The notes beneath the pieces were generated by a model that saw only the letters and a program-made list of their open reading frames with translations, did no database searches and was not told the DNA's origin. From Kyrpidia spormannii (lineage in GTDB: Bacteria; Bacillota; Bacilli; Kyrpidiales; Kyrpidiaceae), in NCBI RefSeq assembly GCF_002804065.1, contig NZ_CP024955.1, forward strand, positions 2,480,001-2,544,000: a DNA stretch of 64,000 nucleotides, written 5' to 3'. Positions 1 to 64,000 of this stretch are shown here, piece by piece; the first letter of the stretch is position 1, and every line of letters begins with the position of its first letter. Made by a program: the position numbers and the translations under genes.

Positions 1-1172
1 AAGCCGCCGAGATCTGTCGTCCACAAAGATTTCCCGGTTTTCGAATCGAAGGCGTAGAGATGCCCGTCTCCAGTCGCTTCGTAAACGGCATGGTCCACCA
101 GGGCCGGGCTGGGCATCGCGTTGCCCTGAAAATCCTGTCTCCACACCAGCCGCCCGGATTTCTGGTCGTAAGCATAGATGGCTGAGTAGGTCAGACCCCT
201 GACCAACTGCATTTTGCCCTGGGACAGCATGAATTTGAGCACTTGGGAAAAGGAAAAGCCTGTGTCGCCAGCGGTGACATACACCAGCCCATCCCCCACG
301 ATGGGATTGCCCATGAGGGCGTTCACAGTGGGACCCGCCTGCCACAACAATTGACCCGTTTTTGCATCCAGAGCGTAGAGGTGCGCATCATCCGACTCCG
401 CGTAGATCACTCCGTCCACCGCCGTAACGCCGCACGCATTGCCAAGGCTCTGGGTCATTTTCACTGGCGCCCCCCGCATGCCCAACTGGCGCAGATCAGG
501 AAATTCTTGAGACAACGGCACGGCCGCTTTTTCTGGAAAGTTCCACATCACCCCTTCTTTTTCCCAGCTTGGGGCAGAATCGGGGACGGGATAAAAGGGA
601 TTGTGGGCCTGATCCCCGGCGTAAGTGGTCCATTTCCCGGGAAATCCCGGAGCGTCCGATGGAGAGGGAAAAGGTGGGGCCACGATATTCTGAACTTCAC
701 TCAATAATGCAGACGCCGAATCCGTGCGCAAATCCTGGACAGCGTATCCTAAGCTCTCTAACTGGTTGACCAATGATCCCGACAGGGAATCCTTTGTACC
801 GACCAAATACACTTTTGGCTTGCCCGGAGCTGGTTGGTAGGGCTGCACATCACCAATCGGGTTTGCATCAGGTACGGACAGTTGCGACAGAGATTGAAGC
901 GTGTTCGGGCCCAGTTCCACCGCACTTTGGGTGAGTAACAGAGGGGCGGATAAATACGCGGCAAGTGCCTGGCCAGCTACCAGGTCCGACCGTTCACTTT
1001 TTGGATCTCCGGAACAAAGAATCACCGCCGACGAACCGCTGGGAAACATTCGGACCGCCATTTGCGCCGCCGACGTCGCCGTCGTCGGGACCTCACCTGC
1101 CGCCGACGCCATGCCCGCCCCAAGCAGAACTCCCGCCGCCGCCACCGCGGACCATTTTCGTCCGACTTTCAT
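1..1172 (-). CDS. Secreted cell-wall-binding / PQQ beta-propeller protein, 3' end beyond window
   Basis: About 390 residues are visible and the reading frame runs off the left edge. The ATG at 1172 follows a GGAGG 7 bases upstream and opens a signal peptide (MKVGRKW, then an Ala/Gly/Leu-rich stretch ending near ASAA). Residues about 30-120 resemble a cell-wall-binding repeat 2 module (ILCSGDP, APLLLTQSA, PKVYLVG). From about residue 190 onward there are PQQ-type propeller blades: HLYALDAKTGQLLW, IYAYDQKSGRLVW and HLYAFDSKTGKSLW. The protein is probably exported and held to the wall, with the propeller as a binding or assembly scaffold; there is no evidence for a PQQ cofactor. It lies downstream of the LuxR gene on the same strand, 126 bases away. 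Confidence 0.75.
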   Translation of the reverse strand, partial: MKVGRKWSAVAAAGVLLGAGMASAAGEVPTTATSAAQMAVRMFPSGSSAVILCSGDPKSERSDLVAGQALAAYLSAPLLLTQSAVELGPNTLQSLSQLSVPDANPIGDVQPYQPAPGKPKVYLVGTKDSLSGSLVNQLESLGYAVQDLRTDSASALLSEVQNIVAPPFPSPSDAPGFPGKWTTYAGDQAHNPFYPVPDSAPSWEKEGVMWNFPEKAAVPLSQEFPDLRQLGMRGAPVKMTQSLGNACGVTAVDGVIYAESDDAHLYALDAKTGQLLWQAGPTVNALMGNPIVGDGLVYVTAGDTGFSFSQVLKFMLSQGKMQLVRGLTYSAIYAYDQKSGRLVWRQDFQGNAMPSPALVDHAVYEATGDGHLYAFDSKTGKSLWTTDLGG

Positions 1173-1298
1173 GGTTTCACCTCCAGGAACTTCTAAGTAT
1201 TCTGATTCACCTGGCTCCACCATACATGGGGCGGCGGCTGAAATTCTATTCCTCGATCTTCTTATTTTTTCTAAACAGGCGGTTAAAACGCGACTTTT

Positions 1299-2261
1299 CT
1301 AAGAATCTTGACTTGCGGCGTCGGAACCGCCAGCGCTCTCCGGTCCCGCGTCCCCCTGGCCACGAAAAACGAGACAATGTTTCCGGGCCCAAACGGTGAG
1401 TTCCTCTCGGCTATGTACTTGAGTCTTGCGCATCATCCCGGCAACATGGGCCCGGACCGTACCTTCACTGATTTGTAAATGTTGTGCGATTTGGCGATAT
1501 GACTTATTTTCTGATAATAGACAGAGAACTTCAAACTCTCTGGGAGTAAAAAGTTGAAAAGCCTCCTGTCGACGGGCGATGATCCGAGCCAGCGTTCGCC
1601 CCGCCTCCTCACCTTTCGATCGACTTGCTGTCTGACACAGTTCTTCCAGTAAAACCCGTATCTGTTCTTGCTTGAGCACACTCTTTTCGATTCCCATCGG
1701 CGACATCATCGTCGCGAGCAACTCGGACAGCGCTTCTTTCAAGGCGTGGCGCTGGCGGTTTATCCCCTCCTGGAGCTCGTTCAGCCGAGCGATGGTATAG
1801 CCGAGAAGGCCCATGAGAAGCGTCGCGGAGGCAATACCCACCGCCCAGCCAGGATGAATCCAGCCTTCGGGCCCACGGTTGATCGTCGCCATGCGAAGAG
1901 CCAAGAGCAATGCTTCAGCACCGATCGCCCAAATAAAGCCGCGGGCACCGAAAGCGAGAAACACCTCAGCCAACACGGGTGGGGCGAGGAGCAGGGCGGG
2001 AACCCCGGGATTTCCCAGGAAGAGTGCGTAAAAAATCAGCGCATAGACGATGTCCCGAAGGGCAGTCCATCGGTCCGCCCCGGAGACGGTCGAGGCGCGC
2101 AATTGAGACCCGATGTCGATGGCGACATCCACGGCACTGGCCAAGAACAGGCCCATGAGAGGCAGTCCAAAATCTTCCGTCGACCCGATGACACCTAGAC
2201 AAGCGAGGGGAATGACGGAGCGAATCCACAAGACGGGAGAAAACTTGGTTACTCTCACCAT
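1299..2261 (-). CDS. Membrane-anchored LuxR-family transcriptional regulator
   Basis: About 320 residues. The N-terminal half holds several hydrophobic segments (about residues 5-155, including LMGLFLASA and ALLLAPPVLAEVFLAF). A charged, probably coiled stretch follows (LNELQEGINRQRHALKEAL), and then a C-terminal LuxR/GerE helix-turn-helix (FTPREFEVLCLL, YRQIAQHLQISEGTVRAHV). The open frame extends to 2312, but only the ATG at 2261 has purine-rich pairing upstream (GGGAG about 8 bases away), so it is preferred. The gene sits just past a hairpin ending the sulfur operon and on the same strand. A role in regulating that operon is a guess from position. No receiver domain is visible, so the membrane part may be the sensor. 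Confidence 0.75.
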   Translation of the reverse strand: MVRVTKFSPVLWIRSVIPLACLGVIGSTEDFGLPLMGLFLASAVDVAIDIGSQLRASTVSGADRWTALRDIVYALIFYALFLGNPGVPALLLAPPVLAEVFLAFGARGFIWAIGAEALLLALRMATINRGPEGWIHPGWAVGIASATLLMGLLGYTIARLNELQEGINRQRHALKEALSELLATMMSPMGIEKSVLKQEQIRVLLEELCQTASRSKGEEAGRTLARIIARRQEAFQLFTPREFEVLCLLSENKSYRQIAQHLQISEGTVRAHVAGMMRKTQVHSREELTVWARKHCLVFRGQGDAGPESAGGSDAASQDS

Positions 2262-2313
2262 CTCCACGGCTCCCAATAGACAGATTGACCGTTCAGGTCG
2301 AGATTCCATCAAT

Positions 2314-2351
2314 CCGGGCCGCGCCCCGGCCGGAACTCCGGGGCGGCCCGG
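2314..2351 (-). terminator. GC-rich hairpin after the sulfur operon
   Basis: Arms at 2314-2329 (CCGGGCCGCGCCCCGG) and 2338-2351 (CCGGGGCGGCCCGG) pair with a two-base bulge. It sits 10 bases past the last radical SAM gene and before the LuxR start. No T-run follows, so it may only attenuate transcription or stabilise the 3' end. Confidence 0.5.
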
Positions 2352-2361
2352 CCTTGTGATC

Positions 2362-3333
2362 TCAGTTCAACACAGAACAGCATTGTTCGTGATAACGGAT
2401 CCGGATCCCAAGTTGCTCTGCGTAGGCCACCGTTTCCGGCAACGGATACGCGATACTTTGAACCCCTACCCGAAGGGCCCACCGCTCCATCGATCGCTTT
2501 TCCGGGCCGGCCGGGCGCGCGCAACCTAAGGAGATCGGCATATCTGGCATCATAATCCGGGCGGCCGCCAGGACTTTGCCCACCTCGTCTCCGGAAACGC
2601 TCCTCACCCCGGCCATGCCCGTGCCAGGCAAGGGTTGCAGGGCGACAATGACCAGTTGCGAGGCCCCCTCCTCCCGGATCATGCGCAGGGCTTCCCACTC
2701 CCCGAGAATTTCCCCAAAATGAAGCCCCACCACCACATGGGGAATAGCGGAGAGTCCTTCTTCGCGAAGGATGCGCAGTGATTCCCGATAAGCTTCGGTG
2801 GTACGGTCCAGATGGTACACCTCGCGAATCGTCCGATCGTCCCCAATGATGTCCAACAGAATTTGGTCGACCCCCGCCGCCTTGAGTCCCCGGGCGATCT
2901 CCCGGCGAACCAGACCGGTGTGGACGAGGACTTTGAGCCCTTTCTCTTTCAGCCGACCGATGTCTTCGAGAAAGCGATCCAAGGGAACGGACCCGTCGTC
3001 GAGACAGCCACCGCTGATCAGAACTCCCCTTGCCCCCTCGTCAACCAACGCAGCCCCGATCTCGGCCAGCGCTCCCGGGACCCTCGCCGGCATCATTCCA
3101 TCCAGGACCTTCGTCCCACAGTGTTCACAGCGCAGTGCGCACGCCTGGCCGGTGACACTAATGGTGCGAAAAGCCCGGCGTTCATTGCGGTATCCTCCTG
3201 TGTCGTAGTACTTTTGACTGGGGGCGGCAAAGAGGATCTCCCGGGGAAAAAACTGATCGGTCAGCTCCCGGGCCTGGTCGACCAGAGACGGGAGATCTAG
3301 GTCAGCCCAAGGCGCTTTGGTCGTGAGCATCAT
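2362..3333 (-). CDS. LipS-type radical SAM protein (lipoate synthesis)
   Basis: 323 residues. The radical SAM Cys motif CALRCEHC lies at about residues 51-58, followed by the glycine-rich SAM-binding segment LISGGC and a TIM-barrel-like remainder (LVHTGLV, HVVVGLHFGE). The C-terminus ends in a Cys pair (HEQCCSVLN). The open frame extends 141 bases further into the upstream gene; GGGAGGGGGAGG immediately before ATGATG fixes the start at 3333 or 3330. It overlaps the other radical SAM gene by 32 bases, so the two are probably translationally coupled. In the LipS1/LipS2 pathway two such biotin-synthase-like enzymes together insert two sulfurs into octanoyl chains on carrier proteins. I cannot tell which of S1 or S2 this is. 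Confidence 0.75.
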   Translation of the reverse strand: MMLTTKAPWADLDLPSLVDQARELTDQFFPREILFAAPSQKYYDTGGYRNERRAFRTISVTGQACALRCEHCGTKVLDGMMPARVPGALAEIGAALVDEGARGVLISGGCLDDGSVPLDRFLEDIGRLKEKGLKVLVHTGLVRREIARGLKAAGVDQILLDIIGDDRTIREVYHLDRTTEAYRESLRILREEGLSAIPHVVVGLHFGEILGEWEALRMIREEGASQLVIVALQPLPGTGMAGVRSVSGDEVGKVLAAARIMMPDMPISLGCARPAGPEKRSMERWALRVGVQSIAYPLPETVAYAEQLGIRIRYHEQCCSVLN

Positions 3334-4480
3334 CCTCCCCCTCCCAATCGCTCCACAGTTGCATGCGAATCTCTTCAATGTCTTTCGGCGTCGGGATGAA
3401 GGGGAAGTTGCGCATCGGCTCGCTCGGGCGACCGTTTCCGTACGGGCGATTGCAGGCCGTGGCCCCGTGTTCATCCGGACAACCCGAGGTCATAAAGGGC
3501 AGCCCGCTATCGATCACTGCGTCGAGCTCCTCCGGGGCTACACCGAAATCGACGACCTGGCCGGCCCGATTAAACCGAAACCGGTGAAAATCTCGGCCCA
3601 TTTCGTTGATGAGATACCGGCCCAACTGGCAGCGCCGGTACTGTCCCAAGGGAGGCTGCGGCCAGTCCCCCAGCAGGGTGCTGGGTTCCGGATTGAAAGA
3701 GAACAGGTGGGTCACCACGCCCATCTCCTGAGCCCTGTGACAGGCTTCCAGAAGTTCCTTTTCTGTCTCTCCGAGTCCGACCACCAAGTGGATCCCCACC
3801 GTCCCAGGTTCGAACACCTTGGTGGCCTCCTCCGTCACCCACCAAAAATGGTCCCAACGATGTGGCCCTTTGACCGGCCGCCCTCGATGCTTTTCAAACA
3901 GTTCCTCGGTGGCCGCATCAATCGCGATATCCACCCGGTCCGCCCCGGCGTCCTTGATCATTTGGAGCTGTTCCCGGGACCGGATGAGAGAGGCGGTGAT
4001 TAGTCCGGAGATGAGCAGGTCGGTTCGCTCCCGGAATTCCCGGATCACTTGAAGAGAGTCGTTAAAGGACCGGTGATTCGCCAACATCCCCACGCACACC
4101 CGGCGCATGTGATGAGGAACCTGGTTCGTGCGATCAATCACCTCATCCAGGTCCACCACCGGCCATTTCACCCGAATGAAGGTGGTTTGTTCTCTGGGTA
4201 TTCGCCTCTCCCGGGACATGCCGCAGTAGGAACAATTCGCCGAGCAGTTCTCTTTATACGTCATCAGTACGTTGAGGCCCCGGAGGACGATCTCCTCCCG
4301 GGCGAACTTGCCTTTCTCGATTCCCAGGGCCATCGCCCCCGCCAGAGAGACCATAACGGCGTCCGGGCTTTCGGGCACCCCCTCTTGATGCGGCCGTTCC
4401 TCCACCTGGTCCTCGGAAAACGCCTTGATGTCCCGAGTCTGGGGTTCGAGAACCTGTGCCTCTCGATGCGTCGGTGTCAT
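3302..4480 (-). CDS. LipS-type radical SAM protein, second of the pair
   Basis: 392 residues. An N-terminal extension of about 70 residues precedes the radical SAM motif CSANCSYC (about 77-84). Later features are LLISGLIT, a GADRVDIAIDAATEEL strand-helix, LVVGLGETEKE, and a C-terminal Cys pair (SGCPDEHGATAC) that could bind an auxiliary cluster as in lipoyl synthases. The ATG at 4480 has GGGAGGAG upstream. It lies directly downstream of a ligase gene and overlaps the next radical SAM gene. The context (three lipoate-protein ligases, three lipoyl carriers) supports lipoyl assembly rather than biotin synthesis. This is inference from family and neighbourhood; LipS1/LipS2 numbering is left open. 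Confidence 0.75.
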   Translation of the reverse strand: MTPTHREAQVLEPQTRDIKAFSEDQVEERPHQEGVPESPDAVMVSLAGAMALGIEKGKFAREEIVLRGLNVLMTYKENCSANCSYCGMSRERRIPREQTTFIRVKWPVVDLDEVIDRTNQVPHHMRRVCVGMLANHRSFNDSLQVIREFRERTDLLISGLITASLIRSREQLQMIKDAGADRVDIAIDAATEELFEKHRGRPVKGPHRWDHFWWVTEEATKVFEPGTVGIHLVVGLGETEKELLEACHRAQEMGVVTHLFSFNPEPSTLLGDWPQPPLGQYRRCQLGRYLINEMGRDFHRFRFNRAGQVVDFGVAPEELDAVIDSGLPFMTSGCPDEHGATACNRPYGNGRPSEPMRNFPFIPTPKDIEEIRMQLWSDWEGEDDAHDQSALG

Positions 4481-4520
4481 AACGCCTCTCCTCCCTTCTC
4501 GACCTCTGATCCACCCCGCC

Positions 4521-5589
4521 TTAGGCTAGGGCCTGTTCGAACAGGCGCAGCCAGTCCTCCACCGCCACTCCAATGTATCGATTGCCCTGGTCATAGTGAC
4601 GGCGCAGCAACTCTTCGATTTTCTGGATGTCGGCGGGCGCCTCTTTTAGCATCGCTTCTAAGTCCATAACGGCTCGTTCGGGATAAACGAAAAAGTCCCC
4701 GGTGATAAACGCCCGGCGAATCCGCTTCGCCCCAGGATCGACGATCACCGATGCTTTAATCAGCCCCCCGGGCGCTTTTGTACTGACGGTGCGCAATTCT
4801 GGTTCAACAGCAGGCGGCTTCCGCCGATCGATCCACTCGGGATAGCGATAAGTATCCTGAATCGTTTCCCATTCTTCTTGCTCCTCAGGCGTCAAGCCCG
4901 GAGGCCCCCAATCGATCCCGAGTACCCGGGCCGCCGCCTCCACCATCGCCCCTTTCACCGCCGTCATCTCAGGCGCTTCGCCCAACAGTTCCCTCATGGT
5001 CACTGTGCGGCGGCGAAAAGAATCCACTTCTTTGTCACTCAACTTTTCGATGGGAAGCCTTAATACCCGAATCATCGTGTCCACGTCAAAATCTACCAAG
5101 AGCGTGCCCTGATAGATCAAGGCGTCTCCCCACTCGGTTCCTCCGGTGCCAGAAATCTTGCGCCCATCGACCTCCACATCGTTAACCGGGGTTAACCGGG
5201 CGAAACTTGGCCTCAATGCCCCACCGCGCCAAAGTTTCGATGACGACGGTGGAAAGCCGGCGGTACACCGTTTCCGGATCGGCGGGAAGCCCGGGATCAT
5301 CTTTGCGCAAACAGATTTCCCAACCCAACTGCCGGGAGTCGAGATAAATGGCCCCCCCGCCGGTGATGCGGCGATTATACTCGATCCCCAGGGCTTCGCA
5401 CTCGTCCCGGCGCAGTTCGAGATCGATCGCCTGATGGTACCCCACGAGTACTGCATCAGGATTAAACTCCATAAACCGAAAGGTGTTTGGCGCCCGCCCT
5501 TCCGCCCGGGCCCGAATCACCACCGCATCGAGAGCCATTTGGCGCCAGGCCGGCATGGGCCCGGGATCCAATAATCGCCACTTTTCCAT
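4521..5589 (-). pseudogene. Frameshifted sLpl(AB)-type lipoate-protein ligase (third copy)
   Basis: Two adjacent frames together make one ligase. The N-terminal part starts at the ATG at 5589 and has the lipoyl-binding motif RRITGGGAIYLD, reaching FRPVN. The C-terminal part, in another frame, resumes at VNDVEVDGRKISGTGG with the catalytic-lysine motif and ends with the LplB-like accessory domain (KAPGGLIKASV, GDFFVYPERA). The break is a 10-bp tandem duplication at 5181-5200. Removing one unit gives 352 codons, close to the intact 349-residue paralogue at 8935-9984, whose matching segment reads HRPVNDIVVGPRKIGG. As written the protein stops just past RPVNPG. It could be a recent inactivation, a reversible slip or an assembly error. 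Its start overlaps the stop of the upstream carrier gene (TGATG). Confidence 0.85.
5181..5200. repeat. 10-bp tandem duplication causing a frameshift
   Basis: GTTAACCGGG occurs twice in direct succession, at 5181-5190 and 5191-5200. Ten bases is nine plus one, so one extra copy shifts the ligase frame exactly at its conserved RPVND motif. Confidence 0.95.
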
Positions 5590-6014
5590 CAATGGGCACT
5601 CCCGGCGGCCAGAGAAAGTAGCAACGCCTGATACTCCCGGGGGCTGAGCAGGCGGTGGACATCCTCGGAGCGGTTCGGGCGTATTTTGCAGATCCACCCG
5701 GCCCCATAGGGGTCCCGATTCAACAACTGGGGGTCCTCCTCTACCCGGGGGTTCGCATCCACCACGACCCCGTCAAAGGGCGCGTAGATTTGCCCGACCC
5801 ATTTGCCCGACTCCACGGAGCCCATTGGCTCCCCTGCTTGAATCCGTGCCCCAACCCGAGGCACAGACAGGTACAGAATGTCTCCGGCTGTATCCTGGGT
5901 ATAGTCGGTGATGCCCACAGTCACCGTGGAACCGATCAAAAGGTACCACTGGTGGCGATCATCATACCGCCGGTCCTCGGGAACTCTCCATTGCTGCGGC
6001 TGCTCAACGGCCAT
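5589..6014 (-). CDS. LbpA-like (GcvH-like) lipoate-binding protein, third carrier
   Basis: 141 residues from the ATG at 6014 (AAGGAGGGGGAAGGAG upstream). It has a GcvH-type lipoyl fold: HQWYLLIG, VGITDYTQDTAGDILYL, the lipoyl-lysine motif ESGKW, then the PFDGVVVDANP strand and DPYGAGW. The SGKW context differs from the SVKA of glycine-cleavage GcvH and matches the carriers of sHdr clusters. Unlike the two other carriers here it has no C-terminal Cys. It overlaps the upstream ligase by 11 bases and the downstream broken ligase at TGATG. The likely role is to carry sulfur on its dihydrolipoyl arm as a partner of the Hdr-like complex. Confidence 0.8.
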   Translation of the reverse strand: MAVEQPQQWRVPEDRRYDDRHQWYLLIGSTVTVGITDYTQDTAGDILYLSVPRVGARIQAGEPMGSVESGKWVGQIYAPFDGVVVDANPRVEEDPQLLNRDPYGAGWICKIRPNRSEDVHRLLSPREYQALLLSLAAGSAH

Positions 6015-6903
6015 CTCCTTCCCCCTCCTTAAGAAAAGATTCCCGCCACACCCGCAGGATGCGGTTGTGTTCGCGATCGATTTCGACGACGGCATCCCGA
6101 TAGCGCGGATCGTCCACCGTCCCGATGTACACGCCCTCCCGGACCTTGACCTCTCGGCTGTTCGACGCCCGGGCGGGCCCCGGCTGCCGCAGCCAGTCGT
6201 CGCGAAGCAGCTCCCGGCCGATCCTCTCCAGGCGGCCCCGCCAACGCTCCCAGGGGAAAGGGGCAGGGACCGCCCCCAGGCGATCGATGAACACCTGAGC
6301 CAGATCTTTCGCCACCTGATCTGCGGACCAGCGGCGGTCCGGGGCCAGCTCCCGCAGCGTCGTCAGATGGGCCCGCATACTTTCTTCGTACGCCCGGCGC
6401 CAGAGTGGACTTGGAGCCCGACGAGCCCGGGCCATGGCCTCCGTGGGAAAATCCAGCAGGATATTGCCAACCACGACGACCCGATCCCCCAACTGGCCCC
6501 CGGCGTTCCCCGAAATCTTGCGCCCGCCGACGACGATGTCCGCCGGGAGGCGCAACTCGGCCGAAAAACCCTGCTCCCGCAGATAGGCCACCACAGGATC
6601 CAAGGCATGGCGATACCACTGATCCGGAGTGCGCTTTCCTGGAGTTGCGCGGGGGTTCAGGATGATTTGGAAAAATACTTGGTTTTGATCTAAGTACACG
6701 AGGGAACCGCCCACTTTCCGCCGCACCACGGGTAATCCCGAGGATTCGTCGTAGTCGCTCCAACTCTGATGACATCCGAGGCAGACGTAGGGCGTCGAAG
6801 GTCGGCACAATATCACGGCCTCCTCGCCGAATTCCGCCAAACCGTGGTACAGCGTCTGGGTCGTGAGCCAATCCACCTCGCCCACGGAGTACAATGGCAA
6901 CAT
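6004..6903 (-). CDS. Lipoate-protein ligase family protein, second copy
   Basis: 299 residues in the biotin/lipoate ligase fold. Visible motifs are TPYVCLGCHQS, the substrate loop RRKVGGSLVYLD (VGGS replaces the usual TGGG) and GGRKISGNAGG with the catalytic lysine. The C-terminal region after about residue 230 diverges from the other two ligases in the window and shows no clear LplB-like domain. The ATG at 6903 follows AGGG; the preceding DsrE-like gene ends 9 bases upstream. It probably attaches octanoate or lipoate to one of the LbpA carriers. The altered loop may give it a different carrier or substrate preference from the copy at 8935. Confidence 0.75.
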   Translation of the reverse strand: MLPLYSVGEVDWLTTQTLYHGLAEFGEEAVILCRPSTPYVCLGCHQSWSDYDESSGLPVVRRKVGGSLVYLDQNQVFFQIILNPRATPGKRTPDQWYRHALDPVVAYLREQGFSAELRLPADIVVGGRKISGNAGGQLGDRVVVVGNILLDFPTEAMARARRAPSPLWRRAYEESMRAHLTTLRELAPDRRWSADQVAKDLAQVFIDRLGAVPAPFPWERWRGRLERIGRELLRDDWLRQPGPARASNSREVKVREGVYIGTVDDPRYRDAVVEIDREHNRILRVWRESFLKEGEGDGR

Positions 6904-6912
6904 AACCGGTCC

Positions 6913-7302
6913 CTAGAACGTCACCGTGACATCGGCATCAAAGGCGTATTCGAGGAAGGCCGCCGCGCCTCCAACGGGACACCGATCGGGCAGTTGTTCC
7001 TGGGTGATCCCCATAACATCCATCGTCATTTGGCACCCCAACAGTTCCACCCCAGATTCCCGGGCCATGTCCAGCATTTCTTTAACGGAGGGCAGCCCCG
7101 CCTGCCCGAGAGCGGCTTGTAAGTGCTCTTTACCGGGCGGCATCTGCAGGGATTCCGGTGCCGTGAGGATGTTCAAACCCTCAAAGGTGAAGAAAATCTT
7201 CACTTCCGCGTCCATCGATGCGGCTGCCACCGCGATGTTCAACACTTTGTATGCGGTGTCCAGCGTGCCTTGAGACGCAATAATCGCCACGCGACGTGCC
7301 AT
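6913..7302 (-). CDS. DsrE-family sulfur-transfer protein
   Basis: 129 residues with the DsrE/DsrF-like fold: a MARRVAIIASQGTLD beta-strand start, KIFFTFEGLNIL, and a conserved Cys in ELLGCQMTMDVMGI. The C-terminal segment is DADVTVTF. The Cys context suits the DsrE3A-type proteins found with TusA in sHdr gene clusters, where they relay persulfide sulfur in the cytoplasm. The ATG at 7302 has AAGGAGG upstream; the open frame continues to 7347 but lacks a better site. It lies between an unknown protein gene and the second ligase. Confidence 0.8.
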   Translation of the reverse strand: MARRVAIIASQGTLDTAYKVLNIAVAAASMDAEVKIFFTFEGLNILTAPESLQMPPGKEHLQAALGQAGLPSVKEMLDMARESGVELLGCQMTMDVMGITQEQLPDRCPVGGAAAFLEYAFDADVTVTF

Positions 7303-7343
7303 AATCCTCTTCTCCTCCTTCATGAAACGGGGAAATCCCCTGT

Positions 7344-7727
7344 TCAAGATTGATTTTGCGAACGGCCATACTCTTCGACCAACTGATCAAACCGAGCGAC
7401 CCACTCCGGAGTTTCGCAGCGGAGGATGAGTTCACCCACCGGCCGCTTATCTTTGAGCCTTCCCTGCAGCGCCAACTGGTAAGGTTTGTCCCGAGGTTCA
7501 ATGACCAGCTGCCACCGGCCCACCGAAGGCGGGCGACCTGAACCCCGGGGGCCGAGTTCCGACATCATGTAGATCGTGTATCCTTCGATGGGCTCGTAAT
7601 AGGGCAGATGATCATTGCGGCCAAAATTGATATTGCGCAGGACTTCGTGAAGAGTGTTCAGAAACTCCAGCCGGTCCTCGAACCAGGGGGCGAGATCGGG
7701 CAAAGGCACCTCGATCCTCCGGGTCAT
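7344..7727 (-). CDS. Protein of unknown function in the sulfur operon
   Basis: 127 residues, soluble, with no signal peptide or membrane segment and no Cys pair; I do not recognise it. Visible features are RIEVPLPDLAPWFEDRLEFL, the aromatic NDHLPYYEPIEGYTIYMMSE and a repeated acidic/basic C-terminus. The ATG at 7727 follows GGAAGG; an in-frame ATG at 7748 is an alternative. It sits 5 bases after the GAF gene and 41 bases before the DsrE-like gene, so it is firmly within the operon. A role as a small accessory or binding protein for the sulfur pathway is inferred from position only. Confidence 0.65.
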   Translation of the reverse strand: MTRRIEVPLPDLAPWFEDRLEFLNTLHEVLRNINFGRNDHLPYYEPIEGYTIYMMSELGPRGSGRPPSVGRWQLVIEPRDKPYQLALQGRLKDKRPVGELILRCETPEWVARFDQLVEEYGRSQNQS

Positions 7728-7731
7728 GTTC

Positions 7732-8274
7732 TCAAACCTTCCTTTCATCGTTAGAACCATCCTTGGGAGCTGCCTGTGAGCACAGTCCCTGTTTTGGCCA
7801 CCGGTCTCCGACGCGCTTTGTGGCGGCACTGAAGAGTTCCACCTCAATCACGCTGAATCGATCGACTTGCTGCGATTTTACCGAGAGCACCCCCTGGACG
7901 ATTCCGGATCGGATCACGGGCAGGGCCACTTCCGACCGGGTCCCGAGTCGGTCCCGGAGATTCCCGGGAAACCGCCGCACGTCAGCCACAATCTGTACCG
8001 CTCTCTCAAACGCGGCGGAACCTACCACCCCCTTTCCCCAGCCAATTCGAGGCACGGTGGGCGGACCTTGAAACGGCCCTAACGTCAGGTTCCCGCCCAC
8101 ACTTTCTGTGACATACCAGCCGAGCCAACTCAGGTCTGGAAGTTCATGGAACAAATAGCTCGTGACGTTGCAGAGTCCAGGCAGAAAGGCACCGCTCTCG
8201 TCCAACAGCCGATCCACCTCGGCGATGATGGCGGGGATGGAAACTTCGCCGCCGGACACCGGATCTTCTGCCAT
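7732..8274 (-). CDS. GAF-domain protein resembling free methionine sulfoxide reductase, cysteines lost
   Basis: 180 residues. The sequence follows the fRMsr-type GAF pattern: LFHELPDLSWLGWYV, LGPFQGPP, GKGVVGSAA, RSEVALPV and GVLSVKSQ. In the enzyme family three Cys occur around PACVRI, GVCGTA and the ACDSAS loop. Here the matching stretches read PPTVPRI, GVVGSAA and LRDRLGT, so all three are absent and reductase activity is unlikely. The start ATG overlaps the stop of the DsrE-like gene (TGATG). It may be a redox or small-molecule sensor or an adaptor for the sulfur system. The alignment to fRMsr is from memory. Confidence 0.7.
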   Translation of the reverse strand: MAEDPVSGGEVSIPAIIAEVDRLLDESGAFLPGLCNVTSYLFHELPDLSWLGWYVTESVGGNLTLGPFQGPPTVPRIGWGKGVVGSAAFERAVQIVADVRRFPGNLRDRLGTRSEVALPVIRSGIVQGVLSVKSQQVDRFSVIEVELFSAATKRVGDRWPKQGLCSQAAPKDGSNDERKV

Positions 8275-8654
8275 CAGAAACTCACCACCAAATCGGCCTC
8301 CAACAACATTTCGTTCACCGCGGTGCCCCCCACCACCCCATCGATCTCAATCAAATCTTCCACTGTGACATCGTTGAGGTCGAGACTTGGGGCGCAGACG
8401 TAAAATTTGACGCCAGCGTCCCGGGCTTGATCGATAAAAAACTGGAGATTCGCCCCTTCTCCCCCTTCCTTTACCTGAAGGGTCTCTGCGACGCCCTTTT
8501 TCAAAAGGCCCGTGGCCTTGATGGTAAAAACCATCGAGACGTCGTAGTCCATCAAAGCGGCGGTCGTAGCGAGAAAAAATGGCGAGGCCGCCCGGTAGGG
8601 AGCTTCAACCCCCGACGTATGAATGTATACACATTTCTTCGTTTCCTCGGACAC
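8274..8654 (-). CDS. DsrE-like protein adjacent to tusA
   Basis: About 126 residues of the DsrE/Peroxiredoxin-like DUF fold: CVYIHTSG, PFFLATTAALMDYDVSMVF, LLKKGVAETL and a single central Cys in VKFYVCAPSLDLNDV. The C-terminal EADLVVSF matches the end of the other DsrE-like protein. The likely start is GTG at 8654, spaced 8 bases from GGAGG; the longer TTG start at 8660 would be too close. Its neighbours, tusA 12 bases upstream and the GAF gene overlapping downstream, support a sulfur-relay role with TusA. Confidence 0.75.
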   Translation of the reverse strand: MSEETKKCVYIHTSGVEAPYRAASPFFLATTAALMDYDVSMVFTIKATGLLKKGVAETLQVKEGGEGANLQFFIDQARDAGVKFYVCAPSLDLNDVTVEDLIEIDGVVGGTAVNEMLLEADLVVSF

Positions 8655-8666
8655 GGACAATCCCTC

Positions 8667-8909
8667 CTATTTTGTACGTTTGATTCGATACACGTAGATC
8701 CCTTGATTTTCTGAAGCCTGCAAAAGATCGTGGCCGGTGGCCCGGGTCCAAGCTTCAAAGTCCGCCATGGAGCCGGGATCCGTGGCTTCTACTTCGATCA
8801 CCTGTCCGACCTCGATACCCAGAATGGCCTTTTTGACCCGCACCACGGGCAGTGGGCATTTCAGCCCTTTCGCGTCAATTTTCAATGCGACATCCTCCGC
8901 CATGAACAT
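8667..8909 (-). CDS. tusA: TusA-family sulfur carrier
   Basis: 80 residues. The signature CPLPVVRVKKAI gives the conserved CPxP with the persulfide-bearing Cys at residue 18, after KIDAKGLK. The rest (VGQVIEVEATDPGSMADFEAW, YRIKR) fits the two-layer TusA fold. AAAGGAG precedes the ATG at 8909; an ATG two codons in is an alternative. It is a central cytoplasmic sulfur carrier that, in sHdr organisms, collects sulfane sulfur from rhodanese or DsrE proteins and delivers it to the LbpA-sHdr machinery. No tRNA-thiolation partners lie nearby, so the sulfur-oxidation role is favoured. Confidence 0.9.
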   Translation of the reverse strand: MFMAEDVALKIDAKGLKCPLPVVRVKKAILGIEVGQVIEVEATDPGSMADFEAWTRATGHDLLQASENQGIYVYRIKRTK

Positions 8910-8934
8910 CCACTCCTTTATAAGAGATTCAAAA

Positions 8935-9984
8935 TCAATGGGTGACCCGAAAAGCCTGCATCAAATCCTCCACGCCCACCCCCGGGATCGACGCCTCTTC
9001 CATCAGCCACTCAGCCGCCAAAACCCACTCCTCTTCACAGACCTTGCGACCGATAAGCCGCTCGGAAAAACGCTCCAGGGCATCTTCGGGATATGCGAAG
9101 AAATCCCCCGCCAACAGCACATCGTCAAAAAGACCATCCCGGGTGCGGTAGATCAACCGGATGAGCCCGCCGGGGGCTTTGTGGACCCCTTCGTACAGGC
9201 GCACAGCCTCCGAGATCTTCACTCCGCTGCGAAGAATCCCTTCGGATCGGAAAACAAAAGGTTCGGAGAAGAGGAGTTCTTCGAACTCCCTGAGCGCTTG
9301 TTGCTCCCGTTGCGAAAGCCGACCGGCCCGGGCGGGTTCCTGGAGAATCGACGCGAATTCCTCCACTAAAATCGCTGTCACCTGCTCGCGATCCGGCAGC
9401 GGCTGACCTGCCAGTTCCCGGCGAATGGAGGTCATATATTCCGATAAGCCCGAAACCAGTTTATCGCGAAATTTTTCCGATGGAACCCGTAGGACCTTCG
9501 CCATGGCGTCGACGTCAAAATCCATCATGATGCTGCCGACCAGCACGATGGACGTGCCAATCGTCGCTGCGCCGGTACCCCCGATCTTGCGGGGACCCAC
9601 CACGATGTCGTTGACCGGCCGGTGTTCGGCGGCAATTCCGATGCGGTGATACGCACGGACCGGCGCTTGCAGCCAGGTCTCATAGAGGCGTTGTACCGGA
9701 ACCTGGGATTCCGGGAGAATGAGGTGCCAAAAAATCTGATCCTGATCCAGATACACAGCCCCGCCCCCCGTCATGCGCCGGCCAATGGGCATGCCCTGCT
9801 CCCGACAGTATTCGACATCGATTTCTCGACTGGTCACCTGATGAAAACCGGCGCATACGTACGGTGTGCGGGGGCTGACGACGATGAGGGTCGCCTCGTC
9901 GCCCGGGCGAGCCTCCCGGGCGACGGCATGATACACCGCCTGGGACCTCTCCGCCGAGACGATTCCCAGATTCAGATAGCGCAT
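8935..9984 (-). CDS. sLpl(AB)-type lipoate-protein ligase
   Basis: 349 residues with the LplA-like catalytic domain (RTPYVCAGFHQ, RRMTGGGAVYLDQ, RPVNDIVVGPRKIGGTG with the catalytic Lys) fused to an LplB-like C-terminal domain (HKAPGGLIRLIYRT, LLAGDFFAYPEDALERF). This domain order defines the sLpl(AB) ligases associated with sHdr clusters, which charge LbpA with octanoate or lipoate. It is the only intact copy of this full-length form here; the copy at 4521-5589 is frameshifted. It lies 51 bases after the second LbpA gene and 25 bases before tusA. Confidence 0.85.
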   Translation of the reverse strand: MRYLNLGIVSAERSQAVYHAVAREARPGDEATLIVVSPRTPYVCAGFHQVTSREIDVEYCREQGMPIGRRMTGGGAVYLDQDQIFWHLILPESQVPVQRLYETWLQAPVRAYHRIGIAAEHRPVNDIVVGPRKIGGTGAATIGTSIVLVGSIMMDFDVDAMAKVLRVPSEKFRDKLVSGLSEYMTSIRRELAGQPLPDREQVTAILVEEFASILQEPARAGRLSQREQQALREFEELLFSEPFVFRSEGILRSGVKISEAVRLYEGVHKAPGGLIRLIYRTRDGLFDDVLLAGDFFAYPEDALERFSERLIGRKVCEEEWVLAAEWLMEEASIPGVGVEDLMQAFRVTH

Positions 9985-10035
9985 GTCCTCACCCCTTGCC
10001 CTGACCTGCCCATAGCCTTGAACGAAAACGTTATC

Positions 10036-10509
10036 CTAGACCGCTCCAGGGTTTGATTCATCTGAAGGGATACACCGAAGGCAGGTGAGCCCTTCCTCGC
10101 GAAGTTTTTGCTCAAAGAGTGGTACCGCTTGGTCTGCGGGCAGCAGGTTTCCTTGGGGCCACTCCTGGCTGGAGGGTTCCATCTGAACGATCCAGCCCTC
10201 TTCATAGGGACTGCGGTTGATCACATTGGGATCCTCCGCCACTGCGGGGTTGAGCCGCAGCACTTTACCCTGCAGCGGACTGGTGATGGGGCCAACCCAC
10301 TTCCCCGATTCCACTGTAGCCACACTCTTACCGGCCCCGACGACCTTCCCGACGCGAGCTCGGATCTGCAAGATCTTGCCCGCCCGGGTCTGGGCTGGAT
10401 CGGTCATCCCGAGCAACACGGTGTTGTCTTCGAGTCGTTTTACCCAGACATCGAGTTCAACATCGTACCACAGGTCATCGGGAAACTCGCACATCATCAC
10501 CCTGGCCAT
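10036..10509 (-). CDS. LbpA lipoate-binding protein, second carrier
   Basis: 157 residues, GcvH-like: VWVKRLEDNTVLLGMTD, AGKILQIRAR, the lipoyl-lysine motif VESGKWVG, the GKVLRLNPAV strand and SPYEEGW. A C-terminal extension ends with LTCLRC, two Cys absent from ordinary GcvH. In sHdr bacteria LbpA cannot replace GcvH and serves as the swinging arm that carries sulfur between sites. It lies 21 bases after the first carrier. The cysteine pair could take part in sulfur loading or metal binding; this is inference. Confidence 0.85.
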   Translation of the reverse strand: MARVMMCEFPDDLWYDVELDVWVKRLEDNTVLLGMTDPAQTRAGKILQIRARVGKVVGAGKSVATVESGKWVGPITSPLQGKVLRLNPAVAEDPNVINRSPYEEGWIVQMEPSSQEWPQGNLLPADQAVPLFEQKLREEGLTCLRCIPSDESNPGAV

Positions 10510-10530
10510 GGGCTCATCTCGCCTCTCCCT

Positions 10531-10965
10531 CTAATGGCTGCACTTGATTCCCTCAGCTTCCAGCTTTTTTCGATACTCAGCAACCCCGTCCGCCCCGGTC
10601 GCCAGATTCTGGGAGTCGGCGCTCCAGTCCGCGGGCTCAACGCGAATCAACCAGCCCGCGCCATAGGGATCGGTGTTCACCAGGTCGGGCTGCCCTTTGA
10701 TCTGTTCATTGATCGCAATCACTTTGCCCGCCACTGGAGTCGGGATCGTCCCGACCCATTTTCCGCTTTCAAGAGTTCCGGCGCTCTTGCCCCGGGCCAA
10801 GTTTTTCCCCAGGGAGCGCAAATTCACCACAATGATCTTGCCGGCCAAGCTCTGGGCCACATCGGTCATGCCCACCAACACCGTGCCGTCCGGCTCCGGT
10901 TTTGCCCACACGTGCTTGTCGATCCAGTAATAGAGGTCTTCCGGAAGAATGCAGCCATCGCTCAT
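10531..10965 (-). CDS. lbpA: LbpA lipoate-binding protein, first carrier
   Basis: 144 residues, GcvH-like lipoyl domain: WIDKHVWAKPEPDGTVLVGMTDVAQ, GKIIVVNLR, the lysine motif LESGKWVG, PVAGKVIAINE and DPYGAGWLIRV. The C-terminus ends GIKCSH with one Cys. It overlaps the Emo-like gene by 4 bases (ATGA), tying it to the electron-transfer part of the operon. Its short N-terminus and SGKW motif match carriers encoded next to shdr genes. No glycine-cleavage genes (gcvP, gcvT) are in the window. Confidence 0.87.
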   Translation of the reverse strand: MSDGCILPEDLYYWIDKHVWAKPEPDGTVLVGMTDVAQSLAGKIIVVNLRSLGKNLARGKSAGTLESGKWVGTIPTPVAGKVIAINEQIKGQPDLVNTDPYGAGWLIRVEPADWSADSQNLATGADGVAEYRKKLEAEGIKCSH

Positions 10966-13103
10966 GTCACTGTCTCCTCCACTACTTCGTTCGCGAGCCC
11001 CAGGGCCTTTTCAAGCAGGAACACGAGATCTCCCACTTCCAACTGTCCTTCATACCCCGCCGTCTTCACGGCATCGGTATACATCACCAGATCTTTGGGG
11101 CAAGCGACGATGAAATGAGTAACTCCATCGAGTTGTTTCGCTTCTTTAATGCGACTTTCCGCCGGCTTTGTGGGATAGAGGGTATCTCCCATCCAGATTC
11201 TTCCTCCCCCCGCTCCGCAACAGAAGCTGTTTTCCCGGTTGCGGGGCATTTCCACCAAAGTCGCCCCGACGTGAGCGATGAGGTTGCGCGGAGGATCGAA
11301 GACTCGATTGTACCTTCCGAGATAGCAAGGGTCGTGGTAGGTCACTTTGACGTTCTGGGGATATTTCACCGGCAGCCGGTTTTCCCGGGCCAGGCGATCG
11401 AGAAGCTCCGTATAGTGCTCGATCTCCACCTCCAATCCGTGAGCCGGGTACTCGTTTTTGAGGGTATTGTACGTGTGCGGATCGGTGGTCAGGACCTTTT
11501 TGAACTTTGCCGACTGGATGGCCTTGATGTTTTTCTCCACGAGGGTTTCGAACAGCCCTTCCTCACCCACTCGCCGCACATCGTTCCCGGCGTTCCGCTC
11601 CGCTTCATACAAGATGCCAAAACTTACTCCCGCATGAGTGAGAACCCGGGCCAGAGCCTGAGCCACTTTTTGCGCCCGAGGATCGTAGCTCGCGTAGTCC
11701 CCGACAAACCAGAGGTATTCCACCTCTTGTTTTCGGGCGTCCGGGACGGGGACCCCCGCCTCCTTGACCCATTTCGCGCGATTGCGTTCCGACTGGCCAA
11801 AGGAATTCCCTTTGCGGGCAAAATTCATCAGTGTGGCCGACAGGTTGCCGTCCATCGTGCCTTGGTCGATGAGCGAGCGGCGCATCTGCACGATGATAGG
11901 AACGTGCTCAATCCCCACCGGGCAGGTTTCCACGCAGGCCCGACAGGTGGTACAGGACCACAAAACGTCGGGAGCAATCAGCTCTCCAGGTTCGAGGGCG
12001 GCGGAAACCTCTTGCGAAGACAGGTCCGACTCCGCCGCCGAGTGGCCAACTTTGGCCCCCGGCCTCTTCATGCCATGAAAACCACTGATCGCCTCCCGCA
12101 AATCCAGGATGAGGTCCCGAGGGGATAGTGGCGCTCCGGAGTTGCGGGCAGGACATACATCGTGACAGCGGCCGCATTTTGTACAGGCATCGAAGTGCAA
12201 GAGTTCTTTCCAACTGAGATTTTCAGCGGCGGGAGCCAGCGGCAGCCCCGGCTCGGTCTCTGAAGGCGGCGGTGGCAGGGCGATCCCGGCTTTCGGATTG
12301 CGTACGGTCAAACTCGCCCAGGACGCCAGCATGTGAACAGATTTGGCATAGGGTAGATAGGCAATAAACCCCAGTGCCAGGAAGGCGTGAACCCACCAGG
12401 TGATAAAATGCCAATCCATCGCCGTCTGGGGAGTCATTCCGGCTGCCCGGAACCCTTGGGCAACCAGGGATCCCACCGGGGAATAAGCCTCAAACCACGG
12501 CCGATCTGCCACAAGCCGGAACGCCTCGATCAAGAGGCCTGTCACGCCGATCAACAGAAGCTGACCGAGAAACCACCAGTCCTCTTTCTTGTAGTTCGAG
12601 CGATCCACCGGCTTGTTGTCCACCCGGGCGTAGTTCAGCCGGGCTACGGCAAAAAATGCCCGGCGCACCGCCAACATCCCCAGGCCGATGATAAACAGGA
12701 CCATGGAAATGTCCATGACGACCGAGAAAGCGAGGAAAAAATCCCCTTTCCAAAACTGGAGTTTCGGTGCTATGAGTCTCAGTATGTCATTGTCAATGAA
12801 GATGATCGTGGTTCCTAGAAACAGAAAACCGAACGACCAGAACACAAATCCGTGGGCAATGCCGGTATAAAGGTCCCTGCGCCCGATTTTGCGACTGGTC
12901 AGCACCTCCGCGGTGGCCCGGATCAGCCGCTTGGGCCAATCCGGGTACCACGGCTGCCGGCGACCCGCCCGATAACGTTGGATCCGGCGAATGACGCCGT
13001 AAAGGAACACACCGATGGCGATGAATGCCAGGAAGTAAAAGGCTGGCACCAGCCACGTGTGCTCGAATCCTTCGAATACGGGCCGTTCAGCAACGGGATT
13101 CAC
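10962..13103 (-). CDS. Membrane ETF:quinone oxidoreductase, Emo-like (cytochrome b-type + FeS + CCG)
   Basis: 713 residues. The N-terminal 270 residues contain about five to six membrane helices (LVPAFYFLAFIAIGVFLYGV, FFLAFSVVMDISMVLFIIGL, HFITWWVHAFLALGFIAYL) with His residues of the nitrate-reductase-gamma type likely to bind heme b. Then come two 4Fe-4S motifs (CTKCGRCHDVCP, CTTCRACVETCP) and a C-terminal HdrD-like part with two CCG-type motifs (DPCYLGR, FCCGAGGG, VACPKDL). The order matches the EMO type that links electron-transfer flavoprotein to menaquinone. GTG start at 13103. With EtfAB immediately upstream, it probably passes electrons from the sHdr system into the membrane quinone pool. 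Confidence 0.85.
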   Translation of the reverse strand: MNPVAERPVFEGFEHTWLVPAFYFLAFIAIGVFLYGVIRRIQRYRAGRRQPWYPDWPKRLIRATAEVLTSRKIGRRDLYTGIAHGFVFWSFGFLFLGTTIIFIDNDILRLIAPKLQFWKGDFFLAFSVVMDISMVLFIIGLGMLAVRRAFFAVARLNYARVDNKPVDRSNYKKEDWWFLGQLLLIGVTGLLIEAFRLVADRPWFEAYSPVGSLVAQGFRAAGMTPQTAMDWHFITWWVHAFLALGFIAYLPYAKSVHMLASWASLTVRNPKAGIALPPPPSETEPGLPLAPAAENLSWKELLHFDACTKCGRCHDVCPARNSGAPLSPRDLILDLREAISGFHGMKRPGAKVGHSAAESDLSSQEVSAALEPGELIAPDVLWSCTTCRACVETCPVGIEHVPIIVQMRRSLIDQGTMDGNLSATLMNFARKGNSFGQSERNRAKWVKEAGVPVPDARKQEVEYLWFVGDYASYDPRAQKVAQALARVLTHAGVSFGILYEAERNAGNDVRRVGEEGLFETLVEKNIKAIQSAKFKKVLTTDPHTYNTLKNEYPAHGLEVEIEHYTELLDRLARENRLPVKYPQNVKVTYHDPCYLGRYNRVFDPPRNLIAHVGATLVEMPRNRENSFCCGAGGGRIWMGDTLYPTKPAESRIKEAKQLDGVTHFIVACPKDLVMYTDAVKTAGYEGQLEVGDLVFLLEKALGLANEVVEETVT

Positions 13104-13128
13104 GTGAGTTCAACTCTCCTTTCCCTGA

Positions 13129-14073
13129 TCAAGCGCCTTTGACCTTCTCGGTGAGGGCGGGCACCAGTTCGAGAATGTCTTCAACGATTCCATAATGGGC
13201 AACGTCGAAGATTGGCGCCTTGGGGTCGGTGTTTACGGCGATGATGCAATCCGCGTCCCGCATACCTTCCAGGTGTTCGGGGGCCCCGCTGATCCCGAGG
13301 GCCAAGTAGACTTTGGGCTTGACTTTTTTGCCCGATTTCCCCACTTGCCGAGATTTCGGGAGCCATCCAGCATCGATGACCGGCCTTGAGGCCGACACCA
13401 CCGCGCCAAGGGCTTCGGCCAATTCTTCCACCACCTCGATGTTGTCCTTGTCACCAATCCCCCGGCCGATGCTGACGAGAATATCTTGTTTGGTGATATC
13501 GACATCGGTGCTGTCGGGCATGGAGAGCCCCTCATACACCGTGGCTGCCGCCTCCGCTGCGGTAATGGTTTCCACCGTGGGGTTTCCTTGAACGTGCCCC
13601 CGCTCGGCATCGCCGGCACCAGCCAGGACTTGTAGGATGGTGAGCTCGGTCACTTCTGCCGTGGCGACCATTTTGCCACCGAGAATCACCGATTCCACCT
13701 GCCACCCCTGTCCCGCCGGTTCCACCTTCTGGACCGAGGCGATGGTCGAGCACCCTGCCCGGCTGGCCGCATAAGTAGCCACGTCCATCCCCACGGCGGT
13801 ATTTCCCACAAGTACCAGGTCCGGGGATACTTGATCTATCGCTTGGGCCAAGGTTTTGCCCAGGGATTCCGGCAGGTAACGATTATCCGGATTGTCGGCC
13901 AACAGCACCCGGTCCGCCGCCCCCAGTTCCGAGGTGAGACCGGCGGGCATGACGGCGAGGGCTGTCACCGTGCCGCCATCCCCTGTCACCCGGCGCGCGA
14001 GATCGAGCAACTCGTATGTGATATCGGCAATCTTCCCGTCCAAGGTCTCTACGAAAACCAATGCTGTTGACAT
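13129..14073 (-). CDS. etfA: Electron transfer flavoprotein alpha subunit
   Basis: 314 residues. The C-terminal FAD-binding domain is canonical: VSASRPVIDAGW, RQVGKSGKKVKPKVYLALGISG, HLEGM, IIAVNTDPKAPIF and YGIVEDI. The ATG at 14073 has GGGGAGGCGGGAGA upstream; the frame extends six codons further. etfB lies 31 bases upstream and the Emo-like gene 25 bases downstream. It partners EtfB to carry electrons between the HdrCB-type protein and the Emo-like membrane protein. Confidence 0.93.
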   Translation of the reverse strand: MSTALVFVETLDGKIADITYELLDLARRVTGDGGTVTALAVMPAGLTSELGAADRVLLADNPDNRYLPESLGKTLAQAIDQVSPDLVLVGNTAVGMDVATYAASRAGCSTIASVQKVEPAGQGWQVESVILGGKMVATAEVTELTILQVLAGAGDAERGHVQGNPTVETITAAEAAATVYEGLSMPDSTDVDITKQDILVSIGRGIGDKDNIEVVEELAEALGAVVSASRPVIDAGWLPKSRQVGKSGKKVKPKVYLALGISGAPEHLEGMRDADCIIAVNTDPKAPIFDVAHYGIVEDILELVPALTEKVKGA

Positions 14074-14104
14074 TCTCCCGCCTCCCCACATTAGACAGCT
14101 AGAT

Positions 14105-14872
14105 TCAAGCGATCACTCCGCGTTCTTTTAGCAAGGCCAGGATCCGGGCGGCTTTCTCGTCCAGATCGCCTTCGATCATTTCGGCATGCCCCTCCGATAC
14201 CGGAACGGCCATCTTCGTCACCCGGATTCCCGGAACCTCCGGCACCTCAACCTCCATCTCTTCCAGGGTGGCCGTTTTCATCATTTGCCGAACCCGGGAG
14301 ATGGGGGCGTAACGGGGAGGTGTTGGAGACACTTGGATGCCGAGCACAGCCGGAGGGCGAACGGTCAGCGACGCTGTAATGCCTCCGGAGAACTCTTTTT
14401 TGACGAGAACCTGGGTGTCCTTGGCCTCGACCTCGGCCACAACGGTGACAAAAGGATATTCGAGCAATCCCGCCAACCACGTGGCCAACTGGCCGTCCAG
14501 GTCATCATTGGCCTGAACTCCGGTTAAGATGAGATCCGGCGTGGTCGCCGAGACGACGTTCCTGAGAATCTCGGCGTACTGGCGATTGCTCAAGCCCTGT
14601 TCGAGGCCGTCCCCCACCAGCTTGATGGCCCGGTCCGCCCCTTTTGCCAACGCCGTGTACAGGGCGTCGTCCACATCCCCGGTTTCGGCCGCGACGGCGA
14701 TCACCTCGCCACCCGCCGCCTCTTTGATGAGAAGAGCCTGCTCTAATGCCTGTTCATCCCACTCGTTCAATTTCAACGCCACAGCTTCTCGATCGAGGCT
14801 GTCCCCGCTGTCTGACACGACGAGTTCTTCGACCACGTCTGGAACCAATTTCATCGGTACCAACATTTTCAT
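14105..14872 (-). CDS. etfB: Electron transfer flavoprotein beta subunit
   Basis: 255 residues. KMLVPMKLVPDVVEEL opens the Rossmann-like domain; LNEWDEQALEQALLIKEA, GADRAIKL, TGVQANDDLDGQLATWLAGLL and RPPAVLGIQVS are the standard EtfB nucleotide-binding and dimer segments. It is in operon with etfA and with the HdrCB fusion 31 bases upstream. No acyl-CoA dehydrogenase genes are nearby, so the electron donor is probably the Hdr-like complex and not fatty-acid oxidation; that assignment is from context. Confidence 0.93.
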   Translation of the reverse strand: MKMLVPMKLVPDVVEELVVSDSGDSLDREAVALKLNEWDEQALEQALLIKEAAGGEVIAVAAETGDVDDALYTALAKGADRAIKLVGDGLEQGLSNRQYAEILRNVVSATTPDLILTGVQANDDLDGQLATWLAGLLEYPFVTVVAEVEAKDTQVLVKKEFSGGITASLTVRPPAVLGIQVSPTPPRYAPISRVRQMMKTATLEEMEVEVPEVPGIRVTKMAVPVSEGHAEMIEGDLDEKAARILALLKERGVIA

Positions 14873-14903
14873 AAACGTCCCCTCCCACCATTCGGTACAG
14901 CTT

Positions 14904-16196
14904 TTACTGGCCGACCTCGACCGGACTTTCCAGCAATCCGGCGGACTGGGCGAGCAATTCAGCGATATCCATCACTTCCAATTTTCCTGCGTTGCCGGTC
15001 GATTTTACCGCGTCCTCAAAACGCGAGACCTCAAAGGGACAAGCCACGGCGAGGATGTCCGCCCCGTACTCGATGGCCTCCAGCACCCGCCGTTCAGACA
15101 GGCGCATGCTCAGGTGGTCGCGGTTAAATCCATCCAGCCACATCCCTCCTCCGCCACCTCCGCAGCAATACGCGGTCTCCCGGCAGTGCCCCATTTCCAC
15201 CAATTCAAGACCCGGGATCGCATGCAATAGCTTGCGGGGTGCGTCGTACTCCCCGTTGTGCCGGACCAGATAGCAGGGGTCGTGGAACGTGACCCGCTTT
15301 GGAATCGGGATTTTTAAATCCAACTCGTGAATTTTAGAAGCGAGATACTGAGTGTAGTGCACCGTTTGAAAGTTTCCACCCAGGGCCGGGTATTCGTGTA
15401 AAAACGCGTTGTACGCGTGGGGATCTGTCACCACAATCTGGTTGAACTGGTACTTCGAGAGCATCTTGATGTTATGCTCGGCGAGCATTTCGAATAGGCC
15501 GCGCTCTCCGGCCATCCGCTGGGAGTCCCCGGCACACTTCTCCTCGTGGCCGAGAATGCCAAAATCAACTCCCAGGGCATTGAAGATCCGCGCCAGAGCG
15601 ATGGACGCGTCCTTGCCCCGGGGGTGGTAAGAGGGGTAGCACTCCACAAACCACAGGACATCCACCGGAGCGTTGTGTTTGCTCATGATGGGTACCGGTA
15701 CCCCCGCTTGTTTCGTCCAGTCCGCCCTTTTCCGGGGGGACTCGCCCAGGGGGTTGCCGTAACGGGCTGTGGCTTCAAAGGCATCGAGCAACTCTTTCGG
15801 GGCTTTCCCCTCCAGCACGGCTTTCTCCCGCACCGCCGGCATGATTTTGATCATGTTGACTTCTTTCGGACATACCCGCAGGCAGTTCCGGCAGGTCGTA
15901 CAGAGCCAGAGGTCCGGGCTGTCTAACAAGGAGGCGCCGAGTTGGGTACGGCGAAACACCTTGCGAGGCGAGAAATCGCCCACCGTGTCGATGGGGCAGA
16001 CCCCCGTGCATTTGCCGCACTGGTAACAATATCCAAGGGACTCCGCCCCTTCGATGGAGGTGACCGTCTCCAAGGCGGATAGGTCGTACTCTGTGATAGG
16101 TCGCGGTTCAAACATCCGGTTGAACGAACCGGTGAGCCGCATGCCGTCGACAACCACTTCGAAGAATTCAAAGCTTTTGGCTTTCGCGTTGCTCAA
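14904..16196 (-). CDS. HdrC-HdrB fusion (HdrD-like) FeS/CCG subunit of the sHdr system
   Basis: 430 residues. Two 4Fe-4S motifs lie at the N-terminus (CYQCGKCTGVCP, CTTCRNCLRVCP) and two CCG-type motifs at the C-terminus (VECYPSY, DPCYLVRHN, YCCGGGGGG, VACPFEV). The central ARYGNPLGESPRKRADWTKQ segment is clearly paralogous to the Emo-like protein (ARKGNSFGQSERNRAKWVKE). The start is probably TTG at 16196, 7 bases from GGAGGGAG, overlapping the upstream gene by 29 bases. It replaces the separate HdrC2 and HdrB2 of the other sHdr cluster type and, placed next to etfBA, is the likely exit of electrons from the complex to EtfAB. Confidence 0.85.
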   Translation of the reverse strand: MSNAKAKSFEFFEVVVDGMRLTGSFNRMFEPRPITEYDLSALETVTSIEGAESLGYCYQCGKCTGVCPIDTVGDFSPRKVFRRTQLGASLLDSPDLWLCTTCRNCLRVCPKEVNMIKIMPAVREKAVLEGKAPKELLDAFEATARYGNPLGESPRKRADWTKQAGVPVPIMSKHNAPVDVLWFVECYPSYHPRGKDASIALARIFNALGVDFGILGHEEKCAGDSQRMAGERGLFEMLAEHNIKMLSKYQFNQIVVTDPHAYNAFLHEYPALGGNFQTVHYTQYLASKIHELDLKIPIPKRVTFHDPCYLVRHNGEYDAPRKLLHAIPGLELVEMGHCRETAYCCGGGGGGMWLDGFNRDHLSMRLSERRVLEAIEYGADILAVACPFEVSRFEDAVKSTGNAGKLEVMDIAELLAQSAGLLESPVEVGQ

Positions 16197-16917
16197 GTTG
16201 CACTCCCTCCCCGTGCCGGATGCCCAGTAGGCCTTCCACGACTCTCGCGAACGGCGGCAGCACCTGGGTAAACTCAGTAGTCATGCGCCAGGATGTCACG
16301 GTAAACATATAAACCGCATACACCATGGACAAACAGATCAACGGACGGTGACTGTCCGGAACCCGCGGCAGCCGGTGAATCGACTCCAGCACCGCCCCCA
16401 GGAGCCCCATGCCCTGTGCAATCTGCCCATACTGCTGGCTGGGGGGAACCCTTGGTTCCATCACCCGAGGATCATCCAGCAGGAGAACGAAGGCGCCGGT
16501 CTGGTTGCCGGGGTTATACAGCCACCGCGCCCACCAGGGAGCGCGCTCAGGATTTGCAAGATAAAACCAATACGTCGCCCATTCCAGGGCCCACTTTGGC
16601 CGCTCCTCCCAGCTATCGACCAACTCCCAAAACTGCTGTCCATTCCCGCTTTCCGCCAGCCGAGCCAAGGCATAAGCCCGCTCTGCACCCCGCTCCCGTT
16701 CTGCCGCCGGCAGGCGTCGGGTGGCGGGAATCAGATGCCACGGCAGCTTCTCAGGGTCTCCTCCACTTTGTTGAACGAGGCCAAACTGTCGATCTGCGGA
16801 CCGGAGGCGCTGATCCAGCTGTTCGGCCCACGACCCAAAGGCATCTTCTGGAATGAAAGGCTCGGCTTTATCCAGAAACTCCTTGAGCGCCTCCGCATCG
16901 ATCATCACGCCGTTCAC
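16168..16917 (-). CDS. 'Hyp' protein of sHdr clusters
   Basis: About 249 residues, no FeS motif; rich in Trp and Arg in the middle (WELVDSWEERPKWALEW, APWWARWLYNPG). One hydrophobic stretch (LICLSMVYAVYMFTV) could be buried or membrane-touching. It lies directly after the hdrA-like gene with a GTGA overlap, the same position as the conserved hypothetical gene in shdrC1B1A-hyp-C2B2 operons, which is why I name it so. GTG at 16917 and ATG at 16905 are both possible starts. Its function is unknown; it is likely a structural or targeting subunit. Confidence 0.65.
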   Translation of the reverse strand: MNGVMIDAEALKEFLDKAEPFIPEDAFGSWAEQLDQRLRSADRQFGLVQQSGGDPEKLPWHLIPATRRLPAAERERGAERAYALARLAESGNGQQFWELVDSWEERPKWALEWATYWFYLANPERAPWWARWLYNPGNQTGAFVLLLDDPRVMEPRVPPSQQYGQIAQGMGLLGAVLESIHRLPRVPDSHRPLICLSMVYAVYMFTVTSWRMTTEFTQVLPPFARVVEGLLGIRHGEGVQLEQRESQKL

Positions 16918-17981
16918 CCGACAGACACGCGTTGCAGCCGGTTCAGCAGCGCCACCGCTTTCATCGCCGCAGCCCCGCCCATTGAAATCGAATCCTCCAG
17001 GTCCTTTGGCCCAGCGGCCGCCCCGGCGACAAAAATTCCCGGCACGGGTGTGGAAACGGTGTCCAAGGGCCCCCCTTGGGTCGCCAGAAAGCCATGATCC
17101 TCCCGAGGAATGTTGAAAATACGGCTCATCTCGATCGTCCCCCGGGACGGTTCCATCCCCACCGAAAGAATAACCATGTCCATAAGGACTTCCACCGGCC
17201 GGCCCATCGTGGTGTCTTCCCCTTTGACCAGCAGCTTATCGCCTTTCCGGATGATCTCGGTCACAATCCCGCGCACGTAGTTCACTTTGTACTCTTCCTG
17301 AGCTTTCCAATAAATCTGATCTTCCCAAAACCCATACATCCGCATGTCGATGTAGAAAATAAAGACTTTTGCGTTGGGCAACATCCGCTTGATCTCGATC
17401 GATTGTTTGGAGGCGATCCCACAGCACACCTTTGAACAATATTTGTTCCCAATCTGCCGGTCCCGGGAGCCCACACATTGAATAAAAGCCACCCGCTCCG
17501 GCGGTTCACCCGTCGAAGGACGCACAATCTTGCCTTTTTTCATCATTTTTTCGGCGTCTACCAGGGTAATGACATCGTCGTACTCGTAGTAGCCGTACAT
17601 CTGGGTCTCCCGGCCGGGATCGAAATGTTGAAATCCCGTGGCGATGATGACCGCACCCACTTCTTCTTCCACCTGGGCACCATCACCCCCCGCCAGAGTC
17701 ACTCTAAACTCCCCGGCTCGCCCTTCGCTTTTGACAACCCGGGTCCCGAGCCGAACGTCCACCAAGGGATGTTTGCGAACATCTCCCAGTAATCCGGCCA
17801 TCTCTTCCTCGGTATCCCGCAGGTCGGGGGTCAAGGTGGCGTAACTCGAAGCATAGGGAGTTCCGCCCAATTCATCCCGCGGTTCCACCAGAATCGCTTT
17901 TTTTCCAAGATCGGCGACGCCCCTCGCCGCCTCCAGGCCCGCGGGCCCGCCCCCCACAATCAACACGCTATCGTTCGGCAT
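16914..17981 (-). CDS. sHdrA-like FAD / FeS subunit
   Basis: 355 residues. The N-terminal dinucleotide fold VLIVGGGPAGLEAARG binds FAD; VEPRDELGGT and VIIATGFQ follow. The HdrA-type 4Fe-4S motif is FIQCVGSRD with YCSKVCC. A second nucleotide-binding region and GIFVAGAAAGPKD close the flavin domain. At this length it lacks the N- and C-terminal ferredoxin modules of methanogen HdrA, as expected for sHdrA. The ATG at 17981 has GAAAGGGGA upstream; the open frame runs 20 codons longer without a good site. It is the core subunit of the Hdr-like complex and overlaps the next gene by four bases. Confidence 0.88.
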   Translation of the reverse strand: MPNDSVLIVGGGPAGLEAARGVADLGKKAILVEPRDELGGTPYASSYATLTPDLRDTEEEMAGLLGDVRKHPLVDVRLGTRVVKSEGRAGEFRVTLAGGDGAQVEEEVGAVIIATGFQHFDPGRETQMYGYYEYDDVITLVDAEKMMKKGKIVRPSTGEPPERVAFIQCVGSRDRQIGNKYCSKVCCGIASKQSIEIKRMLPNAKVFIFYIDMRMYGFWEDQIYWKAQEEYKVNYVRGIVTEIIRKGDKLLVKGEDTTMGRPVEVLMDMVILSVGMEPSRGTIEMSRIFNIPREDHGFLATQGGPLDTVSTPVPGIFVAGAAAGPKDLEDSISMGGAAAMKAVALLNRLQRVSVG

Positions 17982-18022
17982 ACCGGTTCCCCTTTCTGCA
18001 TCGGAATCGGAACTCAGTTGGA

Positions 18023-19225
18023 TTACATGACTGCTTCCCAAGTTAGCGTCTCCACCGCGCCGCTGCGGATTTTTTCAAGGTCTGTCTCGAATTCCGCCCA
18101 CGCCGCTTCGTGGTCGATGCCCATCTTGTTGAGAAGGGCGGCGGTATCGGTGGAATGCCAATGCAGTTGAGCCACCCGATAAGGATGAGCACCCAAAGCC
18201 AGGGCGGCGAACTGGGATTCGGACATCACCGGCACCCCGACATTCCGGTCGTGGGCCCGGGCCGCGAACTGGCTCTTGTCGAGCGACGTCACGCATCCAG
18301 TGTCGTGGGTCAACACCACATCGGGATTTGCTTCTTCTTTCATCACTTCAATCTTGCGCAAGGTCGCAAAACTCCGGGTGAAATCGCGTTCCACGAGGAT
18401 GTGTCGGAAACCAAATCCACAGCAGTCATACCACGTTGAATAATCGGCGACGTTCCCGCCCAAGGCCGTCACCACCGCCGTGACCACCGCCGTCCTCTGT
18501 CCGTTGTAAATTTCCGCGTCATAGATCGCATCCGCCCGCTGCAGTTTGTAATAGTGACAGGCTGGATGAACCGCTACTGTAATATTGGACACGTCCCGCA
18601 CCCGCCGGGCGGCCAATTGATCCCGCACCGCATACATCCATTCGCTGTAATGTACAATCTCCTCGGGCATCACGAAGGGCCGCCCGAGCTTGTGCAGGAT
18701 ATCCCGAACCTGCCGGCGCAGATTCGCGTCGTGGACCAACTCGTGACGAACCTCTTTGTAATGGCCAAAGCTGGTTCCGCAATGAATGAGGGGATAATAT
18801 CCTGTCTCATAGGCGGCGGCAAAATTCCGCATCGCCACCGCGGCTTGAGCGGCCTGGTTGGAGGTGGCAGAAGCGTAGTAATTCCACCCCGTACACGACG
18901 TTTGATCCCGGGGATCAAAATAGTCGTACCCTAGCAAACGATTAAGCCAAAAGATAGATGTGGAATAGCCCGGGATATGCCCGCACTGGCCGCAACTCTT
19001 ATGGTGCCACGTTTTTTGGAGCGGGATCTTCTTCTTCCATCCGAACTTCGTGCGCACTTCCACATAAGGTTCGGGAACCGGCTGTACAATCCATTCCCCT
19101 GCCCTCCCCAATTCCCACACCGCTTCCCGGATGTCCTCATCCGGCGCCTCGTTGGGATCGGGTTCAAACACGCGCTGAGTGTCAACTTGCAAGACTCCTC
19201 CACTTTTCGCATCCCGGTCAGGCAT
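18023..19225 (-). CDS. sHdrB-like subunit with CCG-type cluster motifs
   Basis: 400 residues. Cys-rich motifs typical of HdrB are visible: CGQCGHIPG, SCTGWNYY, HPACHYYK, DCCGFGF and HDTGCVTSLDK. These bind non-cubane 4Fe-4S clusters that break or form disulfides in HdrB. The N-terminal about 70 residues (rich in Glu, Asp and Arg) extend the usual HdrB length. The ATG at 19225 has GGAGAAAGGAG upstream. It lies between the HdrC-like and HdrA-like genes, giving the C-B-A order of sHdr operons. It probably acts on the lipoyl-bound sulfur delivered by LbpA. Confidence 0.86.
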   Translation of the reverse strand: MPDRDAKSGGVLQVDTQRVFEPDPNEAPDEDIREAVWELGRAGEWIVQPVPEPYVEVRTKFGWKKKIPLQKTWHHKSCGQCGHIPGYSTSIFWLNRLLGYDYFDPRDQTSCTGWNYYASATSNQAAQAAVAMRNFAAAYETGYYPLIHCGTSFGHYKEVRHELVHDANLRRQVRDILHKLGRPFVMPEEIVHYSEWMYAVRDQLAARRVRDVSNITVAVHPACHYYKLQRADAIYDAEIYNGQRTAVVTAVVTALGGNVADYSTWYDCCGFGFRHILVERDFTRSFATLRKIEVMKEEANPDVVLTHDTGCVTSLDKSQFAARAHDRNVGVPVMSESQFAALALGAHPYRVAQLHWHSTDTAALLNKMGIDHEAAWAEFETDLEKIRSGAVETLTWEAVM

Positions 19226-19278
19226 CGATCCTCTTCTCCTTTCTCCTCGTAACCTGACAGAGTGATTGGCGATTCCCT

Positions 19279-20055
19279 TCAGTCGAAGGCGAGACCCATC
19301 TCCTCCAGTTCGTCTTCCATCAGCTCTTCGATAATGGCGTGCAACCCCTCATCCAGGGATGCAATCATATCGAGCGCTCCGGTCATTTTCCAGATCGCAA
19401 ACAACTCCCGGGTGGTGCGCTCGTCTACCGCCCAGGAAGTCGCCGTGGTGTGCATCGTATCCGGCGGGAGCGCCTTGCGCCACGTGTCGAGGTTCCGGGA
19501 TACCTCCCGCACCTGGGGCCCCCAATCCGGAAACGCGTCTTCCTGCAACATATCCGGGGAAACCTGGGTGCCGGTGGTCATAATCTTATAAATGACCCGG
19601 GTGTATCCCGCCAATGCCTCTTGTGTCGACCGCAGGCCGTTTTTCACCGCCACTTCCCGCATAATCGTGATCAAACCACCGGGGTTATTCTTGCGCGGAC
19701 AACGCGTACAAGAGAAACATTGGGAGCAGTTCCAGACGTCTTCGTTCAACTGGACGTAGAACGTTTCAACGTCCTCTCGGGCCAGGGTTTGCGCGATCTT
19801 ACGCGGGGAAAAATCGTAAAATCGCGCCGATGGGCAGGCCGCCACACAAATCCCGCACTCATAACAGCCATATAGATAATCATGGAAGCGGGGGTCGGCC
19901 TTTACTTCCGCAAAAAGCCTCTCTTTTTCTTCCAGTGGAATTTCGGTATAGCTCAAGGTCGCCGACGGCAATCGCAGTCCCCCCTCAACCGAAATGGTTC
20001 GCCGGTGGTGCAAATGGACATCGATATTCTGTGATGAAACTGTATAATCCCACAC
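19279..20055 (-). CDS. sHdrC-like 4Fe-4S subunit, first gene of the operon
   Basis: Contains two ferredoxin motifs (CYECGICVAACP, CSQCFSCTRCP) followed by a helical C-terminus. CTRCPRKNNPGG diverges slightly from the usual second motif. The open frame starts at 20160, but the only strong Shine-Dalgarno (GAGGAGG, 5 bases away) serves a GTG at 20055, giving 258 residues and a length nearer to HdrC relatives. The ATG starts at 20160 and 20145 have no convincing pairing. It transfers electrons within the sHdr complex. The promoter lies about 300 bases upstream with a long repeat-bearing leader. Confidence 0.8.
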   Translation of the reverse strand: MWDYTVSSQNIDVHLHHRRTISVEGGLRLPSATLSYTEIPLEEKERLFAEVKADPRFHDYLYGCYECGICVAACPSARFYDFSPRKIAQTLAREDVETFYVQLNEDVWNCSQCFSCTRCPRKNNPGGLITIMREVAVKNGLRSTQEALAGYTRVIYKIMTTGTQVSPDMLQEDAFPDWGPQVREVSRNLDTWRKALPPDTMHTTATSWAVDERTTRELFAIWKMTGALDMIASLDEGLHAIIEELMEDELEEMGLAFD

Positions 20056-20247
20056 ATCGACCTCCTCTGTGAAATCTGTACATGAATAAGGTTGACTTTG
20101 GTTTGATTCAAACTCTACCTCCTTTTCCGACTCCACCGATGCCATTGAACAGCTCAACATCTCTTGATGGCAACAAATTCTAGCGCGACCGTTTCATCGT
20201 CCAGGGTGAGTCAAAGGGTGCGACCTTTGCAGGAAGGGAAATGTTTC

Positions 20248-20300
20248 ATCGAGGTGCTTCATTGAAGTGCTTCTATCGAGGTGCAACATCCAGGTGCTGT
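20248..20300 (-). repeat. Four 13-14 base tandem repeats in the sulfur-operon leader
   Basis: In the transcribed orientation the unit is GCACCTCGATGAA with small changes (GCACCTGGATGTT, GCACCTCGATAGAA, GCACTTCAATGAA, GCACCTCGATGAA). Starts on the plus strand are near 20248, 20261, 20275 and 20288. Regular spacing close to 13 bases suggests binding sites for a protein on DNA, or on the RNA leader since it is downstream of the predicted promoter. Confidence 0.75.
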
Positions 20301-20361
20301 GTGGGTACCGCTTGGTACGAGTACGATACCCGGTAGGGTTCACTGTTTATTCACGGTTTTG

Positions 20362-20390
20362 ATTATAAAGCACATTTATGGTCACGACAA
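20362..20390 (-). promoter_or_regulatory. SigA-type promoter of the sulfur operon
   Basis: On the minus strand TTGTCG (20390-20385) and TATAAT (20367-20362) are separated by exactly 17 bases. The predicted transcription start, near 20355, leaves a leader of about 300 bases before the preferred GTG at 20055. The leader carries the tandem repeats. Confidence 0.7.
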
Positions 20391-20667
20391 CCCTTTTTAT
20401 TGTTTTTTCACTTATCTGTTTTATCTGCACATCCCTTTCGCCGGAAACAAAGCGGCTGCAGCTCACCGGCAAGCCACAAGATAGACGGATTACGCCCTCA
20501 ATCTCGACACAAGTCATGGAGGCGGGATGCCGGCCCGACACGATCCCGATCCATTATGGCTTCACTTTAGACACAAACTCATTGGTGTACGTTTTCGAGA
20601 GGTCAATTTTCGCCGGATCGAGAACATTTCCATCCCCTCGGTTCGGCGAAACTGTTTGCTGCAAGCC

Positions 20668-20692
20668 AAAAAAAGGCCCGCACAAGCGGGCC
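20668..20692 (-). terminator. Rho-independent terminator of the prkA-yhbH-spoVR operon
   Basis: On the minus strand GGCCCG and CGGGCC pair around a short loop (20692-20675) and are followed by seven T (20674-20668). It lies about 185 bases past the spoVR stop. Confidence 0.85.
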
Positions 20693-20876
20693 CGGGGTGT
20701 AATGTGCAAGTTAACGGCAATGTCGATGATGGTGCCTCTTGCACTTGACGACCAAGATCTGACCTGGATGCAGACAGATGAAAATCTTCTTCGGTTTCCG
20801 CACCTATCATCACCACCTTCCCCCTGCTACATCTTATGCACCCGGAAACTGGACAGAGTGGACGATCGTTCCAGGA

Positions 20877-22301
20877 TCAAAGAAATTTTCGATGGTTCTT
20901 TTTCCCGTCATAGCTAAAAAGGATCGCCCGGCTATCCAACACTGTTTCCAGATGAACCGGACGCCCCCACAACCGATACACATAAGGGAGCGTTTTTTCC
21001 ACATACTTGACGTCCAACTCCACCCCTTCATACCGGTGCGTGAGATACAGCTCACCGTTTTGCAAGTAATCCCCGTCCTGCACGAGAATCACGGGAAATC
21101 CGCCGTTGACCCGGGCGGCGCACAGAGTGTCCCGCACTTTCTCCCAATCCGTCTCCACCACCCGCCACTCATTGCCCATCTTCTGGTAAAGATAGAGATT
21201 CAGTTCTTCCACCAGCTCTTTGGTCAAATAGTTGCGCAAAAAGGAGGTGTCTGTCTCGGTCTCCCGCACCTCAAACATCTTCGCCCGCCCTTGGCCGGGC
21301 CTCGCTCCAAAGCGCCGGCGGGCCTCCTCAGGCGGATCATTCCACCGTTTCTCGATATCCTCCCAGATGGCGAGCCCCACATAGTACGGGTTGATGGACG
21401 TCTTGGACGGAAGCACCACTCCGGAATGCATATGAGAAAAATCCACCGCTTCGTCGGAAGTGAGATCCATTTCTCTCATGATGCGCAAATGCCAGTAGGT
21501 CGCCCAGCCTTCGTTCATAATCTTCGTCTCGATCTGCGGCCAGAAATACAACATCTCGTCCCGCAGCACCGAGAGAATATCCCTTTGCCAATCTTCCAAT
21601 ACCCGGCTGTGCTCAATCAGAAACAGGACGAGATCCTTCTCCGGTTCCGGTGGAACTTTCCGCGGTATAGCCATTTCCGTCTGTTTCGCCGCCGACGGGG
21701 GCTGATCGAGCGCCCACAGATCGTCGTAGGGACTTCCTGGCTTCTCCGTTTGCTGCCCTTTCTCCCGGCGCTCCTCCCAGTCCCTGGGGCGGCGACGAAA
21801 AGTCACTGAAGGGTCGACGTGTTCCTGGATGGCGAGGGCGGCATCGAGAAACTGTTCCACCACATCTTTGCCATATTGCAGTTCGTAGCTCCGAATCCGC
21901 TCGGCACTGGATGCCATACTCTCGACCATGAACCGCGAGGTATGCGCAAAATGGGCGTTATTCTTAAAGAAATCACAATGGGCGAGAACGTGGGCCGCCA
22001 CGAGTTTATTTTGCAACAGCGAGTTGCCGTCGAGTAAAAACGCGTAACAGGGATCTGAGTTGATCACCAGTTCGTAGATCCGGCTGAGGCCAAAGTCGTA
22101 CTGCGTTTTCATGCGGTGAAATGCCTTGCCGAAACTCCAGTGGGAAAACCGGGTCGGCATCCCATACGCCCCGAAGGTGTAAACGATGTCCGCCGGGCAA
22201 ATTTCAAAGCGCATCTCATAAAAATCGAGCCCGAATCCTCGGGCGAGATCCATCATCTGTTCGATGGCCTGTTCCAGCCGGCGTATCTCTTCCCGGTTCA
22301 T
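20877..22301 (-). CDS. spoVR: SpoVR family protein
   Basis: 474 residues, the usual SpoVR length. Family segments seen: [36 protein letters not shown] near the N-terminus, [30 protein letters not shown], and [13 protein letters not shown] later. The ATG at 22301 has GGGAGGGGAGAGGG upstream and lies 13 bases after yhbH. In Bacillus SpoVR is needed for spore cortex formation. The prkA-yhbH-spoVR trio is conserved (yeaG-yeaH-ycgB in enterobacteria), where it forms a stress-related kinase module. Biochemical role unknown. Confidence 0.92.
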
Positions 22302-22314
22302 CCCTCTCCCCTCC

Positions 22315-23472
22315 CTAGGACGCCTGCTGATCCGCCGCCGGCGAGAAAAATGTGGTTAAAGCCTTGTAGACATCCCCTTTCTCCCGGATCAAAACCGCCC
22401 GGAACTTCGGATTGTGAATGTGGCGATAAGCACTCATCAGCGTGGAGGTCCGCTGATACTGGTTCACTTCTCCGTAGCCGAAGATGTTACATTTGTCCAT
22501 TAATTCATTGACCAGCTGGACACACCGCTCATTGTCCGAAGAGAGGTTATCCCCGTCCGAAAAATGGATCGGGTAGATGTTCCACCGCTTTACGGGATAC
22601 TCATGATCCACGAGATCCAAAGCAAGTTGGTACGCGGACGAGCAAATCGTCCCTCCGCTCTCGCCTTTGGTGAAAAATTCCGTCTCACTCACGATTTTGG
22701 CCTCAGTATGGTGGGCGATAAACACAATGTCCACCTTTTGGTACTTGGTGCGGAGAAACCGCACCGTCCAGAAAAAAAATGTCCGGGCCACGTATTTTTC
22801 AAAGACGCCCATGGATCCGGAGGTATCCATCATCGCAAGCACCACGGCGTTGGAGCGCGGTTCTTCGATCTCTTCCCAGGTCTTATATCGCAGATCGTCC
22901 GGCGAGATGTGGTGCATACCCGGCTTCCCGTGCATGGCGTTGCGCTTCAGGGTTTCGAGGATCGTCCGTTTCTTATCGATGTTCGAGGACAGTCCTTTTT
23001 TGCGCACATCATTAAATCGAATATCGGTCACTTCTGTCTCGAACTCGTCCTTGGGCTTGAGTTCCGGCAGCTCCAGATCTTTAAAAAGAACTTCCTCGAT
23101 ATCTTCCACCGACACGTCGGCCTCGTAATAGTCGATTCCCGGCTGATCGCCGGCACCCGGACCGGTTCCCGGGCCTTGGGCGGGTTCGCCGTCTCTTCCG
23201 AGCACATCGCCGGGTTTGGCGTTCCCGTCCCCGGTGCCGCCATGTGCCTGTTTTTCGTAATTGAATCGGAAACGGTACTCGTCCAGGGAACGAATCGGCA
23301 CCTTGACGATCTGCCGCCCGTCGGTCATGATGATGCTCTCCTCCGTGATGAGGTCCGGGAGATTCTTCCGGATGGCCTCTCGTACTTTGTCCCGGTGGCG
23401 CTGCTGATCCTGATAGCCTTTGCGGTGAAGGGACCAATCTTCCTTGGAAACGGTGAATCGAACCGGTGCCAC
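22315..23472 (-). CDS. yhbH: YhbH / UPF0229 family sporulation protein
   Basis: 385 residues from GTG at 23472, chosen because GGGAGGGGGAGG lies just upstream and the protein then begins like Bacillus YhbH (short N-terminus, then [16 protein letters not shown]). The frame stays open another 26 codons into prkA. A von-Willebrand-A-like region with DTSGSM (a MIDAS-type metal site) is seen at about residues 215-220, then [10 protein letters not shown] and IHFSDGDN. A Gly/Pro-rich linker lies at about 100-135. It probably works with the PrkA kinase; B. subtilis homologues are made in sporulation. Confidence 0.92.
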
Positions 23473-23492
23473 GTTCCTCCCCCTCCCTTTCG

Positions 23493-25391
23493 CTATCGAT
23501 TGAGCAAGCTGCCGGTGTACCGCAACAATTCGTTCGCGCAGATCGGACAATACCCGTGTTCCTCGATCAACTGTTTGGTGACTTCGTTGATTTTCTTGAG
23601 TTGCTGGACATCGGGCGTCTTGGTGGAAGTGGTGATCTTCACCACATCTTTCAGGTCAGCGAACAGCTTTTTTTCGATGGCTTCCCGCAGGCGCTCGTGG
23701 GAATGGTACTCGAACTTCCGTCCCCGGCGGGCGTAGGTGGACATGCGGATCAGAATTTCCTCCCGGAACGCTTTTTTGGCGTTTTCCGAGATGCCGATTT
23801 GTTCTTCGATGGAACGCATCAGTTTTTCATCCGGATCGATTTCTTCTCCAGTGATAGGATCTTTCAATTTATGCCAATTGCAATAAGCTTCGACGTTGTC
23901 AAGGTAATTTTCAAATAGAGTCCTGGCCGATTCTTCATAGGAATAAACGAAAGCTTTTTGCACTTCTTTTTTCGCCATGTCGTCATACTCTTTGCGGGCC
24001 ACGGCGATGAAGTTGAGCAGCCGCTCCCGGTCTTCCTTGGTGATGGAGGGGTGCTGGTCAAGCCCGTCCTTCAGCGCGCGCAGGACGTCCAGAGCATTGA
24101 TGCATGGAGTATCCCGCCGAATCAGCGCACTGGAGATCCGGTTGATGACATACCGGGGATCGATGCCGGACATGCCTTCATCCGGAGCTTCCTGGCGCAG
24201 CTCTTCAATATCCTTTTCCTTAAACCCCTCCACCGTCTCCCCGTCGTACAGGCGCATTTTTTTCACCAGATCCATACCTTGTTTCTTGGAGTCCCGGAGC
24301 CGCGTGAGCACCGAGAAAATCGCTGCCGTCCGCAGGGCGTGGGGGGCGATGTGCACATCCCTCAGATCACTCTGGCGCACTAGTTTTTCGTAGATCCGCA
24401 CTTCTTCAGAGATGCGCAGGTTATACGGAATCGGCATGACGATTATCCTGGATTGCAGGGCTTCATTTTTCTTGTTCGCGATAAACGCCCGGTACTCCGC
24501 CTCGTTGGTATGGGCGATGATCATTTCGTCCGCGGAAATGAGCGCAAACCGCCCGGCTTTAAAATTTCCTTCTTGGGTGAGAGAAAGCAGATGCCAGAGA
24601 AACTTTTCATCGCATTTCAACATCTCCTGGAACTCCATCAGGCCGCGATTGGCTTTGTTGAGTTCCCCGTCGAATCGATAAGCCCGGGGGTCGGACTCGG
24701 ACCCGTACTCGGAAATGGTGGAAAAGTCGATGCTGCCGGTGAGATCGGCGATGTCCTGGGACTTTGGGTCCGAAGGGCTGAAAGTGCCGATTCCCACCCG
24801 ATCGTCTTCGGAAAGGAGCACCCGCTCCACGGGCACTTCCTCCACTCGGTTGTTGTACTCATCCTGGACCCGCAAGCGGCACGCGGGGCACAAGGTCCCT
24901 TCGATCTTGATCCCGAACTCCTGTTCAAAGTCCGACCGGAGTTCCGGAGGGATCAAGTGCAGGGGTTCCTCATGCATGGGGCACCCCTTGATTCCATACA
25001 ACTCTCCTTCCTCGGTGCGGGAGAATTGCTCCAGGCCGCGCTTGAGCATGGTCACGATGGTGGATTTGCCCCCGCTGACCGGACCCATCAAAAGCAGGAT
25101 CCGCTTTCTGACGTCCAGACGCCGGGCGGCCGAATGAAAATATTCCTCCACCAACCGTTCGATCGCGGAATCCAAGCCGAAAATTTCTCGTTCAAAGAAT
25201 TTATAGTGTTTCCTTCCCTGCTCGTCGGTCTGCACACCGGCAGAGGCGATCATCTGATATATACGGGAGTGCGCAGACTGCGCAACGTGCGGTTTGGCTC
25301 GGACGATGTCGAGATAGTCTCGGAATGTGCCCTCCCAACGGAGTTGCTCTTCACGAGCCCGGTATTCCGACAGGCGGTCTAAGATGTCCAT
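23493..25391 (-). CDS. prkA: PrkA serine protein kinase / AAA+ protein
   Basis: 632 residues, standard for PrkA (YeaG). The N-terminal AAA region has a Walker A-type segment [14 protein letters not shown] (about 92-105) and a Cys pair (CPMHEEP, CPACR). The PrkA kinase C-terminal domain follows ([20 protein letters not shown]). The ATG at 25391 has GGGGGAG upstream. It is the first gene of the operon with yhbH and spoVR. In Bacillus the protein acts in the mother cell during sporulation; both ATP-dependent protease-like and kinase activities have been described for the family. Confidence 0.93.
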
Positions 25392-25512
25392 GATGTCTCC
25401 CCCTTTTCATCGGGCTCTTGCCCCGATCCTTTCCGGAAGGGTTGTGATTCTGTAAAATATATTCATGTCCGTTAGTCTGGTAGCACCGGTCCCGTCGTCC
25501 TGGGTCACAAAG

Positions 25513-25541
25513 TTGACAACGTCCTACGTATTCCATATATA
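25513..25541 (+). promoter_or_regulatory. SigA-type promoter for the transglutaminase gene
   Basis: TTGACA (25513-25518), 17 bases, TATATA (25536-25541). The predicted start of transcription is about 25548, 40 bases before the preferred TTG start codon. It is divergent from prkA. Confidence 0.75.
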
Positions 25542-25588
25542 TGCGGCGCGATGAGTCCTGTTGCCGGCGAACCGGAGGTGGCTGCCCA

Positions 25589-26737
25589 TTGGACCATAAT
25601 TGGATCACTCTCATTGCGGGCTTTTTACTGCTATCTCCCATTGTCATCGGCTTGTGGCGCGGGTTGCCGGGTGAATTGGAATTGATGAAGTACAGTATTC
25701 GCTCGGCACTCGGATCTGTGCAGTGGATTCTGGCGTCCCTGGCCGCCCTGTGGCTTTTGCGGACGGTGGTTGCCCAAAACGCCTGGGGCATCCCTCAGTT
25801 GCAGTGGATCAGCCGTCAGCTTCACGGAAGTTTGATCGCGTGGGCCGTGGCGGTTCCGGTGACCGCGTTCTTGTTTTCGTGGATTTTGGATTTGTTGGCC
25901 CAACCGGTGATCGGCCTGGCCGTGGGCGTCCTTCACCGATTGCAGGGGTTGGCCTCTCGGCTGCCCAGAACGTTGAACCATGCCCTGGGTGGTCTTCTCC
26001 AGGTTCCCCGGGGCGCCCTTCACATGTTGGTGTTTGTGGCAGCCATTCATCTCATCCTGCCCTACATTCACGCCCCCACTGTAGAGGCGATGGCGAAGGA
26101 AAGTTCTTTGTACCGGTGGGCGGATACCCGGGTGGTGTCGCCGTTTCTGTCGAGCCCGATCGCGCAAAAAGTTCCTGTTCTCGGGGATCAAGCCAATCGC
26201 TGGCTGACCGAGTTAACCCAGGAGGCGGCCAACAACGCCCCGCCCGAAGCCCGGGGGTTCTTGACCTGGCAAACCCGCTTCCAATCGAATAGCCAGATCG
26301 ATGCCACGGCCGGACAGGTGGTTCAGGGAGCGCGGACAGACCGGGAAAAGGCTTACCGACTGTATCGATGGATCGGGGAACACGTGCAGTACGATAATCA
26401 AAAAGCGGCCGCCATTGAACAGGGGCAGATTCAATCGCTATCCTTCGGGGCGATACCGACGTTTAACACCGGCAAGGGCGTGTGCACCGATTACTCTGCG
26501 CTCATGGTCGCCATGGGCAGGGCCGTTGGCCTTAAGGTCAAACAAGAATTCGGTACAGCGGTGTTACCCGATGGAAGCGGCGGACCCCACGCCTGGAATG
26601 TTGTCTATTTGGCGGACGAGAAAAAATGGATCCCCTGCGACCCGACGTGGGAACAGGCGGGGAATTACTTTGACAACCCGGACTTTTATGCAACTCACCG
26701 CCCGGATCATCAGAGGGGAGTCGATGCAGCTCAATGA
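25589..26737 (+). CDS. Membrane protein: CvpA-like helices fused to a transglutaminase domain
   Basis: 382 residues from TTG at 25589, which has GGAGGTG 8 bases upstream; the ATG at 25541 lies in the -10 box and is rejected. Four to five membrane helices fill residues 1-170 (WITLIAGFLLLSPIVIGLW, LIAWAVAVPVTAFLFSWIL, MLVFVAAIHLILPY), resembling CvpA. The C-terminal transglutaminase-like domain has the triad in GVCTDYSALM (Cys), PHAWNVVY (His) and PCDPTW (Asp). The domain probably faces outside and acts on cell-wall or surface proteins. It overlaps the next small gene by 14 bases. Confidence 0.8.
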   Translation: MDHNWITLIAGFLLLSPIVIGLWRGLPGELELMKYSIRSALGSVQWILASLAALWLLRTVVAQNAWGIPQLQWISRQLHGSLIAWAVAVPVTAFLFSWILDLLAQPVIGLAVGVLHRLQGLASRLPRTLNHALGGLLQVPRGALHMLVFVAAIHLILPYIHAPTVEAMAKESSLYRWADTRVVSPFLSSPIAQKVPVLGDQANRWLTELTQEAANNAPPEARGFLTWQTRFQSNSQIDATAGQVVQGARTDREKAYRLYRWIGEHVQYDNQKAAAIEQGQIQSLSFGAIPTFNTGKGVCTDYSALMVAMGRAVGLKVKQEFGTAVLPDGSGGPHAWNVVYLADEKKWIPCDPTWEQAGNYFDNPDFYATHRPDHQRGVDAAQ

Positions 26738-27011
26738 AGCGGGTGAAAAGTGGATCGGTGGTTTGGGGCATACTGAAGGCGGAGGGATCGAGGTGGAAGA
26801 TATTCGCCGAATCGTCGAACAAGCCGCCGGGGGAAAGCCGGTCTCCGTCCAAGTGCTGTCCTACGGAGCAACGGTGAAAACGGATAATGTGGAAACCCGC
26901 AAACAGGTGGCTCGCGCCTTGGAAGCCGCGGGCTTTGTTGTCCAACCTGTGTACGGCGAAGGAGAGGAGTTTCTTTATCACCTGAATGTCAGCCTTCCGG
27001 TCATGCACTGA
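26724..27011 (+). CDS. Small protein of unknown function, coupled to the transglutaminase gene
   Basis: 95 residues. The ATG at 26724 follows AGGGGAG; the frame is open upstream but only as a shadow of the neighbour. Features are GGGIEVEDIRRIVEQAAGGKPVSVQVLSYGA split by a short linker, then RKQVARALEAAGFVVQPVYGEGEEFLYHL. No membrane helix and no Cys. The alternation suggests a compact alpha/beta domain. Overlap with the upstream gene implies coupled translation. Not recognised. Confidence 0.65.
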   Translation: MQLNEAGEKWIGGLGHTEGGGIEVEDIRRIVEQAAGGKPVSVQVLSYGATVKTDNVETRKQVARALEAAGFVVQPVYGEGEEFLYHLNVSLPVMH

Positions 27012-27020
27012 GATATCCTA

Positions 27021-27048
27021 GGCGGCCCGGCCAGGATCGGCGGCCGCC
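27021..27048. terminator. Inverted repeat between convergent genes
   Basis: GGCGGCC (27021-27027) pairs with GGCCGCC (27042-27048). It lies between the plus-strand small gene and the minus-strand L,D-transpeptidase and may serve both, though neither side has a good T-run. Confidence 0.45.
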
Positions 27049-27054
27049 CTGGAT

Positions 27055-27813
27055 TCAATCGTGAATAACTACCTTCGTCCCAGGTGGAATATTGTCATAA
27101 AACCATTTGGCATCCGGCACCGAGAGACGCAGACACCCGTGAGACGCTTTTTGCCCCAGCTTGTCCGCCTCACTTTGAATGATCTGCTGATTCTGGTCCA
27201 TGGGAACACTATGAAAGAGAAACTCGAGCCCTTTGAAAGAGACCCAATACATCGCGCCTTCTTTTTCTTGGGCGTTATAAAACCAGGTATCCCGCTGACC
27301 AATCTGGAAAGTTCCCCGAGGAGTCGAATTGTCCGGATTCGTGTCCAGTCCCGACGAGGTCGCCATAACCTTCAGCACCTGATTGCCATCTTTGATATAC
27401 ACCCGCTGCTGGGAAAGGTTGCAATCGATCCACAGATTCTTGCGCTGTTTCAGGGCTTCCATGGTCAGTTGGCTCGCGGGCACAAAATCCTCTGAATCCG
27501 CCCGCATGCCTCCACCGGCCCCCATCGTCTGCTGCATGGCCCCGGGTCCATGCCCCTGGCCGGCCCCCGGCCCCGCTCCCGGCGCAGGTCCGGGAGTCCC
27601 GGCGTTTCCCCCTTGACCCTGAACCGCCCCCGCCGGTTTCGTCGGGGAAGCCAATCCTCCGCCCGGCTGCCCTTGATCCGCCGAAGGGGCTCCCGATGCC
27701 CCGCTTGCTTGCGGGCCCGACTGGGCCCCGGGAGACGGCTGTGCAACCCCCATCCCACATCCCGCCAGCGTTAGGGACAAGGCCATCGTCACCGCCACGC
27801 GCCTCCGTCGCAT
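27055..27813 (-). CDS. L,D-transpeptidase lipoprotein (YkuD domain)
   Basis: 252 residues. The ATG at 27813 (GAGGAGGCGGGGGA upstream) begins a lipoprotein signal with lipobox TLAGC. A low-complexity Gly/Pro/Gln linker of about 90 residues follows (GAGPGAGQGHGPG). The YkuD domain shows IDCNLSQQRVYIKDG, FHSVP and the catalytic signature HGCLRLSV. It would form 3-3 or protein cross-links in peptidoglycan outside the membrane. It is the last gene of the trmL operon, 17 bases after the HAD gene. The open frame extends to 28014 in the neighbour and is ignored. Confidence 0.88.
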   Translation of the reverse strand: MRRRRVAVTMALSLTLAGCGMGVAQPSPGAQSGPQASGASGAPSADQGQPGGGLASPTKPAGAVQGQGGNAGTPGPAPGAGPGAGQGHGPGAMQQTMGAGGGMRADSEDFVPASQLTMEALKQRKNLWIDCNLSQQRVYIKDGNQVLKVMATSSGLDTNPDNSTPRGTFQIGQRDTWFYNAQEKEGAMYWVSFKGLEFLFHSVPMDQNQQIIQSEADKLGQKASHGCLRLSVPDAKWFYDNIPPGTKVVIHD

Positions 27814-27830
27814 TCCCCCGCCTCCTCGCG

Positions 27831-28544
27831 TTAAATTTCCCTGTGTTTGACCCACTCCAGCACGTCCATCAACGTCCCGGTCCATGCCGGGGGGCGGTCC
27901 ACCGGCACGGATCCCACGAGACAGTCGGTGACGAGACCAACTGCGATTCCCGCCTCGGCCGCTGCCCCGTCCTCCACAACATCGTTGCCGATCATCGTGC
28001 ACTCCTCTGGACATCGGCCGATCTTCGTCAAAATCTCGCGGTAATAATGAACCCGGGGCTTACAATAATGGGAATTCTCCATGGTCGTCACCAGGCGAAA
28101 GGGAATGGCCTCAAGGCCCGCCCAGCGCAGTCGCTCATGAATTGCCTTCTCGGGGAAAATCGGATTGGTGGCCACCACCAACTCATAACCTTGCTCCAGA
28201 GCTGTGCGACAAATTTCCTGGGCCAAGTCCGTCGGTCGGGTCAAATGGCGAAGCTGGGCAAACTCTTCCTCATAGAAGGCCTCCATCTCGGCCCAGACTT
28301 CGTCCTTCCCGGCGCCGGCCCTGGCCATGAAGGCCTCTCGGAATACTTCGTCGTTCGTGCGATGGGAATCGTCGTTCTCCACCGTGTCTTTGACCGCCGC
28401 CCAAATTAAGTTCACCAGTTCGTCTGGCGCCAGCCAACGGCCCACCCGGCGGGCCATGCCCGAAAAACAGCCGTGCAAAAAGGTCTCCAGATCCAGCGGC
28501 AAAAGCGTCCCATCGAGATCGAACAACAGGGCCCTCCGGGTCAA
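27831..28544 (-). CDS. HAD-superfamily hydrolase
   Basis: 237 residues. Motif I is LLFDLDGTLLP at the N-terminus, motif II LVVATNP, and motif IV region MIGNDVVEDGAAAEAGIAVGLV; an alpha-helical cap lies between. The start is TTG at 28544, just 3 bases after the upstream stop, with AAAGGGG pairing within the preceding gene's end. A small-molecule phosphatase; substrate unknown. Next to a methylthioadenosine-phosphorylase-like gene, a role in a salvage pathway is possible but not shown. Confidence 0.85.
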   Translation of the reverse strand: MTRRALLFDLDGTLLPLDLETFLHGCFSGMARRVGRWLAPDELVNLIWAAVKDTVENDDSHRTNDEVFREAFMARAGAGKDEVWAEMEAFYEEEFAQLRHLTRPTDLAQEICRTALEQGYELVVATNPIFPEKAIHERLRWAGLEAIPFRLVTTMENSHYCKPRVHYYREILTKIGRCPEECTMIGNDVVEDGAAAEAGIAVGLVTDCLVGSVPVDRPPAWTGTLMDVLEWVKHREI

Positions 28545-28547
28545 CCC

Positions 28548-29393
28548 CTATCGCCCCTTTCCGATGTTTTCCTTCGTCAGCAGGGTATCCTTTCGCAGGT
28601 CCCGGCATCCGCAATCTTCATCAAGAGGCGTTTCGCGCAGCGCGTCGAGCAGAATCCGGCCCACCGCCCGGGCTTCTTGAAAAAACAAGTCCCGCAATTC
28701 CTCGTGCCGCCAATCCCGGACCACCCCTTCGGCATAATTCACCACCAGGTCGACCCGGGCGTAGCAGGCACCGATCTCCCGGGCCAGGTACACCTCCGGG
28801 CACATGCTCTGCCCGATCACGTCTGCCCCCATCATCTGCAGAGCCCGTACTTCGGCTACGCTTTCAAAATGACGCCCATCGGTGTTGGCGTACACCCCGC
28901 GTTCGAACACCCGGCCAAGGCCGGCATCCCGGGCAGCTCGGGCCAATCGCCGTCGGCCGTGGGGACAAGTGGGCTGACGCATCACCAATAGATACGGGCC
29001 CCCCAACCCCACATCTTTGCGCATGGACTGGTCGATGTAGTCGTCGGGAATGACCACATCCCTCAGATCCAGCAAATGATTGCACGCTCCAACTCCACCC
29101 TCGGCGTACACCTTGCGCACTCCGGCCTGGCCGAGAATCCAAAACAGTCGTTGAGAGGCCTGGCCCCTAGGTAACCCCTCCTCGGGGCGCCAGCCGTGCA
29201 TCTTCACCGTCCAAACTCGCTTGTCCCCGAGCGTAAACAATTTCATCTCCGGCCCGGGACCGTACGGGGTGTCGAAACGCACTCCGCTTTTCAGCACCTG
29301 TACGTCTTCCGCCTCGACATCCTCTGGAAAATGCAACGAAAAGGTGCTGGAGCCCCCGATCACCGCAAACTCCGCCAAATCGATTTCAGACAC
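28548..29393 (-). CDS. Methylthioadenosine / purine nucleoside phosphorylase family protein
   Basis: 281 residues. MTAP-type signature segments: FAVIGGSST at the N-terminus, DTPYGPGPEMKLF, ACNHLLDLRDVVIPDDYID, GVYANTDGRHFESVAEVRALQMMGADVIGQSMCPEVYLAREIG (quoted in pieces: the central part runs at about residues 165-210) and DLVVNYAEG. The likely start is GTG at 29393 with GGGGGGG 5 bases upstream; a longer GTG at 29414 lacks pairing. It cleaves nucleoside with phosphate; 5'-methylthioadenosine is the likeliest substrate. It is in an operon between trmL and a HAD phosphatase. Confidence 0.8.
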   Translation of the reverse strand: MSEIDLAEFAVIGGSSTFSLHFPEDVEAEDVQVLKSGVRFDTPYGPGPEMKLFTLGDKRVWTVKMHGWRPEEGLPRGQASQRLFWILGQAGVRKVYAEGGVGACNHLLDLRDVVIPDDYIDQSMRKDVGLGGPYLLVMRQPTCPHGRRRLARAARDAGLGRVFERGVYANTDGRHFESVAEVRALQMMGADVIGQSMCPEVYLAREIGACYARVDLVVNYAEGVVRDWRHEELRDLFFQEARAVGRILLDALRETPLDEDCGCRDLRKDTLLTKENIGKGR

Positions 29394-29429
29394 AGGCGCC
29401 CCCCCTTTTGCCACTTCGTGAACCCGGAT

Positions 29430-29903
29430 TCACACGAGACCCGGAAAACCGTTCTGCCGAAGCGCCTCAAACAACGCCAAAGCCACAGAGTTCGACAGAT
29501 TTAATGAGCGAATGTCCGGACGCATGGGGATCCTCACCGTTTGCTCGGGAAATCGCTCCAACAAAGCATCGGGCAACCCCCGGGTTTCTTTTCCAAACAC
29601 CAGAAAATCCCCGGGCTGATACCTCACCTCGGCATAGTGACGCTTCCCCTTGGTACTAAAATAAAAAAAGCGCCCCTCCGGGTGTCGTTCCAGCAGTTCT
29701 TCAAACCGATCGTGGTACTCAACGTGAACCAAATGCCAATAATCCAACCCCGCCCGACGCAGGTGGCGATCATCCACCTCAAATCCCAAAGGACGGACCA
29801 GATGAAGGACCGTTCCCGTGGCCGCACACGTGCGTGCAACATTCCCGGTGTTGGGAGGAATCTCCGGCTCCACCAGCACCACGTGAAAAGGTCGTCTCTC
29901 CAT
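29430..29903 (-). CDS. trmL: tRNA (cytidine/uridine-34-2'-O)-methyltransferase TrmL
   Basis: 157 residues, the usual TrmL length. SPOUT-fold knots: VVLVEPEIPPNTGNVART at the N-terminus, LHLVRPLGFEVDDR, DFLVFGKETRGLP and the C-terminal IRSLNLSNSVALALFEAL. The ATG at 29903 follows GGGGGTACAGGG. It 2'-O-methylates the wobble base of leucine tRNAs. First gene of a four-gene run with short spacings (36, 3 and 17 bases). The region upstream abuts the IS607 remnant, so the native promoter may have been altered. Confidence 0.9.
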   Translation of the reverse strand: MERRPFHVVLVEPEIPPNTGNVARTCAATGTVLHLVRPLGFEVDDRHLRRAGLDYWHLVHVEYHDRFEELLERHPEGRFFYFSTKGKRHYAEVRYQPGDFLVFGKETRGLPDALLERFPEQTVRIPMRPDIRSLNLSNSVALALFEALRQNGFPGLV

Positions 29904-29975
29904 CCCTGTACCCCCATTATACTGCGCCGCTCTCCCAAACCTACACAAATCTCACTTTGCGCAGAATTTGGGTTC

Positions 29976-29991
29976 GGGACTGTCATGTCCC
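29976..29991 (-). ncRNA. Hairpin after tnpB; possible 3' part of an omega RNA scaffold
   Basis: GGGAC and GTCCC pair around ATGACA directly after the tnpB stop codon. Guide RNAs of TnpB proteins are formed from the tnpB 3' end and the adjacent element end, so a scaffold here would run from inside tnpB to this hairpin, with the guide further left. No experimental or comparative support is available from the sequence alone. Confidence 0.3.
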
Positions 29992-31383
29992 TCATTGGAT
30001 TTCTTGGCGGCCGGCGGCGTGATCCCCCACCCGCCCGCCGACAATCCCCGGCATCTCAGTGATACCTATACCGTCGAACCGCCAAGCCCGCCTGGTCCTC
30101 ACGACAATCTTGTCTCCCAGACGGCCCGAGCCAGGCACCTCCAAGTTTTTCAGCACTTGTTCCAGTCCGTTGATCGACGAATTCTCGTCCCGGATGTGGT
30201 ACGTCCCGCACTCCGGACAGGTCCACTCCCGAACCTCCGGCGGAATCCCGCCTGGCACTTCGTAGTCGCACACGTGGCAGGTGCGGGTCGACCCGTCTTC
30301 GTCCCACTCGCCGTACACTTTCCCGGATCGGGTCGCCACCCACGCCAGGGTTTCCTTGAACCGCCCAATGAGCGACTGGTTGTTCATCGCCCGGCGCATT
30401 CCTGTGCTGATCCCCCCGCCGTGCGGCGTATAGTCCCCCACGTACACCCCGTCGTACTCCCGGTACAGCCGGTTGGCCACCGTCCGCAGGTACGCCTTCG
30501 TCTGTTCTCGGCGCACCCGCCACAGCTCGTCCAGCCGCTCGTTCAGCTTCTTCCACCTTCGCGACGGCAACCACACCTCCGATCTGTCTTCCCGTACCAC
30601 CCGAACCGACTTCCTCTTGCACCGGTCCCGCAGGGATTTCACCTCGTCGATTCGCCGGTCCAGGATCTTGAGAAACCACGGGTTTTGGATTTCCGTCGCC
30701 ACCCCGTCGGTCCCCACTCCGTAGCCCAGGTTCTTGTGGTTCGGGTCAATCGCAATGACCCGCCCCACAGATCGCCGGGCCGGCACAGGCCGCCTGACCG
30801 TGAAGACCGCGTAAAACAGCTTCCCTTCCTTGACGATCCGAAGCTGGCGAACCATTCCCGGCTCGAACCAATCGGGCAAGGGTTCCGCCAGCCGGGCCGT
30901 CACCTGGGCTTGCTTCTCCTTGCCCGCCTTTTCGTCCAGCACCTTCCCCAGGGACACCTCCAGCTTCCGGCCCTCCAACCGGTAACCCTTCCACGGCTCG
31001 TCATATTGCAGGGAGAACCATTCCCGCCTCCACGACCGGAACTTCGGCCAGCCGACCTTCTTCGCCCCCTTTTCGCGACGGGCCTTCTGGTATTTCCGGA
31101 TCGCTCCGCTCAGCCGCAGGGCCGCGTTCTTCAGCACGGACGAATACACCGTCCGCAGGAATGGATACTCCTGTTTGAGCGCCGGAACCCGGTCCCGCAG
31201 GCCGCGCTCCGTGTACAGCACCCTGGCCGCTTCCGGGTCCTGGGTGCTCCGGAACTTCTCCCGCAGGGTGTTCGCCTCTTCGAGAAGGTGATTGTACAGC
31301 CAGTTGGCGATTCGCGACTGCCCGTCCAGAATCGCCGCCGTGTGTTCATCCACTTCCAGAAGCATTTTCAGGACGGATGGCAT
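29992..31383 (-). CDS. tnpB: TnpB, IS607-associated RNA-guided nuclease family
   Basis: 463 residues. RuvC-I Asp is in VIAIDPNHKNLG and RuvC-III Asp in HIRDENSSINGL, bracketing a zinc finger CHVC...CPEC. At the RuvC-II position the usual Glu (as in VVEDL) is replaced: the sequence reads YVGDYTPHGG. A candidate substitute Glu lies about 45 residues later in VYGEWDEDGSTRTC, like the rearranged active sites described for some IS607 TnpB and Fanzor-2 proteins. The ATG at 31383 follows GGAGG. It may therefore be active despite the missing canonical Glu. It cannot move without a recombinase in trans. Confidence 0.85.
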   Translation of the reverse strand: MPSVLKMLLEVDEHTAAILDGQSRIANWLYNHLLEEANTLREKFRSTQDPEAARVLYTERGLRDRVPALKQEYPFLRTVYSSVLKNAALRLSGAIRKYQKARREKGAKKVGWPKFRSWRREWFSLQYDEPWKGYRLEGRKLEVSLGKVLDEKAGKEKQAQVTARLAEPLPDWFEPGMVRQLRIVKEGKLFYAVFTVRRPVPARRSVGRVIAIDPNHKNLGYGVGTDGVATEIQNPWFLKILDRRIDEVKSLRDRCKRKSVRVVREDRSEVWLPSRRWKKLNERLDELWRVRREQTKAYLRTVANRLYREYDGVYVGDYTPHGGGISTGMRRAMNNQSLIGRFKETLAWVATRSGKVYGEWDEDGSTRTCHVCDYEVPGGIPPEVREWTCPECGTYHIRDENSSINGLEQVLKNLEVPGSGRLGDKIVVRTRRAWRFDGIGITEMPGIVGGRVGDHAAGRQEIQ

Positions 31384-31736
31384 CGGCCGCCTCCTTCAAC
31401 GTTTTCATGATGTCCCGGTTCTTCCCGGCTCCGGCTCCCGTACAGCCGGGCCGAAAACACCGTGATGATCTCCAGCACGTCTTGCACCAGCTCTTCCTCA
31501 AAGGTCGCCTCTTCCGAGGCGTTCATGATCACCACCTCCGTCCCAAAATGCTCGCACAAGGAGAACACCAACTCCGACCCGAACCGGAGCAGGCGGTCCT
31601 TGTGGGTGATCACCAACCGGCCCACTTCGCCGGAACAGATCCGGCGGATCAGTTCACAAGTCTTATTTAGCAGTTGCGAACCCCCGGCCCCACTCCGTTC
31701 CTCGGCCATTGTCAGGGTAAGCTGTCCGGAGGCCAC
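31368..31736 (-). pseudogene. 5'-truncated IS607 TnpA serine recombinase
   Basis: About 110 residues match the C-terminal part of IS607 TnpA: GEVGRLVITHKDRLLRFGSELVF, split here as the KDRLLRFG recombinase core, VVIMN, EEELVQDVLEIITVFSARLYGSRS. The MerR-like DNA-binding head and the nucleophilic Ser region are absent. The first residues of the frame overlap the last codons of the upstream kinase gene, so the truncation point is near 31700. It overlaps tnpB by 16 bases. Confidence 0.8.
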
Positions 31737-33580
31737 CGGCGGGGGAGTTGAACAAAAAAACGACTCCCTTTCCCCACTTCACTTTCAACTCCCACCCGGC
31801 CTCCGTGAAGCTGTACCACATGTTTAACGATGGCGAGCCCCAGCCCTGTGCCGCCCGTGGCCCGGGACCGGGCCTTATCCACCCGGTAGAAGCGTTCAAA
31901 CACCCGGTCCCGGTCTTCGGGGGGGATTCCAACCCCCGTGTCGGCGACCTCCACCTTGACCTCCCGGGGATCCGTGCCCACGACCCGGACATCCACCCGG
32001 CCTCCGGCTGGAGTGTATTTTAGCGCATTGTCAATCAAATTGCTCAATACCTGCCGCACCCGGTCGGGATCCACTTCGGCCCGGCAATCGCCCTCTTTGT
32101 CCAAATAAAGATGGGACCCGGCTTGCTCCGCCGCATACCCGTAATCCTGCACCACATCCCGGGCCATCTCCGCCAGATCCACCGGTCTCCGGTGCAGCGT
32201 GGTCAGGTGGGACTCCAGCCGGGAAAGATCCAACAGATCCCGGACCAGCTGTTCCAGTCGCCGGGCCTCCCGATTGATCAACTCCAGAAAATGTTTTCGC
32301 TCCTCAGGGGCCAAATCCTCTTCCACCACGGTCTCTGCCAGTCCGCAAATGGCGGTCACCGGGGTTTTGAGTTCATGGGAAACATTGGTCACAAATTCTT
32401 TGCGCACCTGTTCCAGCCTTCGACGTTCGGTCACATCGTGAATGATCACCACGGCCCCGCCAGACAAACTGCTTCCGCCGGATAAGTGCCTCCCTTCAGA
32501 TCGACCCACATCCTTCGTCGATCCGGCCTCTTGCCCCTGGCCTGGGATCCGGGGGATCGGCACCACGTGCACCTCCACCTCCCGGCGGGCCGGGCCGAAC
32601 ACCCCGTCGTATCGGCCCCCCTCGCCGTTGCGAACCGCCTGATCAATCATCGCATAGATCGGCTGGAACGCTTGAATGCCCCAGAACCGCCGACCGATCA
32701 CCCGCTGCTCCCCGATCAACTCGGCCATGACCGGATTAATCCACTCCACCCGACCTCGGCCGTCTAGGGCCATGACCCCGCTGACCAGATGTTGCATCGT
32801 GATTTCCAGCCGGTCCTTTTCCAGGTGAAGTTTCTCCACACTCATGGCCAGATCCTCCGTCGAGCGCTGGAAGGCAGAGGCCATCTCGGCCAACTCCTCG
32901 GCCACTTGGCCAAGTTCATCCTTACGTCGAAAGGGCAGCCCGTGGTATCGCCCCTGGGCCCAATCCACCGCTGCCCGCCTGAGTTGGAGCAACCCGGTCC
33001 GGATATCCCTCGCTACCACCGCCGACCACGCCACTCCCAAACCGACGCTGACGCCCAAACCCAGCAGCCAAGCCCACCACGCGCCAAAGGGGGCCACCAC
33101 CTCGGCCAAGGGTGTCTCCAGCCACACGACCCCCAGGATGCGATCCCCCGCCCGGACTGGCGACGCCGCCCGCACCACCAACCGGCCCACGGGATTCTGC
33201 TGGACATCGGTGGCCGTCTCGCCGGCCAAAGCCCGGTTCAGTTCCACCCCAGGCCCGAGCTGGGCGGCTGCGTTCGAATCGGCCGAACCCCCGGTTCCCC
33301 CGGAAGACGCGATTACCCGCCCATCGGGGCCATACACCCGGCATATCGCATCGAGCAACCCAGCAGTCTGCTCGGCCCATCCGATCAGCCTCACCGGCTC
33401 GGACCAGCGCGTACTCGCGTCCTGAGCCGCCAGTGCCGCCTCCCGGGCGGCGATGCCCTGCACCTCGATCATCGAGCCCCGCACCTCACTGCGCACCACC
33501 CAAAGGCCCGTCCACAGCCCGGCCACAGCCGACAGGACGAATCCCATCACCACCAGCCGGCGACTTAACGATCGCCCCAT
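31712..33580 (-). CDS. phoR: PhoR-type sensor histidine kinase
   Basis: 622 residues. Membrane helix 1 at about 9-29 (LVVMGFVLSAVAGLW), an extracytoplasmic sensor domain, helix 2 at about 158-182 (WLLGLGVSVGLGVAWSAVV), HAMP, a PAS-like domain (DGRGRVEWINPVMAELIG), then HisKA with the phosphorylated His near residue 402 in NVSHELKTP. The ATPase follows with NLIDN, DTGVGIP and GGTGLGLAIVKH. The ATG at 33580 overlaps the regulator gene stop by 16 bases; longer frames upstream are shadows. It would sense phosphate status with PhoU and the Pst transporter. Its 3' end touches the IS607 remnant but the kinase domain is complete. Confidence 0.88.
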   Translation of the reverse strand: MGRSLSRRLVVMGFVLSAVAGLWTGLWVVRSEVRGSMIEVQGIAAREAALAAQDASTRWSEPVRLIGWAEQTAGLLDAICRVYGPDGRVIASSGGTGGSADSNAAAQLGPGVELNRALAGETATDVQQNPVGRLVVRAASPVRAGDRILGVVWLETPLAEVVAPFGAWWAWLLGLGVSVGLGVAWSAVVARDIRTGLLQLRRAAVDWAQGRYHGLPFRRKDELGQVAEELAEMASAFQRSTEDLAMSVEKLHLEKDRLEITMQHLVSGVMALDGRGRVEWINPVMAELIGEQRVIGRRFWGIQAFQPIYAMIDQAVRNGEGGRYDGVFGPARREVEVHVVPIPRIPGQGQEAGSTKDVGRSEGRHLSGGSSLSGGAVVIIHDVTERRRLEQVRKEFVTNVSHELKTPVTAICGLAETVVEEDLAPEERKHFLELINREARRLEQLVRDLLDLSRLESHLTTLHRRPVDLAEMARDVVQDYGYAAEQAGSHLYLDKEGDCRAEVDPDRVRQVLSNLIDNALKYTPAGGRVDVRVVGTDPREVKVEVADTGVGIPPEDRDRVFERFYRVDKARSRATGGTGLGLAIVKHVVQLHGGRVGVESEVGKGSRFFVQLPRRWPPDSLP

Positions 33581-34278
33581 TCCAGGCTCCCTCCGAACCC
33601 GTAACCCACACCCCGAACCGTAGTGATATACCGTGGCTTTCTGGGATTCTCTTCGATTTTGTCCCGAAGGTGGCTCACTATGACGTCGACAATCCGGGTA
33701 TCGCCGGCATAGGTGTAGCCCCACACCTGATCGAGCAACTCGTCCCGGGTCCACACCCTCCCCGGTTTCGACGCCATCACCGTCAACAGTGTGAACTCCC
33801 GGGCGGTGAGCTGCACCGGCTTCCCCGCCACCTCCACCCGGTACTCCTGGGGCCAAATCACCATATCTCCGACACGAATCTCGTGGCTCGCCCCCCCTTG
33901 GCGATGGGAACCGGCAGCTGCCCGGCGCAAAACCGCTTTCACCCGGGACACCAGCTCGCGGGGCAAAAACGGCTTTGTGACATAATCGTCCCCGCCCAGA
34001 TCCAGCCCCAACACCCGGTCCACCTCGTCATCTCGGGCTGTAAGAAAAATCACCGGAATTCCAATCCCGTCGTCTCGCCAACTGCGGCACAAACTCAAGC
34101 CGTCCATCCCGGGGAGCATTACATCGAGGACCACCAGGTCCACATTTCCCTCCCGGACCTTTCGATCCGCCTCCTCACCACTCTCCGCTGTGTCCACCGC
34201 ATACCCCGCCTTCTTGAGGTGCCAGGACACGAGCTCGACAATGGCCGGCTCGTCATCGACGATCAATACAGTGCCCAT
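33565..34278 (-). CDS. phoP: PhoP/PhoB-type response regulator
   Basis: 237 residues. The receiver domain has VLIVDDEPAI, the phosphorylated Asp in LVVLDVMLPGMDG and Lys in YVTKPF. The OmpR-type winged helix has LTAREFTLLTVMASKPGRVWTRDELL, split around the turn, and DVIVSHLRDKIE, YITTVRGVGYGF. The ATG at 34278 has GAGGAG 8 bases upstream. It is transcribed with phoR and lies 74 bases after pstA. It is the likely binder of the 11-bp-spaced hexamers upstream of pstB and pstS. Confidence 0.9.
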   Translation of the reverse strand: MGTVLIVDDEPAIVELVSWHLKKAGYAVDTAESGEEADRKVREGNVDLVVLDVMLPGMDGLSLCRSWRDDGIGIPVIFLTARDDEVDRVLGLDLGGDDYVTKPFLPRELVSRVKAVLRRAAAGSHRQGGASHEIRVGDMVIWPQEYRVEVAGKPVQLTAREFTLLTVMASKPGRVWTRDELLDQVWGYTYAGDTRIVDVIVSHLRDKIEENPRKPRYITTVRGVGYGFGGSLEWGDR

Positions 34279-34352
34279 GCTCACCGCTCCTCGCCGCACG
34301 GTACTCTCCTCAATCCTAGTGTATCACGTGCCGCCGCGGCTTGTCCCCCGCT

Positions 34353-35198
34353 TTACCGTCCGACACCCATCCGGTCTCTGAGCGCCACCCTTGCCACAAT
34401 GTTGATCACCAGCACGATCAGCACCAAGGTCAAAGCCCCGGTCCAGGCCTGCTGCTGCCAGTCCGGATAGGGCGAAATCGCGTACACGAACACTTGAAGT
34501 GGCACGGCGGCAATGGGTTTGAAAATACTCGACGGCCAGAATCCGCTGCCGAAGGCGGTGACGATCAGCGGCGCCGTCTCCCCCATCACCCGGGCCACCG
34601 CCAGCATCACGCCGGTCAAAATTCCCCTCCTGGCCGCGGGCATGACCACCCGCCACACCGTCTGTGCCCAGTTCGCCCCGAGGGCCAGCGACCCCTCCCG
34701 CAGCGCCACCGGCACCATGCGCAGCATCTGCTCCGTGCTTCGCGCCACGGTGGGCATCATGAGCACCGCCAGAGCAAGTCCTCCGGACAGGGCCGAAAAC
34801 CCCTGCATGGGGACCACGACAATACTATAGATGAATAGCCCCACCACGATGGAAGGAGCCCCGGACAGCATGTCCGCCACCCAGCGCACCAAATCCCCCA
34901 GGCGCCCCCTCCCCCACTCCGACAGAAAAATGCCCGCCCCAATTCCCAGGGGCACGCTGACCAATGACGCGATGGCCACCAGAATGAGCGAGCCGAGAAT
35001 GGCGTTGCCCATACCTCCCCCGGGCACCCCCGTGGGTGCGGGGATATTGGTGAAAAATGTCCACGACAACCCCGGCAACCCCTTCCCGAGCACGTAAAAC
35101 AACACGTGAAACAGAGGTATGACCGCCAGAATGACCATCAGGGCGCTGATGAGTGCAGCCAGGACATTGGCCACCTTTCGTCGCAAGCGCCTCCCCAC
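34353..35198 (-). CDS. pstA: Phosphate ABC transporter permease PstA
   Basis: 281 residues from GTG at 35198, which is 7 bases after GGGAGG; TTG at 35204 is too close to the site. Six membrane helices are evident (LAALISALMVILAVIPLFHVLFYVL; GNAILGSLILVAIASLVSVPLGIGAGIFL; IVVGLFIYSIVV; the loop MMPTVARSTEQMLRMVP; FIYSI; LVLIVLVINIVARV). The cytoplasmic EAA-type loop that contacts PstB is REGSLALGANWAQTVWRVVMPAAR (residues about 195-218). It lies 2 bases after pstC. Confidence 0.92.
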   Translation of the reverse strand: MGRRLRRKVANVLAALISALMVILAVIPLFHVLFYVLGKGLPGLSWTFFTNIPAPTGVPGGGMGNAILGSLILVAIASLVSVPLGIGAGIFLSEWGRGRLGDLVRWVADMLSGAPSIVVGLFIYSIVVVPMQGFSALSGGLALAVLMMPTVARSTEQMLRMVPVALREGSLALGANWAQTVWRVVMPAARRGILTGVMLAVARVMGETAPLIVTAFGSGFWPSSIFKPIAAVPLQVFVYAISPYPDWQQQAWTGALTLVLIVLVINIVARVALRDRMGVGR

Positions 35199-35200
35199 AT

Positions 35201-36136
35201 TCAAACCTCCCTTCCGGCCCGGGCCATCAACCGGACCACCAGCCAACGGGACAACAGGCTAAACAGGGCCGTCACGATAAAAAGCGTAAACCCGATCTCC
35301 GAGAGAGCCGACAGATAGAGGTGGGATGTGGCCTCGGTGAACTCGTTGGCGATGACGCTCGCCATACTGTGACCCGGTGCAAACAGGGAGGCGGATACCT
35401 CCGGGCGGTTGCCGATCACCATCGTCACCGCCATCGTCTCCCCGAGAGCCCTTCCGAGCCCCAACATTAAGGCGCCGATGATCCCCGGCCATGAGTACGG
35501 CAACACCGTGGAACGAATCATCTCCCAATGGGTGGCGCCCAGGGCCAGCGCCCCTTCTTTGATCGCCGAGGGAACCACAGCCATGATATCCCGGGATAGG
35601 GAGGTTACCGTCGGCAGGATCATGATCGCGAGGATAAACCCGGCCGTGAGCAGCCCCACCCCGTAGGGCGTCCCCTGAAACAAGGGCAAGAATCCCAGGT
35701 GCGCCCCGAGCCACGGCTCCACGCTGGTGCGCATCCACGGCGCAATGGCAAAAATCCCCCATAACCCGTATACCACGCTCGGGATTGCCGCCAAAAGCTC
35801 AATGATAAAGCCCACCACCGATGACAGCCATCCCTTGAGGTACTGGGTCAGAAAAATCGCCGATCCGATACCCACGAAAATCACCAAAACCAGGGCGATC
35901 AATGATGTAACCACGGTGCCGTAAACAAAGGGCAGAGCCCCGAATTCATTATTTACCGGATCCCACTGCCGCCCGATAAAAAAGCCCAGTCCAAACTCGC
36001 GGAACGAAGGCATCGACTGGATGGCCAGCAACACCACGAGAGCTGCTGCCGTCAAGAGCAAAAGGATCGCCATGGCCGACACGCCGATCCGAAACCACGT
36101 GTCGGCCTGGCGCGACAAGAACCGCAGTCGTCCCAC
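35201..36136 (-). CDS. pstC: Phosphate ABC transporter permease PstC
   Basis: 311 residues. Membrane helices include IGVSAMAILLLLTAAALVVLL and VTSLIALVLVIFVGIGSAIFL, and the PstC loop ILPTVTSLSRDIMAVVPSAIKEGALALGAT is seen at about residues 175-205 with its ATHWEMIRSTVLPYS continuation. GTG start at 36136 with AAAGGA upstream. It forms the membrane channel with PstA. Placed after phoU and before pstA in this unusual gene order. Confidence 0.92.
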   Translation of the reverse strand: MGRLRFLSRQADTWFRIGVSAMAILLLLTAAALVVLLAIQSMPSFREFGLGFFIGRQWDPVNNEFGALPFVYGTVVTSLIALVLVIFVGIGSAIFLTQYLKGWLSSVVGFIIELLAAIPSVVYGLWGIFAIAPWMRTSVEPWLGAHLGFLPLFQGTPYGVGLLTAGFILAIMILPTVTSLSRDIMAVVPSAIKEGALALGATHWEMIRSTVLPYSWPGIIGALMLGLGRALGETMAVTMVIGNRPEVSASLFAPGHSMASVIANEFTEATSHLYLSALSEIGFTLFIVTALFSLLSRWLVVRLMARAGREV

Positions 36137-36165
36137 CGCTCGACATCCTTTCCTTTAGCGTCCCA

Positions 36166-36828
36166 TCACAGGTTGAGGTCTCGACGCTCCCCCGTCACCA
36201 TGTAGATGGTCCATTCCCCGATGTTCGTGATGTGGTCAGCCACCCGCTCCAAGCTCTGGGCCACAAACAGGAGTTGGGTTGCCTGGCGAATCGTGGAGGG
36301 ATCTTCGATCATCAAAACCAGGAGTTCTCGAAAAATCTGGCTATACAGGTGATCCACATCGTCATCCCGGTCCGCCAACGTCTGGGCCAGATCGGCATCC
36401 CGGTCCACAAACGCCCGGAGGCCGATGCCCAGCATCTCCTGGGCGATCTCCCCCAGGCGCGGAATGTCGATCAGGGGCTTGATCAGCGTTTCTCCGGACA
36501 ATTTCAGCGCCGTCCGGGCAATGTCGACCGCGTGGTCCCCCATCCGCTCCAGATCGGTGACCATTTTCAGCACCGTCCCGATGGTGCGAAGGTCACCGGC
36601 CATCGGTTGCTGCAGGGCGATGAGGCGCAAACAGCGGTTTTCGATCTCCACCTGCATGTCATCCAGCTGGTCATCCCGTTCGATCACCTGCTCCGCCAAA
36701 GACTGGTTCAGTTCTTTTAAGGCGGTTACACTATCGCGCACAGCCTGGCTGACCAGCCCGCCCATCGCCAAAAGACTCTGCTCCAGGGACTCCAACTCTT
36801 CGTGAAACCCGCTGCGCGTATCCACCAC
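36166..36828 (-). CDS. phoU: PhoU phosphate-signalling protein
   Basis: 220 residues with two repeated three-helix PhoU domains carrying the metal-binding pattern: ERDDQLDDMQVEIENRC and ADRDDDVDHLYSQIFREL, plus DLERMGDHAVDIAR and SLERVADHITNIGEW. The GTG at 36828 follows AAAGGAGG by 5 bases. It mediates inhibition of PhoR by the Pst transporter when phosphate is plentiful. It lies between pstB and pstC instead of at the operon end. Confidence 0.93.
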   Translation of the reverse strand: MVDTRSGFHEELESLEQSLLAMGGLVSQAVRDSVTALKELNQSLAEQVIERDDQLDDMQVEIENRCLRLIALQQPMAGDLRTIGTVLKMVTDLERMGDHAVDIARTALKLSGETLIKPLIDIPRLGEIAQEMLGIGLRAFVDRDADLAQTLADRDDDVDHLYSQIFRELLVLMIEDPSTIRQATQLLFVAQSLERVADHITNIGEWTIYMVTGERRDLNL

Positions 36829-36839
36829 GGTCGCCTCCT

Positions 36840-37616
36840 TTAGCCGAAGCGGCCGGTGATGTAGTCCTCCGTACGTTTATCCTGGGGTTTCGTGAACAAT
36901 TCGTCCGTGCGATTCACCTCCACCAGTTCACCATTCAGGAAAAACGCCGTGTAGTCCGACACCCGGGCCGCCTGCTGCATATTATGGGTTACGATCATAA
37001 TAGTATAACTCTCTTTTAGTTCTGTAATCAATTCTTCAATTCGAAGAGTAGAAATGGGGTCCAGGGCGGACGTCGGCTCGTCCATGAGCACCACCTCCGG
37101 TTCCACCGCCAAAAGTCGCGCAATGCACAGTCGTTGCTGCTGACCCCCGGAAAGACCCAGGGCCGGCTCGTGGAGTCGATCTTTGATCTCGTCCCAAAGG
37201 GCCGCCCGGCGCAGGGAACGCTCCACAATCTCGTCCAGCTTTTTCTTGCTCCGGGTACCGTGGATGCGCGGCCCGTAGGCCACATTGTCGTATACCGACA
37301 TCGGAAACGGGTTTGGACGCTGAAACACCATCCCCACCCGCTTTCGCAAATCCACCACATCAATGCGCGGCCCGTAGATATCCATCCCGTCGATTCGCAC
37401 CGTTCCGGTGATACGCACCCCGGCAATCAGGTCGTTCATTCGGTTCAGCGTGCGGAGAAACGTCGATTTTCCGCACCCGGACGGGCCGATCAGGGCCGTG
37501 ATCGCCCTCCGGTGGACGCCCATCGATACATTGAACAACGCTTGCGCCGATCCATAGAACAGATTCAATTGTTCCACATCGATTTTGACCTCACCCGCAG
37601 CCGGCAAGGCGTCCAT
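36840..37616 (-). CDS. pstB: Phosphate ABC transporter ATP-binding protein PstB
   Basis: 258 residues. Walker A is [20 protein letters not shown], the Q-loop [19 protein letters not shown], the signature [16 protein letters not shown], Walker [15 protein letters not shown] and the H-loop IVTHNMQQA. The ATG at 37616 is 8 bases from GGGAGG, better than the ATG six bases upstream. It is the first gene of the operon, directly after the Pho-box promoter. Confidence 0.95.
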
Positions 37617-37672
37617 GACCATTCCTCCCCGCGCCGCCACCTACCGTGCACAGCCGGCGGCACACTGCTTTT

Positions 37673-37726
37673 AGTCTATCGAACAAACGTAAATAGATCA
37701 TGAACCGAATGTGAACCTTGGGTAAA
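37673..37726 (-). promoter_or_regulatory. Pho box and -10 of the pstB-phoU-pstCA-phoPR operon
   Basis: On the minus strand TTTACC (37726-37721), TTCACA (37715-37710), TTCATG (37704-37699) and TTTACG (37693-37688) repeat at exactly 11-bp steps, then 9 bases, then TAGACT (37678-37673). This matches the Bacillus PhoP consensus TT(A/T/C)ACA with 5-bp gaps. No -35 is present, as expected for an activated promoter. Confidence 0.85.
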
Positions 37727-37732
37727 TACAAT

Positions 37733-37786
37733 TTTACAGACCATCTATACAAATCTCACAACGAGACAACATAAGACCATTACAAT
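37733..37786 (+). promoter_or_regulatory. Degenerate Pho box and -10 for the second response regulator gene
   Basis: TTTACA (37733), TCTATA (37744), CTCACA (37755) and ACAACA (37766) lie at 11-bp steps, then 9 bases, then TACAAT (37781-37786). The layout is identical to the pstB and pstS promoters though two hexamers are weak. Confidence 0.6.
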
Positions 37787-37827
37787 AAGAAGACACAAGC
37801 ACGTTTCGTTCTGGGAGGCTGGCCGAG

Positions 37828-38562
37828 GTGGAGCGAATCCTGGTGGTCGATGACGAAGAAGCGATCCTCGCGGTCCTGCAGTTTCATCTTGAAAAAGCCG
37901 GATATGTGGCCGAAACCGCAACCCACCCCGAGGAGGTGTTTCAGCGCCTTCGGGAGGGGGAGCCGGTGGACCTCATTATTCTGGATCATATGCTTCCAGA
38001 CATGAGTGGATTGGACATCTGTAAAATTCTCCGGCAAGAAGGAATCACGATCCCGATTATTTTTCTGACCGCATTGGACGACGAAGTGGAGCGGGTCCTG
38101 TGCTTGGAGATGGGCGCCGACGACTACATCACCAAACCCTTTCGGCCCCGGGAATTGGCGGCCCGGATTCGGGCCGTCCTCCGAAGGTACCAACTGTCCG
38201 GCAACGGGGAGCGGCGCACTGCGGACGTGCTCCACGCCGGACCCGTTATCATCGATTTGGCCAAACATACCGTGACCGTATTCGGGCAGGAAGTTTCCCT
38301 GACCTTGAAAGAGTTTCAACTGCTGCACCATCTTGCTGAACATGCCGACAAAGTGGTCACCCGGGACACCCTCCTCGATCATATCTGGGGATTTAAATAC
38401 ACGGGCGACACCCGGGTGGTGGATGTGCACATCAGCCACTTGAGAAACAAGATCGAGCCGAACCCCGCTTCCCCCCAATTGATCAAGACGGTCCGCGGGG
38501 TCGGTTACAAATTGATCACCGGGAGGGCGATGCCGGGGGATGACCCGGAGGAGGATGAGTAG
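37828..38562 (+). CDS. Second PhoP-like OmpR-family response regulator
   Basis: 244 residues. ILVVDDEEAIL, phospho-Asp in LIILDHMLPDMSG and YITKPFRPREL make up the receiver; the winged helix has LTLKEFQLLHHLAEHADKVV and DVHISHLRNKIE, ending IKTVRGVGYKLI. The GTG at 37828 has GGGAGG upstream. No histidine kinase is adjacent; it is divergent from pstB behind a shared regulatory region. It is clearly a paralogue of the phoP product at 33565-34278 and may be driven by the same kinase or an unlinked one. Confidence 0.88.
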   Translation: MERILVVDDEEAILAVLQFHLEKAGYVAETATHPEEVFQRLREGEPVDLIILDHMLPDMSGLDICKILRQEGITIPIIFLTALDDEVERVLCLEMGADDYITKPFRPRELAARIRAVLRRYQLSGNGERRTADVLHAGPVIIDLAKHTVTVFGQEVSLTLKEFQLLHHLAEHADKVVTRDTLLDHIWGFKYTGDTRVVDVHISHLRNKIEPNPASPQLIKTVRGVGYKLITGRAMPGDDPEEDE

Positions 38563-38610
38563 GTGACAAGGGGGCCCCTCCACACTTTCCGGGCCCTCGG
38601 CACTCGCCGG

Positions 38611-40941
38611 CTAGGTTCTAGCCACGAGCGCTCCCGGCTCCTCAACCGGGGCGGGCCCGGCGGACCCTCCTGATCCCGGCTTGGGCACCTCGATCTCTCC
38701 GGAGGGGACTTCCCGAGAAGCCGCCGCATTCTCCTCCGCCCCGGAGTCCGGCTCAGACCCCGTTTGTTGCTCGTTCTCGGAATCCGGGGGAGACGCGGAC
38801 GGCGTCGATAAGGACGTGTTCTGCAATCCCCAAAACGAGATCACATCGAGTAAGGACTCTCCAAGCCCTTCCAGATTTTTCATCTCCTGTTTCAATAAGC
38901 GAAACAAGTGGTGCTGCTCCCCGAACCCCGACGATAGCTCTTGGGTGGCCGCCGACGTCTCCCGGGCGACCTCCAGCACCCCTCGCATGTTTTCCACCAT
39001 GGACTCCCGGGCGACCGCCATCTGCGCCTGGGCGCCGGCCATCTCTTCGATGCGAGTCGCTATCCCGCCGAGGGCTGACACCACCTCATCGAACGCCCCC
39101 TTGGCCCGTCCTGCCGTCTCCACCCCTTGAACCAAACCCCGACGGCTCTCCTCCATCGCCTGGCGGGCTTCGGCGGCATCCGCCCCGACCTCCGCCGCCC
39201 GCCGCTGAATCTGGGCAGCGTTGTCCCGACTCTGTTCGGCGAGACTTCTAATTTCCTCCGCCACCACCGCGAATCCCCGACCCTCAGCCCCGGCCCGGGC
39301 GGCCTCGATCCCGGCATTCAGCGCGAGTAGTTCCGTCCGGCGAGCCAATCTGCTCACCAGGTCCACCGCCTCGGAGATGACCAGACTGTGGTCGGCCAGA
39401 CGGCCCACCCGAGCTCCCGCTTCTTCCATTTTTGCCACGAGATTCTCCCAACTCCGCTCCCAGGCCTCCATGACCGCTCGGGCGTCCTGGGCCACGCCCC
39501 GGGCTTCGACGGACTGTTTCACCACTCCGCGGAACTGCGCCTCCCAGCCAGCCAAAAGCTGGGCCAGCACCTCCAGTTCCTCCCGGGCCCGGGCCGCCTG
39601 CTCCGCCTGATGAGCTGCACCCGCGGCGATCTGTTCCGTGGACAGGGAAAGGCTAACCGCCACCTCCTCGGCCGTGGAGGTACTGCCCTTCGCCCGACCG
39701 ATTCCTGTACCCAGAGTGTGGGCCGCCTCCCGGAGGCGACCGGATACCTGAGTCATCTTTTCCACCATGACCAGATACCCCCTAGCAAGGTCCCCCACCT
39801 CATCCTTCCGCAGAGCTGTCCTCTTCATTCTCGTTCTCTCCATATCAGAGAGCCGCAGTTCCCCCCGGGCCACCCGGCGAATCCCCCGGGCGGCCAGCTG
39901 AATCGGCCGGGCCAACCCTCCGGCGGTCAAGGCACTGAGCACCATCGAAATCACCAAGAGCATGGCGGTGGAAACGATCAACGTCCTCTCCAACACCGCG
40001 GCCCCCTGGGTCAGGTCCGAGACCGGCCCGCCAGCAGCAATGACCCAACCCCAGTCGGGAACCGTATCATAGGCCGCAAAATGCGGTTCAACCCCTCCCC
40101 CCGGCGCAGCCCACTGGTATTCCATCGTTCCGCGACCGGTCTGCACCATCTTTTGCAACCATGAACCATCGCCGCCGGACGTGGGCGTGCCGCTGGGTGG
40201 GACCGCAAAAGTCGGGGCCTGACCGCCTGTGGCCCCATCGCCCGCCTTCACCGCAAAAGCGTATCCCCGGGAACCGATATGTACACTCCGGATATGATCG
40301 ACCAGCCGGTCCATATACGGTTGCAGGGCGACCTCAATACCGATGGCGCCCACCACATTCCCTCGATCATCCGCCAGGGGCATGTCGTACACTTGATACA
40401 GCCGCCCTTGAATCATGACGACTCCGGAGTAGTAGGCCCCTTTGCTCAGAGACTGCAGTTCCTGGGGAGACAGGGGCGCCTCTCCCAACACCCGTCCCTG
40501 GCCGTCTTTTAACGAGGTAAGCGTCCGGACGAAAGAATCCCCCCGTCGCACGGCGATGCTCACATCGGTACCCGTAAACTGGGTGAGCTGGGCCAAGAAC
40601 TGTTCATTGCCGCTTACTTTTTCTTTGCCGAAGTAAAGGCCGTCATCCCGGGCCGCCGGGGCTCCCTGATCGGCCCGCAGGCGCGAGATCAAAAAGCTGG
40701 CTTGCTGATAGCCTTGATTCGCCCTTTGTACCGCCACACCTTGAAGTTCTCTCCCCGACTGCACCAACAGACCGACAATCTGTGTGGTCTCCTCCGCCGC
40801 TCTTTGCTGGGCCTCGTGTTTGACCAAGATGACCGAGAGAACGCCCAAGCATCCCAGTGCAACCAGCAGCAAAAGACCAGTCACTGCTGACAACCGCCAG
40901 CGTAGCGACGAAAACCCCTTACCCCATTTCACCCTGACCAC
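38611..40941 (-). CDS. Methyl-accepting chemotaxis protein with Cache-type sensor
   Basis: 776 residues. Helix at about 18-40 (LSAVTGLLLLVALGCLGVL), an extracytoplasmic Cache-like domain (KVSGNEQFLAQLTQFTGTDVSI; YYSGVVMIQGRLYQVYDMPL; GAIGIEVALQPYMDRL), a second helix near 320-345 (LIVSTAMLLVISMVLSAL), HAMP, then a long coiled signalling domain with the hairpin tip region IAAGAAHQAEQAA and RTELLALNAGIEAARAGAEGRGFAVVAEEIR (central part at about 560-590). GTG start at 40941. It lies between pstS and the second regulator, so its stimulus may be phosphate-related; this is from position only. Confidence 0.88.
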   Translation of the reverse strand: MVRVKWGKGFSSLRWRLSAVTGLLLLVALGCLGVLSVILVKHEAQQRAAEETTQIVGLLVQSGRELQGVAVQRANQGYQQASFLISRLRADQGAPAARDDGLYFGKEKVSGNEQFLAQLTQFTGTDVSIAVRRGDSFVRTLTSLKDGQGRVLGEAPLSPQELQSLSKGAYYSGVVMIQGRLYQVYDMPLADDRGNVVGAIGIEVALQPYMDRLVDHIRSVHIGSRGYAFAVKAGDGATGGQAPTFAVPPSGTPTSGGDGSWLQKMVQTGRGTMEYQWAAPGGGVEPHFAAYDTVPDWGWVIAAGGPVSDLTQGAAVLERTLIVSTAMLLVISMVLSALTAGGLARPIQLAARGIRRVARGELRLSDMERTRMKRTALRKDEVGDLARGYLVMVEKMTQVSGRLREAAHTLGTGIGRAKGSTSTAEEVAVSLSLSTEQIAAGAAHQAEQAARAREELEVLAQLLAGWEAQFRGVVKQSVEARGVAQDARAVMEAWERSWENLVAKMEEAGARVGRLADHSLVISEAVDLVSRLARRTELLALNAGIEAARAGAEGRGFAVVAEEIRSLAEQSRDNAAQIQRRAAEVGADAAEARQAMEESRRGLVQGVETAGRAKGAFDEVVSALGGIATRIEEMAGAQAQMAVARESMVENMRGVLEVARETSAATQELSSGFGEQHHLFRLLKQEMKNLEGLGESLLDVISFWGLQNTSLSTPSASPPDSENEQQTGSEPDSGAEENAAASREVPSGEIEVPKPGSGGSAGPAPVEEPGALVART

Positions 40942-41006
40942 CCCGCGCCAAAGATGACGTCAACGTCAAAGCGAAAAAACTTTCAGGCCAAGCGGTGTTC
41001 GCAGCC

Positions 41007-41051
41007 AAAAAAACGGCGGACGAACGGGAACGTCCTCCCGCCCGTCCGCCG
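41007..41051 (-). terminator. Rho-independent terminator of pstS
   Basis: On the minus strand CGGCGGACG (41051-41043) pairs with CGTCCGCCG (41022-41014) and is followed by seven T (41013-41007). It lies about 60 bases after the pstS stop. Confidence 0.88.
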
Positions 41052-41108
41052 CACGCCCCGCATGGGCACCGGTCACGGCTGCCGACACCCTCCCCAGGCG
41101 TCCGATCG

Positions 41109-42209
41109 TTATTGCATCACCGGCTGGCCGCCTGCCTGGATCTGCTTCAACAGCCCCACCGCCATCTCCTGCACATTTTGCGGCAGGGGAGCATACTGAA
41201 TGGTGGTCGCCAGCTTCTGCCCATCCGTCACGACATACTTCATCACGTCGAGTAAAGTCTTGGCTTTGTTGGCGTCTTGCTGGTCTTTCCAGAGCAGTAC
41301 CCAGGAGTACCCGGCGATGGGATAACTGCCGTCTCCCGGCGCGTTCACGATGGAAAAGTTATCCGCGCTGACATTCGGGAACTGGGAGGCCGCCGCCGTC
41401 ACCGATTCCAAGGTCGGAGCCACGTATTTGCCCGCCTTGTTCTGCAGGGCTACATAACTCATCTTGGTCTCCAGCGCGTAAGCCAGCTCCACGTATCCGA
41501 AGGCACCGGTGGTCTGCTTGATCTGGCCGGCTACGCCTTCGTTCCCCTTGGCGCCGAGGCCGCCGGGCCACTGAACCGATTTACCTTTGCCAATCGAGGA
41601 CTTCCACTCCGGACTCACCGTGCTCAGGTAGTCGGTCACGATATAGTTCGTCCCACTGCCGTCCGATCGGTGAACCGTGGTGATCGGTAGGTTCGGCAAC
41701 TGGACATCGGGATTCAACGATTGGATCGCAGGATCATTCCAGTTTTTGATCTTGCCGAGGAAAATCTTCGCCACAACATCCGGGGTCATCTTCAGTTGTT
41801 GGGTGACGTCCGGCAAATTGTACGCCAGGGCCACACCACCCAGAGCCACCGGGATCTCCACCACATCGCCACCCGACGCTTTGGCTTTCGCGTATTCATC
41901 TTTGTTGAGCGGCACGTCAGTGGCACCAAAGTCCACTAACTTCTTGGTGAACTGCTCGATTCCGCCCCCGCTCCCGATGGACTGATAGTTGACTTCGACA
42001 TTGGGATGGGCGTTCTTGTATTCCGCGAAGGCCTTAGAAAAATACGGATAGTCGAAGGTCGATCCAGCACCGGTCAGCTGAACCCTGGCCTGACCGCCAC
42101 CGGTTTGATTGGTGTTGCCCGGGGTGGCACTGCTTCCGCACCCAGCTAACAGGGTGGCCGTAAGAGCCAGGACCCCAAAGGGCTTCCAAACCCGTTTCAC
42201 AATTTGCAT
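41109..42209 (-). CDS. pstS: Phosphate-binding lipoprotein PstS
   Basis: 366 residues. Lipobox LLAGC with Cys at about residue 24, then a linker rich in Asn, Gly and Gln. The periplasmic-binding fold shows LTGAGSTFDYPYFSKAF, NYQSIGSGGGIEQF, FGATDVPLN, VHRSDGSGTNYI and FGYVELAYAL; these Ser/Thr/Arg/Asp residues bind phosphate. AAGGAGGAG precedes the ATG. The gene stands apart from pstCAB, with its own Pho-box promoter and terminator, allowing high expression of the binding protein under phosphate limitation. Confidence 0.95.
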   Translation of the reverse strand: MQIVKRVWKPFGVLALTATLLAGCGSSATPGNTNQTGGGQARVQLTGAGSTFDYPYFSKAFAEYKNAHPNVEVNYQSIGSGGGIEQFTKKLVDFGATDVPLNKDEYAKAKASGGDVVEIPVALGGVALAYNLPDVTQQLKMTPDVVAKIFLGKIKNWNDPAIQSLNPDVQLPNLPITTVHRSDGSGTNYIVTDYLSTVSPEWKSSIGKGKSVQWPGGLGAKGNEGVAGQIKQTTGAFGYVELAYALETKMSYVALQNKAGKYVAPTLESVTAAASQFPNVSADNFSIVNAPGDGSYPIAGYSWVLLWKDQQDANKAKTLLDVMKYVVTDGQKLATTIQYAPLPQNVQEMAVGLLKQIQAGGQPVMQ

Positions 42210-42244
42210 CCTGTGCGCTCCTCCTTCTTATCATTTCGACCCCA

Positions 42245-42298
42245 AGTATAGCGATCCGATCTAAACGCAACATGAACCCACTTTAAAACTTATGTAAA
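42245..42298 (-). promoter_or_regulatory. Pho box and -10 of pstS
   Basis: On the minus strand TTTACA (42298-42293), TTTAAA (42287-42282), TTCATG (42276-42271) and TTTAGA (42265-42260) repeat at 11-bp steps, then 9 bases, then TATACT (42250-42245). Same layout as the pstB promoter. Confidence 0.87.
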
Positions 42299-42411
42299 GA
42301 TCTCGCCGAATCTCGCAAAAAACGGTGTATCTTCGATAGGACCGCACCACCTTCGTACGAGAATCAAAGCCCTGACCCCCCTTCCACCAAGTAGAATCCC
42401 CTTTGGTTTTT

Positions 42412-42441
42412 GAGAACCCCCGGGACGATTTGCTAGAATAG
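42412..42441 (+). promoter_or_regulatory. Possible SigA promoter of the MscS-like gene
   Basis: TTGAGA (42412-42417) and TAGAAT (42436-42441) with an 18-base spacer, about 75 bases before the start codon. Confidence 0.45.
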
Positions 42442-42516
42442 ACCCGTGCCGTACCGGGCATCCACCGTTCAAACGCCGTGCGGTGCCCTGCGGGTGAGAG
42501 AGGAGGTCCCTGATCG

Positions 42517-43524
42517 ATGACCCTCGATTCTCAGGAAAAATCTAGATTTCCTTGGAAACAGACCTTTGTCGCCTTTTTTCTCCTCATTGTATTGGCCATC
42601 CTGCTGGAAATCGGGTCAGATCTCGTCACCAGCCGACTCGCCAAGGAATACCGCACCGTCTTTTCCACAGGGACGGCGGTGTTATGGGTTGTCATCGGTT
42701 TTCTCCTGGTGAACCGCATGCGGCGCATCCTCATGAGCATCGTCTATCACACGCCCCGACACGCCAGCATGTGGAACCTCGGGGTCAACGTCCTGACGGG
42801 ATTTGCGTACTTATTCGTGGCGGTGTTCAGCCTCCGCATGGCCAACACCTCGGTCAGCAGTCTGTTGGTCAGCGGCGCGGTGACCGGCGTCATCGTCGGA
42901 ATCGCAGCCCAGTCCACCTTGGCCAATATTCTGGCGGGCCTCGTGATCATGACCTTGAGACCTTATACGCTCGGCCAGCGCATTACCTGCCGTTCCTGGA
43001 TGTTCTCCGGCGCAGAGTACACCGGTGTCGTCGAGGAATTGAACCTGTTTTATACGGTGCTGCGGGATGGGGAGATCACCCGGGTTCTCCCGAACTCCAC
43101 CGCCGTGGTGGCCGCCGTCACCATTCATTCCGAAGACACAGCCTACAGCACCTTCACCCTCGGGCTCCCATACCATTGTCCCCTGTCCGCCGCCCGGGAA
43201 AAACTCCGGACCTTGGCCGGGCCGGGAACGGACCTTTGGGTAGACTCCTTCGGTGAGAAAGCGGTCCAGTGCCGTGCCCGCATCCCCGCCGGCGACCCCG
43301 ACGCGTTGCGGCGTCTTATGGTATGGGCCGAAACTTTTTCGCGAGATGCAGGGTCTGCGGAACGTGAAGACCTGCAGCTTGGCGTCCAATCCAGCGGTAC
43401 CGGAGAGCGCGAAAAAAGTCTGTCAAAGGATCTATCCCCCGATGGTGACGGGATACAAGCACGCGACCCGGCCCGCCCGCCGAGTCCTGAGTCCTCTCGG
43501 AACCGAGGGCTCGGCGAGTCATGA
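42517..43524 (+). CDS. MscS-family mechanosensitive channel
   Basis: 335 residues. Three membrane helices: FVAFFLLIVLAILLEIGSDL, VLWVVIGFLLVNRM and the pore-lining region with GAVTGVIVGIAAQSTLANILAG (Gly/Ala-rich, about residues 125-147) followed by the beta-domain start PYTLGQRITC. The C-terminal cytoplasmic part (LPNSTAVVAAVTIHS) is followed by a disordered tail. AGAGGAGG lies upstream of the ATG at 42517. It would open under hypo-osmotic stress. It overlaps the next gene by ATGA. Confidence 0.85.
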   Translation: MTLDSQEKSRFPWKQTFVAFFLLIVLAILLEIGSDLVTSRLAKEYRTVFSTGTAVLWVVIGFLLVNRMRRILMSIVYHTPRHASMWNLGVNVLTGFAYLFVAVFSLRMANTSVSSLLVSGAVTGVIVGIAAQSTLANILAGLVIMTLRPYTLGQRITCRSWMFSGAEYTGVVEELNLFYTVLRDGEITRVLPNSTAVVAAVTIHSEDTAYSTFTLGLPYHCPLSAAREKLRTLAGPGTDLWVDSFGEKAVQCRARIPAGDPDALRRLMVWAETFSRDAGSAEREDLQLGVQSSGTGEREKSLSKDLSPDGDGIQARDPARPPSPESSRNRGLGES

Positions 43525-43784
43525 CTTTCCGACAATTTTTCCTGCGGACGGCCCTTTTGGCGGCCGTTTGGGTCCTGATCCTCGCCCCGGCCACCGGGAG
43601 CCGGGATGTCTTCGATACGCCGGTTCGAACCTTGCTCATAGCCGTTTTGCTTGGCGTGGCGAGTTCCTTCATATGGTTTGCCCTCGAAAGGTCGTCCACA
43701 AAACACCGGCGCCGCAAAAAACGAAAAAAAACTCCCGTCCGCAGGAGGAAGACAGGTGCCCGAACCCGCAGGGGCCGAAAATAG
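43521..43784 (+). CDS. Small membrane protein with a basic tail
   Basis: 87 residues, two predicted helices (LLAAVWVLILAPATG and LLIAVLLGVASSFIWFAL) and a highly basic C-terminus (KHRRRKKRKKTPVRRRK). It overlaps the MscS-like gene (ATGA) and is followed by a terminator, so the two form a short operon. The family is not recognised; the polybasic tail would lie in the cytoplasm near lipid heads or nucleic acid. Confidence 0.7.
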   Translation: MTFRQFFLRTALLAAVWVLILAPATGSRDVFDTPVRTLLIAVLLGVASSFIWFALERSSTKHRRRKKRKKTPVRRRKTGARTRRGRK

Positions 43785-43806
43785 GAACAACGGGAAAACA
43801 TCTACG

Positions 43807-43837
43807 AAAAAAAGGCGCCCGAAAGCGCCCTTTTTTT
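43807..43837. terminator. Bidirectional terminator between the MscS operon and acnA
   Basis: A seven-A run, GGCGC-CCGAAA-GCGCC and a seven-T run (43831-43837) make the structure usable from both sides; both the plus-strand operon and acnA end here. Confidence 0.88.
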
Positions 43838-43893
43838 GTAGGTTCAATGGCACTGAATTCCTTGCATCGCCCGCCCGGGCGAGAGCAAGCCGT

Positions 43894-46608
43894 TCAACCG
43901 TTCAGCAGTTGCCGCAACACCGTTTGCAGAATCCCGCCATTCCGGTAGTATTCAATCTCCACCACCGAGTCCAGGCGCACCAAAGCTTCGAACTCCCGGC
44001 GCCCGCCGTCTTCACCCACCGCGGTCACCCGGACGGTGGACAGGGGCTTGATGTCATCGGAGAGACCTTGAATGTCAAACCGCTCTTTTCCAGTCAACCC
44101 CAAGCTCTTCCAGCTCTCTCCCTTGGTGAACTGGAGCGGCAATACCCCCATCCCCACCAGATTCGAACGGTGGATCCGCTCAAAGCTCTCGGCCAGGACC
44201 GCTTTGACACCGAGGAGCATCGTGCCCTTCGCCGCCCAGTCCCGGGAACTTCCGGTGCCGTACTCTTTGCCCGCCAAAACCACGAGGGGCGTGCCGTCCG
44301 CCTGGTATTTCATCGCCGCATCATAAATCGGCATGGTCTCGCCGGTGGGCAAATACACCGTCACTCCGCCCTCGGTGCCCGGGGCCAACAGGTTTCGAAT
44401 CCGGATATTCGCAAAGGTTCCCCGCATCATGACCTCGTGGTTGCCCCGTCGGGAGCCGTAGGAGTTGAAATCCCGGCGTTCCACGCCGTGCTCCATGAGG
44501 TATTTGGCCGCGGGGGAATTCGGCGCGATACTCCCCGCCGGGGAAATGTGGTCGGTGGTCACCGAATCCCCCAACAGAGCCAGAACCCGTGCACCGCGAA
44601 TATCCGCGATATGACCCGCTTCCCGGCTCAGATTGACAAAGAAGGGCGGTTCTTGGATGTAGGTCGAGTCAGCGTCAAAATGATACAACTCCCCTTCGGG
44701 AGTGGGCAGGGCGTTCCACCTCTGGTTCGCCGTGAGCACATGGGCGTACTCCTCGGAGAACAATTCCGCCGTCACCGCCTGTTGAATCGCGGCTTGGACC
44801 TCTTCGGAAGACGGCCAAATGTCTTTGAGATATACGGGGTTGCCATCGCGATCCGTCCCCAGGGGTTCTTTTGACAGGTCGATATCCACCGTTCCGGCCA
44901 GGGCGTAGGCCACCACCAAAGGCGGAGACGCCAGATAGTTCGCCCGGACGAGGGGATGAATCCGGCCCTCAAAGTTCCGGTTGCCGCTGAGTACCGCCGC
45001 CACGGTCATATCCTGCTCCTGGATCGCCTCGGCCACCTCGGGATCCAGGGGACCACTGTTCCCGATACAGGTGGTGCACCCGTATCCCACCACCGCAAAA
45101 CCGAGCTGCTCCAGGGCTGGCAACAGTCCTGCCCGCTTCAAATAGGCCGTGACCACCCGGGAGCCGGGAGCCAGGGAACTTTTCACATAGCGCGGCTTTG
45201 TCAGCCCTTTTTCCACGGCCTTTTTCGCCAACAGGCCCGCACCGATCATCACCGAGGGATTTGAGGTGTTAGTACAGCTGGTGATGGCGGCGATGACCAC
45301 CGCCCCGGTGCGCAGAGTCTCCCGGCTGCCGTCCGGGTATTTTACATCCGAAGTACGAGCCAGGCCCTCTTTGCCGAATCCAAAGCCGCCCTGATCCACC
45401 GGCGATTCCACCGCTTTTTCAAAGGACGCCTTTAAATCCGGCAACGGCACCTTGTCCTGGGGCCGCTTCGGACCCGCCAAGGTCGGTTTTACGGTGGAGA
45501 GATCCAGTTCCACGATGTCGCTGAATACCGGCTCGGGCGCCTCTTCGGTATGAAGCAGCCCCTGGGCTTTCAGATACGCCTCCGCCAAAGCGACATCTTC
45601 AGCCTTTCTCCCGGTCAACCGCAGGTAATCCAACGTTCTTTCATCGACAGGAAAATATCCCATCGTCGCGCCGTATTCCGGCGCCATGTTGGCGACCGTC
45701 GCCCGGTCGGCCACGGTGATAGAGGATAATCCGGGGCCGAAAAACTCGACGAATTTCCCCACCACACCCTTTTTGCGCAGAAGGTTCGTCACCGTGAGCG
45801 CCAGATCTGTGGCCGTCGACCCCTCGGGCAGGCGGCCGGTCAGCCGGAACCCGATCACTTCCGGGATGAGAAAATACAGCGGCTGGCCCAGCATCCCGGC
45901 TTCCGCCTCGATGCCGCCAACGCCCCAACCGAGAACGCCCAAGCCATTGATCATGGTGGTGTGGGAGTCGGTGCCGACCAAGGAGTCGGGAAAAAGGACC
46001 GTCTCGTCCCCGTCTTCCCGCCGTCCCACCACAGAAGCCAAGTACTCCAGGTTCACCTGGTGGACGATGCCCGTCGACGGTGGCACCACCCGGAAGTTCT
46101 CAAAGGCGCCCTGAGCCCAGCGCAAAAACCGATAGCGCTCTTCATTGCGCTGAAACTCCAGCTCCATATTGCGCTCCAGGGCCTCGGGGGTGCCGTACAA
46201 ATCGACTTGAACGGAATGATCGATCACCAGGTCCACCGGGACCAAGGGGTTGATTTTGCTCGGATCGCCGCCCATCTCTTTGACTGTCCGCCGCATCGCC
46301 GTCAGGTCCACCACCGCAGGCACGCCGGTGAAATCCTGAAGAACGATGCGGGCCGGCTTAAAGGGGATCTCCACAGGGTGACGGTGACTCTCCTGCCAAT
46401 TGGCCAATTTTTTGACATGTTCCTCGGTGACCCCTTTGCCGTCCACCTGCCGCAGTGCCGCCTCCAACAACACCCGAATGGAGTAGGGGAGTCGAGAAAT
46501 CGGGCCCACGCCCTGTTTGTCCAGGGCGGGCAGGCTGTAATAAACGTAAGACTTCCCTCCCGCCTCAAGCGTCCGCCGGGTTTGAAATACGTCCTGACTT
46601 GCCATCAT
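43894..46608 (-). CDS. acnA: Aconitate hydratase A
   Basis: 904 residues, the AcnA/IRP length. Cluster ligands: [13 protein letters not shown] and [12 protein letters not shown]. Other hallmarks are [17 protein letters not shown] near 90-106 (written [13 protein letters not shown]), [20 protein letters not shown], and the swivel domain [12 protein letters not shown] with [16 protein letters not shown]. Interconverts citrate and isocitrate in the TCA cycle; members also bind RNA when the cluster is lost. It is a single gene with its own likely promoter. Confidence 0.96.
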
Positions 46609-46658
46609 TTTGCACCTCGCCTTTTACCATGATCGGTGTCCCTGTTGCAAACAGCTAT

Positions 46659-46687
46659 AGTGTAGCGCATTTCCTCTTTTTCGTGAA
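46659..46687 (-). promoter_or_regulatory. Possible promoter of acnA
   Basis: On the minus strand TTCACG (46687-46682) and TACACT (46664-46659) with a 17-base spacer, about 50 bases before the start codon. Confidence 0.4.
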
Positions 46688-46889
46688 CGTTTTACCAAGC
46701 TGTTTCGTCGAACCCGACCTGCTGTGCCTATTCCCAGTGTGTCGATTCGCCCTTCGGATCATCCCAAAAGCGCGCCTTTGGGGCCTTCCGTCATAAACTT
46801 TTTGACCAGACCTTGGAGATCTTTACAACTCGGTCCTTCTTCACAGCTATAATGGATTTTGGGAGTAGAATCCCGAGCATTCGCGAAAG

Positions 46890-47528
46890 ATGGGGAACGA
46901 TGGCATGGAAACAGACGCGTTGGAGAACTTCCTAAAGGAGAGAAAACCGAGGATTCTGGGCAGCGAAGGTATGGTGCAAGCGGCCGTGGCGCTGCCTCTC
47001 CTGGAGGGAGACGGAGGATGGCAGCTGGTCTTTGAAGTGCGCTCCCACCGGCTTCGCCGCCAACCCGGCGAAATCTGTTTCCCCGGCGGACAAGTGGAAC
47101 CGGGAGAAGATCCGGCGATGACGGCCATTCGGGAAATGGGGGAAGAGCTGGGGCTGCCAGAAAATCGCATCAAGGTGTTGGGGCCGCTCGACATTCTTGT
47201 AAACCCGTGGCGGACCATCGTCTACCCCTACGTGTGCCGGATTGCCCCCGAACCCCTGCGTCCAAACCCCGATGAAGTCGAAGAAGTATTTTGTGTCCCC
47301 GTGGATTACTTTCTCCGTCATCCCCCGGAGGTGCACCACGTCCACCTGGACGTGCACCCCGAGGAAACTTTCCCCTTCCACCGTATTCCCGGCGGACGCA
47401 ACTACCCCTGGACCCGGGGACAGACACCGGAGTATTTTTACGAGTACAAAGGGAAAGTGATCTGGGGACTCACCGCCCGGATCCTGAAACATTTTCTCGA
47501 TCTTACGACAACAGGTAAAAGCCGGTAG
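46890..47528 (+). CDS. NUDIX hydrolase, CoA pyrophosphatase type
   Basis: 212 residues. The Nudix box is GQVEPGEDPAMTAIREMGEELGL and fits GX5EX7REUXEEXGU; it is preceded by the CoA-ase type motif RSHRLRRQPGEICFPGG (about 50-66). A TATAAT at 46848-46853 probably drives the gene. ATG at 46890 or the internal ATG at 46905, which has GGGGA upstream, is the start. Likely hydrolyses CoA or related dinucleotides. It stands alone between divergent and convergent neighbours. Confidence 0.85.
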   Translation: MGNDGMETDALENFLKERKPRILGSEGMVQAAVALPLLEGDGGWQLVFEVRSHRLRRQPGEICFPGGQVEPGEDPAMTAIREMGEELGLPENRIKVLGPLDILVNPWRTIVYPYVCRIAPEPLRPNPDEVEEVFCVPVDYFLRHPPEVHHVHLDVHPEETFPFHRIPGGRNYPWTRGQTPEYFYEYKGKVIWGLTARILKHFLDLTTTGKSR

Positions 47529-47573
47529 ATGGGGGGCATCCGGGGCCCGAGACCGGACGGTCCCTCTTCCGGG

Positions 47574-48608
47574 TTACCCGTCCTCAATGTGGATAAAGGC
47601 ATATCGGGTTTCCCGGGTCCAAGCCGGGCTGTCGCCATAGTCCCAAAGTCGATGGTAACTCGCGGTGGTGTGGGCGTTCACCAAGGGCTGTCCCTCGGGA
47701 TCAAAATCAACAACGACAGCGGCGTGCTGCCACGTTCCATCCCCGTTCCAGTCGTAGAGGATGATGTCCCCCACGTATAAGCGTTGGGGAAGGTCCACAA
47801 ACCGCACTTTCCCTTCCCTGGCCTTCTGCACCATATACCAATACAGACTGTGGGAGACAGCCCAACTCAGACTCCAGCGGTCCTCACCGCCTTCCTTCCA
47901 GGCGTACCACCACCCTTGCTCTGGCCGCTCGGCAGGATCCATGGGAAAACCCCCGTGCCACAGGCATTGGGAAACAAAGTTGGTGCAATCGACCCGAAAG
48001 GCGCGAAAACGCGGATTGTACCCGTCCCACCACAGTTCGGCGTATTTGAATACTTGGAGGCGGTCAAAACGGCGGAAAGAAAACAACTTGCGCCAGCGCT
48101 CCCGCCACCATCCCGGAGCCCGGTCCGCACTTTTCCCCTCTTGCTCCTGGGGGGAAGTTCCCCAAACCGCCCGATCCGCATCATTCAGCGGCCGCTCTTC
48201 CACAATTCTCCATGTACCACCTGCCGGAAGGAGGGCGAGACGCCAAGGATAGATTCGCCGTTCTTCTCCAACGTCTTCCCCGGTCCGGTACAACAGTTGC
48301 ACGTGTTCCAAGACGTCCACCCACAGTTTTTCAGTGGATAAGCGCGCAGACGCCGGTTTTTGACTTTTGGGATCACCAGGCCCGTTTGTCAGTTGTCGGC
48401 GAACCCGGCGAGTGTCGACCCGGGTAACGGATTGCAGGACCGTTCGGCGCCGACGGGCCAATCGTTGGTACCACAGCAGGGCTTCCTGACAACCGTGGAC
48501 GCGAAAAGACGCCACCATCCGGCTGAGCCCCGCTCCGCCCTGGAACCAGATTTGATTTTTCTGTTCATAATACGTGCGAATTGCGTCGGCCCACCCCGGG
48601 TGGTTCAC
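47574..48608 (-). CDS. Putative amidase (Amidase_6 domain)
   Basis: 344 residues. The C-terminal about 160 residues have the amidase pattern: FRVDCTNFVSQCLWHGG with the catalytic Cys, GDIILYDWNGDGTWQHAAVVVDF with the His, and NAHTTASYHRLWDYG. The N-terminal half (about 1-170) is basic and has no clear match. No signal peptide is seen, so it may act in the cytoplasm or spore. GTG at 48608 with GAGGAGG upstream. Similar proteins in bacilli accompany spore-wall functions. Confidence 0.78.
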   Translation of the reverse strand: MNHPGWADAIRTYYEQKNQIWFQGGAGLSRMVASFRVHGCQEALLWYQRLARRRRTVLQSVTRVDTRRVRRQLTNGPGDPKSQKPASARLSTEKLWVDVLEHVQLLYRTGEDVGEERRIYPWRLALLPAGGTWRIVEERPLNDADRAVWGTSPQEQEGKSADRAPGWWRERWRKLFSFRRFDRLQVFKYAELWWDGYNPRFRAFRVDCTNFVSQCLWHGGFPMDPAERPEQGWWYAWKEGGEDRWSLSWAVSHSLYWYMVQKAREGKVRFVDLPQRLYVGDIILYDWNGDGTWQHAAVVVDFDPEGQPLVNAHTTASYHRLWDYGDSPAWTRETRYAFIHIEDG

Positions 48609-48755
48609 CGCCCCCGCCTCCTCGCGACCGCCTCTCCTTTTTTCATATGCGGCAAACGGAACGGTTCATCCCTTTTCAGCTGATAAAAGGCTGTGATAAA
48701 CTACTGGATGAAACGAAGTTTTGTACGGTGAAACAGGGTCGGGGAGGATGCGGAT

Positions 48756-49511
48756 GTGGCGGAGGGACAACGTGGCACGGTCCGAGCAGTGGAGCGAGCG
48801 CTAGACATACTTCTCTGTTTCTCCAGTACCGAGATGGAACTGGGTTTGAGCGAAATTTCAAAGCGGGTCGGTCTACACAAAAGCACGGTTCACCGGCTTT
48901 TGGCCTCCTTGGAAAGCCGGGGGTTCATCCGCCGGGACCCCCGTACAGATAAGTACCGCCTGGGTTGGAGCATTCTCGAACTGGTTAGCAATATTCACCA
49001 ATCCGGGGATCTGTCCACGTTAGTTTTGCCGGAGATGACCCGGCTGCGTGACTTGTTGGATGAAACGGTGAGCCTCTACATTCGCTCTGGCACGGAACGG
49101 ATTCGCATTCAGGCGGTGGAAAGCCATCAACCAGTCCGCCGGGTGGCCAATATCGGCCAGCGCCTTCCTTTGTACGTCGGCGCATCCGGGAAAGTCCTTC
49201 TGGCCTGGTCGCCTCCCGAAGTGGTGGATGAAACGCTCAACGATCCGAGAGTCCCGGACCGTTTCGATCGAGAAGAGTTCCTTCGCCAATTGCGACAGGT
49301 TCGGGAGAATGGGTACGCCGTCAGTATCGAGGAGCGGGAGGCGGGAGCAGCGGCGGTGGCGGCGCCCGTTTTCGATCGGGGCGGTGCCCTCGTTGCCGCC
49401 TTGTCCGTTTCCGGGCCAGCGGATCGGTTCACTCCGGAAGCTATGGACCGTTTTGCTCCCGCCGTCATGACCTCCGCCCGGGTGATTCACCAACTCCTCA
49501 CCGCCGGCTAA
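48756..49511 (+). CDS. IclR-family transcriptional regulator
   Basis: 251 residues. N-terminal winged helix-turn-helix AVERALDILLCFSS and LSEISKRVGLHKSTVHRLLASL; C-terminal effector domain with YIRSGTERIRIQAVES, LYVGASGKVLLAW and FRENGYAVSIEE-like REN GYAVS region. GTG at 48756 has GGGGAGG 9 bases upstream. The next gene, 68 bases downstream, is a decarboxylating-dehydrogenase-like enzyme, which is probably its target or co-regulated partner. Confidence 0.9.
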   Translation: MAEGQRGTVRAVERALDILLCFSSTEMELGLSEISKRVGLHKSTVHRLLASLESRGFIRRDPRTDKYRLGWSILELVSNIHQSGDLSTLVLPEMTRLRDLLDETVSLYIRSGTERIRIQAVESHQPVRRVANIGQRLPLYVGASGKVLLAWSPPEVVDETLNDPRVPDRFDREEFLRQLRQVRENGYAVSIEEREAGAAAVAAPVFDRGGALVAALSVSGPADRFTPEAMDRFAPAVMTSARVIHQLLTAG

Positions 49512-49579
49512 CCCGAACGGCAGAAACCGGGGCAAGCTAAAACCGGCTGGAAATTATGCAGATTTCAGGGGGTAATACA

Positions 49580-50671
49580 GTGGCTGAGAAAACGGTGATC
49601 GTCATGGAAGGAGACCAGACCGGGCAAGAGCTGTTAGAAGAGGCGCTTCGAGTGCTCGATGCCTCGGTCATCGGGTTTGAGATCGAATTTCGCCGCTTCG
49701 ACCTGAGTCTTCAACACCGCCGGGATACGCGGAACCACGTGGTCCACGAGGCTGCAGCGGCGATGCGGGAAACCGGCCTGGGAATCAAGGCGGCCACCAT
49801 CACCCCGGAAGCGAAAGGAGACGTGGGGAGTCCAAACGCGATTCTACGGGAAGAGATCGACGGAACGGTCATCGTGCGTACGGGTCGCCGGATCCCCGGG
49901 CGGGCCCCTTTAACCGGGGTCTACGCACCGATCTCCGTGGTGCGGATGGCGGTGGACGACGCCTACGGAGCGAAGGAATGGCGGGAGGGAAACGGGCTCG
50001 ATGAGGTGGCGTACCGAACCGAACACATCTCCCGAAGGGTCTGCCGACAAGTGGCCGAATTCGCCTTCCAGCAGGCCAAACGGATGAAGGCAAAAGTTTT
50101 TGGTGGGCCCAAATACACCGTGAGCCCTGTGTACGAAGGAATGCTCAAGGAGGAACTGGATGAGGCGGCAAAGCGGCACCCGGAGGTCCGCTATGAACCG
50201 CAATTGATCGACGCCACCTACGCCCTCCTGTTAACCACCAGTGGAGAACCCTTGGTGATCCCTACCCTCAACCGGGACGGGGATTGCATGAGCGACCTCG
50301 TTCTCCAGATGTTCGGTTCCATCGCGGGGTCGGAGTCCCTCCTGTTATCCGTGGATGATCATTTGCGGCCCAAAGTGGTGATGGCGGAGGCGCCCCATGG
50401 CACAGCGCCCGCTCTGTACGGAAAGAATGTCGCCAACCCCATGGCCATGATCTTGGCTGGGGCAGCCCTTTTGAGCTACTTCGACACGGAGAATGCCACG
50501 GCAGCCAGCCGGGCGATCTACGAAGCTGCCCTGGAGGCGGTGGCGGACGGAGTGCGAACGGCAGATTTGGGGGGCAGCACCAGCACAACGGAATTCACCG
50601 ACGAGGTCATCCGCCGGGTGCGCACCAAACTGGAGGTCTGGGAAACTTTGGGCGAAGCTGGCGCCCGGTGA
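49580..50671 (+). CDS. Isocitrate / isopropylmalate dehydrogenase family enzyme
   Basis: 363 residues from GTG at 49580 (GGGGG 8 bases upstream); the ATG at 49556 has no site. Family features: VIVMEGDQTGQE at the N-terminus, TGVYAPISVVRM, the metal-binding NRDGDCMSDLVLQMFGS and the NAD-binding EAPHGTAPALYGKNVANPMAM. The nucleotide region resembles NAD-dependent isocitrate dehydrogenases more than LeuB. Substrate-binding residues (FDLSLQHRRDTRNHVVHEA region) differ from both, so the substrate is uncertain. It follows an IclR regulator, common for catabolic genes. Confidence 0.75.
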   Translation: MAEKTVIVMEGDQTGQELLEEALRVLDASVIGFEIEFRRFDLSLQHRRDTRNHVVHEAAAAMRETGLGIKAATITPEAKGDVGSPNAILREEIDGTVIVRTGRRIPGRAPLTGVYAPISVVRMAVDDAYGAKEWREGNGLDEVAYRTEHISRRVCRQVAEFAFQQAKRMKAKVFGGPKYTVSPVYEGMLKEELDEAAKRHPEVRYEPQLIDATYALLLTTSGEPLVIPTLNRDGDCMSDLVLQMFGSIAGSESLLLSVDDHLRPKVVMAEAPHGTAPALYGKNVANPMAMILAGAALLSYFDTENATAASRAIYEAALEAVADGVRTADLGGSTSTTEFTDEVIRRVRTKLEVWETLGEAGAR

Positions 50672-50745
50672 GGGGCGACCGTCTATACCGCCGCCCTCCG
50701 GGCTTCATAGGCTACGATGATGCCGATGCTCGGAGGTGACTTTCG

Positions 50746-52194
50746 ATGGCCGAATCCATCCCACCTTGGCTAAAACATTTATGGAAAGAATTCACAACTC
50801 CCCCCGCCTTCCTGGCGAAGGCCAGTGAAGCCCCTGAAAAGGGCAAACCGGCGAAAGACCAGGCAAAGGCCGTCAAGAATGGAACGGGGGACAAGAAGAA
50901 GCCATCTTGGGCAAAACCCGCTCCTTCCACTCCCGCCTCAGAGCCGGAAAGCCCCTGGGACGAGGAAGAGGGGGAGGGGGACCTGCCCGAGGTCCACGTG
51001 CGGCCGAAGCCCTCGAAGCCTCCGTCCCCCACGGGAAAGCCAAAAAAATCCGCCTCCCCGGCGGCCGGCGACGCCGGGGATTCTTCTCCCCCTCGCCCCA
51101 CGCCCCGTCCAACGGCCAAATCTTCGGAATCCATCGCCGTTACCTCCCTGGGGGTGCGGACAGAGTTGGAGCGGTGGGGCTTCGACTCCAGCGTATTGGC
51201 CGCCTATCCCTATGTCTTTACCCGGGTGTCCAGACACGGCAGCGCCCTCCGATTGCAGAGCGCCCGGACCACCCTCATCTTAAAGCGTTCCCCCCACAGT
51301 CCCCTCCATGTGGAGGCGATGCACCGCGCGCTGGATTACGCCTCTCGCCGGGGCGGCCCGGTGCCCCGCTGGATCACCCCTCGGCACACCGGCTCGACCC
51401 GGGCTTCTGACACGCCCTTTGTCCGGGGGGATGACGGATTGTACTACGCCATGGAGTGGATCGACGGCCGGGAGGTGGATTTGGCTTCAGCGGCGGACAT
51501 GGCAAAAGCCTCGCAAAGTCTCTCCAAGTTCCACCAACTGACCCATCGCTGGGTCAACGATGAAAGCACCGGGGAAGAGCGCCGTAACCTCCCCTCGGCT
51601 TTCGACATTGTCAGCCGACTCGCCCGGCGAACCGAAGAAATGGAAAAGGCGCTAAAACGCGCCGAAATCGTCAATGAAGAGCAGGACGATGACCTCTTCT
51701 ACCTGGAGCACGCCCCGGTGTTCCTCCGCCAGGCCCATGAAGCCCTCGACCGGCTCCTCGCCCCGGAGTGCCAGCGCCGCCTCGAGCAGGAACGGGAGAG
51801 CCCGGCGGTGTGCCACATGGATCTGACTCCATCAAACCTGATCCGCAAAGGTCAGGTGGCATACTTGGTGGATTTTGACTACCTCGCCTACGCCCCCCGC
51901 ACTCTGGATCTGGCCCACCTGTTGCGACGGGGCCTACAAAAAGCCAATTGGGCGCCAGAACTGGGGTTGACCGGCATCCTGCAATACAATACCGCCGTCA
52001 CCTTGACCCGGGTCGAGTACCGCCTTCTGCAGGCCTTCTTGGCGTTTCCCCACCGCTTCTGGCGCACAACCCACCGCTGGCAGCAGGGGGACCGGCACGA
52101 CGACCAGGTTCTCAGAGAATTTCGCCGCTGCGTCCGGGAGGAGCCGGCCCGGAAAAAATTCTTAGAGTGGTTTCGCCGACAAGCCCTGTTGTGA
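50746..52194 (+). CDS. CotS-like spore coat kinase-fold protein
   Basis: 482 residues. The N-terminal about 130 residues are a Lys/Pro/Ser-rich low-complexity arm. After it an aminoglycoside-phosphotransferase fold shows TTLILKRSP (ATP-binding Lys), YAMEWIDGREVDL, the catalytic loop CHMDLTPSNLI and the Mg-binding VDFDYL. The CotS/YutH/YtaA families of spore coats share this fold. ATG at 50746 with CGGAGGTGA upstream. Its 3' end overlaps the queG 3' end by 33 bases. Confidence 0.8.
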   Translation: MAESIPPWLKHLWKEFTTPPAFLAKASEAPEKGKPAKDQAKAVKNGTGDKKKPSWAKPAPSTPASEPESPWDEEEGEGDLPEVHVRPKPSKPPSPTGKPKKSASPAAGDAGDSSPPRPTPRPTAKSSESIAVTSLGVRTELERWGFDSSVLAAYPYVFTRVSRHGSALRLQSARTTLILKRSPHSPLHVEAMHRALDYASRRGGPVPRWITPRHTGSTRASDTPFVRGDDGLYYAMEWIDGREVDLASAADMAKASQSLSKFHQLTHRWVNDESTGEERRNLPSAFDIVSRLARRTEEMEKALKRAEIVNEEQDDDLFYLEHAPVFLRQAHEALDRLLAPECQRRLEQERESPAVCHMDLTPSNLIRKGQVAYLVDFDYLAYAPRTLDLAHLLRRGLQKANWAPELGLTGILQYNTAVTLTRVEYRLLQAFLAFPHRFWRTTHRWQQGDRHDDQVLREFRRCVREEPARKKFLEWFRRQALL

Positions 52195-53439
52195 AAGCAA
52201 AGCCTCCATCCGGGCCCGCACCCGGGAGTCCGTCTCCCGTTCGGCGGCCTCCGCCAGGGCGGCCCACCCTTCGGGGGTGCAGATCCGGGCGAGGGCCCAG
52301 GCGGCGGCGCTGCGCACCTCGGGCCGCCCATCGCCCAACCGATCGATCAATGGGGGGACCGCCCGGGGATCCCGCCAGGTTCCGAGCGCCGAGGCGGCGT
52401 TTCGGCGAAGGGTGTGCACCCCCCGCCACGCCACCGCCGTAACCCCGAACCTCCGCTCGAAAGATCGCCGGGACATGGTGAGAAGCTCTATCAGGTCGGG
52501 ATAAGCGCGATCGAGGAATTCCCGGTCGGACTCAGGCCCGGGTTCACCGATCTCTTCCAGGACCTCCGGCGCGCAGGCCGCCCGGCGATTGATTGGGCAG
52601 ACCGCCTGGCAAATGTCGCACCCCCAGATTCGCGTGCCCATGGGGGCCTGAAATTCCTCCGGGAGAAGGCCTTTCATCTGGGTCACATACGATAGACAGC
52701 GATTGGGATTCAGAACCCCCGGCGCCTCAAAGGCCTGGGTGGGGCACGCCCGCAGGCAGCGATCGCAGGTCCCGCACAAAGTGAAAACGTCCGGGTCAGC
52801 CTGACCGTCCACACGGGGACCTTCATTCCCCCAACGCCCCACTTCCCCAGGTGGATCGGTCCGTTCAGGTTCAATCCGCAAATCCGTCAGCAAGAGGCCC
52901 AGAAACACCCAGGAACCGTAAGGTTCCACGTACAGACATCCGTTCTTGCCAACCCGCCCGAGACCCGCCGCTTCCGCGAAGGCCCGCTCCACCAAAGGGC
53001 CGGTGTCCACCGCCGCCCGCACGGTGATCTCCCGGCCAGCCGTCGTTGCCAACCGGTCCGCCAAGGCCCCCAGCCGCCTGCGCAACACCCGGTGGTAGTC
53101 CTCTCCCCAGGCGTACTTGGAAAGCGCGCCCCTGAGACCCGGGGGGCGAGGGGTATCCCACCGCCGGTTGCGGTAGGGCATAGCCACCGCGACCACCGAT
53201 TGCGCGCCGGGCAGGCTCCTCAAGGGGTCGATGCGATCCGCCGTATTCTCCGCCTCAAACTCGCACATCCACCCGGCCTGCCGGCGTTTTTCGAGAATAC
53301 GGCCCAGGGATCTGAGGGGGCGCGCCGGCATGGCCGCCGCCTTCAAACCCAGGTCCGTTGCCATCCCTGCCAACTGCTGGCGAGAAATCTCCCATTCTCC
53401 TCGACAGGCCTGCTGGGCCCGGGCTTGGTCTTTCTTCAT
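52162..53439 (-). CDS. queG: Epoxyqueuosine reductase QueG
   Basis: 425 residues. The cobalamin/reductase domain has RVGKNGCLY; two 4Fe-4S motifs are LCGTCDRCLRACP and CDICQAVCP; a HEAT-repeat C-terminus follows (PLIDRLGDGRPEVRSAAAWALAR). It reduces epoxyqueuosine to queuosine in tRNA with B12. It overlaps rnhA by ATGA and runs convergently into the CotS-like gene. Confidence 0.93.
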   Translation of the reverse strand: MKKDQARAQQACRGEWEISRQQLAGMATDLGLKAAAMPARPLRSLGRILEKRRQAGWMCEFEAENTADRIDPLRSLPGAQSVVAVAMPYRNRRWDTPRPPGLRGALSKYAWGEDYHRVLRRRLGALADRLATTAGREITVRAAVDTGPLVERAFAEAAGLGRVGKNGCLYVEPYGSWVFLGLLLTDLRIEPERTDPPGEVGRWGNEGPRVDGQADPDVFTLCGTCDRCLRACPTQAFEAPGVLNPNRCLSYVTQMKGLLPEEFQAPMGTRIWGCDICQAVCPINRRAACAPEVLEEIGEPGPESDREFLDRAYPDLIELLTMSRRSFERRFGVTAVAWRGVHTLRRNAASALGTWRDPRAVPPLIDRLGDGRPEVRSAAAWALARICTPEGWAALAEAAERETDSRVRARMEALLSQQGLSAKPL

Positions 53440-53906
53440 CGCTGGGGTGAAGGACCGCGGCCGGCGCTTCCTCCCGGTGAGGGCGTGGCGGCCCGGGCCA
53501 AGGCGTCACACCGCTCGTTCCACGCGTCGCCAGCATGGCCTTGTACCTTTTCAAAATCCACCCGGTGCACGTCGGTCAGCCGCAGGAGTTCTTCCCACAG
53601 CTCCCGATTCTGAACGGGCTCCTGTCGGCTGTTGCGCCACCCATTGGCGCGCCATCGCCGATGCCACCCTTGGCGGAAACAATTCACCAGATACGCCGAA
53701 TCGCTGAATAGCCGCACGCGACAGGGTTCTTTGAGAGCCCGAAGGGCATAGATCGCCGCCAGGAGCTCCATCCGCTGATTGGTGGTATGCTCTTCCCCGC
53801 CGGCCATTTCCCGCACGTGATCCCCGTATAACAGGACCGCAGCCCAACCCCCGGGGCCCGGATTTCCCGAACAGGCGCCATCTGTGTAAATCGTCACTTC
53901 TTTCAC
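53436..53906 (-). CDS. rnhA: Ribonuclease HI
   Basis: 156 residues. Catalytic acidic residues appear in IYTDGACSGNPGPGG, NQRMELLAAI and LFSDSAYLV, and in KVQGHAGDAWNERCDALA near the C-terminus. GTG at 53906 with GAGGTGAGG upstream. Cleaves RNA in RNA-DNA hybrids. A short Pro/Gly-rich tail follows residue 140. Co-transcribed with queG. Confidence 0.94.
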   Translation of the reverse strand: MKEVTIYTDGACSGNPGPGGWAAVLLYGDHVREMAGGEEHTTNQRMELLAAIYALRALKEPCRVRLFSDSAYLVNCFRQGWHRRWRANGWRNSRQEPVQNRELWEELLRLTDVHRVDFEKVQGHAGDAWNERCDALARAATPSPGGSAGRGPSPQR

Positions 53907-54029
53907 GACCTCACCTCATCCCCGATTATAACAAACCGCTGCCGCCGTCCGCTTTACCCGTGCGACGGCCAAATTTACATAGGCGGCCAACCGGCTGGGA
54001 AATCTGAAGGATGAGAAGGGGGAATCGAG

Positions 54030-55286
54030 ATGCCGCGTGCCCGGAAACTGGCCGGCCTATCTCCGTATATTTTTGCACAACTGGAAGAGCGCGTGTACCG
54101 CCTGCGGGAGCAAGGGGTCGCGGATATCGTTGACCTCGGGAAAGCGGACCCCGATCATCCGAGCCCGGACCCCGTGGTTCGACGACTTCAGGAAACGGCG
54201 GCCGACCCGGAGAATCATCATTACCCGGCCTTCCGCGGTTCGCTGTTCTTGCGGCGGCGCATCGCAGAGTGGTATAAGAGGCGGTTCGGGGTAAACGTCG
54301 ACCCCGAAACTGAAGTGATGGTGTTGTTAGGATCCAAAGAAGGCCTCTTTCACGTTTCATTGGCCTACGTGAGCCCCGGCGACGTGGGGCTCATCCCCGA
54401 CCCAGCGTTTCCGGCCTACAACGACGGGATCTGGTTCGCCGGCGGCCGGGTGGTGCGAATGCCTCTTTTGCGAAAACGGGGGTTTACCCCGGATCTCTCG
54501 GCCATTCCCGAGTTCGAGGCGTCCAAGGCCCGAGTCCTGTTTTTAAATTATCCCCATAATCCCACCGGGGCGCTGGCACCGGACGATTTTATGGCCGAGG
54601 TGATTCGGTGGTGCCGGGAGCGGGAAATTCTCCTCTGTTATGACAACGCCTACAGTGAAATCACCTTTGATGGACACCGGGCCAAAAGTCTTCTTCAGTA
54701 TCCCGGCGGCCGGGAGGTGGGGGTGGAGTTCACCAGCTTTTCGAAAACCTACAACATGGCCGGGTGGCGGCTGGGGGCAGCGGTGGGGCACCGGGAAGCG
54801 ATCGAGAGTCTCCTGGTGGTGCAGAGCCACGTGGATTCCGGCGTGTTCGCCCCCATCCAGTTCGCCGGCGCCACAGCCCTGGAAACCGTGTGGCCGGGGG
54901 ATTTTCCCGAGCGACAACGGCTGATGTACCAAAAGAGGCGGGACGACGCCCTGGCTCGGTTCGCGGCCATTGGATGGCCGGTGGACAAACCGCCGGGCAC
55001 CGTGTACCTGTGGGTTCCGGTCCCCGACGACATGACGTCCGAAACTTTTGCCGACAAGCTCCTGGACGAATATCACGTGGTGGTGGCGCCGGGCACCGCT
55101 TTCGGCCCGAGTGGAGAAGGGCATGTGCGCCTGTCCCTCACCACGGCGGACGAAAATGTGCACAAGGGTGTGGACCGCATCTGTACCGCCCTGCGCCGAT
55201 GGCAGCCCCAAGGAGCGCCAAAGTCAGCCGAGCCGGCGCAAAAAGCCGGGATCGACCGCATCCATCAGACTTCACCCGCAGGTTGA
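54030..55286 (+). CDS. Class I/II PLP aminotransferase (LL-diaminopimelate aminotransferase-like)
   Basis: 418 residues. PLP Lys in FTSFSKTYNMAGWR, the Asn/Asp/Tyr cofactor pocket in LNYPHNPTGA and CYDNAYSEI, and the substrate-carboxylate Arg in HVRLSL. VDLGKADPDHPSP and HHYPAFRG are typical of the DapL/MalY-like subgroup. ATG at 54030 with AAGGGGG upstream. Substrate could be LL-diaminopimelate or an aromatic or aspartate-type amino acid; the sequence alone does not decide. Confidence 0.85.
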   Translation: MPRARKLAGLSPYIFAQLEERVYRLREQGVADIVDLGKADPDHPSPDPVVRRLQETAADPENHHYPAFRGSLFLRRRIAEWYKRRFGVNVDPETEVMVLLGSKEGLFHVSLAYVSPGDVGLIPDPAFPAYNDGIWFAGGRVVRMPLLRKRGFTPDLSAIPEFEASKARVLFLNYPHNPTGALAPDDFMAEVIRWCREREILLCYDNAYSEITFDGHRAKSLLQYPGGREVGVEFTSFSKTYNMAGWRLGAAVGHREAIESLLVVQSHVDSGVFAPIQFAGATALETVWPGDFPERQRLMYQKRRDDALARFAAIGWPVDKPPGTVYLWVPVPDDMTSETFADKLLDEYHVVVAPGTAFGPSGEGHVRLSLTTADENVHKGVDRICTALRRWQPQGAPKSAEPAQKAGIDRIHQTSPAG

Positions 55287-55407
55287 GCCTTTTTCGGAAG
55301 CCAAAGAGCGACCGGCCTTTCGGGCTCGCCCACCGGAGCAGCCATCGGCATTGACTGTCTTCACTAAACCTATCCTGCTGAACTCGTCGATAAGGGAGGA
55401 CTGCCCG

Positions 55408-56001
55408 ATGAAATGGTTCCTCACCCTCCTGATCCCCCCGTTGGCCGCAGCCCTGTTAACCGGTTGTGCCGAGCGGGCCAAGGAGTTGCGGGAACAGGCA
55501 ATTCCCAGTCAGCCCCGGATCTTGAACGACAGCCCAAACCTCAGCCGGGTACCCCACGACAACCGCGGCGTCTACGGTGATCCCCGATCCGGCCTCCTGT
55601 CTGCCCGGGCTGTGGCAGACCAGCTCAACCGCCTGCCGGGCATTCGGGGAGCCGTGGTGTTGCTTCAGGGTCGCAACGCCTACGTGGGATTTCACCAGAT
55701 CGGGCCGGACGACAGTCCGGAAGCCAAACGAATCGCCCGGGAGGGGCTCGATCCAACCCGGCCGGTCATCCCGCCCCGAGGGGCGGACACGGGAAAATTG
55801 GACCACCCCACCGCAGCCCGGGTGGAGAAAATCGTACGCCAAGCCCTGCCCGAGGTCAAAGTGGTGCGGATCACCACCGTCACCTCCTCGGTGGCGGAAT
55901 TGCAAGGTTATGCAGCTTATATTGAGGATGGCGGCAATCCGGCCCGGTTTGTCGGCCGCTTTCAGCAGTCTGTCTCCCGCATTTGGAAAACTGGAGGCTG
56001 A
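55408..56001 (+). CDS. YhcN/YlaJ-type sporulation lipoprotein
   Basis: 197 residues from ATG at 55408 with AAGGGAGGA upstream. Lipoprotein signal LAAALLTGC. The domain shows LSARAVADQLNRLPGIRGAVVLLQGRNAYVGF in pieces (ADQLNRLPGI, AVVLLQGRNAYVG) and EKIVRQALPEVKVVRITT, matching the YhcN/YlaJ germination-related lipoprotein family. Probably in the spore inner membrane. A longer frame starting at 55048 is out of register with the preceding gene. Confidence 0.85.
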   Translation: MKWFLTLLIPPLAAALLTGCAERAKELREQAIPSQPRILNDSPNLSRVPHDNRGVYGDPRSGLLSARAVADQLNRLPGIRGAVVLLQGRNAYVGFHQIGPDDSPEAKRIAREGLDPTRPVIPPRGADTGKLDHPTAARVEKIVRQALPEVKVVRITTVTSSVAELQGYAAYIEDGGNPARFVGRFQQSVSRIWKTGG

Positions 56002-56053
56002 GCCAACCCGGACGATGGCGGTTCAAGTTCACAACCTTCTCGAGAGTCCCTCG

Positions 56054-56078
56054 GGGGCGGGATGGATTTTCCCGCCCC
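56054..56078 (+). terminator. Hairpin after the YhcN-like gene
   Basis: GGGGCGGG (56054-56061) pairs with CCCGCCCC (56071-56078). No T-run follows, so its strength is uncertain. Confidence 0.45.
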
Positions 56079-56126
56079 ATGCGTTCATAATGGAGAGGAA
56101 GCGCTTGTACGAGGGAGATGGACCCG

Positions 56127-56423
56127 GTGAAACTGAATCGCCTGCGCAACATTGCTCTCCTGCTCATCTTCGTCTCCTTTGCCGTGATGTACCTGGGGGT
56201 GTTCTGGCCTCACACCGTATTGCCTTTTACCTTGGCTGCAGGATTTCTAATCCTGATGTGGGCCATCGGGATTTATTTTCGCGTGGGAGCTGTTTCCATG
56301 CGGCTCCCCCAAGTGGAATGCCCGAACTGCCACCGGGTAACCAAGATGATCGGCCGGGAAGATGGGTGCATGTACTGCGGGACACCGGTACACCTGCCGG
56401 AAGAGCAACAAGAGCAGCGTTAA
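56127..56423 (+). CDS. YgzB-like membrane protein with zinc ribbon
   Basis: 98 residues. Two membrane helices (IALLLIFVSFAVMYLGVF and LPFTLAAGFLILMWAIGIY) followed by a zinc ribbon CPNCHR...CMYC. This arrangement matches Bacillus YgzB (DUF2614). The start GTG at 56127 (9 bases from GAGGGAG) gives the family N-terminus KLNRLRNIAL; the ATG at 56118 lies against the ribosome-binding site. Function unknown. Confidence 0.8.
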   Translation: MKLNRLRNIALLLIFVSFAVMYLGVFWPHTVLPFTLAAGFLILMWAIGIYFRVGAVSMRLPQVECPNCHRVTKMIGREDGCMYCGTPVHLPEEQQEQR

Positions 56424-56564
56424 ACCGGCGGAAAAGGGCTACGAACGGGGAATCGACTCTGCTCGGTTCCTCGATTTTTTGCGTTTCTGTCACCCCCAGG
56501 CGGGCGAGTGCATTTTCTAGAAAGGAGAGTCGCAACGCCCGATGAGGAAGGGGAGTCGTCCGCC

Positions 56565-57638
56565 ATGAGGCCGAAACCGGGCGCAACCAGAAAGGGCCAA
56601 ACGAAAGCGCCACGAAACCAGTTTCGCGTCCCCGGGGATCTGATGCGCCGCATGCGCCGGGAAGCGGCGGCATTGAACCTCGATGTGTGGGAATATATGG
56701 CCTTGATTGTGCACGGATCTGAAATGATCCGCCAATCCTTGATCCCGGAAGGTCTGGAAAATTCAGAGGTCCTGCGAAAAGTTTTGGGGACCCCCCTCCT
56801 GCTCGACATGGTGAAATCTACGGCCCATGCGGTGATCAAGGACGCCGTGAAGGAGTATCTGCCGGATTGGCGTTCGAAAGACCTAACTCCCGAACAGCTG
56901 ATTGAATGGCTGCGCGGAATCGGTGCGAAAAAATCCCGGCCAAACGCTCGCACGCCGAATGGCCTTGGGCCCGGCGGCCCCGGCGCGGGGGGGCCTGTCC
57001 CCGGGCAGATGCCCTCGGGAGCGCCCGGGCCGGGCTATTGGCCGCCGGGGCCCGGCGTCCCGCCTGGGCTCGGCAACCCGTCTGGGCTCGGCAACCCGTC
57101 TGGGCCCGGCTACTGGCCACCTGGGCCCGGGGTCCCGCCTGGGCCCGGCACCCCCTCCGCTTATCCCCGGTTTTCTCCGCCCGGATTCGGGGACGGGCTA
57201 CAGGGCCTTCCGCAGTCGTCCGCGGCCCCCTCGGCCGGCCGGAACGGCCGGCCTTCCTCCGGGAGGACACCGTCGGGACCCGGGCCGGGCTCCGGTCAAA
57301 GCCGGCCGTCCGCCCCATCACCAGGTAACGGGGCGGGCCCCTCCGGGACACCGGTGCCCCTTGGCCCAGCCGATCCAGGGTTCGGTCCCTCCGGCACGCC
57401 CATCGGACCGCAGCCTGGGGCCGAAGCCTGGCCCGGGCCTGGATGGGCGGGATACGGTTACCCTCCGATGCCCACACCCCCACAAAGGGAACGGCGCCCA
57501 TCGACAGGACCCGTCCAGGGCGACGCCGGGAAAGGGGGCCGCGGGCAGACGCCCAAGTCTGGCGCCAAGCCCAGCATTGCCTCGGCGCGAACGTCCATTT
57601 ATGACTTACCCTGGCCACCGCCCAACCTTCTGCCGTGA
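56565..57638 (+). CDS. Protein with helical head and long Pro/Gly-rich tail
   Basis: 357 residues from ATG at 56565, 9 bases after AAGGGGAG. Residues about 15-125 look helical and ordered (RVPGDLMRRMRREAAALNL, ENSEVLRKVLGTPLLLDMV, LTPEQLIEWLRGIG). From about 130 to 340 the sequence is Gly/Pro/Ser-rich with repeated PGxG units (GLGNPSGLGNPSGPGYWPP). Such tails occur in spore surface and exosporium-like proteins. No signal peptide or lipobox. Next to YgzB and a tiny membrane gene. Not assigned to a family. Confidence 0.65.
   Translation: MRPKPGATRKGQTKAPRNQFRVPGDLMRRMRREAAALNLDVWEYMALIVHGSEMIRQSLIPEGLENSEVLRKVLGTPLLLDMVKSTAHAVIKDAVKEYLPDWRSKDLTPEQLIEWLRGIGAKKSRPNARTPNGLGPGGPGAGGPVPGQMPSGAPGPGYWPPGPGVPPGLGNPSGLGNPSGPGYWPPGPGVPPGPGTPSAYPRFSPPGFGDGLQGLPQSSAAPSAGRNGRPSSGRTPSGPGPGSGQSRPSAPSPGNGAGPSGTPVPLGPADPGFGPSGTPIGPQPGAEAWPGPGWAGYGYPPMPTPPQRERRPSTGPVQGDAGKGGRGQTPKSGAKPSIASARTSIYDLPWPPPNLLP
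57066..57101. repeat. Exact 18-bp tandem duplication in the Pro/Gly-rich gene
   Basis: GGGCTCGGCAACCCGTCT occurs twice in a row (57066-57083, 57084-57101), coding GLGNPS twice; part of an expandable low-complexity tract. The frame is kept. Confidence 0.9.
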
Positions 57639-57715
57639 CAGATTTACGGGAAGGGCCTCCCGGGACTGCCGTCCACGTCCGACCCGGCCATTTCACACCT
57701 AAGGAGGTGACTCCC

Positions 57716-57823
57716 GTGACATTGCCGGCCTTCTTGCGGTGGGGCGTCATCTTTATGATCCTGTTTGTCGTCTACTTTTTTCTGGTGTCTGCCCGCGGCC
57801 CGGGAGCATCAGACGCCGCCTAG
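57716..57823 (+). CDS. 35-residue membrane microprotein
   Basis: Starts at GTG 57716 with the near-perfect site AAGGAGGTGA 5 bases upstream; the longer frame from 57635 has none. The peptide has one membrane helix (WGVIFMILFVVYFFLV) and a short polar tail. It follows the Pro/Gly-rich gene by 77 bases. Likely sporulation-associated by company, as small helix proteins often are; that is inference. The 279 bases after it, up to nth, hold no gene I can support, only a twice-occurring CGGCGAAAACCG. Confidence 0.7.
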   Translation: MTLPAFLRWGVIFMILFVVYFFLVSARGPGASDAA

Positions 57824-58102
57824 TGATCCCCGGCGTAGAAAGCGATCTCGGGCCAGGCCGAGCGGACCCAGGGCAGGTACACCTCCGCGGCGAAAACCGC
57901 AGTCAGGCAGGAGGCGTGCTCATCCGGGGGTGATTCAGGCTTCAGGACGCGCCTCCCGGCGAAAACCGAACTTCTGGCCCCGCGCCCGTTGAGACGACAC
58001 TCGGTTCGCTTTGGCGGCCTGGCTCCTGCCGGTCCGGCCGGGCCCCGCCTCGCCCCAGTCCCGGTCATGGCTCCCCGGTCACATGGGGGAACGCCACCTC
58101 CA

Positions 58103-58819
58103 TCAGCCTTCTGTTGTCCCCCCGGCCCCCGCTCTCGACCTTTGAGGCCGCCGTCCTTGGGTCAGCCCCTCTCCCCGACTCCTTTCCCGCGCAAAGCGGC
58201 AGTAAGGGGCGAGGGGGCAGCGATCACAGCCTGGCGAACGGGCCGAGCAGATCTGGCGCCCGTGGTGGATCAACCAGTGGTGAGCCGCGGACCATTTCGC
58301 CTTTGGGATGCGCTTCATCAGTTGGCGTTCCGTTTCTTCGGGGGTTGTGGCATCGGCGAGCCCCAAGCGGTTGGCCACCCGAAACACGTGCGTGTCCACA
58401 GCGATGGCGGGCACCCCAAAGGCGTTGCTGAGGACCACGCTGGCCGTCTTTCTCCCCACTCCTGGCAGCGCCTGGAGCGCTTCACGGCTTTCCGGCACTT
58501 GGCCGCCGTATTCCTCCACCAGAATCCGGCAAGCCGAGACGATATTTTTCGATTTGGTCTTATATAGTCCGCACGACTGGATGTAGGGCTCGAGCTCCTC
58601 GGGGGAAAGCCGGGCAAAATCCTCAGCCGTGGGGAACTTGGCAAAGAGCGGCCCGGTGACGAGGTTCACCCGCTCGTCGGTGCACTGGGCGGACAAGATC
58701 GTGGCCACCAACAGCTCAAAGGGATTCCGGTGGTCGAGGGCACACTTGGCACCGGGATACGTTTGTTCCAACACTTCCAAGATTCGCTTCACAGGCACCC
58801 GCACCGAAACCCCTCCCAT
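58103..58819 (-). CDS. nth: Endonuclease III
   Basis: 238 residues. HhH motif LPGVGRKTASVVL with the catalytic Lys, the following Asp in VDTHVFRVANRLGL, and the 4Fe-4S loop CSARSPGCDRCPLAPYC (C-X6/7-C-X2-C-X5-C). ATG at 58819 with AGAGGAGA upstream; an in-frame GTG a few codons in is possible. The C-terminal about 25 residues are an Arg/Gly-rich extension. Removes oxidised pyrimidines from DNA. Confidence 0.94.
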   Translation of the reverse strand: MGGVSVRVPVKRILEVLEQTYPGAKCALDHRNPFELLVATILSAQCTDERVNLVTGPLFAKFPTAEDFARLSPEELEPYIQSCGLYKTKSKNIVSACRILVEEYGGQVPESREALQALPGVGRKTASVVLSNAFGVPAIAVDTHVFRVANRLGLADATTPEETERQLMKRIPKAKWSAAHHWLIHHGRQICSARSPGCDRCPLAPYCRFARERSRGEGLTQGRRPQRSRAGAGGTTEG

Positions 58820-58959
58820 TCTCCTCTCTCCCTATGATAGCGGGTTTTCCCGAGTTTGGGAAAAGCCCATGAAACCCCGATCCCGGTCGACACAGAGCCC
58901 CGACCTTCCGGCCGCACCGTCCACCGCCAAAAGACTCAGCCCTTGCTGGAACATCACCG

Positions 58960-59220
58960 ACGGCTTATACCTCAATTCTACCTTGTCGACATAAACGTGC
59001 TCGAACAGGGCTTCCCCGTCATCAAACCAGGGAAGATTTCCTTTTCGGGCTCGATCGATGAGGTCGTGAAGTTGCAAGGAATCCTCTCCCCAGATAAAGG
59101 TCGGCCTTAGAATGACGACTTTCATCTGTCCCGCGTGCATCAAAAGGACCTGTTCGGCCAACATTTTGGCCCGCCCGTAAAATGAACTGGGCCGCACCGG
59201 GTAAGGATATCGTTCAGGCC
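58960..59220 (-). pseudogene. Remnant of an NAD-dependent epimerase/dehydratase
   Basis: A frame of about 87 codons has the short-chain dehydrogenase core: the YGRAKMLAEQ catalytic Tyr-Lys pair, VVILRPTFIWG, LIDRARKGNLPWF and the HVYVD segment of extended SDRs. No Rossmann N-terminus (GxxGxxG) is present in any frame nearby; the upstream side runs into the end of the MFS gene. It is a decayed leftover, probably cut when the efflux operon arrived. Confidence 0.7.
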
Positions 59221-60692
59221 GAACCTTGCTCCCCCCGTGGCCTGTTGCGCAACGACGATACGGCTGCCCCCAGAGCACAAGCCATCGCCGCGGCCCAGAA
59301 CACCGTGTGCATCGCACCCATAAACACCTCCGGAGACGGCTGCGCAACTCCGCCCGCCCCCACGGGGCCGACAGCCCCGGGACCTGCGCCCGTTGCACCC
59401 GATAAAACCCGCAGCCGGTAGGTGAATAACGACACCGACAGGGAGATCCCGAAGACCATCCCCAGATTACGCGTCAGCGCGTTCAACCCCCCGGCCAGCC
59501 CCACCTTCGCCCGGGGAACCGAGCCCATGATACTCGAATTGTTCGGTGACTGAAAGAGCCCTTGCCCAAACCCGAACACAGCGAGATGTACCGCGACCAC
59601 CCAGGGGCTTACCTCCGCCGTCAGTTGGTTGAGGGCGACAAACCCCAAAGCATTCAACGCCAGTCCACCGGTGGTCAGGACGTAGGGCCCAATACGATCG
59701 GACAGCCACCCGGCGAGAGGCGCCGTCACCGCCATCACCACCGGGTTCGCCGCCATGACATACCCAGTCACAGCCGGCGACTGGTGCATCACTGTCTGGA
59801 TAAAGAAGGGCATCATCACATTGACGCAGAACAATGAAACAAACGACAAAAACGCCGCGGCGCTTCCAGTGGAAAACATGCGAATTCGGTACAAGCTGAA
59901 ATCCAGCATCGGATGGGGGATACGCACCTCACGCAAGTAAAAAAACAACAAGATCACCAGGGCAGCCACAATACCCCCCACCGTCGGAAAAGAAGTCCAG
60001 CCACGGCTTTCAGCCCCGAAAACCGCATACAACAGCCCAGTGATGCCTACCGCAAACATCGCGGCACCGGGTACATCGAAGGGCTCCGTGACACGACTCC
60101 GCTCCTTGGGAAGAATCCGCCAACCCGCGAAAAACGCCGCCACACCGATGGGTACGTTCACCCAGAAAATCGCCGGCCAGCCGAAATGCTCGATCAACAG
60201 CCCGCCGATCGCCGGACCGCTGAGCGTCCCAAGAGAAACTGTCGTACCGATAATTCCCAGCGCTCGCCCCCTCTCCCGCGATCCGAAGGTGGTCGCCACC
60301 AGCCCCTGACTGTTGGCCATCAAAAGCGAGGCTCCAACCGCCTGCACCACCCGCATCCCAATCAGCATCTCCACCGATCCGGACACGGCGCACAAGGCCG
60401 ATCCGGCCGCGAAAAGGGCAAAACCAAGGTTGTACAGCCGCCCACGCCCAAGCTGATCGGACAATTTGCCCATGGAGGGCAAAAGGGCACAAATCGTTAA
60501 CAGATAGGCCGTGATCACCCACTGAACCGACGCCAACCGTACGTGAAACGTATTCGAGATCGTCGGCAGCCCAACGTTCACAATGCTCCCATCCAGCGTG
60601 GCCATGAATGTTCCCACGGCAACGTTGGCCAAAACCCACCATTTATGTACCCGGGGAACCGGCGCCCGACCGCCGGAACCTTCCCGGATCAT
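59214..60692 (-). CDS. MFS drug:proton antiporter, DHA2 (14-helix) type
   Basis: 492 residues. Motif D1-like FMATLDGSIVNVGLPTI in helix 1, motif A GKLSDQLGRGRLYNLG after helix 2, motif C-like GPAIGGLLIEHFGWPAIFWVNVP in helix 5 (in part), and helices up to residue about 480. ATG at 60692 (GTGAGGG upstream) is preferred to GTG at 60725. It is the last gene of an operon MarR - ABC ATPase - ABC permease - MFS, all on minus. Exports hydrophobic compounds using the proton gradient. Confidence 0.9.
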   Translation of the reverse strand: MIREGSGGRAPVPRVHKWWVLANVAVGTFMATLDGSIVNVGLPTISNTFHVRLASVQWVITAYLLTICALLPSMGKLSDQLGRGRLYNLGFALFAAGSALCAVSGSVEMLIGMRVVQAVGASLLMANSQGLVATTFGSRERGRALGIIGTTVSLGTLSGPAIGGLLIEHFGWPAIFWVNVPIGVAAFFAGWRILPKERSRVTEPFDVPGAAMFAVGITGLLYAVFGAESRGWTSFPTVGGIVAALVILLFFYLREVRIPHPMLDFSLYRIRMFSTGSAAAFLSFVSLFCVNVMMPFFIQTVMHQSPAVTGYVMAANPVVMAVTAPLAGWLSDRIGPYVLTTGGLALNALGFVALNQLTAEVSPWVVAVHLAVFGFGQGLFQSPNNSSIMGSVPRAKVGLAGGLNALTRNLGMVFGISLSVSLFTYRLRVLSGATGAGPGAVGPVGAGGVAQPSPEVFMGAMHTVFWAAAMACALGAAVSSLRNRPRGEQGSA

Positions 60693-60729
60693 CGAACCCT
60701 CACAGACTTGTTCCACCCCAGGCACCCCC

Positions 60730-61548
60730 TTACGCCGCCATCCGCCGGGGAAAGAGAACTGTACTAAGAATGAGCATCACCGCACCCGCCCCGGCCAGAA
60801 CCGCCCAATCCACCCCGAGGTGCGCCGGAGTCCCAAGGAGCAGTCCCCGCAGGCCGTCCACCAGATAACTCATCGGATTGATCGTCGCAATCACCCGGAG
60901 CCAATCCGGCATGATGGTCGTGGGGTAAAGGGCATTGGATGAGAAAAAGAGCGGCATGGTGATGACCTGGCCGATGCCCATCATCCGCTCCCGGGTGCGG
61001 AGCAGCGCCGCCAGCACCATCGACATCCCGGAGAAAAAGGCCGCGCCGAGGACCACCGTGGCCAGAGCGCCCAGAATCCGCCAAGGGCCCCACAAGATGT
61101 GCACCCCGAGCAACAAAGCGAGGATGAGCACCATCACCGCCTGGGCGATGGAGCGGACCGAGGCACCGAGCATTTTGCCCAAAAACATCGCCGAACGCCG
61201 CATCGGCGTCGTGAGAAATTTTTGCAATTGTCCGGTCTCTCGCTCCCAGATGATCGAAATCCCGTAAAAAATCGCTATAAAAGTGACAGATTGGGCGAGG
61301 ATCCCCGGGGTGAGAAAAGCGAGGTATGTGGTCTTGCCTGTAGGAATCATCCCGATGCGGCTAAAAGCCTGCCCGAACACCAGCAGCCATAACGCCGGCT
61401 GCACCGCCCGCATGAACAGCTCGGTGGGATCTTTGCGCAGCTTGCGGATCTCCAGTTCGATCAGCGTCCAGACGTGAAGCGGGTACAACCCCGGAGCCCC
61501 GGATCGTTTAACCGAGGCGCCGGGCCGTACGTCGGCTTCGGAGAACAT
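60730..61548 (-). CDS. ABC-2 type transporter permease
   Basis: 272 residues from ATG at 61548. Six helices with the DrrB/NodJ-like signature: FMRAVQPALWLLVFGQAF, LTPGILAQSVTFIAIFYGI, and IGQVITMPLFFSSNALYPTTIMPDWLRVIATINPMSYLVDGLRGLL (about residues 200-245, the ABC-2 conserved block). It overlaps the ATPase gene by 41 bases. Works with it to extrude drugs or lipids. Confidence 0.9.
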   Translation of the reverse strand: MFSEADVRPGASVKRSGAPGLYPLHVWTLIELEIRKLRKDPTELFMRAVQPALWLLVFGQAFSRIGMIPTGKTTYLAFLTPGILAQSVTFIAIFYGISIIWERETGQLQKFLTTPMRRSAMFLGKMLGASVRSIAQAVMVLILALLLGVHILWGPWRILGALATVVLGAAFFSGMSMVLAALLRTRERMMGIGQVITMPLFFSSNALYPTTIMPDWLRVIATINPMSYLVDGLRGLLLGTPAHLGVDWAVLAGAGAVMLILSTVLFPRRMAA

Positions 61549-62335
61549 CCCGCATCCCTCCCCCCTGCTCCTCAAAGGCGCCGGCATAATGGACAAACAC
61601 GTCCTCTAATGTACCCTCCGGCTTGCCGGCGGCCACCCGCAGCTCCTCCAGCGTGCCCTGGGCGGCGATGCGCCCCCGGCTCATCATCGCCACGCGATGG
61701 CAGAGAGATTCGGCTTCCTCCATATAATGAGTGGTCATCACCACGGTCATCCCTTCCTCCTGCTGAAGCCGGCGGATGTGATCCCAGACCCCCTGCCGGG
61801 CGACGGGGTCCAGCCCCACCGTGGGTTCATCGAGAAACAGCACCTTGGGGCGGTGCATCACCGCTTGACCGATCTCCAGCCGTCGGATCATCCCCCCGGA
61901 ATACGTCCTCACCGGCCGATGGGCCGCTTCGGCCAGCCCCATCGATTCCAGCGTTTCCTCCACCCGCTCCCGGCGCACCCGGCGGGGGAGACCAAAAAAG
62001 CGAGAAAATAGCAACAGATTCTCATAACCGGTGAGGGTGGCGTCCACGCTCAGCATCTGGGGCACGTACCCGATGGCCCCCCGCACCCGGCCCGCCGCCC
62101 GACGCACGGAGTATCCCGCTACAAAGGCCTCCCCTTCATCCGGGCGCAAGAGGGTGATCAACATCTTGATCGTCGTGGATTTTCCCGCACCATTGGGGCC
62201 GAGAAGGCCAAAACACTCCCCTTCCGCCACGGCAAAATCCACCCCGTCCACAGCGCACACCTCGCCAAATCGCTTGCGCAAACCGCGCACCTCCACCGTC
62301 CACCCCGCCCCCCCAAAATCCGAGGTCATCCTCAT
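61508..62335 (-). CDS. DrrA-like ABC transporter ATP-binding protein
   Basis: 275 residues. Walker A GLLGPNGAGKSTTIKML, signature YSGGMIRRLEIGQAVM, Walker B VLFLDEPTVGLDP, H-loop VVMTTHYMEEAE. C-terminal DrrA-type extension (VRAGKPEGTLEDVFVH-like EGTLEDVFVHYAG). ATG at 62335 overlaps the marR stop. Energises the permease encoded next. Confidence 0.93.
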   Translation of the reverse strand: MRMTSDFGGAGWTVEVRGLRKRFGEVCAVDGVDFAVAEGECFGLLGPNGAGKSTTIKMLITLLRPDEGEAFVAGYSVRRAAGRVRGAIGYVPQMLSVDATLTGYENLLLFSRFFGLPRRVRRERVEETLESMGLAEAAHRPVRTYSGGMIRRLEIGQAVMHRPKVLFLDEPTVGLDPVARQGVWDHIRRLQQEEGMTVVMTTHYMEEAESLCHRVAMMSRGRIAAQGTLEELRVAAGKPEGTLEDVFVHYAGAFEEQGGGMRDVLRSRRTARRLG

Positions 62336-62781
62336 CGCCCCTCTTCCCTGACGAACTGGGCCAATTTATCCATCAACGCCAAAAGTTGTTTTTGCTCGTC
62401 GGGCTCCAGTCGGGCAAAGGGCCTTGCGAGCCGCCGAATCCACTCCTGCTCCACCGCCCGAACCACGTCTTCCCCTTGGCGCGTCAGGCGGACGGTCCGG
62501 CCCCGGGCATCCCGGGGATCCGGCTCCCGGCTGAGCCATCCCACCCGTTCCAGACGGTCCAACATCTGGGACATGGCGCTGGGGCCGACATCCACTCTCT
62601 GGGCCAACTCCCCCACCGAACACCCGCCAGTCCGCTGGAGCTTCCTGAGAATCATCCACTGCACCCGGGTGGGTTGCCGGCGGGGCTCGCCGAACCATCC
62701 CGCCCGAACGTATCGATTCACCGCCTGCAAATGTTCAAAAAAGCGCTCTAACCCCGCTGGATCGGGTCCCATCTGCTTCAC
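62332..62781 (-). CDS. MarR-family transcriptional regulator
   Basis: 149 residues. Winged helix-turn-helix with QWMILRKLQR, CSVGELAQRVDVGPSAMSQMLDRLERVGWL and the wing DPRDARGRTVRLTRQG. GTG at 62781. First gene of the efflux operon, with which its coding sequence overlaps; probably an autorepressor released by the exported compounds. Confidence 0.92.
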   Translation of the reverse strand: MKQMGPDPAGLERFFEHLQAVNRYVRAGWFGEPRRQPTRVQWMILRKLQRTGGCSVGELAQRVDVGPSAMSQMLDRLERVGWLSREPDPRDARGRTVRLTRQGEDVVRAVEQEWIRRLARPFARLEPDEQKQLLALMDKLAQFVREEGR

Positions 62782-62804
62782 CTGAGCCCCTTCCTTTCAG
62801 ATCC

Positions 62805-62810
62805 ATTATA
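62805..62810 (-). promoter_or_regulatory. -10 element of the marR operon with adjacent AT-rich imperfect palindrome
   Basis: TATAAT on the minus strand 24 bases before the marR start, preceded by TTTAGTTCGTGA. TTTAGT...ATATAA is a weak inverted repeat that could be the MarR operator. No good -35 is seen. Confidence 0.4.
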
Positions 62811-62882
62811 TCACGAACTAAAATATTCGATCGAGAGACAGGCCCATTTCCCGGTCGGCCCCGCCCTCTCCCTCACCCCCGG

Positions 62883-63254
62883 TCAGATCCTCCCGACCCC
62901 GATCCACAGCCCGAGGCCACCCGCCAAAAGCCCGAGATACAGCGATGTGGCCACATATACCACGGCCTTTTTTCGATTTCCTTCCCACCAGAGAAAAAAC
63001 GCCTCATAACAAAACGTCGAAAACGTCGTATATGCCCCGCAAAACCCCGTTCCGAGTAGCGCATACCAGGTCGCGGACAGGGTGCCCGCGGCTTCCCGCC
63101 CGGCCAGCCAGCCGAGGAAAAACGCCCCGGTCAGGTTAATGATCCACGTGCCATACGGGAACAGCGGCATCCACTTCCGAGCCACCCAATTCCCGAGGGC
63201 AAACCGGGCCCAGGTGCCGAGAACCCCGCCGATCGCCACCCACAACGACATCAT
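62883..63254 (-). CDS. crcB: Fluoride channel FluC/CrcB, second of the pair
   Basis: 123 residues, four helices. FluC hallmarks: GGVLGTWARFALGNWV, NLTGAFFLGWL and GTGFCGAYTTFSTFCYE with the pore Phe/Thr/Ser set. ATG at 63254 overlaps the stop of the first copy (ATATGATG). Two paralogous subunits suggest a heteromeric dual-topology channel. Confidence 0.93.
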   Translation of the reverse strand: MMSLWVAIGGVLGTWARFALGNWVARKWMPLFPYGTWIINLTGAFFLGWLAGREAAGTLSATWYALLGTGFCGAYTTFSTFCYEAFFLWWEGNRKKAVVYVATSLYLGLLAGGLGLWIGVGRI

Positions 63255-63634
63255 ATTTGACCCCTCCGATGTATCCAGCCCATCGCCGTCTGATGGCCGG
63301 CATAGGCTAACAACAAGCCCCCCGCTACACTGGCGTGAAGATAGAGCAGGGCTTCCCAAGGATGCCCCCTTACCACCAAATGCAAGGTTTCAAGCACGAG
63401 GGTGGAAAAGGTGGTATACGAGCCCACGAATCCCGTCCCGACTCCCAGGCGCACCGCCGCGGGCAGTGACCACCGTTCTAGAGCCAGGGTGAGGAAAAGG
63501 GCTAGTACGTACGCCCCGGAAAGATTGATTCCAAATGTCGCCCAGGGCCAGCCCATGAAGGGCTGTAGCAACGATAACCCGTAGCGCGCCAGACTTCCCA
63601 GGATGCCGCCTGCCGCCAGAGCCCACCACAACAT
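63251..63634 (-). CDS. crcB: Fluoride channel FluC/CrcB, first of the pair
   Basis: 127 residues from ATG at 63634 (GGGAGG upstream). GGILGSLARYGLSLL, NLSGAYVLALFL and GTGFVGSYTTFSTLVLETL are the FluC core. Lies directly behind a fluoride riboswitch and overlaps the second copy, so the two are expressed together when cytoplasmic fluoride rises. Confidence 0.93.
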   Translation of the reverse strand: MLWWALAAGGILGSLARYGLSLLQPFMGWPWATFGINLSGAYVLALFLTLALERWSLPAAVRLGVGTGFVGSYTTFSTLVLETLHLVVRGHPWEALLYLHASVAGGLLLAYAGHQTAMGWIHRRGQI

Positions 63635-63683
63635 TTTTCTACCGCCTCCCGCTCCTAGACCCGGCAAACGCCCGGGCTCTTTC

Positions 63684-63718
63684 AAAAAGAAACTCCTACT
63701 GACCACTGTCAGTAGGAG
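63684..63718 (-). terminator. Intrinsic terminator of the fluoride riboswitch
   Basis: On the minus strand CTCCTACTGAC and GTCAGTAGGAG pair around AGTG and are followed by TTTCTTTTT. The 5' arm overlaps the last strand of the aptamer (CTCCTAC), the usual basis of switching. Confidence 0.9.
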
Positions 63719-63760
63719 CCATCATCTGCGTAGCGCAGCCATCGGTGAGCTCCATCACCC
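63710..63760 (-). ncRNA. Fluoride riboswitch aptamer (crcB motif)
   Basis: On the minus strand the sequence runs GGGTGATGGAGCTCACC, then GATGGCTGC, a short loop and GCAGATGATGGCTCCTACTG. This shows the crcB-motif parts: a GGxGATG...CC first stem, the second short stem and the conserved GATGGCxCCTAC closing strand that forms the pseudoknot. It precedes the tandem crcB genes and ends in a terminator, so fluoride would prevent termination. Confidence 0.9.
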
Positions 63761-63827
63761 TGGAGTTCTCTCATCCCCAGTGTACGCAGAAAGGCTTGTC
63801 CCTGCAACCCGCCGCAATCACTCAGTT

Positions 63828-63880
63828 AAAATCTTACCGAAAGGGGGTTGGCTCACTCATGAAGAAATCTTACCGAAGGG
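63828..63880. repeat. Pair of direct repeats at an insertion sequence end
   Basis: AAATCTTACCGAAAGGG (63828-63844) and AAATCTTACCGAAGGG (63865-63880) repeat at 37-base distance, just before the transposase start. They are likely transposase-binding sites of the element that continues past the window. Confidence 0.65.
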
Positions 63881-63892
63881 ATCGCGGTGCGG

Positions 63893-64000
63893 ATGTCCAT
63901 GCAGAGTCGGCGAGAATACTTGAACACCATGAGGACGCGCTATCGGCAAGCACGTAGCCGATCGGAAAAATCACAGATCCTGGACGAGTTGCAAAAGACA
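63893..64000 (+). CDS. N-terminus of an integrase-core-type transposase, cut by window end
   Basis: Thirty-six codons are visible from ATG at 63893 (an ATG at 63899 is also possible). The beginning (SRREYLNTMRTRYRQAR, then SEKSQILDELQKT) resembles the N-termini of IS481-like and related integrase-core transposases of Firmicutes. The call rests on this stretch and the flanking repeats. Confidence 0.5.
   Translation, partial: MSMQSRREYLNTMRTRYRQARSRSEKSQILDELQKT

Follow-up and report, generated by a model that had tools for sequence, protein, structure and literature searches.

Lipoate ligases of the sHdr sulfur-oxidation cluster are represented in the thermophilic bacterium Kyrpidia spormannii EA-1 by three ligase-family genes, and in the third of these, Lpl3, ten bases are exactly doubled. 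This raises the question of whether the gene has been lost by mutation, is turned on and off by the number of units, or is merely misrepresented in the reference genome. The unit GTTAACCGGG stands twice in exact tandem at 5181-5200 of the forward strand of the window (the whole 64-kb stretch of EA-1 DNA analysed here), which corresponds to genome position 2485181-2485200 (CP024955) and lies inside the RPVND motif of the Lpl3 gene. The string formed by both units, GTTAACCGGGGTTAACCGGG, occurs a single time in the entire 3,352,175-bp genome of EA-1. Chance alone would give about 0.07 exact period-10 tandem pairs in 64 kb, and one was observed. The flanking bases do not extend the repeat, the pair stops exactly at two units, and the junction is without microhomology. 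Both the exact 10-bp doubling and its position at the conserved RPVND motif had been proposed in a preliminary description of this DNA; they are borne out by the sequence, in which the doubling forms the sole 10-bp gap against the sister genome over the 1,251 bp compared, and by the reading of the frame and the alignment of orthologues.

Lpl3 is encoded on the minus strand, and its ATG at 5589 shares bases with the TGA of LbpA3 (a TGATG overlap). Read from this start, the protein (...RRITGGGAIYLD...KFRPVNPG) ends after 135 residues at a TAA (5184-5182) that falls within the duplicated unit, as compared with an intact length of about 352 residues. The frame loss splits the PF21948 catalytic domain of Lpl3 at about position 116, and the C-terminal portion, which is LplB-like, is open in another frame than the first 135 residues (Table 1). 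This stop codon confirms the early claim that the third ligase of the cluster loses its reading frame through the duplication. The length of 352 codons given for the gene once one unit is removed was counted correctly, as the intact sister orthologue has 352 residues, and the motifs downstream (GRKISGTGG and the C-terminal domain) are undamaged, as had also been stated.

Table 1. Features in and around the Lpl3 module of EA-1 (positions in the window)
Feature	Position	Strand	Basis or remark
LipS1-like lipoyl synthase	2362..3474	-	NF053742, 228.9 bits, cut-off 230
LipS2-like lipoyl synthase, directly downstream of Lpl3	3302..4480	-	NF053743, 212.8 bits, cut-off 270
Lpl3 remainder, out of frame, NDVEVDGRKISGTGG... 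and C-terminal domain	4521..5181	-	stop 4523-4521
10-bp tandem duplication, GTTAACCGGG twice	5181..5200	+	coding strand CCCGGTTAAC twice; one unit in sister
Lpl3 N-terminal part, truncated, 135 aa, with RRITGGG	5182..5589	-	PF21948 positions 2-116 in region
LbpA3, GcvH-like lipoate-binding protein	5589..6014	-	PF01597
Lpl2, ligase-family, 299 aa, intact, degenerate motifs (RRKVGGSLVYLD, RLPADIVV)	6004..6903	-	PF21948; alignment
Lpl1, first ligase, 349 aa, intact, full motifs including RPVND and RKIGG	8935..9984	-	PF21948; alignment
LbpA2, lipoate-binding protein	10036..10509	-	PF01597
LbpA1, lipoate-binding protein	10531..10965	-	PF01597
Hdr-like Fe-S protein, CVV65_12480	14904..16196	-	ORF

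The direction of the change can be read from relatives. The sister genome, a complete sequence of 3,384,766 bp which we take to be that of K. tusciae DSM 2912, encodes an intact Lpl3 orthologue of 352 aa that has one unit and is the best PF21948 match of its genome (156 bits vs a cut-off of 27). Over a 1,251-bp stretch the two genomes match at 98%, and the lone 10-bp gap is placed exactly at the second unit; the comparison of one against two units in a sister, suggested in the preliminary description, therefore returned one unit. Six distant orthologues of Lpl3 found by tblastn (43-51% identity) have no insert at RPxND in any case. Since neither these six nor the sister have the second unit, the alignments identify one unit as the ancestral state and two units as derived in EA-1. 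Of 81 related genomes searched (E <= 1e-30), EA-1 and the sister alone yielded the Lpl3 gene. Another genome of the same genus (2 Mb, 86%-complete) gave no Lpl3 match and is uninformative in this respect; the two-unit pair has no match in that genome or in the sister, and no similar DNA was found among plasmid records. Across the sulfur-oxidation cluster (window 1132-20445) identity to the sister is 97.3% over 19 kb, and it reaches 98.3% at 2950-7200, with flanking regions mostly at 94-96%. The low synonymous divergence of the cluster suggests recent exchange or strong constraint.

Lpl3 of EA-1 differs from its sister orthologue by 11 synonymous and 3 nonsynonymous changes (dN/dS 0.0038/0.0446 = 0.08), and the ratio is alike on either side of the lesion. 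Lpl3 is no looser in this respect than its intact neighbours Lpl1 (0.16) and Lpl2 (0.17). As dN/dS is still low, as in these intact neighbours, the gene appears to have died recently: a Poisson bound, calculated with a background dN/dS of 0.10-0.15, keeps its dead time below some 0.2-0.3 of the EA-1 branch, beyond which three nonsynonymous changes have a P near 0.05 or below. Because the counts are small (3 nonsynonymous), a low ratio would also be expected of a toggling gene, and dN/dS would fit both a young lesion and an Lpl3 that is on most of the time.

Genes for LipS1, LipS2 and LbpA proteins belong to the Lpl3 cluster, the LipS2 and LipS1 scores being slightly under the NCBIfam cut-offs. 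Of the six distant loci, four share the gene order Lpl2-LbpA3-Lpl3; two of the longer loci have Lpl3-LipS2-LipS1, and one of these two combines both orders; a third distant locus has LipS1 and LipS2 further downstream. This recurrence in distant loci argues that Lpl3 has long belonged to the module, as opposed to being a spare copy of Lpl1, to which it is only about 31% identical; its lineage is shared with Clostridia and Syntrophobacterales.

Some further features of the module deserve mention. Among the six distant loci, those from Clostridia and Syntrophomonadaceae MAGs show the order HdrC1B1-like, Lpl2, LbpA3, Lpl3, and LipS2 and LipS1 are present downstream of Lpl3 wherever the contig is long enough. 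A related Lpl3-LipS module is present in Syntrophobacterales and Deltaproteobacteria. In Lpl2, RRKVGGSLVYLD and RLPADIVV replace RRxTGGGxxYxD and RPxND, yet the gene is kept beside Lpl3 in four distant loci; to judge from these motifs, it is possible that Lpl2 does not act as a ligase. Neither the promoter nor the terminator scan of 2200-11100 rose above chance.

That the second unit is an error of the reference or its assembly, and that EA-1 truly has one unit, would agree with the single unit of the sister, and an artefact could not be dismissed in the preliminary description. This explanation is nevertheless very unlikely. A 10-bp non-homopolymer duplication is not among the usual long-read errors, for which it would be atypical. 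Independent Illumina reads from a cathode-adapted culture derived from EA-1 were mapped to CP024955 (~1,500x, 10% threshold), and six variants above 50% were reported, of which one is an indel (GG insertion) and none is located at 2485181-2485200 (PMC7823960); the main text lists only variants above 50%, and the 10-50% class is absent from it. As a false second unit would give a near-100% deletion in the mapped reads and none is listed, the duplication is most probably a real mutation and an assembly error is unlikely, an argument which presupposes that the CLC variant caller reports deletions of 10 bp within tandem repeats. One of the listed variants, 2495265 A->C, corresponds to V311G in CVV65_12480 (Table 1 of PMC7823960); window base 15265 (genome 2495265) is indeed A, and residue 311 of the ORF at 14904-16196 is V, an agreement that assigns the window to EA-1 (CP024955). 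Of the three origins initially offered for the lesion (very recent, reversible, or an assembly artefact), the recent one is thus favoured by dN/dS, the variant data argue against the artefact, and toggling is not supported.

In a contingency switch, the unit number would alternate between one and two by slippage, so that Lpl3 is on or off in part of the population. To our knowledge, no contingency control of cofactor loading has been described, and a switch, if true, would be the first. Most contingency loci consist of many short units, whereas just two units of 10 bp are present in Lpl3. The sister and all distant orthologues are without the repeat, which indicates that no tract is maintained, and the EA-1 genome has no second such locus; a maintained repeat tract with variable unit number was not found in the relatives surveyed (the incomplete congeneric genome, the sister, and the six orthologues). 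The derived culture, moreover, had not mostly reverted, as no variant above 50% is listed here (PMC7823960). The exactness of the units, the dependence of the frame on their number and the lack of decay in Lpl3 would suit a switch, and so would two precedents, reversible frameshift silencing in Mycobacterium tuberculosis (PMC8339072) and documented phase-variable repeat copy number (PMC12817950). With only two units and nothing else to suggest a contingency locus, the toggling proposed earlier is not supported, and reversible frameshift silencing in general is not new (PMC8339072). We regard a switch as highly improbable, and the same holds for its low-frequency form, in which a minority with working Lpl3 would be favoured by selection during certain kinds of growth on sulfur or at a cathode.

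Two further explanations leave the duplication in place and differ in its consequence or its source. Translational bypass, by a +1 slip at AAC CCC GGT TAA, would join the frames into a 355-residue ligase reading RPVNPVND. Indeed, a +1 step at CCC joins the frames without a stop, and both halves of Lpl3 are still constrained. However, neither a slow codon nor a stop occupies the A site at the slip, the downstream RNA structure is not unusual (z = -0.18), the sister has no slip site, and unprogrammed slippage is rare. A conserved slippery site with stimulators, as in programmed +1 frameshifting, was not found at the EA-1 junction or in the sister, and bypass is considered extremely unlikely. The least probable of all is the footprint of a departed mobile element, whose excision would have left its 10-bp target-site duplication behind: the exact length, the lack of microhomology and the near-palindromic target GGTTAACC speak for it, but the one IS found here in two identical copies makes target duplications of ~6-7 bp, not 10 (one transposase family was searched), and a clean closure keeping both copies would be unusual.

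With a high degree of confidence, the lesion is therefore regarded as a recent, ordinary 10-bp tandem duplication that constitutes a loss-of-function allele of Lpl3 in the sHdr sulfur-oxidation cluster of EA-1. Probably a replication or repair error copied CCCGGTTAAC once. Fill-in of a staggered break would be at least as plausible as slippage because of the lack of flanking microhomology. Translation would end at 135 residues, ahead of the ND and GRKISG part of the catalytic domain, and, given what is known of these motifs, this stop would leave no active ligase. As for any tandem duplication, the frame could be restored by slippage removing one unit.

Short tandem duplication is an ordinary mutation class here: each of the two genomes has one exact 10-11-bp duplication within the aligned sample (~183 kb between EA-1 and the sister), which makes the event unremarkable. 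In the sister, 11 bp (TACTGGCCGAC) are doubled in exact tandem where the Hdr-like gene has its stop codon, opposite window 14905; the protein ends at the same residue despite the duplication, with TAG instead of TAA. Background rates were derived from stretches amounting to ~230 kb in EA-1 and 240 kb in the sister. An automatic tally of disrupted ORFs there consisted mainly of spurious ORFs, due to the high GC content, and was disregarded. At 57064-57105 of the window, the copy number of an exact 18-bp tandem repeat differs from that in the sister, and insertions of 5, 10, and 39 bp are found nearby.

Given the deep conservation of the gene within a syntenic module, loss of Lpl3 is mildly surprising. 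It would be tolerated by virtue of the remaining ligases, above all Lpl1, encoded beside LbpA1 and LbpA2; four other PF21948 genes of EA-1 are without stops, two of them outside the cluster. Wild-type EA-1 grows on elemental sulfur and produces sulfate (PMC7823960). As sLpl(AB) ligases act on LbpA proteins across species in vitro (PMC6067878), loading of LbpA3 by Lpl1 would be the simplest account of this tolerance, while an LbpA3 that is unloaded and dispensable would be equally compatible.

EA-1 thus grows on elemental sulfur despite the broken ligase of a conserved Lpl2-LbpA3-Lpl3-LipS2-LipS1 module, and it constitutes a modestly useful natural Lpl3 knockout in a little-studied lipoylation module. 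Comparison of EA-1 with its sister could reveal which ligase loads which LbpA. Some caution is also advisable, as EA-1, which is in development for microbial electrosynthesis, has a lesion absent from the sister, and this lesion sits in a cluster upregulated on cathodes.

Among the closest known systems is the sHdr-associated assembly of lipoate by sLpl(AB) and LipS1/LipS2, in which ligase, LbpA, and LipS1/S2 genes likewise adjoin hdr-like genes (PMC6067878, PMC10332631); the EA-1 cluster differs in having three LbpA and three ligase-family genes. Hyphomicrobium denitrificans no longer oxidises thiosulfate efficiently once its sLpl(AB) is lost (PMC10332631). Phase-variable tandem repeats resemble the lesion in that the copy number of a unit would alter expression, but the described repeats are located in a promoter, measure 54-57 bp and were observed as copy-number mixtures (PMC12817950), whereas Lpl3 has two coding 10-bp units with no variation observed. 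Reversible frameshift silencing and its scars in M. tuberculosis (PMC8339072) are similar in that a gene silenced by an indel could be restored by a further change; at Lpl3, no restoring event or mixed population was seen among variants above 50%. The lesion corresponds best to frameshift pseudogenes caused by short tandem duplications, with which it shares the exact two copies, the lost frame, the intact single-copy allele in the sister, and an otherwise undecayed gene. It differs from these in nothing essential, and the lack of microhomology in Lpl3 favours break repair over simple slippage.
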